Positions 1-64,000 of a stretch of 64,000 bases of DNA are shown in pieces. The notes beneath the pieces are model-generated. The model saw only the letters and a program-made list of their open reading frames with translations, was not told the DNA's origin and made no database searches. The position numbers and the translations under genes were made by a program. How positions within the stretch are numbered: position 1 is the first letter of the stretch; the number at the start of each line of letters is the position of its first letter. Source of the stretch: Antedon mediterranea (taxonomy: Eukaryota > Echinodermata > Crinoidea > Comatulida > Antedonidae); the NCBI RefSeq assembly GCF_964355755.1, contig NC_092675.1, forward strand, positions 6,606,312 to 6,670,311, read 5' to 3'.

Positions 1-732
1 AAAAAAAAAGAATTATGGCACATCTAGACAACTGCATCTGTGTGTGCCGAAAAATTCAAGAAATTTAAATAAAATTTTTGGACCAATTTCACACTGAATT
101 GACAATAGTCTACCTATAAAACAAGTTGTAACCAATTTAAACATGGGAAGGCGAATTTATAAAATCTCCCTACACCACAATCCCTCCCCACCACACAGCA
201 TACAGTAACAGAGCAGTTTGTTATTGTAATGTGAGGTTTTAGTACTATACTATGTACCAGTGTACAAGAGTAGTTTGACTTGTTAAAATGTTAGTGTTAG
301 TGTTATACCATGGATGCTCAAAACCAGAGTGGAGTTATACTAACATTACTATGACAAAAATAAAGTTAGTAAATAATGTAATATAATATAAATGTTATGC
401 AATATTAACTTATATAAAAATTGATCAAATGCAAAACTACAGTAAGTAACTGACAGAAGACATTAAAAAGCAATCATAATTATTCTGATATTAGATGCTA
501 CATCAAAGTTGAATGTCTACTGCACTCAGATAAATCGTATGCGAGAGTGATGACAGCAAAATACAGCCATGTTAAACAAGTTGTGACCTTTCAAAAATTA
601 ACTTAATTGCAATTAAGATTCAATGAATGACAAAGAGACGCAGCAAGAGAGAATGCCATTTGGAAACCATTTGATGAATTTGTTGTTTGGTTTTCATCAC
701 TGATTACACAAAAGTGTAAACTATCTTACAAG

Positions 733-1030
733 CCAAAACTATCTCACAGTACAATCATCATGCAATGTTTTTTTGTGAAATGATGATTTATTATATATGT
801 CTGAAAGGTGTTAACATTTGCCTTCAACAATTTATCATGGGAATCCTTTTCGGACTAATGCCCCCCCCCCCTCTCCCTTTTTTGGTATTGAAATAGCCAT
901 CTTACAGTACAATCATCATGCAATGTTTTTTGTAGTGAAACAATGATTTATTTTTTATGTCTCAGGAAAGGTGTTAACATTTGCCTTCAACAATTAATCA
1001 CCGGGGTTATTTTCTGAATTATGCTCCATT
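733..1030. repeat. Diverged direct duplication, two copies of about 130 bp
   Basis: Two successive segments (about 733-860 and 898-1030) share the order: a CAGTACAATCATCATGCAATG block, a T run, GATTTATT, then GGTGTTAACATTTGCC and TTCAACAATT. They differ by small indels and by the sequence after the last block. This looks like a local tandem duplication within the intron. Confidence 0.8.
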
Positions 1031-1487
1031 TCTGGTCCCCAAATAGCTGGTGTGATCCGTGTGTGGTCGTGGTTAAAAACTTAACAACCGTTTATTTTGT
1101 GTTAAGCAAGATAACCAGTTAAACGTGTAATTGATTTGAAAGATTATTTTTTACTAAACTTATATTCATAATTATGCAATAACAAAAAAACCTGTCTCAT
1201 TATGCAACTGAATTGGTGTGGTGATGTTAATAAACTGCAGTAGGTCTGATAAATGTGTACATTAAACAAGAATGATTAACCTGAAGATAAAAGACTACAA
1301 CTACACTTGATTGATATTATCTGTAAAACCATATTTGCTGATATTTTAAAAGATATTTTCAGTAAAAAAAGTATTTTATGACCTTTACTTCATCTAATTA
1401 ATTTATTATTTAAAAATTATTGTCACAGTCAATGGTACTGCATTCATCATGCTAAAAACATTGTGTGAAACAAAGACCAATGTTTAA

Positions 1488-1630
1488 AGCTCTGTCTACA
1501 CTATCAAACTTTATGTGACAAAACTATGTGATGTGCCCATATATGGATATGATGATGTCATATCACTACCATATTTGGGCACATCACACTTTTTTGATAG
1601 TGAAACTAGTCTGATAATGTAGACAGAGCT
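1488..1630. mobile_element. Short inverted-repeat element (MITE), family A, complete copy
   Basis: The left end reads AGCTCTGTCTACACTATC and the right end is its near inverse, ending TGTAGACAGAGCT. Both ends are flanked by TAA-containing sequence (TTAA at left, TAAA at right), compatible with a short AT-rich target duplication. The interior carries GTGATGTGCCCA and its inverse TGGGCACATCAC. It has no coding capacity and is about 143 bp. Related copies occur at 24819-24955, 50918-51039 and 59545-59621. Confidence 0.75.
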
Positions 1631-2534
1631 TAAAACTACAGCCTCTATATGTAAAGGATGTCCCTATTACTGTGTAAGAGGACACTTTGCTGGGTTCTGA
1701 ACATGTATCATTAATAGAGGTTCTTGTGTAATTAATATTCATATGCCAATCCTATACAATATTTATTTTTTGGTAAAGTATTTTGACTGTAAATATTCCA
1801 TTCACTAAAGATTATGTTTAGTTTTGGCATAACATAAAAAAAAAATTTTATGGATAAGTTTGGCGACATTAAATTTGCATACCAGTGCTATATTTATTAT
1901 TATATAACTTTGTTTATAGTAGTAGCCTTTGCTTCAGACGTCTATTACATGCATTAATAAATTAGCAAAGCAGAACAACTTAAATACTTGACATAATTTA
2001 GTTGGAAACGGATCACTCTCTTAAGCTTAGTTTTACTTAGAATACATTGAATATTACATGTCTCTAGCTGTTAAGGTCTACAAAGACAGAGGTTTAAAAG
2101 TGTCCATTATTTTTGTTATATAATTTTAATTTACATAACACATAGAAAAAAAAGCTTTCGTAAAATTAAAATGCAAATATTTTCTCAGTTTTTTTTTTAA
2201 TGTGAACTATGTACATTATTTAGTGTTAATATGCAAAAAAAAATGAAAAAAAACAGAACATTCTATTTAACAATACATTTAAATAAATACATACAGTAAA
2301 ACATCAACCAATAAGATTGATAGAACTGTAAATACTATATGATAATGTAGTGTGATTATTTTACTTAATTGTGTTTAATAATTGTGCAAAGCTACTGTTG
2401 TAACTATCCCAGTACATGCAAATATAAGAACACTGCTTGTTTGCAGTTTAAAAAATATATTTAAAAAAAAATAGATTGAAATGTCGAGAATATTGTGTGT
2501 ATAGTAGTCTAACATCTCTTTATAATCTAATAAA

Positions 2535-2955
2535 ATATCCCCTAAATATTATTACATCCCCTAAATATTATTACATCCCCTAAATATTATTACATCCCCT
2601 AAATATTATTACATCCCCTAAATATTATTACATCCCCTAAATATTATTACATCCCCTAATATTATTACATCCCCTAAATATTATTACATCCCCTAAATAT
2701 TATTACATCCTCTAAATATTATTACATCCCCTAAATATTATTACATGCCCTCAATATTATTACATCCCCTGAATATTATTACATCCCCCGAATATTATTA
2801 CATCCCCCGAATATTATTACATCCCCCGAATATTATTACATCCGGGCCCGTATATTATTACATCCGGGCCCGTATATTATTACATCCGGGCCCGTATATT
2901 ATTACATCCGGGCCCGTATATTATTACATCCGGGCCCGTATATTATTACATCCCC
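2535..2955. repeat. Minisatellite, 19-bp unit changing to a 22-bp unit
   Basis: The array begins with head-to-tail units of CCCCTAAATATTATTACAT (19 bp). It passes through CCCCCGAATATTATTACAT variants (from about 2785) and finishes with six 22-bp units containing the GC-rich insert CCGGGCCCG before TATATTATTACAT. The array ends about 65 bp from exon 6 of calcineurin, inside the intron. Open frames across it are simple-repeat artefacts. Confidence 0.95.
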
Positions 2956-3020
2956 TATGAGGGAGGTTGTACTGTATGACAAAAAAATTGTTATATTAAT
3001 CATTTTTCCAAGAATCTTAC

Positions 3021-18154
<15,134 letters not shown>

Positions 18155-20246
18155 AGTAAATATCCTATAGCTTCCACCGAATAATTTTTGTAAATCCGAT
18201 GACAGGTAGAAACACAGATACACTTAGATTTTCGCTGGATATTTACCAGGGTTCTACTCCAAATATAAATTCAAGATGGCGTAAACAACTAAACAATATT
18301 GTAGGAGGGCGCTATTACAAAAAGTTGCAAAATAAAATTAATTGAATATGAATAATTTCAGGTGTTACAGGTGTACACAAACGGATAATAATTATCAAAT
18401 CTTATTAATTGTACTTTTTATTATTCTGTGATATAAAACAAAAATGATAAAAGCACTCAGTAAAGTATTTGGCAAACTAGAAGGACACTCCAAGAGTGCA
18501 TACCTCCGCCTACTTCCCCGGCATAAGAATTCCCCCGAAAATAAATATATATTTTTGATTTTTGTGTCTTATATATAATGCTGTGTTTGATTAGGCTAAT
18601 TTCACTACAACCTTGTGAATGTGAGTTTAGTGTAATGGTTATGTATCCAGCCTTTCATGTTGAGATCCCTTATTAATTTTCTGCTAATCAAGTTTTTTTC
18701 ATCATTATTTATTTTATAAATTTATTTTATTTTTAAATTTTATGAAATAAATATAAATAGGTAAAAAAAAAACAAAAAACAGCGCGAGCCACAAAAAACC
18801 CTAATTATTAATTTTAATATACATTATATATATTATAAATATTGTTCCTAATTTTCTTACATTATTTGTGTTCCTAATTGTTTTACTATAACCATGGAGG
18901 TAAAAATACCTCCATGCTATAAGGCGAGTGTTCTTAAAATTGAGGGCGCTAAACATAACATTTACGAGATCGAAGGAGATGGTGTGTGAACCACAGAAAA
19001 AATATGTTACCAAACGCTCGCATAGCTTTAACTATATATTCCATCAGCGTGGGATTCGAATCCACGACATTCGTGTTGTTAACACGACGCTCAGACGACA
19101 GAGCTACCTGTCATCTTGTTTATAAAATAATTGATACAAGCTTCGTTCTCTCAAGATGACGTGCATATTTATGACTCAACGATGAATTACGTAATATGAA
19201 GCACGTAAAGACTATTGTCAGCTGTTCGGTCATGTACTTTATGGCGTAACGGATAATGCTCTGTTTTGAGTACTTACAGCGTCATGGTATGTCACGTTGG
19301 AATGCATAATTTGCATAAGTCACACGTGAGAAATTATTTCTTATGGTCAGTTTGTGGACTAAAAATATGCATAACAAATGGGAAGGGATTATTGATAAAA
19401 ACGCCACAAACAAGCGGTTGAATTTGAAAAGAAATGGGTTTTTTAAAACTACTCGTATCAAAAAACATGTACTTTAAATCAAAATTATGTTTTAAAATTT
19501 CAAATCAACAATTATAACACTTTTCTCTCAAACATGAATTTTTTTGGACAAATAGTTCTCGAGAAAATGCAATTGCAGTTTACTTGTTACGATTAGACTT
19601 CTTAGTACCAGATCTCCGGGTTTTGAAAATTGTCTCCTATCTTTTAACACTAGAATATCTGAAAATATTAACTACTGCATTTCGGCACATGTTAAAAGAT
19701 TACAATTTTTCTTTATTAATTTACATTATTATCATTCATATGATACACCGACAAATTCAGAATAATAACTTGTAAATCGTAGGCGCTATCGTGCTAACAA
19801 ACATACAAAACAAGTAGCCTACTGTACTTGGCAAAATTCTGTTTTGCCAAGTAATAAGACCATTCTATCTAAACTAATGAACGTACCGACACTATACAGT
19901 ACCTGTAATATTCTAATTGCAATTTGGAACGAAAACTGATAACAACAATATTAATTAAAGCATAGAGGATTTAATGATTCAAGTTATCAATTCAGTGCCC
20001 TAATGAATAAAATTTCTCAGTTGTTATCATAACAGTATGATATCGGAATTGTTTCATCTATTTTTGCTTATCTATCTAATTAATACAACAATAGATAACG
20101 GATCGCTTGCATTTACAGAAATCTTAAACGGTTTATGAAAAACAATAGCGTACGATTTGGTTAAAACCAACTGTTTATATTTAGATTCAGATATAGATAT
20201 TATTTGTTACAACTTCATGGATATTGCTTTTCGTTACTGATCCGAA
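18155..20246. other. Divergent intergenic region between calcineurin and lipase 1
   Basis: The two genes are transcribed away from each other across about 2.1 kb, so both promoters should lie here. I saw no confident TATA box next to either start. Most of the interval (about 18540-19858) is a repeat with a tRNA-like core, listed separately. Confidence 0.6.
18540..19858 (-). mobile_element. Composite repeat with a tRNA-like segment, copy A
   Basis: Five blocks are collinear with 38098-38555. They are TTTGTGTCTTA/ATGCTGTG, TTGTTCCTAATTTTCT, CTCGCATAGCTTTAACT with CAGCGTGGGATTCGAA, TGCATATTTATGAC with GAATTACGTAATATGAAGC (or its close variant), and GCTATCGTGCTAACAAAC followed by CTTGGCAAAA. On the minus strand the core (about 19112-19038) resembles a tRNA: a D-arm-like GTAGCTCTGTCGTCTGAG, a 5-bp stem with loop TTAACAA (anticodon AAC) and a T-arm-like GTGGATTCGAATCCCAC. 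No acceptor stem pairs, so it is not a functional tRNA. The right end is a hairpin, TTGGCAAAA...TTTTGCCAA. A tRNA-derived SINE or composite non-autonomous element is likely. Confidence 0.6.
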
Positions 20247-22872
20247 ATGGCAGCTCTAAAGTGTTTTATCGTCGTCTTCTTTTACTTTTTTCTTGAAATA
20301 AGTGAGTATATGTCACTATGAGAGGCTAATGCAATTTTTTTTTCCATGATATTTTTAATTCTTAAAACTAATTATAGCAACATGTTATAATTAAAAGTGT
20401 AGGCCTTCAATTTGCATTTGTAAATTGTAAGCTTAGAGTGGGAGGTAGCCGGATCACATTTAAAAACAAAATTATTTATAGTATTTTTCATATAAAAACA
20501 CGTATTGTTTCTCATGATTTCCATCTTATACTTGAGCGGTATCGACAATAAACACCATGCAGTATCATATCTTTTGGCAGCAACCTCCATCCCATGAGAT
20601 ATTGTCACCATCTCCTGACCTTGTTCCTGCTGTTTTGCTGATTAGTTAGTTCTTCAGCTTTTTAATCGATACATTCGGACATCAGCGTATTCGTTGGTTA
20701 TTTTCGTATAGTTAGATCAGGAAGGTACTTTCATTTTTATACTTCCCTGGTTAGATATTAGTTAGGTTATGGGCCCGTTGTCCTCATCAAATACGATATT
20801 GCAGGATATTGCCGCTAAATGATACCGCACGACAACCGGTTGTAATTTCAGTCTGACAACAGACTAGTCTTAAATGTTGATTATCGTCAGCACAACTTTA
20901 ATTTTAGCAATCCTTAAAAACATCTTTCTTTTGTGCGATCAGGTTTGGCCGATGAAGTTTGTTATGGCGATCTTGGTTGTTTCAATAACGTTAGTGCATG
21001 CCATAAAGTAGCCTTCCCGCCAATGGCACCAGAAGTTATGAACATTCAGTTCCATTTATACACCCAGATGAACCCAATTACGTCTGTCATCGTTGATCCC
21101 TATGTCCCAGAATCACTGACATCAACATATTTCCATCCGTATTTGAAGACGGTGGTTCTCATCCACGGTTGGTTCGGTATAGTCGGTGGGTGGACAGATA
21201 TGGCAAGAGACGCTCTTTTACAACACGTACGTATTATCAAGAATTTACTGAAATGACATTCCATGATGTTCTTTTAAAAACCTTTAATTGAAAATATTAA
21301 GAGAAGTAATGTTGAACCCTTACACAATATGTTGAATGTCAGAGAATGTTGCCTCTAAGGAATTTCGCTTTCTGTTGATCCTTAGAAAGAGTGCCAGTGA
21401 TCATTGTACTATACTATTATGCATGCTATCTTGTTTGGGTATTATACTGTACATTTTGTTACGTTGTCGTCTTTAAACCCTTCGCTTTTTGCTCAAAAGA
21501 TTTCTACCAAGCCAAACTGCTTCTCATTACAGTAGGACTTTTTATACGGATAAACGAAACCTTTTTTGAATTATTTAAAAAGTAATACTAGTAATGCATG
21601 TTTCTATAACGTGATTTATAGGAGTCGGTTAATATCATAGCCGTAGACTGGAGTATTGGTGCAGGTAATATTATCTACCAGAGGTCATGTCAAAATGCAC
21701 GAGTAGCCGGCAAGAAGACTGCATTATTCCTGAAGTTCCTTCATGACATCACTGGTGCAAGCTATAGTAACATGCATATAATTGGTCATAGTTTGGGGGC
21801 TCACGTCGCTGGGTATGCAGGAGAAGCACAGCCGGGCATTGGACGAATAACAGGTTTGTCTTTCATTGCATTTTTAGGATTAAATTTCCCACTATGACGC
21901 AACACAAGGACGTCACAAACAAAGAAAGAAAATAAGCAACCATTTCATGACCCTACCAATGACTTAATCTACCCTGCATGTAAAATGTCATGCTAAATAA
22001 TAAAAACAAATTAATGTTTTCAGGTAGCGACGCAGCTGGGCCTGGTTTTGCCGCGTTCGGTCCAGAATGCAGACTAGATACCACAGACGCAGATTTTGTT
22101 GACGCAATCCATACTGACGGAGAACTGCTTGGTTTGGGCATGCATCGTGCAGTAAGTAACTTAGCCAATGTCATACAGTATTGTAAATACCAAGTGACAA
22201 CCAATTTCAGGATAATATAATGTGATTTAAGTAAAATTTGCTGATAGAAAAGTGATACAAATAAAAAGATAATGATCAACTTGCAATATTGAGCTTTCTT
22301 TTGATTTAATTTAGTACGCTCATATGGATTTCTATCCTAATGGAGGAAAAGATCAACCGGGATGCCGAAAGCCAATTTTTCTTGACAGTGAGTGATCAGA
22401 ACATTGATATCAATATGTTTCATTCAAACCATTACTTCATTCTTTTGTATTAAGACAAAGTAAAAATTATTTTTCATTTGACATTGATATCATAAAACAA
22501 GAATTTCTCTATGCAACAAAATTTAAAATGTCTATCTTTCTATCTCTATTGAGATCCAGTCACTGATACCCACATCATTGTCATTTGCCTTTAGATTTAC
22601 CAATAATAAAGTTATCTTTATTATTTTTCATAATAGATGGGTGTAGTCACGCAAGGTCGGTTTACTTTCTTCTAGAAAGCATTCTAGGTGATGCGTGCAG
22701 ATTTAAGGCCTACCCGTGCCCTAACTTTGAAGAATTCACGGCAGGTAATTGTACAGATTGCGGCCCGTCAGGATGTCCTGAGATGGGCTATTATTCGGAC
22801 ACGTACAACAACCGGGCCAGAGGAACGTTTTACCTGCGTACCAACGAAGATTCTCCATATTGTGTATCTTAG
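20247..22872 (+). CDS. Secreted pancreatic-lipase-family enzyme 1 (short lid, no PLAT domain)
   Basis: The predicted alpha/beta-hydrolase cleaves lipid esters outside the cell. Exons are 20247-20301, 20943-21226, 21622-21853, 22024-22151, 22315-22387 and 22637-22872 (1008 nt, 335 residues). The hydrophobic N-terminus MAALKCFIVVFFYFFLEIS is a signal peptide, followed by the family hallmark [10 protein letters not shown]. The triad is Ser170 (GHSLGAH), Asp193 (GSDAAGP, where the three paralogues have GLDPAGP) and His262 (CSHARS). Only 9 residues lie between the cysteines bounding the lid, against 15 in the other three. At 335 residues it lacks the C-terminal PLAT domain of pancreatic lipase (about 465 residues). 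A short lid without PLAT resembles phospholipase A1-type members, so phospholipase activity is inferred. It is the most divergent of the cluster. A poly(A) signal follows at 22942. Confidence 0.93.
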
Positions 22873-22941
22873 ATTAAAACGTCATCAGATAATATATAGA
22901 ATATGGAAAATGAGTATGATGTGTAAACTTCGAAAATGCTT

Positions 22942-22947
22942 AATAAA
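22942..22947 (+). terminator. Poly(A) signal AATAAA, lipase 1
   Basis: AATAAA lies 70 bp past the stop codon of lipase 1, a normal distance for a compact 3' UTR. The assignment is by position only. Confidence 0.55.
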
Positions 22948-24087
22948 ATTAATGGTAATAGTAATTTCATTCCTTTAAGATTATGATTTATTTGTTGGCA
23001 ATTCGTTATGTTTGATTGTTTTGTGTAGGCCTAGTATTTGAAATTCGAATAGCGCAATCAAGCTTAGTTATTTACTAGGGTAAGTTGGTGACCCCAACCA
23101 CTCTTAGTGATGCCGACATAACTAGTGTGTACGGGATCACAATTAATAGGAGCCACGTGCAAAAAAAAAAAAAAAAAAAAAAATAAAAAGAGTTTGGTTT
23201 TAAAATAAATTAACATTAGGTGAATGAACTAATTGAGACTAGAGACAAGAGTGCGCTGACTTCTTATTATCTAAATACGGTATCTTACTAACAATTAGGC
23301 CTATTATCACACTGATATGTCTTTTATCTATTACTTACATTTAGGCCTATTATCACAGTGATATTGACATTTCTTTTATCTATTTAATTAAAACAACGAC
23401 GAATAACACAGCTGTTTACATTCTTTATGAAAAGTTTCACCTGTTATTTTATTTTAAATTACATATCTTCTAGAATCCTTTTTGATATTAAATTATATTC
23501 TAGCATTCCCCAAATAATTCTTCATTCAATTCATCATTGAATATAATTTATTAATCGTTTGAAACAAGACAAAGTGTATTAATTAAGAACTTTATACCGT
23601 ATTATATTTTAAAATTATAAATGGACCAGAAGCCCCTGATGAAATCCTTTAAATTTTTTTGACCAATCATTTAGTATTTAAACAAGGCCATATACATGGC
23701 TGCAGTCGCGTGCGCAAATTTAAGTGTTTACCGACCGCCCAACCAACCGACCAACATAGTGAGCGGTAGAGTCTAAAAATAACATGTATTGGTTATTCTT
23801 TGGTGGGTACAGTTAGATAATGAAATACACGATACCTTAGACGACAACAAATGCTTGCAATGATTGTTTTTATTGAATCTTGTCTGAATATCAACATAAC
23901 AATAGCAATTGATATCATATGGTTGAATCATCGTCATTTTTATCATAAGTATAATTATCATTAAAACTGAAATACATTTTGCTTAACTAAAATTTTTCGT
24001 GCGATAACTGATAACATTTTCCCCGTGTGTCGAGGCATCATGCTATACTTTTAGAACGCTCTTTCTGTAGGCTACATAGTGATTTGT
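22948..24087. other. Convergent intergenic region between lipases 1 and 2
   Basis: No gene was recognised. It contains a 23-base A run (about 23161), a repeated GGCCTATTATCACA/GTGATAT block (23298 and 23344), and a segment (23690-23760) with CCGACCGCCCAACCAACCGA. That segment is inverse to the GGTCGGTCGGT repeats at 61150-61200 and 61780-61860, both of which lie beside the shared sequence CATGTATATGGCCTTG or a variant of it. Confidence 0.55.
23869..23874 (-). terminator. Possible poly(A) signal, lipase 2
   Basis: TTTATT on the plus strand reads AATAAA on the minus strand, about 214 bp beyond the lipase 2 stop. Other AT-rich candidates exist, so this is tentative. Confidence 0.3.
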
Positions 24088-26685
24088 CTATTCCGCACTC
24101 TTAAGTTGCTTAATCAGGTCTTTAAGCCAACAAAACGGTTGCTTGCCAGATGTTCTAAGGTAGAATGTTCCACTGACTTGACTGACGTCAGCGAAGTAAC
24201 CCATTTTGGGGCAACCAAGGAGTCCGCATGATGTACATTTCCCACTCTCAAAGCGTCGGTTATTAAGACACGGGAAGGCTGAAAAGCAGTCTTCCTCCTC
24301 GATGCTTTCGATAAAAAATTCAGTTGCTCGACTGTGACTGCATGACACCTCTGACATGTTTGCTAAAATGTAAACAAAGATTGTATCGGTGTTGATATTC
24401 ATATCACAATTCTAATAGAGAGCTTTCTATTTTGAAGACCTTAAGACTTACCGTACGTATACGCATATTGCAAATCAAAAACTGCCATACACTATACGCT
24501 GCATCTACTATGACGTAGGCAATATTGCAAAATAAATAGCGAACGATACATTGTAAAGTTGAAGAATGCAACATTTTTAACTGCTCGATGAATACATAAT
24601 TGGAAGTTGAATGTCAAACTTACCAAACATGTCAAAAACTGTAGGTGGGCAACCAGGCTGCTCTTTACCACCGTTCGGATAAAAGTCCATGTGGCCAATC
24701 TTGAAAGAAGGATAAATACAGTACGGATTTAGTGGTGTCAAAACAAATCATGTCTGTACAATTGTTGACTGGTATTCTTAGATAAAGAAACACTCATTTT
24801 GGAGTTTAAGATGAGTTAAGCTCTGTCTACACTACTACCAAACTAGTTTGACAAAAAGTGTGATGTGCCCAAATATGGTAGAGTGATATGTCATTGTGTC
24901 CATATATGGGAATATTACATTTTTGTCACTTAAAGTTTGATAGTGTAGAGAGAGTATTATACTTACTGCATCAAGCATCCCAAAACCAACCACTAGTAGA
25001 GTTTCGCCATCGGTGTGGATGTTGTCAACAAGAAGAGCATCAGACGGATCCAATCTACAAATTGGATCGGTGTTGCGAAATCCAGGACCAGCAGGATCAA
25101 GACCTGATATTTAATTTATATGGATTAAAATAAACTATATTTAATTCATATATTTTGTTCATGTGATTTTATTGGTTATGATATTAGTAGAAAAAGTGTA
25201 TTATTTGGTAACTTTGTGTTTTTGTCTACTTCCATCTGTAGACAACAAACACAAAGTTGATAAACAAATATCATTATTTGGTTCAATGCCACAATGTGAG
25301 TATTTGGTTGCTTCACAGGCATCGTAATATCACTTTAACCCGAGTACCACATTTTGTATATATAAGCTACTACTGTACAACTAATTTAAAAAAAAAACCA
25401 TATAAGCTGACGGGTTTTTGTCAGCAAGCACGTTAGTCCCTAATAGCCAACCAAGTATACAAACTCTAGCTCTACCCAAGATAAACTTCGAAAACTTCCG
25501 AAAGCAAAATGTTACTTACCGGTTATCCGTCCGATACCTGGTGTTGTCTCACCAGCAAAACCAGATATGTGAGCACCAAGACTATGGCCAACTAGATGCA
25601 TCATAACATATAGAGCACCAGATTCCTTTTGAAGAAACTGGATGAACATTCCAACCTCTCGACCAACAACTCTAGTGTTTTGTACAGATTTGGTGTAAAT
25701 ATCTTTAGCGCCTCTTCCCCAGTCAATAACAAACACATTAACATTTCTCTAAAGTAAAAATATTCATTTGTTTGTTATATTGGAGCAGTTTAAGTTGTAT
25801 AGCAGCTAATTTAAACATAAAGGTACGTTCTTTTGTACCATTCTATTTCCATTTCAAATACAGTATTACATTTTCTGTAATCATTTGTATGTTACTATTG
25901 TATATTATATACAATTATAAATGATATTTGCATTAATAGGCTTAAACTGAATTGAATTAAGGATTTAGGATCTGCTTTGCCCAATGTAAATAATTATTGG
26001 GAAGGAACGTAAATATCAACATATTTAAGCATATAAGTTGTCATGCTACACAATAATATTACCTTACCCTCTTAATAAGTTTGTCTTTAGCCGTCTGAAC
26101 CCAGTTAGATTTAGTTCCACTCGATGTATATCCATGAATAAGGAATACTGTCTTCAGTAATGGGTTAAAATTGGAAAGCAGCAAAGATGCCGCCTGAGTT
26201 CGATCCACCTCCCAGAAATCGGTAGGATTATGTTGCGTGTAAAGAAGGAATCGTGTACCGATGTAGGCTGGTGATCTTGGAGGAAAGTGCCAAAATGAGT
26301 CATACGGTGCGTCGCTGCTGAAACATCCTAGGTCACCATAACATACCTCCTCAGATGAAACTAAAGTAAGGAGATTGAGTGTATTTCATAGCCTAACTAT
26401 GTGTTCTAATGTGAATAATTATAACAACAAAAAATAGTCACTTTAAACGAGCCTCTTTCGGCCTAACGTTGAATCACTGTTGCTTTTGCAATTTCATTAA
26501 GCTTTTGAGATTTTCTTTCTATTTCTTGTATTTTCACACTCACCAATTCAGCAAAATGATAAATTATTAAATCTTGAATATAACATAAAAGAAAATAATC
26601 GTCGCGTTTACAAGAAGATTTTGATACATTACTTACCAGAAAGAACAATAAAAGAGCAAATCAACAAGTGTGTAAACGAAAACAT
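24088..26685 (-). CDS. Secreted pancreatic-lipase-family enzyme 2 (inverted member)
   Basis: Minus-strand exons are 26637-26685, 26068-26360, 25520-25748, 24967-25103, 24624-24699 and 24088-24362 (1059 nt, 352 residues). The start ATG at 26685 gives the signal peptide [28 protein letters not shown] follows. The triad is Ser170 (GHSLGAH), Asp193 (GLDPAGP) and His271 (CSHSRA). The lid loop between cysteines has 15 residues. There is no PLAT domain. The C-terminus runs about a dozen residues past the point where the paralogues stop and is lysine-rich ([11 protein letters not shown]). It shares exon phases and nearly all exon lengths with lipases 3 and 4 but is the only member on the minus strand. 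Intron 4 contains a family A inverted-repeat element. Activity is inferred from the triad; substrate is unknown. Confidence 0.93.
24819..24955. mobile_element. Family A inverted-repeat element in lipase 2 intron 4
   Basis: It begins AGCTCTGTCTACACTA and ends TTTGATAGTGTAGAGAGAG, a decayed inverse. The interior has GTGTGATGTGCCCAAATATG, as in the copy at 1488-1630. It ends about 11 bp from the exon 4 splice donor (exon begins at 24967), so the insertion nearly abuts coding sequence. Confidence 0.75.
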
Positions 26686-26719
26686 CTTGAATGCGAGCGA
26701 GTTAAGAAAGGTAGTCTTA

Positions 26720-26726
26720 ATTTATA
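26720..26726 (-). promoter_or_regulatory. Candidate TATA box, lipase 2
   Basis: On the minus strand CCAATATAAATTAAG lies 35-41 bp before the ATG. If used, the 5' UTR would be only around 5-15 bases, so it may be fortuitous. Confidence 0.35.
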
Positions 26727-27387
26727 TTGGCTTCTTATCTTTTCAGGTTACTCAAGTCAAAGAGACCAGTATGGTTTTATTTGCAATTACTTAGTATACA
26801 TCCGTCTTGCAAAATTACTTATGTTATAATTTAAAATAGGCTAAACGAATGGAAATTGTACTTTGCAAATATTGACGTGGCATAGATGGATTTCATTTTA
26901 TCATTAACAGTTCGGCCACATGTTTTTTGTATGTGTTAATACTCAACTCTTTTATTTGTTCATATCTGCCTACTTTGTTAAATATATTTTCTTATTAATT
27001 GTTATGTATAATATTATTATGTAGCACTATACATATTAATATAATATATTAATTGCATAATAATGTTTATCAACCAGTCTATTGAAGTCATGGATTATTT
27101 GTACATTATTCTTCATTTGTCTTACTAATTATAACTTTAAGAAATAGGTTGAGCTATACTGTAGTTATGAATATTATTGAACTGAAATCTATATTATAAA
27201 TAAGGTAAAATCGAGTATCGTTAATAGGTTCGTTATTAATTTAAAACATACGGTGCTTTGCAGACTAATAGATAATTTAAGCAATTAGGCTTATATCATT
27301 TAGCAAATACTTATCTGAAATGTCCTGCTTTTCAACAGATACTTCAACATCTGTGTCAGGTGATACTGGATTCGACGCGCAAACCTC
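26727..27387. other. Divergent intergenic region between lipases 2 and 3
   Basis: About 0.8 kb separates the two starts, which point away from each other. The interval is AT-rich with no ORF of note. Candidate TATA boxes lie at both ends, so a shared regulatory region is plausible. Confidence 0.5.
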
Positions 27388-27395
27388 TATATAAA
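27388..27395 (+). promoter_or_regulatory. TATA box, lipase 3
   Basis: TATATAAA within CTCTATATAAACAT lies 79-86 bp upstream of the lipase 3 ATG. Initiation about 30 bp downstream would give a 5' UTR of roughly 50-60 bases. Confidence 0.55.
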
Positions 27396-27473
27396 CATAC
27401 ATTTAATTTCTATCATTGTTAGTACATCAAAGTTTTCTAAGCAAACCTTCGTTTTATAAATTGACTCTGTAAA

Positions 27474-30400
27474 ATGTTGCTGTTGTTGATTGTAGCGCTG
27501 TCTTCAACGTCTGGCAAGTTGACTTAATTTTTTCTACTATCTAAATTTACTATAGTGACTAAATAACCTTAGACTTAAAAACTAATTTCTCTGTGTATTA
27601 AACATGGATAACAAACTTATTTATTCATGATATACATATTCTTATATAGGCAGTGGTATACAGTCTTTATCGTTTAGCATTCCCATTGCAATCATTTGAA
27701 TGTCTTGCCTGGTCAAGTTTGATTTATTGTTTCGTTTTGTTTATGCTTTTTTTCGGTAAAAAAAAAATCACACCATATTGAGTTATAACAAGAATAGTAG
27801 ACAGTAGTTTGTCATCGAGTATTACTGTGGGTTTATGCTAGACACTTTACTGAGGTCCACAATAGATGTGTATTTAATAATACAACTTTATTTTGCTTTT
27901 TTTTTTATTGCATAGCTTTTGCCGACCAAGTGTGCTATGGTGATTTAGGCTGTTTTACAGACACCTATCCGTGTAGCCGTACTAAAAGTTTTCCGCCGAG
28001 ATCTCCTGATTTTATTCAGACTAAGTTCTATCTGTATACCAGGAATTCTAATAACGCTTTCAAAATTGATAGAAACGACGCTTCGACACTCCAGAAATCA
28101 ACATTCGATTCTAGTAAAAACACCATTTTTCTTATACATGGCTATACCGAATCTGGGCTCTATTCTAATTGGGTTAACAATGTCAGAAACCAACTTCTGA
28201 ACTTAGTAAGTAAAATATGTTGCCATTACAACGATTAAAAAAATTAGAATGTCTTAAATAGTCTTGAAAATATGAATTGTATTGTAAAAAAAGGCATTTT
28301 TACAATAATTATTTTACAAACATTTTTACCTACCCAACACATCACCAGATTTCATGTAGATAATATAAACGACAAAGTAGACACAATGTGTGTAGGTAGA
28401 CCTATTCATAGCCATAGCCTAGAACACTGTATTTAAATAATCTTTTTATAGTTTTTGTTTGTATATTTGTTACTAGGAAAAACAAAACGTGATAGCTGTT
28501 GACTGGGAACGTGGTGCCAAAGATATCTACTACAAATCTGTACAAAACATTCAAGTAGTCGGTGCTGAGGTAGCAAAGTTTATTGAGCTTTTGAACAATG
28601 AGCTTGGTTATCCTAACAAGAATATATACATCATTGGTCACAGTCTCGGCGCACACGCAGCTGGTTACGCTGGAGCGGCGAGCTCTGGGATTGGTAGAAT
28701 TACAGGTAGGCCTTCAAGTCTATTAGACCAAAGGTGGTTGTTTTCCAAAAATCAAAAGATCCACGAAATAATCATAAATAGCAACAGATTATAGGCCTAT
28801 AGAAACTCAGAAAGATTACTATGTGGTCATCGTAGTTGTCTACATTTCGTCTTTTATACCAAGAATGGCATTTGCAACGACAAGGGACGAAGGGTAGAAT
28901 GAATTATGACCTCACCGGTGGTATTTTTTTCGAAATTACAACAACCATTTTCTGTTGTTTTAATTCCCCCTTTTTTTTCAATATATTATATTTAGCATCG
29001 AATATTGTATTGACATGGATGCGGAAAGAAAGTTTGATGCATATGGTTGTTTAGTATAAGTATAAGTGTAGTAGTAAATGGAGTGTAACTGTAGATTATT
29101 TTACCTATATTTGATCGAATATTAAAGACATTGACAGTAATTTTAAAGGGAAGCAATGGGGGCTCGTTTGCATTAGATCATTATAAGGCACGTGTAAACC
29201 TTAAGGTGTACTTGATTCCAGGTCTTGATCCTGCTGGTCCTGAATTTAGATATCTGGATCCTACCTGCCGCCTGGATCCTTCAGATGCATCTCTTGTGGA
29301 TAACATCCACACTGATGGAGAGAGACTGGATGAATTGGGATTTGGTCTACTTCAACCGGTAAGCGCTCTTCACAAAACACAACGATTTTATTAAAAAAAA
29401 CAACTTTACTCTATCTTGAAATGGGAACACAAAGCAGAATTATAGCAACAATTATTAACAAATTAACTGCTATACTTGGTATATATTGATTGGGCTATAC
29501 TGGAAGAGGAGGTTATACGTAGGCCTACCCGACCTAGGTCTAACGTTTAGTAGCCTACTTGACTATACCTTTTTTGTTTGTATAACGTTAACCTCTAACA
29601 TTTCTTAACAGTTCTTATTTTTTGTTTGCAATTAATTAATTAATTATCTCAAACAATACTTATTGTATCTGGTATATCTGGTGACGTCACAAAATTGTTT
29701 CAATATGTATTACATAGCACGCCTTCTGTCGCTCTCTGCATTCTGCCAAATACTTTGCTTAGTGTCTGCTGAGCGCTTAACTTACAATGCTGATTTTAAT
29801 AGAAAAAAGACTCATAAAAAGTTTATAAAATACATATGAATGTATGAATATCAAACCAACGAACGCATAAATTATAAAGTTTTCCTTTACCTCACCTAAA
29901 ATAATAATATTTGTAGTATTATGATAATCATTATTACTATATTTTAAAATCAGCTTGGTCACATGGATTTCTACCCTAATAGCGGCAAAGAACAACCCGG
30001 ATGCCCCGTGACAGTGTTCGATGCATTGGGTAGGTTTTAAACAATATATACATAACTATAATGCTATTAATATTATTGTTATTTTGTCTGCTGCTGGATA
30101 AGATATTAAAACTCATTAATAAATCAAGTTCCACAACACACTAACCAAATTTAATGTTTGTACTATTTTGGATATTTGGAATGTTTTGAGCAAAATGTTT
30201 GTGACCACGCTTATCCATGTATATGAGTAAAATGTTAATTATTAACTAATTTCAATATTGTATTTCAGCGGATATTGATGAGGTGTCTTGCAGTCATGGT
30301 CGGTCGCATCTGTACTTTCTGGAAAGTATGGGTTCAGCAAGTTGTAGGTTCAAATCGACCCCATGTTCTACGTGGGATCGTTATGTTGCCGGCAAGTGTA

Positions 30401-30507
30401 GCTGTGGTTCATCCGGGTGTCCCGAAATGGGATATTACGCTGACCAAAGCAGTGCAAGAGGAAACTTTTACCTAGTCACAGGGAGTTCTTCGCCATACTG
30501 CCAATAA
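27474..30507 (+). CDS. Secreted pancreatic-lipase-family enzyme 3
   Basis: Exons are 27474-27513, 27916-28205, 28477-28705, 29222-29358, 29954-30029 and 30269-30507 (1011 nt, 336 residues). The first exon encodes a short signal peptide, MLLLLIVALSSTS. The mature start has [11 protein letters not shown]. The triad is Ser166 (GHSLGAH), Asp189 (GLDPAGP) and His267 (CSHGRS). The lid loop has 15 residues between cysteines, and the protein ends just after the cysteine-rich segment CSCGSSGCPEMGYYAD, without a PLAT domain. Intron 1 uses a GC donor (CTG|GCAAGT at 27514). Other junctions are GT-AG. Exon lengths match lipase 4 in exons 1, 3, 4 and 5, marking these two as the closest pair. Confidence 0.94.
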
Positions 30508-31007
30508 ATTAGACAATTTAGTGGTAATCATCAACATGATTCAAATATACACCAGCATAACAAAACTATATACAGTACACAATGTTAATTGAATTAATAA
30601 GAAACAATTATAAATAATCGTTTAATAATTATTTTAATTGTTGTTTTGTTTAGATTTTAAAAGTAATACAATATGACGATAAACATTTAGTAACGTATTA
30701 AATTCAACAAAGTGATCTTATTAAACTGAATATGGAATATTGCTGTCTGTTGATTTTGTATCACGTGACATTGGTTTTTAAATCGTCCGTCTGGTAGACG
30801 AGTGCCGCTAAGGTAAAATTTTCCATTTAGCGATGAAATAAGCCTGTTTTTGTCCTCCATATAACTCATAAACATTCATCATGATCGTGAAACATTCACA
30901 ACCAAAACATCGCCAAGTAACAATACAAAATAGAGATGTAAAGCAGGAAATGTTATGTTGAACAGTAACGAGGAAACAGATGTTCAGGACCGTAGACCGT
31001 AGCCAGG

Positions 31008-31056
<49 letters not shown>

Positions 31057-34000
31057 GGGGGGGGGGAGGGGGTGATCACTATGACACTAAGTAATTGGGT
31101 CACCAGGTACATCCAGGGACAAAAAATGCGGGTTATTTTCCGGGTGAAAATCGGCAATTTATTTGCAAAGTTTATAAATTTACAGACATGTATCGCTCGG
31201 CGTACGCTCATACAGAGGAGAAGGTATGAGTTGTTCATGAACGAGTTTACGAATTTTTCAATTTACGAATAAGCTTTTGTACTGTGGGGCACGTATTTGG
31301 AAAATGTTCAGAGATGAGGGTGAGGTATTTGGCATGTCGAGAATGGGGGTTCGAGTCGGTTAGGGGGGGGGGGGGGGGTGTCGCTGTAAGGGGGGGGGGG
31401 GGGAGAGGGCTGTTTCCCCCTGATGTTTAGTGTAACTTTTTTTTTTTAATGTATGGTGTATGGTGGTGTGGTAACTGTTTGTCTGTGGTTATGATGATGC
31501 CTTGGGTAATTATTAACGATTAATCTGAAGAATGTAGATAACAAATTACGTGACGACTAACGAAGATTACTAAATTGATTACATTCTTAAGGAATAGTTG
31601 AAGTCGAGATTATTGTACATTTATTTGTTTCGTGACTCGTGTATCCGTCTATAGAGTCGACAAGATATTCCTGACTTTCTCGACAAACAACGAGGGGTAA
31701 CACTACCCTGTGAAAGATGACTTGAAGCCAGATTGTGTGTGTCGTATCTGAATTACAGACACAATTATATTACTACCATTTGCACATTCTTTGGTAAATA
31801 ACAGTGTGCTGGGTTGGAGAAGAAAATCAAAACTGAAAAAGATTATATTACATAAGGGCTACGACGTAAATACCACTTTTATCCTCCTTTTTAATCCAAC
31901 AATAATCAAAGTAAAATTTGAAACCCACCCCCACACCCACCAAAAACCAACTAAAGCTCTCAGGAGAAAATCCCATTTTAAAATGTGATGGCGCTAGTTA
32001 CGATCCGTTGAGCATGATTAACTAATGAATGATGTAATGCATAAACGGACATACATATTATAGGATAAAGATTTGTTCTCGTGGTCCATTGCGAGTTCAG
32101 GTTATAGACAGCTGTACCACCGCATGCTTTTGTAATAGCTGTTATATGTGTAAAAAAAAATTATGAACGAATTTAGCTAATTGCTGATTTTGTACTTGTC
32201 ATCAGAAGTCTGATTAGTGGCCGACGTCATAGAAAAAATGATTATTATCCGGATTGAAAAAATGTAAACTTTTACCCATACCAAAGATTGTATAGCGCCG
32301 CTACCCATACTTGTCTACATATTTCTCTTTCTGTTGTAAATTAACATAGTTATACCCGCATTTCTTTTAGTCGAATTAGTCCTAAATATGATATGAATGA
32401 ATAGGCCTAATGAATGTTTATATAGAACAGTTGTTTTATATAACATTTAAATAGATTCTTGTCATTTAAATCATATTGAATAAAAGCTAGGCTTAGCCTA
32501 CATTTAATTCACATTGAAACAGTAACATTTATTTGTTTTTTAATATAATATATTAAATATTATTTTTAATCGGATTTTATAAACACTGTAGTGTTAATTA
32601 TGTAAAAAAAAAAGACCAAACAATTCTAGGCCTAGCTAGGCTGAAGCGCCTAGGCCTAGCCTAATATAACACTCCTAGTTAGGCTAGTAACAAAATGTAT
32701 GTATTACCAATGTAAAATTCAATAGAATATGATATTAAATGATTAGTAAATAAACAATTATATTACTTTAACCTCATTCGAAGTATGTAAATACTTTATT
32801 AGTCCTGAGAGACAACGTGACTTCACGTGGTACACGCGAGAAAAATATTATGGAATGCACTGAATTTTTAAACTTGAAATATCAAAATCATACAAACGAT
32901 CTAAAGCTAATTTAATGTTTTGGACGGCGTAGATCTGTTTTTAATAGTGCGGGCGGGGGTAACGTATACAAATCGAAATACTTTGCGAGCGAAGCGAGCA
33001 ACCTTAGGCTGAGGGCCAGTGGGCCGCCAAGTCTCTTTGAGTAATTTATAGGTCGTTTCAATCGATTTCTGAGCACATAAAAATTCCGCCCAGAAGAACA
33101 CAATTATTTTGGGTTACGCACTTTTTAGGCACTGGGCCTAATGCGCCACTGGTTATATTCACGCAAAATCTATTCTTCTTAGATACTGTATTTTCTGAAA
33201 TTATATACGATACATCTTGCTCAAAGTCTTACTTTCTATTTCATTTCAAACAATTTAATGATTTTGCTGTTGAAAAAGTGAGGGTGAGGACAATCCTCCA
33301 CTAAAAATATTTGTGTGGGAGGATCTCCCCAGGATCTGCGTCGGTGGTTTTAGCCTAAGTTAGTACATTATCTCTCCAAAAATTTACTTCCGTCGCGATA
33401 CCAGTCTCACACTAAATCTTGCGGCGGAAGTACAAAATAGGCGGTGCTGTATTTTAAAAGAAAACAGTATAATATAACAACAAAATTCCAAACGTGATAA
33501 GACATTTTTTTCATACACGGAAAAAAGTACTATTGAACGAAGATATTGTGAAGATAAAATATAACTTGATGGGAATAAAATAGATTGATTCACAAATGAT
33601 AATTGTCATGATGGTTTAAACGAATTACAGTAGGAACAATAACACCGAAGATTTGGATGAAAACTATAAATTTAGAATAACATAGTTATAGGAAATCTGA
33701 CAAATCAGAATAGAAAAAGTGAAACCTCTAGAAATGTATTTTTTATAAGCAAAGAATTCTCATAAACACAAATATTTTGTGCTGTATATATTGAGCGTGT
33801 ACAATACATTTGGTAAGATAAGCATTTTGAATGTTTAACAGATGAAGAACCGGATTGTGGAACTTGTATACGAGGAAACAACCGCGTCCCAGATTAGTAG
33901 ACTTAGTTAACTCTCCGATACCGGTTATGGACATTTTATTTCAGATACATTTCTTCAAAAAAGAAAGCAAACTAAATAAAAACATAGGACAGCCGTATAC

Positions 34001-35239
34001 AAAACGGTATAAAGTAAGCAGATAAAATGTAGAAAACATTATGACAGGAATGCATGGTCACTAATACAGCAATTTCATTGAAAAGCCCCAACCCAATACT
34101 TTGTAAAGTATGATATACCATGGATTAATGAGATTCTATTTTTTACTCCATGGATATGCAGAGCCGGTTTAACCTTCATGAAACCCCAAACTACAACATT
34201 AGTAAATTACCTGTTGATGAAATGGAAGAAACCCACAGTTTACAGGTGTCCGCTTATTTCTAAACATATTTGAAGTTGTCACTTGTCAATTTTCACTAAT
34301 AGCACTATTAGAAGTCATGGTTAGGGTATTGTACTTTATGTAATATTACTAAATGACGCCAGTGAAAAATAAATAATAGAATATCAACATGTGTCATTAT
34401 TCAATATATAAAAATAGTATGCAATTAAAGGACACGGAGAATACATGTGCAGCAGCAGTGCATTAAAAAATATATAAATACTATACCGTGGCTTTGATGG
34501 TTTAGATACTATTAAAACAAACTTAGATATTGAAAAAAAAGTATGTTCTTATACATATGTTTAGTTTTTGATATCAAATTTTCGTTTTTTTGTGAAGGTG
34601 AAGATAAACGTTGAAACTTACCAACGTTTCGTGCGTTAGCATCGCACTTTTTCAAGGTAGTGGTGTCAGCTTGGTTTGCCGACACTGATCATGGCATAGT
34701 CACGTGATGTTGATATCAAAAATATTTTGGGAAGGAGATGAAATTTTTCAATTTCATATGTTTAGTATTTCATCGCAAACTGAACAATTCGTTCGCAATC
34801 ATTACACTATTACATGCACCTGTAGAGCATTTTATGAGTTTAAGAAGCCGATTTCTATATAGCCAAAACTGTCAATTATTTAAAACACCACTCACGCTTA
34901 TCCATATCTATATCCATTATCGTTTTACTTGATAAGGTAATGTTTATCGATTTTATAAATGAAAAATCTACAACCTTTATGGTAAGATAAGTTTAAGTAA
35001 AACTGCGGTTCACATTTTAGAAGTGCTAATTTTCATCATGCATCATCTATGATTTCAGCAATTACCATTAACAAGGTGTGAAAATTCTCATCAAAACGGG
35101 CTCTTAAAATGTTTGGTTAGGCCCATTTGAACGATAAGAGTAATAACTATTTAGCTTATCCAAACAACTTTAACAAATTATTTATAAGTTTATAGCGGTC
35201 ATTAAAAGATATTTCGTGACTGATGACATCAAACAACAG
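30508..35239. other. Intergenic region between lipases 3 and 4
   Basis: About 4.7 kb without a recognised gene. It includes a GT microsatellite followed by a G run (about 31010-31070), further G runs near 31361 and 31391, a GCGAGCGAAGCGAGC palindrome-like motif at about 32987, and a stretch at about 34605-34660 (ACCAACGTTTCGTGCGTTAGC...) that resembles a SINE or LINE piece. Open frames here are short and lack family motifs. Confidence 0.55.
31010..31072. repeat. (GT)n microsatellite followed by a poly-G run
   Basis: About 21 GT dinucleotides run into about a dozen G with one A. Frames encoding Cys-Val or Thr-His repeats on either strand are artefacts. Confidence 0.95.
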
Positions 35240-35246
35240 TATAAAT
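35240..35246 (+). promoter_or_regulatory. Candidate TATA box, lipase 4
   Basis: TATAAAT in CAGTATAAATCAAG lies about 150 bp before the lipase 4 ATG, giving a 5' UTR of about 120 bases. Confidence 0.4.
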
Positions 35247-35391
35247 CAAGAATTTTCCTTTAGAAATTAACTAAAACGAAAGCGAATTCCATCACTACGA
35301 GTTGCTGAACGAAGAAGAAACAAAAACTACTTTATCTTTAATATTTAGTACTGTTTTTTTAAAGCTAACTACTGTACCACGTTCTTTTGAA

Positions 35392-38300
35392 ATGCTGTTG
35401 TTGCTTATTATAGCTTTATTTGCAGGATCTGGTAAGTTTTTATGCAATATTTCCTTTGTATTATATCTAAAAACACAGAAGAAAATATAATTATAACAAT
35501 CTAAAAGTCTTCAAATTAATGGAACAGAGAAAACGGAGAAAGAAGAAAGAGAAGAAACTTAATTGGAAAAACGTATCAATTTGGTGAATGTTGGTGTCTC
35601 TTTCTATAGTATGGATAGTCATCAATGACCTCAAAGGGCAAAGAGATAGAGCCTTGCTTGCCAAAACCAATATAACAAATTAAATCAAGTAGGCCTAGCT
35701 TTCAAGTAAACAGAATATACAATAGTAGGCCTATAGTATAGATATTTTAAAGCTTAAGCTTTCTAATTTCCACAGTTGCAGCAGATAAGGTATGCTACGG
35801 TGATTTGGGCTGCTTCACAGATGATCCACCATGTGACACCTTCCGAGATTTCCCGCCACGATCTCCCGATTATATCAACACAAACTTTCTCCTGTACACC
35901 CGCCTTAATGATGACATTCCCATGACGATTGATAGAACAAATCCATCGTCATTGAAGATATCAACATTTAACTCATTGAAAAGAACTGTTTTTCTTATCC
36001 ATGGCTACACCGAAGCTGGACTCTTCTCTGATTGGGTTCAGAATGTGAAAACCAAATTGCTGGAAATAGTTAGTACTTACCGTTTCTTTACCACAAAACT
36101 TCTAAAATACTGGTTACATTTACGATGATAGAATTTGTAGTTGTTTTACTTTTTGTAAATCTATATGCAGTAGGGGCATCCTTATTTAGGATATAAGGGA
36201 ACAGTTTCTTTTAGAATTAATGAAGGTCAATATTTTTAACATTACGGCCAAATCCTATTTGGGGAACACCTCTACTATTAAGGAGACACTTTGTTGGACC
36301 TCGAAACAGTGGTGCTACTGTAATATGCATTATTTTGTGGAAATAATCTTTTCCTGAAATAAAGGTCTATAAGAATATTTAAATATGAAATACATTGTTT
36401 AGAAATGCTTATCAATATTATTCTCGCCAGGAAAACGTAAATGTAATCGTTGTTGATTGGGGAATAGGAGCCCATGATATTTATTATAAATCAGTGCAGA
36501 ATATCAGAGTAGTTGGTGCTGAGCTGGGCATGTTTATTCAATTTTTAAATAAAGAGCTTGGCTATCCAAACAGAAAGGTACACATCATTGGACACAGTTT
36601 AGGTGCACACACTGCCGGTTACGCAGGAGCAATGAATCCTGGGATTGCTAGAATTACAGGTAGAATACCGTACATCTTTATGTTATCAGATTTATTTATC
36701 AAATTAAAATCATTATGTATTATTATTAGACACGATATTTAAAGAAACAGAATTTAAAATAGAATACTAAGATATATTTTCATTTAATCATTCGACAAGT
36801 TAGCTTGTTTGTAACAACACATTAAATTAACATTGTTTGCAGGACTTGATCCTGCTGGTCCAGAATTCCGTTACAATCATCCTGACTGCCGCCTTGACCC
36901 AACAGATGCGGTTCTTGTGGATAACATTCATACAGATGGAGAGACCCTTGTTAGTCTTGGTTTTGGTCTACTTCAACCGGTGAGAGCATTTCTAATTTAT
37001 TTCCACAAATCAGATTCATAAAAACAACAAACAATGGACAGTAGTAATGTGGAACAAAAAAAATAAACATCTTAGAATCTCATTCCGTATTATAAGTTCA
37101 TTCTGATAATATAGGAAAGGTGGAATGTGCAATTGTCCCAGATAAGATAGGCCTATTGACCATTTTTATCTAAGCAGTAATCATAGAAAACGTTTCCGGA
37201 ATAATAATATTCTGGTGCCATAGGTGTTAATTAATTGAATTTACTTGGAATGTACACGTATCTTTGAATATAGACCCATACATTTATTGAGTACAAAACA
37301 ATCAATCAGAGTAAAACATTATCATTAAGATATTTTATTAAAACAAAATAAAATAAAAGAGAGTTGAGTTAGCGAGAGTTCACTGCTAATGTTATATGTA
37401 CATACATAACATACATTATAGACCTATTTGAATGAAGAAAGAATAGCCTAAGTTAATGGCGACATGCCCTCTAAAGGGGAAACACATTAAACGAACAGTA
37501 CATGAATGTTCAGTATCAGCTTCTCTAGTAAATAAGGACGAAACACTACACAATAAGAGTCACAATGTGTAAATAATGGTAATGAAGAATCTTAGTAAAA
37601 ACAAACATTAACAGTTCAATGAGAAGATTTTTTGGGTGTTTGGGTGTGGCATGTTTTTGTTTAGTAGTTTACGTTTAGTCATTTTGTAACTCGTCATTTT
37701 TTAAACAGCTTGGTCACATGGACTTCTATCCAAATAGTGGAAAAGAACAACCCGGATGTCCTGCAACCGTATTCGATGCTCTTGGTAGGTACAACATGAA
37801 CTATGAATACATACAACGAACTTAAGTTAATGGTACTGGTGGTACTAATGGTATATAAATAATCGTACGAATTAAAAAAAAAAAAATAAAGATGTGATAA
37901 ATTAACAAAAATATTAACGAAAGCACTCAGAAACTGACTGAAACACTTACTAACTGACGAACACCTAACGTAAAATTGTAAAATTCTTCTACAAAGATTT
38001 ACTGCGAATATATATTTATATATATCCAATCTGCAGACAGTACTGTTTCGATCTTCTTAGATCTCGTCAGTGCAGCTCAGGTTTTGAAATGAAATGTACC
38101 GCAGGTATATATATTATTTATGTTTGTGTCTTAATGCTGTGTGTGATTAGATCTAGACATTTTCACCTTTACACATTTTCTATTTTGTTCCTAATTTTCT
38201 AATAATTACAACGAGGGTGTTTCGCTTCATGATGTAGTGGAAAGAGGACGTATAATTATGTGAACCCCAAACACGTCAGTAGCTCGCATAGCTTTAACTC

Positions 38301-38939
38301 TATTCCACCAGCGTGGGATTCGAACCCACGAATTTGTTTTGTTTGCTCAGTCGACTGAGTTAACCGGTACTCAAAATGAAGTTCATAAATATGCATATTT
38401 ATGACGCCATGATTAATTACGTAATATGAAGCGCGTTTTTTTTAAAATGGAAAATAAAATTGTTAATAATAATGATAACTTAAAATTTGTAGTCGCTATC
38501 GTGCTAACAAACAAACATACAAAGCAAGTACTATACTTGGCAAAATAGATGTTTGATAGATCTTATTATGGCGGAGATATTTAAAGAGAAGGGAGAAAGT
38601 AATTGCATTTCGAATCCCGCCTCTCCTAACACACCTCCTTGAAAAGTGTCGACCCTAAATAAAAATATCAATTGTATTTTCTATATTATTTAAGCGGCCA
38701 TCGATGAGGTGTCTTGCAGTCACAGCCGATCTCATCTCTACTTCCTTGAGAGTATGGACCAGTCAGCCTCTTGTCAGTTCAAATCCTACCCGTGTGCCAG
38801 CTGGGACCGTTTCGTTGATGGAAAGTGTTCAGACTGTGGCTTATTTGGCTGTCCAGTCATGGGTTATTACGCCGACCTAAGCCTAGCGAGTGGAAGCTTT
38901 TATCTAAACACAAGGAGTTCTGAACCATTCTGCAAGTAG
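35392..38939 (+). CDS. Secreted pancreatic-lipase-family enzyme 4
   Basis: Exons are 35392-35431, 35776-36068, 36431-36659, 36843-36979, 37709-37784 and 38695-38939 (1020 nt, 339 residues). The ATG at 35392 is the first in its frame and opens a signal peptide, [24 protein letters not shown] follows. The triad is Ser167 (GHSLGAH), Asp190 (GLDPAGP) and His268 (CSHSRS). The lid loop has 15 residues between cysteines. No PLAT domain is present. It shares intron phases and exon 3-5 lengths with lipase 3 and similar wording such as FGLLQP and IDEVSCSH. Intron 5 contains copy B of the tRNA-like repeat. Two AATAAA motifs follow at 39084 and 39095. Secreted lipase or phospholipase activity is inferred. 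Confidence 0.94.
38098..38555 (-). mobile_element. Composite repeat with a tRNA-like segment, copy B (lipase 4 intron 5)
   Basis: This is the shorter copy of the element at 18540-19858, with the same five blocks in the same order. On the minus strand the tRNA-like core (about 38372-38306) carries CTCAGTCGACTGAG and a well-preserved T arm, GTGGGTTCGAATCCCAC. It ends at CTTGGCAAAATAGATG, without the second half of the terminal hairpin. Confidence 0.6.
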
Positions 38940-39083
38940 ACCCGAACCAAGGCTGGTTGACAGGCTTGCTCAATTACATGCTGGATGGAGCATTTGACTT
39001 AAATAATCAATTAAATATACACAACAATTTTAAAAAATCAACTTAATGATAATTTTAATGAGAATTATTGAAATTGATTAAAA

Positions 39084-39100
39084 AATAAATAGTAAATAAA
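39084..39100 (+). terminator. Two overlapping-region poly(A) signals, lipase 4
   Basis: AATAAA occurs at 39084 and 39095, about 150 bp beyond the stop codon, suggesting the 3' end of the lipase 4 transcript. Confidence 0.5.
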
Positions 39101-39354
39101 ATGAACATACTATTCATCTGAGGAATTGTTGTCTTTCTGTCAAAAACATAAATCATAACTATATTCTGAGAAATTGGAAATGATATCAATACGAAGATCA
39201 ACTAGATATAGAAAGGTATATCATGACTATTGAATATATGTGAATACTACGTAAGACGACTAGCGTGTTTGTATTATAACGTTAGTTCATTAAATTGTTT
39301 ATGTCCACTCTAACAAACCCACTTCGGACTGTGCTCTATGTTACAATTATCGTA

Positions 39355-40675
39355 AATCTTCTAATAGTAACCCACACTCTAATAGTAAGCCTCCTTCTAA
39401 TAGTAACCCACACTCTAATAGTAACCCACACTATAATAGTAACCCTCCTTCTAATAGTAACCCACACTCTAATAGTAACCCTCCTTCTAATAGTAACCCA
39501 CACTCTAATAGTAACCCCCCTTCTAATAGTAACCCACACTCTAATAGTAACCCCCTTCTAATAGTAACCCACACTCTAATAGTAACCCTCCTTCTAATAG
39601 TAACCCACACTCTAATAGTAACCCCCCTTCTAATAGTAACCCACACTCTAATAGTAACCACCCTTCTAATAGTAACCCACACTCTAATAGTAACCCTCCT
39701 TCTAATAGTAACCCACACTCTAATAGTAACCCCATTCTAATAGTAACCCACACTCTAATAGTAACCTCCTTCTAATAGTAACCCACACTCTAATAGTAAC
39801 CCTCCTTCTAATAGTAACCCACACTCTAATAGTAGCCCCATTCTAATAGTAGCCCCCTTAAAATAGTAACCCACACTTTAATAGTAACCCCCTTCTAATA
39901 GTAACCCACACTCTAATAGTAACCCCCCTTCTAATAGTAACCCACACTCTAATAGTAACCCCCCTTCTAATAGTAATCCACACTCTAATAGTAACCCCAT
40001 TCTAATAGTAACCCACACTCTAATAGTAACCCCCCTTCTAATAGTAACCCACACTCTAATAGTAACCCTCCTTCTAATAGTAACCCACACTCTAATAGTA
40101 ACCCCATTCTAATAGTAACCCACACTCTAATAGTAACCTACACTCTAATAGTAACCCCCTTCTAATAGTAACCCACACTCTAATAGTAACCCTCCTTCTA
40201 ATAGTAACCCACACTCTAATAGTAGCCCCATTCTAATAGTAACCCCCTTAAAATAGTAACCCACACTTTAATAGTAACCCCCTTCTAATAGTAACCCACA
40301 CTCTAATAGTAACCCCCCTTCTAATAGTAACCCACACTCTAATAGTAACCCCCCTTCTAATAGTAACCCACACTCTAATAGTAGCCCCATTCTAATAGTA
40401 ACCCCCTTAAAATAGTAACCCACACTTTAATAGTAACCCCCTTCTAATAGTAACCCACACTCTAATAGTAACCCCCCTTCTAATAGTAACCCACACTCTA
40501 ATAGTAACCCCCTTCTAATAGTAACCCACACTCTAATAGTAACCCTCCTTCTAATAGTAACCCACACTCTAATAGTAACCCCACTTCTAATAGTAACCCA
40601 CACTCTAATAGTAAGCCCCCTTCTAATAGTAACCCACACTCTAACAGTAACTCCCCTTCTAATAGTAACCCACCT
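39355..40675. repeat. Minisatellite, 18-bp unit in alternating dimers, about 1.3 kb
   Basis: More than 70 near-identical units of CTAATAGTAACCC plus a 4-6 base tail alternate between an ACACT tail (CTAATAGTAACCCACACT) and a C/T tail (CTAATAGTAACCCTCCTT or CCCCTT). This gives a roughly 36-bp higher-order dimer. Larger blocks also repeat, such as the TTCTAATAGTARCCCC then TTAAAATAGTAACCC junction at about 39840, 40230 and 40390. Open frames across the array (THTLIVT or VTIRVW repeats) are satellite artefacts. It separates the lipase cluster from the ankyrin gene. Confidence 0.96.
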
Positions 40676-41515
40676 TATAAGTCAATCTATAATAATAACA
40701 ACCCACTACGCAAAGAGTAACCCATGGGGTTTACTATTAAAGTCACAAAAACTATTGACAAAATGACACTAGAATCAACATTTTGTTTATTTTATATTTT
40801 TCTTTTCAATATGAAGACTGGTCGTTTTTGATGCAGCCGTATTTTAAAAATAAGGAGATAATGCATGTTGATCTCGGGAATCCATCTCTTGTGTTAGAAC
40901 ATGGAGGTAAAAATAAAAATACTAATTTTACCTCTATGGTTACAGTAACAAAATGTTAATTACACAATGTATATTTAATGCAAAGTTGTTAGAATATTGA
41001 AGCCAAATGTTATCGTCAATAAGATAACACAGATACACACAACGCAACTGATAAACGTGTTGGATTATAGCTATTGATAATTGAGCCATTAAATATCTGT
41101 GTTGCTTAGATTTTCTGCTATTCTGTTTAAAGTTATAACATTTCTAAAGTTGTTCACAGTATAAAACAAACTTTGCTGGTGATTATATACAGCAATTGTC
41201 TCATGTAACCAAGCGACAATCGATTGGGACGCTATAAGAGTTCATTAAATCAATTTAAAGGTTTGTTATATTCTGTTTAGCACTATCAATGCCTTTAGGT
41301 GATTAGAAGACCGTTGACATAGTTGCAAACAGTGAACAAAAGACACGTACTTGAGTTTCTTTGTTCTGTTGTTTGTAAAGACTGTTTCTAAAAACAACTT
41401 ACTTAGTCTTACTTACTCTATGATATACTTGGTTCGTATAACTGAGCAGTGAAGATCACTATTTTCTATACATCGTTGCGATTTTCATCTTCACACAATA
41501 TTGAGTGAACTCAAA
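40676..41515. other. 5' flank of the ankyrin gene
   Basis: About 840 bp without a coding region. It probably holds the promoter and 5' UTR of the ankyrin gene. CTATAAGAG near 41230 is a weak TATA-like candidate. No element was recognised with confidence. Confidence 0.4.
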
Positions 41516-42739
41516 ATGACAACTGTAGTGAGGACATCACGGAACCATGGGCTTCATCGTGCTATTGCAGATTGTAGATTACATCAAGTAAGGTTACTAG
41601 TCGATATGGGATCAAATGCGAATGGCCGAGATAAATCTGGACGAACACCGTTGATGGCTACGTGTACAATTGATGATGAGCAAAAAGGTCTTAAGATGGC
41701 ACGTATATTTTTACACGCTAAAGCAGATATTAACAGTAAAGATGTACTCGGACGATCTGTGCTTTCTTACGCTGCCTTATTTGGTAGAGAATTGATAGCC
41801 GCACGTTTGTTACAGGAAGATACAATAGAGAAAAATGTTCCTGATCTTAACGGCGACACGCCACTGAATCTAGCAGCTTCTAAAGGACATTTAGAGGTCA
41901 CTAGACTTATTGCCAGCGTCCTTATTCGTGAGGGTCTAGGCGTTGACACTCGAAATAATGAGGGCTGCACTGCTTTGCTTTTAGCAACAAAGAATGGACA
42001 TTACCAGTGCGCTAAGGTATTATTAACCGAAGGGAACTCATCAGTGTACACCAGAGATAATATATTATATATGAATGCTACAGAATGGGCAAAGTACAGC
42101 CAAAAAATGTTTGAAGGATCTTTAAAGGAGAGCAGTGTTTCTTTACTCCAAACTTTCAAAGGCCAGCGCCATTCTATTGAAAACTTAGGAATTCATCAAC
42201 CTCATTTCTTACGTATAAATTTACCACCTATTCAACTACAAAACTTGAATAGTTCTTTCACAAAATCTTATGGTTTGAATCCAAATCAAACATGGTGCAT
42301 TATAAACGAACTTAGGAATCGCCAAAATAACTTAACTGATCTAATAAATATCTTAGAAGATATGGAAATAAAGGAAGATGAAAAAGAGGGAAAGAATAAA
42401 GATCGAGCGATGAGTACAATCAGTTCAATCGAAACACCATTCCCGAAGAATACAGATTCTCATCAGAAAACAAAACCGTACAACTTCAACCATGATTTAA
42501 GAATATTGTTTGAATTATATCAAAATCAGTTATCGAACAGACCACCACAAATATATAGGCCGGTGACAATGGCTACTGATAGGCGGCCTAGCTTCGAACC
42601 GATAGAACTTGAATCTAGGAGATCATTTGGACGCAGAGTTTCAACCAGACGTGGCAGTACGATGGGTAATCAACAGCCGATGCTACTCCGACGTAAGACG
42701 TCTTCAAATCTTTATCCCACCTACCAGCCTAGCTCATAA
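41516..42739 (+). CDS. Intronless ankyrin-repeat protein, possibly ANKRD63-like
   Basis: A single open frame of 407 residues starts at the ATG at 41516 (MTTVVRTSRNHGLHRAI). The N-terminal half (about residues 10-190) holds about five ankyrin repeats, with consensus pieces such as GRTPLMATC, GDTPLNLAASKGHLEV and GCTALLLATKNGHYQCAKVLL. The C-terminal half is low in structure, with a charged helix-like stretch (EDMEIKEDEKEGKNKDR) and a basic, serine-rich end (FGRRVSTRRGST, LLRRKTSSN) of the kind phosphorylated by basophilic kinases. There is no signal peptide or membrane segment, so it is probably an intracellular scaffold. The arrangement of a short N-terminal repeat block plus an Arg/Ser-rich tail in a single exon recalls vertebrate ANKRD63, recalled from general knowledge and unverified. 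Its neighbours do not suggest a function. Confidence 0.85.
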   Translation: MTTVVRTSRNHGLHRAIADCRLHQVRLLVDMGSNANGRDKSGRTPLMATCTIDDEQKGLKMARIFLHAKADINSKDVLGRSVLSYAALFGRELIAARLLQEDTIEKNVPDLNGDTPLNLAASKGHLEVTRLIASVLIREGLGVDTRNNEGCTALLLATKNGHYQCAKVLLTEGNSSVYTRDNILYMNATEWAKYSQKMFEGSLKESSVSLLQTFKGQRHSIENLGIHQPHFLRINLPPIQLQNLNSSFTKSYGLNPNQTWCIINELRNRQNNLTDLINILEDMEIKEDEKEGKNKDRAMSTISSIETPFPKNTDSHQKTKPYNFNHDLRILFELYQNQLSNRPPQIYRPVTMATDRRPSFEPIELESRRSFGRRVSTRRGSTMGNQQPMLLRRKTSSNLYPTYQPSS

Positions 42740-44581
42740 TTATTTGTTGGTGTAATGAAAAGATCAAATCTGTTATTTTCCCCAATATATTGCAATTTTA
42801 AGATAATCGAAGACGTTTCAAATTTGTAGATATTTACTTTCCAATGTGTTAACTCTAAATAGAATTGAATGATTGTTTCAAACAGGAGGATATCGTAATA
42901 ATACTGTGGTAAAAAGATTGCTTTGAAACGATGAAACCAAATGGCTATACAGTATACTTCTTTATAAATGATAATGCAAATAACCATTTCAAAACAGTAA
43001 CCTTTCTATGAGCCAATGTATATAAACCGGATAAAGTTTAATATACAATTATTATTAAAAAACTATTGTTTGGAATTATTGTGCTCTTGTTGTTATCAAA
43101 TACATATTATATGAGCTCGATTAACAGTACGAACATGTAATATACTCACGAAGTAATAAATACATTCAGTAATTTCAGGAGAAAATATCAGTCTTTTAAA
43201 AGCAGGATTTATTATCGTTTATAAATTATTAGTGCTTATTTTCGTTTCGTTTATTTTCCACTCATTTAAATGCATTTAAACAAACATTATCGACGAGATG
43301 CAAGAGTTGCAGTAGCCTACTTGGTAAATAGAAGAAAACAATATGTAACACTATGAAATCTTGAATTAAAATATAATAAGATTTATTATGTCATCAAACA
43401 ATATAATATTAATAGGTTTTAAATGTAATAATATTCAAAAACAAAATACACAGTCAAGTTCCGCATATTGTAGGCTAATTCTAATATACAAAAAAACCCA
43501 GACATTGTATAATTGCAGCAAATACAAATATTATAATACATTATAGTTGTTCCATTAACAAACATTCTTATTAACAATGTACTATGTGTTCTGAAAATTA
43601 ATTAACAGTTAATTTCTTTTTTTTCCCATTTGTATCTGTACCTTTTGGTTATATGTCGGCATAATAATATTATCTAGGTCTAAATAAATGTTTATTAAAT
43701 AAACAAAATGTAACGAAGTTCATGTATGCACATATTTTGACTTACACGTGTTACAGCTGATAAAAACATTGATTACCGTATGTCAATGTCATCTATCGGT
43801 AAGTAGTCTTCGTAGCATGTTATAAACAAACCTGGCAAAATATTGTATGTGGAAAGACAGCACTGAGGATCGTGCAACATCAATAACCCACGTGATACCA
43901 TCATGGTAATAAAGGTTTAATATTATTCGAAAGGTAGGTAGTTTATTTTATTCGGACAGAAACTCGACCTAACTATATTAATAGTAATAAAGTATTAATA
44001 TTACTATACAATAACTTTTAAGTAGTTGGCAATATGCATAGGTCTATTTTAATCCAGATATCCAATGATATGGAACAAAATAACTATTTTACACAAAGTA
44101 AATATATATAAGATGGACAAAATAATACAACAGCGACTGGACCTAGAATTCTTCTTTACACAATAAGTTACTGTACATTTATTAAACTCTACGACTCTTT
44201 CTATTAATCAAAAAAATTATCTTCGTCATTTTCATAGTAAAGCTTAAAACCAACTAAATATAAGCACGATAACAGTCGATCATGTTATTTATATGAATAT
44301 GTACATGCGAAAACATTTTTATTTCACTTACGTTACGACAATTTAACTATAAGGATTGTTATTGTTAGGTATAAGCATAAGTATCAACATCTAGTCCATA
44401 TTAATAATGATTTATCTTTTTCCCACTTGTATTTGTACATTTTGCTACATGTCATGTCGTTATTATCTAGGCCTAAATAAATGTTATTAAATAAACAAAA
44501 TGTAATGAAAACACGATTGATTACCGTATACCAATATCATCTATCGGTGAGTAGTCTTCGTAGCATGTTATAATAAACATT
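42740..44581. other. Convergent intergenic region between the ankyrin and lectin genes
   Basis: No gene was recognised. An AATAAA at 43155 could end the ankyrin transcript. Positions 43618-43830 duplicate 44400-44577, which lies just beyond the lectin stop. Confidence 0.55.
43618..44577. repeat. Duplicated lectin 3' flank, two copies about 780 bp apart
   Basis: Copies at about 43618-43830 and 44400-44577 share TTTTCCCA-TTGTAT-TGTAC, TATCTAGG-CTAAATAAATG, ATTAAATAAACAAAATGTAA, GATTACCGTAT, ATCATCTATCGGT (or TCATCTATCGGT) and AGTAGTCTTCGTAGCATGTT. The second copy abuts the terminal lectin exon. The first has no exon beside it, so the duplication may once have included coding sequence. Confidence 0.8.
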
Positions 44582-44586
44582 TTATT
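44581..44586 (-). terminator. Possible poly(A) signal overlapping the lectin stop codon
   Basis: On the minus strand AAATAAAATG contains both the TAA stop and an AATAAA hexamer. If it is used, the 3' UTR is under about 30 bases. No other clear AATAAA lies close downstream on this strand. Confidence 0.35.
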
Positions 44587-47500
44587 TGATTTCGTAGTAG
44601 CTACATGTGCTTAAAACAAACACATCATCTGGGTTGTCAGATCTGAAAACATTGTTTAGTTGACAATTCATGACGTCATCGGTGAGTAGATTGGTGTAAT
44701 AATTTACGGATACGCATCCTACGTCATTTGCACATGCTGCGGTGCATTCTATTAGACTGCGTACTTTGATATCTTGCAGTGTATGACCCTGAACGCACGT
44801 ATTTTGCGGATCCAGATTTTCCACTTCACGGGTTTCACTCGACGTAAATACGTAATCATCTTCAATGCCTTTAAAGAGATATTTAAAAACGTAACATTGA
44901 GAGACTTTATTCCGAGAAGTGATATTATAAGGCAAATAAATGAATACATAAATTACCTAACTCGCATATATGGTGATAGCTGTTGACACAGGGAAATGTA
45001 TTCCAAGACGAACCATATATAGATGTACAATCGTTATCTTCATTTAGCGTAGCAGAGCTTGAGAATACTACAAGAAGAAAAAGAAAATGTTAGCAAAAAT
45101 CACTCATCTTGTTTGGCACGTGATACGCAATCAAGAAATTAAATGGCAGGAATAAATGGCCTACACTTATTTTTTTTGTTTGAAATGAAAAAATGTTGAA
45201 GATGAAAGGAAGAAGACTTGCAAATATTTTATACACACGTTCAAAATCTGTGGTTGTTGCTCTTGATTGTGTTTCGGATTTCCAAACATAAGTTCCTTCT
45301 GTGTCTATGTCGTTATAGCCGATATAAATGTTGTAAGAAGAAAGATGCACGGCATCAATAAGGTCCATTGCCAAACTCATTTCATAATTAGAGGTAATTG
45401 TTGCCAACTCCATTCCCATCTCGTTGCAAGCAGCTGAAGCTGACTCAAACCTCAACGCGTGTTTGTTAACGAAGTATCTTCGCTGTTCCCAAAGGATTCC
45501 ATCAGTAGGATGTAAATCTAGTAGAAGAAAATGAAATAAAAATGTTAAGCGTGGTTCTCACTAGCGACGCATTGACGCAAAGTGGGAACCGACGACGCGA
45601 CAGTGCTGCAAACATCTCAGGTTTGATTTCACGCAGGCGGAGGGCGATTATTAATATTTTTTATTATCGAGTTACGTTGCGTCACTAGTGGGAACCACGC
45701 TTTATCTGTATGCCTTAAAAGAAAGCGACAATGTCAGGTAAGCGACGTCGAAAAGACGTCATACAACGCGCAATTAATTAAATGCGCAAAATGAAAATTA
45801 ATTTCAACGTTATAAAATTATTTTCAACATTATACAACTAATTTCAACGTTATAAAATTATTTTTCAACGTTATGAAATTAATTTGAACATTATAACTGG
45901 CCTGAAACTACTACGTCACTGTCTTTTCATCACGGTATCGAATTAGGATTAGGAAACGTCTTATAGGTGGTTTAAACTATATGAAGTGCTAAAATGATTT
46001 AATTGTGTGGTGTGGTTAAAATGGATGGGCATACAAAAGATTAGAAGACGAAGTAAGCAATGGACAGAAGGACAGACAGACCAAGCTGATTTCATTTACT
46101 TTCACCCTTCAAGGAGCAAGATAACTATTCTGACATATTTTAGTACCCTCTAATAGAGTAATTTAAAGACCACTAGTTGTTGGTAGTCGGAGGGGTTCTA
46201 TACTAAAGACTCCTGGGTCCCAAAGGTGTTCTTTAATTGGATGGAGAGCTGTTAGTCCTTCCGTTTATAGCACTAGAGGGTGAGCTCGCTTCGCTCGCTC
46301 CCCCTCTAGGAAGTGTAGACGATGGTTCTCGGAATGATAATGTTCTCCTTATACATTTTCTGTCGGTTACCATTATTGAAAATGCTTGACATTCGTAAAA
46401 CTAAACTACTTTGTTTCACAGTGTTTTAGATGATTAATAACATTTTAAAGTATAGTTTTTATTGTTTGGTAGGGCCCTTTGGGGAGGCGGAGGTCATTTG
46501 AGGGAGGTGCTTATTCGAAAGATATATGTTAAATTTTTTAGTTCTAATAAAAATATGGTAACATTTATAATCAAATGAAATCCTCTCATAGATATGAAAA
46601 GTGGTAAAAAAGAATAACAAATGCTTGGTAAATTGCAGATAACAGTGCGGTGAATTCTACTACAAATAGTATAATTGTGTTATTATAAATATGTGGATGG
46701 ACGTTTATTAGATAGTTGGGTTGGTGGGGGGGGGGGGGGGGGTTATTATTCAAAGTGATGTTTTATTGGAGAGGCGTTTATTCAAATGAATACCATCCTA
46801 ATAATTATTAATACATTATTTAATTTAATCATCTTTTGAAACTAACTGCCATGACAGAGTGGGCCCAAGAAAGAAGACATTACGGCTTGCAACATGGGCA
46901 GACATCTCGGTCCTAACGGGACACAGGAAGATAGCCTACAGTTATTCCTGCAAGCTTACTCAATAAAACTCAGCTATCGGGATTTCACTCGAAAAATGCC
47001 TTATCAAATCTCCCTATGTAATTTTATAATACTATTCCCCACAATATATTCTGATTCTTTATGGCGTATATTTAATTTGATCTTTATTAATTTGCAGTAT
47101 AATTCCTATTATTTAACTACTGTACCTTCACACAGTGTGGTATGTTTTAAAATAAACAAAAAACTGAAATGGCTATGATTTATGGCCAATTTTTTTTTCG
47201 TCTTCCAAAGGGACACTGTATTGATTGATGGAAAGTGCCTGTTTCCAGTCACCTTTAGGGTCAAATCTATTATTTTAACTGCTCCCTTGTGTATAAAAGA
47301 GAGAAAATATTTGAAACTAAGGTGAACTTATCTTAAACCCGGAAATTACTTTGACCGGGAAGAATTGAAATTGAGAGGAAAATCCAATGTTGAAATCATA
47401 AATGTTGTTAAAAAACTCTTTATAATATCTTCCTAAGATATAAATATGGAACAATAGCGTCGGCGTGCACACTAATGTTATCAAATCTACGTTTCGCGGT

Positions 47501-50500
47501 ACATCTCGGATAGATAAGGTAGGTATCCAAGGCGGAGATTTGTACCGAAGTTTTTGCATTGTGCTCGCCTATGTCAGAATTAACCATAATTTATATATAG
47601 ATGCTCATATGTATACCGTTTTAACACTGCTACAATTATTAAAATACGATAAAAACAATATTTACCCGCTTCGCAAATACTCGCTTTAAATACAGAACAT
47701 GACACGTCATTGTAACAGTATGAGTCGCTAATGTACTCAACGCAATTTCCATCACCAGACGGGTTACCCGGACACCAATCTGATTTAATAAGAAATAATG
47801 TACAGAAAGACAATTACATTTTCTTATGCTTATTTTTTATCTTTATACAGGATTATACAATCAAATACAAGAAAACCTGTTTTGCATTGTGGTCCTGTCT
47901 TAAATAAAAATAATAAACAAAAAGTTAAAAAAATTAGTTTTGTGAAAAAATCGATCGGTATCTAGCTTTAATTAAAAGGGGTTTGCAAAAAAAGAGAAGA
48001 CATTTTAACTGTAATACCTGAATATAAGAAGGGCCTAAGTCCACACAAAAGTATTTTAAGAAAATAAAATATATTGTTGGTTATATGACAATTTACGTAT
48101 TCATATCTAAATGTAAAATGATATAGCACATGATTATATGCGCTTCTGTTGCATCATGGGAACGCGTTTAAGACAATGGACTTGGGTCCTTATAATCATG
48201 TTGTATAGTGAAATCTACATATTCGTCAACAGAGAGCGCTATCAATTGTGTGTAAGAAAGGCCCAAGTCCCTGGGTTGGGCTCTTCTTGTATACATACCG
48301 GTATTCTACCACGTGTAATTAGTACTTAGAGAGTGGACTTGAGTCCATAATTCATACACAAGTTAGCCCTATGCATAAGTGACAATTTTCTATGCTTAAC
48401 TAAATTTGGCCAAATTATGGACTTGGGCCCTTCCGGTATTTTGTTATCTTCTGATTTTGGAGAGTAGGCCTAATGAAAATAACCCGATTTTTTTACTGGG
48501 AAGGTGTATTAGAGAAATACTATGGGTAAAATGAGGTATCAAAAGATTATTACTCTTACTTGAAAATGTACTTGTCGTGCCAGTTCGTGCCCATTTAAAC
48601 ACATCGTCTTCTTTTCGACTACCGATAAAAATCTTTTTATATTTTGACGTCAATATTGAAGTGCGGCGTACAAGGTTATCTAAAACTATTTCTTCTTCTA
48701 CCGTGTCATATGAAACAAGATCACCGCCTAACTGTTGGCACGTTTCTCTTGCTCTGTCGTAGGTCATGGGAGTTGTGTTTATGTAATATTTCTCATCATG
48801 CCATGGTGTCCAAGGTATTTCTGAAATAAAAAGTCAACAAAAATACGATTTCAATATTTAGTTATATTTTCCACATTTATTTATAAAATAATATAAATAA
48901 TGATACTGAATAATTTAAATAGTTTTGTTTCTATAGTAGTAATCTCCGTTTATGCCATACTCATAATATGTCGGGTTCGAATATGCGCTTCATCGTGACT
49001 GTGGTTACACACGCGGCTGCGGTGAATCTATTTTTCAGTGAAAACATACGTTGAAGCACGAATAGTAACTTTAAAGCTTGGTTTCCATTAGAAAGCAACA
49101 ATTGACCAATGACAAGGGGAATTTTAAATGAATGAATCATTCATTTGCGTAAATATTCAAGCGTGGTTCCCACTAGCGACGCAACGCAAGGACGTAACGC
49201 AACGCAAGTGAATTGACCAATCACAAGCGATGGCTTATTCGCTTGTGATTGCTAACTGTCTATAACTTCGCTTGTCATTGTTTAAAACGCTTGCGTTGCG
49301 TTTACGTCCTTGCGTTACGTTCTAGTAGGAACCAAGCTATAGCGACGCAACGTAACGCAACGCAGTGACGTTTTGACGCAAAGTGCTGTATTGAGTAATC
49401 ACAAGTTTTATTTCACGACGCAGGAGGGAAAACCAAATTATCAGAAGGTAATTTTCTTACGTTGCGTTACGTGGCGTCGCTAGTGCGAAACAAGCTTTAC
49501 GTCAAACTTGGTTTCCACTAGAAAAAAAAAATCTGACGCAACGCATTGCATCTCCCTCTCACAATATTGTGGGGGAATAACCTGTGACTTGAAGCCTAAC
49601 TGGGTTGAATTACGCAAAGGTGTGGACGGCACATACAATAATTTTCTGTTTTTGTCTTTTATGAGATACACTTACCTTTATCATTTCAGTACATTTAGAG
49701 AGAACAAATATCATTGTAAACATACTGTATTTAAAACGTTTCTATGCAATCGAAATTGCTGCTTTTCTTTTATATATTAAATTTCATTCTTACAAATATA
49801 AAAAATGGAAAACAAAAATATTAATATACAATAACTTTCTTCTCCCCTAAGTGTCACTCGAGTGCTTCCACTTAACGGTGCCCGTTCGTCTGTCTACAAC
49901 GACAGGGGCTGATTTGCAGTACACCGGATAACCCCCTACTCTTCAGAAAGATGAACTAAGTTCTTTAGTGTGTACATGAGCCATATGTGTACACTGGACC
50001 TAAATTTGTAAGTCCTTATCCGAGAAGACACCACCAGTACAATGGTCGAGGAGTGACGATTATATAGCTATGGTTTGCGGCGCCCCTGTGTTAACCGATT
50101 GGCCACTTGACTGGAAATTAAATCAACACGACGCGACGTTTACACAAAGCAGAAACGGTGTTGAATTTAATACGTCTTCGGTTCCCACACAAATTTATGT
50201 CCTAGGTGGGAACCATGGATTTGTAGCAGACGGATACGGTATATTAATGTACTGTAGTTCTAGCTTGCATCCATGGATCAGGATGATGTACATGTACATT
50301 TTTGAATGAATAGACACTATAACAACAGCAGGAAAATACTTAATTGCATTTAAAACTAATATGTAAATTGCCTTCAAGTTGGCCTATATCCGATAACTCA
50401 TATCTTAGAAAATTAATATTTCCCTGACGTAGATGTATTTTTGAAAATTAACAGCCCCCCTAATATGTTTTTATTTTTGACAATTTTCCTATTTTGGAAA

Positions 50501-53500
50501 ATCGTGGCCTCAAGTTGACGCATTTTGGAAAATAATAGCGCCTTCAAGTTGACGTTGATATTGGAAAGAGTCACGTATTTTGGATTAGTTTAGCACCCTA
50601 AGTTGAAGTTTTTGGAAAAATGTTTATTTTGGACTAATGTTTACTAGTAAACAAACCATGTTATAATCGCACCCTATTCAAGACTAATAAATGATGGATT
50701 ATTACAAACAATCTTACCAGCTTCGCACAGAATTCCGACCTGCTCTGTACAGGCATTATCAAACCACTGACCTTCAACGAGACTCAATGTTGCGCACGCG
50801 GATGTCATTTGACCTCGGTCTTCTGCCCAGTCTAAAAATATTATTAAGATTAAATATAGTAAAAAAATGCTGAATAACATATTAAATTCATTCGTTGAAG
50901 CTGCTGTTTATAATAATCTGTGTACATATCAAACTAGTTTGACAAAAATAGTTTGATGTTCCCAAATATGGTAGTGATATGCCCAGATATGGCAGTGATT
51001 TATGGGCACATCACGTTTGATTGTGTGGACAGACTAGCTTTAGGCCCTTAACAATACAAAAAAAAACAAAAACGAGACATGCACTATAGGAATAATATAA
51101 ATATACGTATAGTGTTACCGGAAAAACATTACAACAATAGTGTAGTAGGCCTATTGTATAATAAGCATACAGCTTTCTTACTTGAATAAACCGGTTCTGT
51201 AGAATCTCGCCACGACCAAATTCCGTTGCTGTCACTCACCATACCAATGTAAAATCCCCTTCTTTGGTAGTGACTTTTTTCGATCATGTTAACCAAAAAT
51301 GTGTTTTCTTCACTCGAGGTAATTACTGCAAGATACCCTCCAATATCTGCACATACATTTATGCCGTCGTTGGCCGTCATACGGTAGTCAGTCGCAAAGT
51401 ATTTTTTCCCATTATAGTATTCCCATTCAATACCTAATACATGTACAAAACAACGAAACCATACAGTCAAAATCGACAAATGTTGCTTAGATGTTTTAAT
51501 GTTGGAAACCTCAAAAGCAATACACATCTTGGCTTTTGTTTTGTACTAACCGATACATTTCAGTTGTCGTTCGATACCGATCCATTTTGAAAAAAAAAAG
51601 TTGGGTTCAGCTAAATTATTTTCCTTTTGATTATTAAAATGTTCTTGTTCTAATTTTTTCAAAGATATGATATCAAGCTCTTTCATTATATTAATAAAAA
51701 AAAAGTATTTAAAGTGGTTTTAAAATTAATTGTTATGGACGAAGTGAGTTTATTTTTAACTTGGCCAAACATGTTGCCAATGTTTTTAATCCTCCAGTTA
51801 AAAAAAAAATGTACATACTGGGAAAGTATGCATCAATATTAATAATAATAATAATATATTTACCCTTTTCACAGACTGATGGGAATGTCCTCGACGTATA
51901 AACATCCACCCATTGGTGATATGAATACGATATGACAATTGCATCTTCATTACCAGCATCATTGGGCTCACCGGGATACCAGTCTAAACAGTTAAAATGT
52001 ATTTATCATCATATCGATATTTAATTGTAGGGTAATACTATTCCATTTGTATGAAATTGGACAGAAAGCGCTTCAGCGTCTTCTGAATGTGTGCTACCAT
52101 TGCAACAGTACAAATATACGCAAACAAGGCTGCATGACGAATACAAATGTGATAAACTGGACATTTTAAACGAGGAAAATGAGATTGGAGGAAAATGAGA
52201 TTGAAGGATACCATATACGATTTATTTAAATTTTTTAAATTATGGTTATATAACACTGGCATCCAGATTCAATAAAAAAATTTGCTACTCCATTCATTTA
52301 CACATCAACATGCTTAATGCTTAAACAAGAGACGCAATCTACGCAACGTAAGAAAATGCCATTCTAATAATTGTGTTTGCCCCCGCCTGCGTGAAATCAA
52401 ACCTGCGATGTTTGCAGCACTATTGCGTCGTAGGTTCCCACTTGTGATTACGCAATGTTTGAGTCAATACGTCACTGCGTTGCGTTCTAGTGGGAACCAC
52501 GCTTTAGTGAAAATATATTTTCAAACACAAACGCCTTAACGACTACATTAAATGCAAAAACAACTGTGGTGTTACTTTGACAGCTCAGTGAAAGTGCTTA
52601 AGCGTGGTCCCACTAGAAAGCAACGCAACGTGACGCAGCGACGTTTCGACGCAAAGTGATGTATTGCGTAATCACAATTGGGAACCGACGACGCAACAGT
52701 GCTACAAGAATCACAGGTTTTATTTCACGCAGGCGGGAGAAAACACAATTATTGGAAGGGCATTTTCTTACTTTTCGTTAGGTTGCGTTGCTAGTGGGAA
52801 CCAAGCTTTAAGCGTGGTTCCCACTAGCGACGCAACGCAAGGACGTAACGCAACGCAAATGAATTGACCAATCACAAGCGATGGCTTATTCGCTTTTGAT
52901 TGCTAACTGTCTTTAACTTCGCTTGTCATTGGTTAAAACGCTTGCGTTGCATTTACGTTCTTGCGTTACGTTCTAGTGGGAACCAAGCTTTAGGACGTGC
53001 CTGCGTATTTGTTAACAGACAATTCCGAATTCAAATCAGGGGCTTTTTCTCATTCTCACATCGGTTCTCCATGCATGTGTAAATGTATATTTAATGAATA
53101 TGAATACTAACATGTATACGTGCTTTGTTCTCCAGAATCTGGCCATACATAGGTACCCTCAGAGCTATAGTCGTTAATTCCTATAAGCCAACTGTAGCCA
53201 CCACTTTTTATTCCGGCGCCCATAGTACGTATCCAATCATGTTCCGCATAGTCACCAATGACAGCCAAATGAGCGCCAACATCTTCGCAAGAATCACGAG
53301 CTAATAACCAGTTTTGTGTTATCGTATTAAACAGATACATGCTGTGTCCACGTGGGTACCATTTTCTAGGAGTTAAATCTGAAGACAATGAATACAATTT
53401 ATGTTAGAAAAAATTGATATACAATCGTGAAAAATTTAAATTGATATCATTATAACTATTTAATCTTCGTTATAGAGTTGGAGGCCCGTTTGAACTGCAG

Positions 53501-56152
53501 ACAATTAAGAACGACAATAAATAGGCCCTAGATAAACATACAATTTCCTTACTGAAAAAAAAAAACCAAAAATCGAAAAACTTTAATCGTAGAACGATAG
53601 GATAATCATTTACACTGTCTTTGATGAGTCAAATATTATATATTATCGCGACGACAACGATTGTATTGTTCTTATTGACCATGACATCATCATCATGACA
53701 TCATCTGATTGGACTCATCAAATATGAGCATAAAGTGGTATCCTATAGTTCTAGGATAAAAACATTTTCGATTATTTTTGTTTTCTGTAAATCTGTATTG
53801 TCCTACTATAAACGAGGCTTATATACTCTTCAGCAGGCTAACACATGTGTTTATGAACTATACGTCCCTATTCTTGGTACAGTATCTAAATTTCTCCAGT
53901 ATTATAGGAATATTTGGCATACAGAATGTGTTACCATAACCTAACACTACCGGTAGCCTATATTCTTATGATAGAGGCACCACATTTGAGTGCTGTATTG
54001 CGGATTTTCCTATGAATATTGTGGAAATAATTAGGCACTGAGAATCGCCTGTTTAGTACTTGTAAACATCAATAAAAATAATAATCTGTCTCTGTGACAA
54101 ACATTTAAAATATTAATTTATAAATAACTGTTTAATGTTTGTGTTTACCCATTTCACAAATAGTATATCTGCTTGCAGTGCAAATAAGGTCATTCCAGTA
54201 GCCGCCTGAAATCTCGACACAATGTTCTTCTCCGTTATAATTACTCGGTTCACTTACTCCCCAACCTGTACGGACAATAACAATTACATTGAGTTAAATG
54301 AATGTGAGGTCACGGAATACGTGACGGAACAAGTGTGAATGTTTTGACGAAATGGTAAACGGGCGCGTCATGTTGAAATGAACGTCTTTCGTTCCATAAC
54401 GGGACCGGTGTGAATGTCCCTTTATTCGATGTAACACTTGACCATATAGGCCTACACTTCTTCTCAACGTAAAACAAGTCAAACCGCAAAGAGCGAACAA
54501 TACCTAAAAATGAATAACTTACGTGTGTAAGTTGTACTAGATTTAAGTTCATCATGCCACATGAAAGCCCCTTCACTAACAAGATCATCAAGACCAATCC
54601 ATTTACTGACTGAAGTCTCTGCACTTGATAAATAATTGTGTTGGTCATCATTTGTCACTACTGGCAAATATCCTTTCTGTAACCTGCACATTGAGTGGGC
54701 TTCTCGGTATGATGCCAACGTACTTACGGTGTTATAACATCGACGGACGGCGTAAGTCCAACCCTCCTGGCATACTAAAAAAACCCGATTGATGACGTAT
54801 TTATTACGTAAGTGTTGAAATCAAGAAAATATTTCAATTTTTTTTAATCATTTAATCAATTTTCAAACAAACAAAAATATCTAGCATAAAGTATTATTAA
54901 GGTTATCCATAAAAATAGCACATTTATTCAAATAATTCCTTGATACAGCATCACATGTATCACACGTGAAGCTGTATTTACACTATAACATTAAAAACAA
55001 AATTCACGACAGAATTCACTTTATCACGACATTTTGAGGATCACTAATTAATATTCATACAGCGAAATGGGTTTTCAGTAATACTTTGCAAACACATAAT
55101 ATGTTTTCACATGATGTTTTCATAATAACTCATTTTCAAATCAAACTATTGTTGTTATTATTTACAAAATCGTATATACAAGACAAAACAAACAAAATAT
55201 TATACTTACATGAGGGCGTTACACAGGCGGCAGACTGTCCATTACAATTTGCCTCTAAAATTATAATGATGTAATTGGACTATTAAGAATATTAGGCCAA
55301 GTAAAGCTTAAATTATGAACTCCTATTATTTATTATAATATTAAAATGTTTATCTGGAACAATATTAAGATATTTGTTGATGATCCAATAAATATTTTGT
55401 ACAAAATAAACATAGGCCTAAATACAAAAACACCAAGGTTTCACCACGAAATCCAGGGTTCATGAGTTTCAGCAAAACGTAAGTTTTAAAATATTATTTT
55501 TGAATTTAGAAAATCTCTAACAATGTATCAGATTAAGCTATACTATGCTTTATTTTATTATACCCTTTAAACAGAAAATAGTATAGACGATAACCCAACA
55601 CGGGAGATATAGGTTGGATTTCCTAACTATATTTTCTAATATATAGTAGGCCTAATTTTTTAAGAAACAAAGTAAACTAAAATCAACTTTAAATACACCA
55701 TATATTTCCAATAATTCTACCCGATTATCAATGCTCTATCTCCACATACTACCACATTTGCTCAGTCTCACAGGAATATTTGGAAACACTACAGTATCTC
55801 ATTTGTATCACATGTGATGCCTGTATCATGTAATGTCAGATTAAGTGTTAGCGTAGTATGCATGAACAAGGTAATACAGGTGAAACATGTGATGCTGTAA
55901 TACCAAATATTCCTATGATACTGGAGAAACCTCGATACAGCACGGAGAATCGGGTGATAATTCAATATTTTATATAGTTACTATTGGCTGTAGCAATTAA
56001 TTTATTTTAATAATAGTATGTAAAAGTTCTCTTCAAATTACGATAAATCAAGCAAGTAAGAGATATTTACCTATAGGCAAGGCAGCAGTTACTCCATAAT
56101 AGAAAACAGTTACTTGATAAAAAATGGATAAACAATATAAGAGAAGAAACAT
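44582..56152 (-). CDS. Secreted lectin: five C-type lectin domains plus C-terminal PAN/Apple-like domain
   Basis: Thirteen minus-strand exons: 56071-56152, 55210-55254, 54523-54774, 54149-54265, 53112-53378, 51864-51983, 51182-51433, 50718-50831, 48560-48820, 47666-47779, 45239-45517, 44957-45067 and 44582-44868 (2301 nt, 766 residues). The ATG at 56152 opens a signal peptide (MFLLLYCLSIFYQ...). A small cysteine segment follows (NCNGQSAACVTPS). Then come five CTLDs at about residues 43-165, 166-294, 295-416, 417-541 and 542-671, each built from two exons. CTLD1 keeps a WND motif and an EPS-type loop. CTLD2 has a mannose-type EPN but WVD in place of WND. CTLD3 to 5 lack the canonical Ca2+ and sugar residues. 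The last exon (about 672-766) has six cysteines in a PAN/Apple-like pattern. There is no membrane segment. Every intron is phase 1. It is a probable secreted sugar- or surface-binding protein; ligand unknown. Confidence 0.93.
45548..45703. mobile_element. Family B inverted-repeat element, lectin intron
   Basis: It starts AGCGTGGTTCTCACTAGCGA and ends TCACTAGTGGGAACCACGCT. The interior has the shared block GGGAACCGACGACGCGACAG and ATTTCACGCAGGCGG. It is about 156 bp and non-coding. Confidence 0.8.
49160..49500. mobile_element. Two adjacent family B elements, lectin intron
   Basis: The first (about 49160-49338) opens AGCGTGGTTCCCACTAGCGA and closes TTCTAGTAGGAACCAAGCT. Its centre, CAAGCGATGGCTTATTCGCT, is part of an inverted pair. 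The second (about 49339-49500) carries GACGCAAAGTGCTGTATTGA and ends CTAGTGCGAAACAAGCTTTA. Related fragments flank them at about 49074-49125 and 49505-49550. They lie in the intron upstream of the exon at 48560-48820. Confidence 0.75.
49850..50300. repeat. Lectin intron segment: dispersed repeat plus possible family B fragment
   Basis: About 49975-50060 matches the repeat at 8437-8615 (GAGAAGACACCACCAG, ACAATGGTCGA). Positions 50120-50215 contain CGACGCGACGTTTAC, GGTTCCCACAC and GTGGGAACCATGG, which resemble degraded family B ends. No coding exon is present. Confidence 0.4.
50918..51039. mobile_element. Family A inverted-repeat element, decayed, lectin intron
   Basis: The interior AACTAGTTTGACAAAAATAG, CCCAAATATGGTAGTGATAT and GGGCACATCACGTTTGATTG match family A. 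The right end GTGGACAGACTAGCTT is a mutated TGTAGACAGAGCTT. Confidence 0.65.
52313..52992. mobile_element. Cluster of three family B elements, lectin intron
   Basis: Three elements lie almost end to end. The first is about 52313-52508 and ends CTAGTGGGAACCACGCTTTA. The second is about 52600-52811, from AAGCGTGGTCCCACTAGAAA to CTAGTGGGAACCAAGCTTTA. The third is about 52812-52992, from AGCGTGGTTCCCACTAGCGA to CTAGTGGGAACCAAGCTTTA. The third closely matches 49160-49338 and the inverse of 57698-57879. None encodes a protein. Confidence 0.85.
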
Positions 56153-59072
56153 CCTCAATATCAACGGTCTTCAAAAGCATTCATTAATAAACGAACACAT
56201 AAAATGGCAACTAAAATTGATTTTCGAGACTCCATTATTGATCAGAAGTTTACAAAGTCTGAACCTAACGCACATCGTTACCATGTGCACAATCGACTTT
56301 GATCTAAATGACTACACAGTAAATAATTCATCAATTACTATTGATGTTCAGCATATTTGATACGACGTTTAGTTTATATTTTTGTTAGTTTTAATTATAA
56401 TAAGAATGGCGACCTTGTTGCACAGAAGCATGCTAGTATGACATGCGCATTACCTTTACATCAACATCATTATTGTTTTCTATAAATGTGAAAATTTAAT
56501 TGAATGAGGTTTATGTAATGTGATTCTATGTAATCGATCGCGTAGTAGGCGGAGGTAGCCTATGTACTCTCGGAGTGGCTTTCTAGTTGCTATGTTTTCG
56601 AACTAAGACTTACGATGGACGCACTTTGGAACGAACTCTCAGTGTTTTATTGTCAAACACACTCACCCAATCCCCCGAAACAACCTTATCCCTTATTGTT
56701 CATTAATCCTCCCTAACCTCACTTACAGTAAAATTGTTTGGGCTAATACACTTCATACGTTAATTCGAAAGAAAACAAACTGTAAGATAAATAGCGAATG
56801 CTTCTTCCCTATTCCAAGTTATTGTATTCTTCCTTTGGTCTGTAAACCATCTTCAACAATGTGCCTTTCTTTATTCATAGTCGAACTCACTCTTTCTATC
56901 TCAATTTGATGATTTATTTTGTTGCACAATTTTTATAAGCACACAACTCGGAGCGCTAAACAAATACGTCTTTTTTTACTATTTTACTATTTCGGTACTC
57001 TGAAGTTTTTTGTCCTCTTTCCGGTTGTCGTGTTGTCATATTTTTCGTTTTCAGTTTATGGGCTGCCTCACACACAAGTTTTGCCCCTTTTTCGGATTTT
57101 AATTTATTAATATGAACTTAAAAAAGAAACATGACATGACTTTTGATTCTTTTAAACTCAATACATTGATCGGATTCAATCACGATAATTTTCATGTTTA
57201 GAAATGAAGAAATAATATAAATATTTGATTGTAATTTGCTGTTATTACGCTTTATTTTATACAAATTACAAATATTATTTTAGCACAATGTCTGTACCGC
57301 ATTCATGAGCCAAGATAGGACTTAATATCCATTTAATAGCCAACTTCATAACATAGCCTTTTGTCAATAATCGAAAAGATTGATTTATTTTTACTGAATA
57401 TTGATTTAGTTAGTCGATCGTTTTCATGGCAACTTAGAATATTTAATAGTGTCACGTGGTACTTCGAATCAGTAACAAAAGACACAACACGCCATCGGTA
57501 TGCTTCCAATTTCTTTATTCTTGGATCTTCACCTTATGAGCCCCAAACTATAACCTTTAAAATTTATGGCTTCCCAGCTCCAGAGGCTACCTACAATATA
57601 ATCATCCCAACAACTTGCTAGATAATAATTGGTACATATGAAATAACACAAAATAGTAGTAGACCTATACTATACACACATAAATTACGATATATCTAAA
57701 GCTTGGTTCCCACTAGAACGTAACGCAAGGACGTAAACGCAACGCAAGCGTTTTAACCAATGACAAGCGAAGTTATAGACAGTTAGCAATCACAAGCGAA
57801 TAAGCCATCGCTTGTGATTGGTCAATTCACTTGCGTTGCGTTACGTCCTTGTGTTGCGTCGCTAGTGGGAACCACGCTTAACTACGAGCTACGACGTCCC
57901 TCGGATCGGCATAGTATATGGCCTATCACAAATCCAGGCACTGTATATAGTTTAATGACTGCCTAACCAATTATACAAGAGTAATACAAATTAAATAAAT
58001 GAAAGGGATGAATAAATACTACTAGGACGTTGCTTACTGCTTCAGCAGCCACTTCGAGCTTGCCCCTACAAGTTCCTAGCCTGATCCCCGGCCTGATCCT
58101 TGATCATATCAGCTACGGTAACTTCTTACTTCTCTCTACTTGGAGACCTGGACACAACTCCAATTCTCATCAAGGCAACGCCCTACTATGTGGCACACTC
58201 CACGTGTCCCCTTACTTTGCATAACCATTTAAATAATTTTAATTAATTTGTCGCCCTCTAGCGGTCTAAAACCTTTTAAATTACTGTATACGGTAAACAG
58301 AATAAAAATTAAAAAAAATATAAAAACATTATCAATTGACCAATGGACCGAAAAAAAATGACTTACCCCAAAAAATGTAATTTAAAGTAGGCCTAAAACA
58401 TATTCACAGAAAATTGTATGTTTGGTTAAATGTAACCGTTTATTTTGTCTTTTTTAAATAATTTTTGTTTCAATATCTGATATTATTGATTGTTACATTT
58501 TCCATTATTTGTAGGGACAATATCTTTAAAAAATATTCAGTATTATTGATTTTTGTGTCTTACATAAACATATCTTTCGCTTTGTCAAATTGTCAATTTC
58601 GAAAATACAGTTATTACGATTTTGTTATTTTTAACAAATTGAGTATTTTAAAGATTACTTTGTATGGAATATTTAATACAAAATGTATACTAGCTCAATT
58701 TATTTAGAGCAATGTACTTCTTTTGAGTTACTTAGTACTTTTTTTTATGTTGTATTTTATAATTATTGATTGATAGCTAGATGCTATTATATTGTTCAAA
58801 TAAATGAACGATAGTTTTAAGAAAAGCCATGAAATGCTGACTATTTTAAGACCTACTTCTTAATTGATTTTTCGTTGTTTGGTCCTAGGTTTGTCGATCA
58901 CTGTCATAACAATTCTCTGGTTAATCATTAGGACATAATTTAATTAGTTTCATAACCAGGAGTTCTATTTATACAGTATTGTTTGGTTAAATCAATATAT
59001 TTCGATTTAAAAATTAATACAGTGTTGCGATTTCATTCTTGCAATTACAACGGAAAACTGAGGTATAAAAAT
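56153..59072. other. Divergent intergenic region between the lectin gene and its probable paralogue
   Basis: About 2.9 kb between two starts that point away from each other. It contains a short sequence shared in inverse with 18478-18516 (TAGGCGGAGGTAGCC... at about 56547-56585) and a family B element (57698-57879). The open frames here (57361-57621 and 58030-58224) show no family motif. Confidence 0.5.
57698..57879. mobile_element. Family B inverted-repeat element, complete copy
   Basis: It begins AAGCTTGGTTCCCACTAGAA and ends CTAGTGGGAACCACGCTT. The interior is an inverted copy of the one at 52812-52992, including AGCGAATAAGCCATCGCTTG. About 182 bp. Confidence 0.85.
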
Positions 59073-60162
59073 ATGGAATACTTTACATATTATGTTTGGT
59101 ATACTTTGCTTTTACTGACTCGCAATGGATGTGAAGTATTTGGCGATTTACCCATAGGTATTGTATTATTGTTTTTGTTGTTGTTTTGGTAAAGTGTCTT
59201 CATCTTTATCGTCGTAAGTTCCATAATTAGCACACCGATTATTACCGAAAGGCCTACACGTATACAAGGCCTACTATAATGCCTACTTAAGACAGTGGCT
59301 ATGTGTGAAAATCCACCGTAGCAAACCTCTACTCGCCACGAAAGATATACTCTTTTTTACCGACATTGTGTATACACTGGGCCTACGATTTCATGTCTTT
59401 ATCTGACAACCATGGAACTAGTGCCTACGAGGCCTACTAGAATACGTACTTAAGACAGTGGATATGTGTAAAATAATACACCGGTGTAAACCACTACTCG
59501 TCTCGAAAGATAATATACTCTTTTTTATCGACATCTTGTGTATATATTTGAGCATATCACTACCATATTTGAACACATCACACTTTTTTTGTCAAACTAG
59601 TTTGATAGTTTAGACAGAGCTTCAATGAATAGTAAACATTTGCTTCTATTTAGCATGTACAGTAGCAAATATTTCAAACAACAGGACATGAGCTCCGTTA
59701 GATCAAATGTTTTATATGGTTGCGTCCCACATCAGGCCCACACTCCACCACCAAACGACTGATTTTCGATGGGCAAAATTGGCTTCCTCAAAAGTTTGAT
59801 TAACCTAAACCGAAGAATAATGTACAGAATTAAGATCAAAGGACTGTTACAATGTCTTATCTTGGCAAGGCGAGCTAAGCATTTTGTTCTTAGATTTCCT
59901 GGTATGGAGGATTAACTAGTCATTTTATTGGTTTGTGATCAATCACATTGCTCATCTGGTCATTAATTTCTCATTAATAATAGTATAAAAAAGCACCAAA
60001 AAACAATCAAATTAGCGAGTGATGTTATAAAGTAGTTTTATTTCCAATTGATAATAATTGATATGTATTTATTGTTTACTTTATAATATTATTATACATT
60101 TTCAAATCATTATGTTTTAGAGTCCAATTGCCGTGGTGGTAGCACATGTACAATTCCTTCAT
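59073..60162 (+). CDS. First two exons of a probable lectin paralogue (partial)
   Basis: Exon 1 (59073-59157) encodes a signal-peptide-like MEYFTYYVWYTLLLLTRNG and ends CCCATA-G before GTATTG, phase 1. Exon 2 (60121-60162, 42 nt, phase 1 on both sides) encodes SNCRGGSTCTIPS. Both resemble the first two exons of the minus-strand lectin: its exon 1 also ends LPI-G, and its exon 2 encodes ANCNGQSAACVTPS with the same phase. No CTLD exon is visible to the right up to 64000. The gene may continue beyond the edge across a long intron, or may be a dead fragment. Confidence 0.55.
59275..59530. repeat. Tandem duplication, period about 160 bp, in intron 1 of the partial lectin
   Basis: Two copies share AGGCCTACTA-AAT, TACTTAAGACAGTGG, TATGTGT-AAA, ACTACTCG or CTCTACTCG, CGAAAGATA, TATACTCTTTTTTA and CGACAT followed by TTGTGTATA. 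Confidence 0.85.
59545..59621. mobile_element. Family A inverted-repeat element, right-hand fragment
   Basis: ATATCACTACCATATTTGAA, CACATCACAC and CAAACTAGTTTGATAG precede the end TAGACAGAGCT, as in the copy at 1488-1630. The left half is missing. Confidence 0.7.
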
Positions 60163-62658
60163 GTAAGTAAACTATAGCATTATAATTCAAAATTAGCGTG
60201 CTTTCCTTTTGGGCGGTAGATAGACGAATTCACAAATAATAAATGAACAGAACAGTGTACTGTATAGGTTTATACGCATGCGCAAATTTGAACCTTTTGT
60301 ATAAAATTATTGTCTCGTTGACTTTTTTCCGAAACGAAAGCTCGCTATTATTATCATTTTGCTTTAAAATACCGATTCCATTTATTTTAGGCCTACTTAT
60401 ATAATTATCCTTGCTAATGTAAGGTAGTTTTGTTCAACCTACAGTACAAGTTGCAAAATGTCAATCGAAGTTTGCAATGAAGAAATATTTAGAATTTAGA
60501 AAAGATATTATATCAAGTGAATCAATACTGACAATTGTGAACTGGCCCCTATACAATAAATACTGTAGTCATCTGTAGTTATACTGTAAACGTGCAATGT
60601 ACAACCTAATCATGTGGATGAATGCAAATAATGCACGACACGTGATACATAATCAACTAATCAAATACCAAGGTGCCCTTTCATGCTTGTTATTTACCCA
60701 CCCGGGTAAGTTATCGCTCAACTTTAGTGCTGGGTAGACCGTACATAACTAAGCATAAAAGGGTACCTTGATAGTATTTATATACGTAATCATCTTTTCG
60801 CGCCGCGGCTTAGCCAGCTAAAACCAATAAGAAGCTTTATCATCGCGAAAGCTATAATATATATATTTTATATATATATATATATAATTTATAGGTCCAA
60901 GCTGCTGGACCCAAAAAACGTCTGGGAAAAGAAAGTCTATGAGGGCTCACGGTTGAACGATTTTGTATTCTCGCCCTTTGATTGGTTGACGCGAATCAAC
61001 ACACTTCGGATTTTCTCACGTGTGCCGTTGTCTCTCCTGAGGACTGCATGTCCTGGCATGTCCAACACACGTCGGGAAAAAAATGTATTGAAATTCTTTG
61101 AATGAGGTTAAATAAACCCTGTTTTTAGACTCTACAGCTCACGTGACTATGTCGGTCGGTCGGTCGGATGGTCGGTCGGTAAACACTAACTTGTATATGG
61201 CCTTGTCTTGATATCAGCTTCTTTCTAGCTAAGTCAATTTTTCAGAGTATATTCCTTATAGCCAGGACTCGATGTGGTTATGTTTTTCACGGTGCGCAAT
61301 CAAAAATTACGCGGTATACGCACGATTTAACGAAATCACGTTTGTAATCATATCTTCACAAGCAGGAATCACAATTAAATAAAATTTGGTACTCACAAAT
61401 TTCAGGTCATATTTCATCATATCGCAATACAATTACGTGCGTAGCGCATATAACGCATGCGTACGCGAGCTTAAAACTGTCAAAATTATTTTCGATGAAA
61501 ATAAAGTACGTTTCAGGCAATTTTAAGCGTTTACAAAATTGCAATGAGAGTGCGCAGATTTTTGCACGCAAACTGCACCTTAAACGTTAATAGGTACTCT
61601 TTTTGCCCGATTTCTGTTTTAAAACCTTCCGTTAATGTCAGCATATTTGATTCAATTTTCAACACGAAATTACGTTATACGAGCACGTCAAAAGTGACAG
61701 GCTACGCACGTGTAAATTAAAAAAATATAAATGTTTGTAAAAATTTTAAACATTTTTAAACATGTTCAGCAATTTCGGTCAGTTTGTCGGTCGGTTGGTT
61801 TGTCGGTCGGTCGGTAAACACTAACTTGAGCACGCGACTGGAGCCATGTATATGGCCTTGTTTATTTAATAAATATTTAATATGATATTTGATTGAATTT
61901 TACGTTGATATACAAAATATATTGAAAACCGTATTTTTTAAAGTATTGAAATGTATTGAAATTCTTTGAATGAGGTTAAATAAACACTCTTTTTTATTTA
62001 AAGATGTATTGTCCATATCAAAGTAATATTAAAGTTGTTCACTTTAAGTCGAAAATTCGAGCCAAAAACAACAAGTTTACGTAATAAACAGGTAAATTAA
62101 TTTGATTACATTTTGTCTGGAAAATCGTCGCGAGCGAAAGTAAACAAAGATTTCAAACCACGAGTATGCATTATGCATGATGCTAATTAGGATTGTTTAC
62201 AACTCGTCACGGTTGAGAAGGTGTTTTCACACAAATCGCGAGGAAGTTTTATGATTATGCATACAGAGTAGCCAAACAAGAGCAATGCATTATGAGATAT
62301 GTTTTTATCAAAAACTTTGACTGGAAGTCAAAGTTATTTTTTGAACAAAAAAACGTCTGTTTTTCAATTAAATGATTTTTTTTCGACTAATTTTTGTGAA
62401 AGTTAATAACTATTATGATACTTCAAAATAACACACTTTTTTTCGAAATCTTTTATGTTTTATTTTTTTGGAATTAGTCAAAGGGACAATACATCTTTAA
62501 TAAACATGTAATATCATATTTGATTGAATTTTACAATGTTGATATACAAAATATATTACTAAAAACCGTAAAAATAAAGTTCATTCAATTGCCTACTAAG
62601 GGCGCAATTTATTTACTTTGTTCGTTTCTAAAAACGATTATTTTCGGCGATGTTTGGG
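60163..62658. other. Repeat-rich region right of the partial lectin
   Basis: No exon was recognised. It contains a TA microsatellite (about 60857-60890), GGTCGGTCGG clusters (about 61150-61195 and 61780-61820), a duplicated TATTGAAATTCTTTGAATGA followed by GGTTAAATAAAC (61086 and 61950), and a duplicated TTTGATTGAATTTTAC with GATATACAAAATATATT (61888 and 62519). These shared blocks suggest one or more nested repeats of unknown type. Confidence 0.5.
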
Positions 62659-63731
62659 GGTGTCACGAAACATCACGAAAGCTAAGACCCCCTAAGACCT
62701 AAGATCACGAAACCTAATACCCTATACCCAAGATTACCAATAGTTCTCTTTCGCACCTTGTATTTTAACTGTAAACTTTATCCTGAATACCCCACCTTAG
62801 AATTAGATGAAGAAGAATCAATAAATAACAATAATTTTTTTTAATAAGTTGCTGATTATACAGACGTTTTTCGCATACTCAGACTATGTTCAATATTTTA
62901 TTTCTATGGAACGCCGAAAGAGCAACATTAATAGAGGGCTAAAAGCTATGTGGAATCCATCTATTTAACTCATTTTTTTGGTGAAAATAATGTTCAATTT
63001 AATATATTTTGTCACTGTCAATACAAATAAAATGTTACTGTTGATACTTTACACAGTTTCTTTAACTTTAAGAATAAATCGACAAATTCATCATATCCCC
63101 TTAGGTCGCCCTTATGACTAGGCCAAGGGTAAGTAGTGATGCTGATTTTAAGATTGATTAATATTCTCTGAAAATAGTATAAGTATCAGCAGCAACATAT
63201 TACAGCATTTTTATTGACAAATTGATAAATTATATTGAACAAATAAACGTGTATTTCACCAATAAATGCATTAAATGTAGACGCATTCCATCGAGTTTTT
63301 AGCCCTCTATTATTGTTGCTCTTTTGGTGCTCCATAGAAACGAAAAGTTGAGTATGCGAAAGTGTGTAAGAAACACGTCTGTAAAATCACCAATTTTTAT
63401 TTATAAATAATACCAAGTATTTATTTGTTACTTTTTATGTTCATAAAAGTACTTATGAGGCCTAATTCTAAGGTGTGGTATTAAGAATAAAGTTAATTTA
63501 GAGTCAAAATACAATGCAGGTACGTGCGAAAGAAAAACACACCCTGAAACCAACACAATGGAGTAAATATATATAAACAAACAAACAAATAAACCGTCCA
63601 GTTTGTTTGTTGTGAAACAAAGGATATATATATATTTATTAAAATTTGTAATCTTAGGTCTTGGGTCTTAGGTTTCGTGATCTTAGATCTTTGGGGTCCT
63701 CAGCTTTCATGATCTTAGGTTTCGTGACACC
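62659..63731. mobile_element. Foldback (long inverted-repeat) element, about 1.07 kb
   Basis: The left end GGTGTCACGAAA and right end TTTCGTGACACC are inverse, and the inverse relation extends along both arms of about 400-480 bp. Paired blocks include GATCACGAAACCTAA with TTAGGTTTCGTGATC, CCTTAGAATTAG with CTAATTCTAAGG, CAGACGTTTTTCGCATACTC with GAGTATGCGAAAGTG...ACACGTCTG, and AGCAACATTAATAGAGGGCT with AGCCCTCTATTATTGTTGCT. The unpaired loop is about 62990-63240. No protein is encoded. Repeated GATC-TTAGGTTTCGTGA motifs sit inside each terminus. Confidence 0.85.
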
Positions 63732-64000
63732 ATGTTTTGGACCCTATATTTCGAAAACTACAAGTCAGATCTTTATAATTCTTGTATTATTTTATTAATA
63801 TTGATACAAAATATTAATAGGCAATGTATGCTATTAACTGTTAATGTTGCATCGTTATCCCTTGCTAGGTAGTAGGCCTATATACTAGTATATGGGGCCG
63901 GGTCATTAGGAATAATACTCTGGAATATGTATATTATGCATGGCTTAATCCATGACATACTGTAGTTTAGTTTATGATTATATTCTTGTTCTGTACAGTA

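What the first reader, a model, noticed from the sequence alone, without database searches (positions are those of the whole stretch)
20247..38939. Four-gene lipase cluster with shortened lids and no PLAT domain
All four genes keep the Ser-Asp-His triad and identical intron phases (1,0,1,0,1). Each stops after the catalytic domain (335-352 residues) and has a lid loop of only 9 (gene 1) or 15 (genes 2-4) residues between the bounding cysteines, against about 23 in pancreatic lipase. In this family short lids and loss of PLAT go with phospholipase A1 activity and loss of colipase dependence. The set may be an expanded secreted phospholipase family.
Basis: partly seen in the sequence, partly recalled or inferred. 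Interest (0 to 1): 0.6.

Follow-up and report, generated by a model that had tools for sequence, protein, structure and literature searches.

The report
Tandem lipases lacking the tail domain
This echinoderm genome carries four neighbouring genes for secreted fat- or membrane-lipid-splitting enzymes that have lost the tail domain and shortened the flap over the active site, while their relatives about 70,000 bases away keep both; it is a tidy but ordinary example of a known enzyme family, and the sequence alone does not show that they are phospholipases.

Summary
Four intact six-exon PF00151 lipase genes lie at 20247-38939 (gene 2 on the minus strand), with 335, 352, 336 and 339 residues, Ser-Asp-His, intron phases 1,0,1,0,1, and lids of 9 or 15 residues against 23 in PNLIP. 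No PLAT exon follows any of them. That negative was controlled: seven further lipase genes 72-146 kb beyond the window carry PLAT-like exons, which Pfam's PLAT search failed to recognise, and the same probes find nothing in the window cluster. All detected lipase-family genes of this genome (an echinoderm, by its bindin gene) sit in one 186 kb stretch: four with short lids and no PLAT, seven with lids of 18-23 and PLAT. The phospholipase A1 reading is only half supported. In PS-PLA1 both the lid (12) and the beta9 loop (13) are short; genes 2-4 keep a lipase-length beta9 loop (18 against 18-19), gene 1 has 15. The four form their own clade, whose place among PNLIP/PLRP, the PLAT-bearing neighbours and LIPH/PLA1A is unresolved. 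The loop pattern resembles guinea-pig PLRP2 and parasitoid-wasp venom lipases. Best guess: secreted, broad-specificity hydrolases without classic interfacial activation. A new member of a known kind.

The parts
20247..22872 (+). Lipase gene g1, 6 exons, 335 aa, hydrophobic N-terminus, lid 9, beta9 loop 15, stops after the catalytic domain
24088..26685 (-). Lipase gene g2, 6 exons, 352 aa (short extension after the last conserved Cys), lid 15, beta9 loop 18
27474..30507 (+). Lipase gene g3, 6 exons (first intron GC-AG), 336 aa, lid 15, beta9 loop 18
35392..38939 (+). Lipase gene g4, 6 exons, 339 aa, lid 15, beta9 loop 18
22315..22387 (+). g1 exon 5: first lid cysteine and first part of the lid; the lid is interrupted by a phase-1 intron, as in g2-g4
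28477..28705 (+). g3 exon 3, with the nucleophile motif GHSLG (the equivalent exons are 21622-21853, 25520-25748 and 36431-36659)
38940..41400 (+). Downstream of g4: no PLAT-like exon (the same holds for 22873-24087 and 30508-35391)
   Evidence: and 23 for part of it; the minisatellite at 39360-40673 lies here

Best explanation
Four old tandem duplicates of a secreted enzyme of the pancreatic-lipase family (PF00151), reduced to the alpha/beta-hydrolase catalytic domain. Shown: gene structure, catalytic triad, lid and loop lengths, no PLAT exon, purifying selection (g3/g4), PLAT-bearing relatives in the same locus. Inferred: each is secreted, probably by the gut or another epithelium. The short disulfide-closed lid (9-15 residues) is too small to form the full pancreatic-lipase flap, so the Ser-His-Asp site is largely open and needs no interfacial opening or colipase. 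The full-length beta9 loop of g2-g4 still supports acyl-chain binding, so these enzymes most likely cut the outer (sn-1/sn-3) esters of several dietary lipids (phospholipids, galactolipids, short- or medium-chain glycerides), as guinea-pig PLRP2 does. g1, with both loops shorter, is the likeliest specialised phospholipase A1.
For: Gene models and phases. PF00151 whole-model hits. Best solved relatives are PLRP2/PLRP1/PNLIP, E 3e-84 to 1e-73, well ahead of LPL (2e-52) and hornet PLA1 (2e-26). Loop table, lid/beta9: g2-g4 15/18; g1 9/15; PNLIP 23/19; guinea-pig PLRP2 5/19; LPL 22/18; PLAT-bearing neighbours 18-23 / mostly 18. PLAT absent from the window cluster while the neighbours have PLAT-like exons that cross-match at E down to 1e-30. 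Window genes are a clade, 97/99. dN/dS about 0.16 for g3/g4. Guinea-pig PLRP2, the PLRP2 with a lid deletion, behaves kinetically like human PLRP2, an open-lid enzyme regarded as a galactolipase (PMC8287333). A pancreatic lipase-related protein 2-like protein is secreted in a starfish (PMC10448888).
Against: No expression, structure or activity data. Loop length is an imperfect predictor of substrate. No signal-peptide predictor was run; N-termini were judged by eye. Tissue is unknown: in crown-of-thorns starfish such proteins are highly expressed in spines, so a non-digestive role is possible. N-terminal domains alone can be unstable or weak (PMC3745449).
Confidence: 0.55

Rival explanations
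1. A dedicated secreted phospholipase A1 family: short lid and lost PLAT make the enzymes act on phospholipids and not on triglyceride.
For: Lids of 9 and 15 (11 and 17 counted with the cysteines) fall below the 18 linked with triglyceride hydrolysis in insects and the 22-23 of vertebrate lipases (PMC7240578, PMC9031518). g1 has both loops reduced (9/15). Grouping the window clade with LIPH and PLA1A (recalled sequences) is not rejected (p-AU 0.134).
Against: The beta9 loop of g2-g4 is lipase-length, 18. The nearest solved relatives are PLRP/PNLIP. The tree does not place them with LIPH/PLA1A. PLAT loss is not tied to PLA1 activity.
Confidence: 0.27
2. Ordinary digestive triglyceride lipases, in which lid shortening and PLAT loss change little.
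For: Strong similarity to PNLIP/PLRP, lipase-length beta9 loop in g2-g4, and the isolated turkey lipase N-domain is active on olive oil.
Against: The lid is under 18 residues and lacks much of the PNLIP lid; long-lid, PLAT-bearing paralogues that could do this job exist in the same locus.
Confidence: 0.15
3. The missing PLAT is an annotation or assembly artefact: PLAT exons exist but were missed.
For: Pfam's PLAT model did miss the PLAT-like exons of the neighbouring genes, so a Pfam negative alone would mean little.
Against: Exon probes from six neighbours that recover each other (many pairs at 1e-7 to 1e-30) find only noise in window 19-48 kb, and a genome-wide probe finds only the second cluster. 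In-frame stops stand close to where the neighbours have a splice donor.
Confidence: 0.03

Closest known systems
[quoted passage not shown]
   Same: Same fold family and triad; PLRP2 is the closest solved relative; short lid with full-length beta9 loop (lid/beta9 5/19 there, 15/18 in g2-g4)
   Different: PLRP2 keeps PLAT (in 1GPL the PLAT letters are those of human PNLIP, a chimera) and the cysteine pair near the beta5 loop (Cys90-Cys101 of PNLIP by own knowledge), absent here; separate clade
PS-PLA1 (PLA1A) and mPA-PLA1 (LIPH/LIPI)
   Same: Same family; shortened lid
   Different: Lid 12 and beta9 13 there against 15/18 here (g1 9/15); they keep the C-terminal domain (own knowledge); not grouped with them in the tree, though not excluded
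Insect neutral lipases, including parasitoid-wasp venom lipases with long beta9 loop and short lid
   Same: Same combination of long beta9 loop and short lid (DelePLA 18/13, c6971 18/16; PMC7240578); tandem expansion is common (PMC9143690)
   Different: Different phylum; no direct sequence comparison could be run here
Second lipase cluster of the same genome (C6: 6742-6816 kb, genes A-G)
   Same: Same family, same chromosome stretch, shared phase-1 introns at RITG| and in the lid
   Different: PLAT-like exons present, lids 18-23, two introns at other positions; C and F have lost the catalytic serine
Starfish pancreatic lipase-related protein 2-like protein (Acanthaster oki.162.19)
   Same: Echinoderm secreted protein of this family
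   Different: Domain make-up reported only as signal plus a pancreatic lipase-like domain; sequence not compared (PMC10448888)

Membership tests
Pancreatic lipase family catalytic domain (PF00151) | Whole-domain profile match above cut-off | tested here: met
   268.7 to 331.1 bits against a cut-off of 27
Pancreatic lipase family catalytic domain (PF00151) | Ser-Asp-His triad with GxSxG | tested here: met
   GHSLG, D and H invariant in all four
Pancreatic lipase family catalytic domain (PF00151) | Lid closed by a cysteine pair | tested here: met
   C-9-C and C-15-C
PNLIP/PLRP (digestive pancreatic lipases) | C-terminal PLAT domain | tested here: not met
PNLIP/PLRP (digestive pancreatic lipases) | Lid of 22-23 residues (guinea-pig PLRP2 excepted) | tested here: not met
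   9 and 15
PNLIP/PLRP (digestive pancreatic lipases) | beta9 loop of 18-19 | tested here: met
   18 in g2-g4; not met in g1 (15)
PNLIP/PLRP (digestive pancreatic lipases) | Nested in the PNLIP/PLRP clade | tested here: not met
   Own clade 97/99, outside the PNLIP/PLRP clade (100/100); sister relation to it only 61/21
Secreted phospholipase A1 (PLA1A/LIPH type) | Short lid (about 12) | tested here: met
   9 in g1; 15 in g2-g4, which is intermediate
Secreted phospholipase A1 (PLA1A/LIPH type) | Short beta9 loop (about 13) | tested here: not met
   18 in g2-g4; 15 in g1
Secreted phospholipase A1 (PLA1A/LIPH type) | Phylogenetic grouping with LIPH/PLA1A | tested here: inconclusive
   Not recovered, not rejected (p-AU 0.134); the LIPH and PLA1A sequences were recalled, not fetched
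Secreted phospholipase A1 (PLA1A/LIPH type) | sn-1 hydrolysis of phospholipid without triglyceride activity | not testable with these tools
   Needs an assay

The most novel reading that the evidence does not exclude
The echinoderm PNLIP-type lipases split within one locus into a long-lid, PLAT-bearing set and a short-lid, PLAT-less set with a full beta9 loop; the latter is an independently evolved open-site, colipase-free phospholipase/galactolipase group, parallel to guinea-pig PLRP2 and the wasp venom lipases, showing that lid shortening and PLAT loss can evolve together.
Probability: 0.35. Interest if true: 0.42.

Novelty: new member of a known kind. Interest (0 to 1): 0.25.

Why it matters
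In one genome, side by side, lipases with PLAT and a long lid and lipases without PLAT and with a short lid form a natural comparison of what these two parts do. A small practical point also follows: the standard PLAT profile misses the PLAT-like domains of these invertebrate lipases, so a Pfam negative should not be read as loss of PLAT.

Tried and rejected
(1) Pfam PLAT genome search as proof of absence: rejected, because it missed the PLAT-like exons of the neighbours (against 29, 32). (2) Finding the mitochondrion to name the organism: no COX1 match. GH6 (tunicate marker) not found, uninformative. Bindin found at E 2e-28, so an echinoderm. (4) Another lipase gene between F and G: none found in 6793.5-6808.5 kb. 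(5) Structure prediction: not run. Similarity at E 1e-84 to solved structures settles the fold. (7) Hornet PLA1 and vertebrate exon positions could not be brought into the comparison: no sequence or gene record was on hand. LIPH and PLA1A are recalled only and are marked as such.

Full report
Observation. The four gene models were rebuilt from the DNA and all check: six exons each, phases 1,0,1,0,1, GT-AG splice sites except one GC-AG intron (g3, intron 1), 335/352/336/339 residues, g2 on the minus strand. Each is a full PF00151 domain with an intact triad. Intercysteine lids are 9 (g1) and 15 (g2-g4), against 23 in PNLIP and 22 in LPL. Between the genes, codon positions 1 and 2 differ less than position 3; g3/g4 give dN 0.21 and dS 1.33 (synonymous sites are saturated in the other pairs); nucleotide similarity is confined to short, exon-sized blocks. 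These are old duplicates, not fresh copies or pseudogenes.

Surroundings. The window is C6:6606312-6670311 of a 354 Mb, 18-contig assembly. A bindin match (E 2e-28) points to an echinoderm. Searches for PF00151 and for LPL-like and g4-like exons return matches only in C6:6.628-6.814 Mb: the window cluster plus a second cluster of seven genes (A-G) beginning 72 kb after the end of the window. Low-scoring candidates may have been missed elsewhere, so 'all lipases in one locus' holds for detected genes only.

PLAT. A Pfam PLAT search finds nothing on this contig and nothing downstream of three second-cluster genes. Yet those genes have a splice donor where the window genes have a stop, and comparison of their downstream frames with each other shows three conserved exons: a first (e.g. 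FKFEVFIDDPGWMKGSTEKGKLFVTLMG), a second (WEYDPDWYKPWDWDIWTNPEIYVHKI) and a short Cys-ending exon. With these in place gene D is a 472-residue two-domain protein in which Pfam reports PLAT only at E 0.026, under its cut-off but aligned to positions 8-99 of the 117-position model; in gene A it reports none. The domain identity therefore rests on position, length, the final Cys-ending exon and this weak profile match. Used as probes, these exons recover one another at E down to 1e-30 but give only noise in window 19-48 kb, and genome-wide a probe from the second exon matches only the second cluster. So the absence of PLAT in the four window genes is real as far as sequence can show, and it is a difference from their neighbours.

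Loops. Published values: lipases lid 22-23, beta9 18-19; PS-PLA1 lid 12, beta9 13 (PMC9031518). In insects triglyceride activity is linked to beta9 above 15 and lid of at least 18, counted with the end residues (PMC7240578). Measured here with one rule, lid/beta9: PNLIP 23/19, LPL 22/18, guinea-pig PLRP2 5/19, second cluster A-E 18-23/18, F and G 22/13, g2-g4 15/18, g1 9/15 (for E and F the script's beta9 number is wrong because it began at an earlier HT; the values given are read from the printed sequence). The window genes thus show half of the PLA1 pattern; their combination is that of guinea-pig PLRP2 and of some wasp venom lipases. Two further cysteines of PNLIP/PLRP (in NVCKNLFKVESVNC) are also absent from all four.

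Phylogeny. With LPL as outgroup the four window genes are a clade (97/99) beside PNLIP/PLRP (100/100) and the second cluster; the order of the three is unresolved (window plus PNLIP/PLRP 61/21; window plus second cluster as one clade p-AU 0.31). Adding LIPH and PLA1A (recalled, not fetched) leaves the window clade intact (98/100) and does not join it to them, without rejecting that (p-AU 0.134). Intron positions differ between the two clusters at two sites and agree at two (RITG| phase 1; lid phase 1), which suggests that the split between the clusters is old.

Function. PLAT loss is not by itself a phospholipase marker: the lone N-domain of turkey pancreatic lipase hydrolyses olive oil, although weakly and unstably, while that of the human enzyme does not (PMC3745449), and vertebrate PLA1s of this family keep a C-terminal domain (own knowledge). 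No colipase match was found (weak negative), so colipase dependence may never have existed here. I judge a broad-specificity, open-site secreted hydrolase most likely for g2-g4, and a phospholipase A1 more likely for g1 than for the rest. Echinoderm relatives are known as secreted proteins, for instance in crown-of-thorns starfish spines (PMC10448888), so a digestive role is likely but not certain.

Verdict. True and accurately described, with a useful added contrast to PLAT-bearing neighbours; a new member of a known kind, modest interest.

Noticed in passing
G000:C6:6742104-6815923 (L031-L036), outside the window: Second lipase cluster of seven genes with PLAT-like C-terminal exons that Pfam's PLAT model does not recognise exon by exon.
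   Followed up: yes
L032 (C6:6753330-6756124, gene C) and L035 (C6:6788609 on, gene F): Catalytic serine replaced: GHNLG in gene C, GFALG in gene F. Probably inactive lipase-like proteins with an otherwise kept frame.
   Followed up: partly
G000:C6:6767363-6767455: A further PLAT-like exon (55% identity, E 1.5e-6) after gene D that belongs to none of the modelled genes; a remnant or another gene.
   Followed up: no
window 44582-54820, minus strand: Run of at least five C-type lectin domain exons (PF00059) plus a PAN-domain exon next to the lipase cluster; a lectin gene cluster.
   Followed up: partly
window 41519-42739, plus strand: Uninterrupted 406-residue ankyrin-repeat ORF, possibly a single-exon gene or retrogene, between the lipases and the lectins.
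   Followed up: partly
window 3773-10655, minus strand: Exons of a calcineurin-like serine/threonine phosphatase (PF00149 match in 3776-4105).
   Followed up: partly
window 39360-40673 and 14371-14925: Two large minisatellites (18/71-base unit, about 74 copies of the 18-mer; 28/179-base unit), the first starting about 420 bases after the end of g4.
   Followed up: no
window 27514-27915: First intron of g3 uses a GC donor where its closest paralogue g4 uses GT.
   Followed up: no
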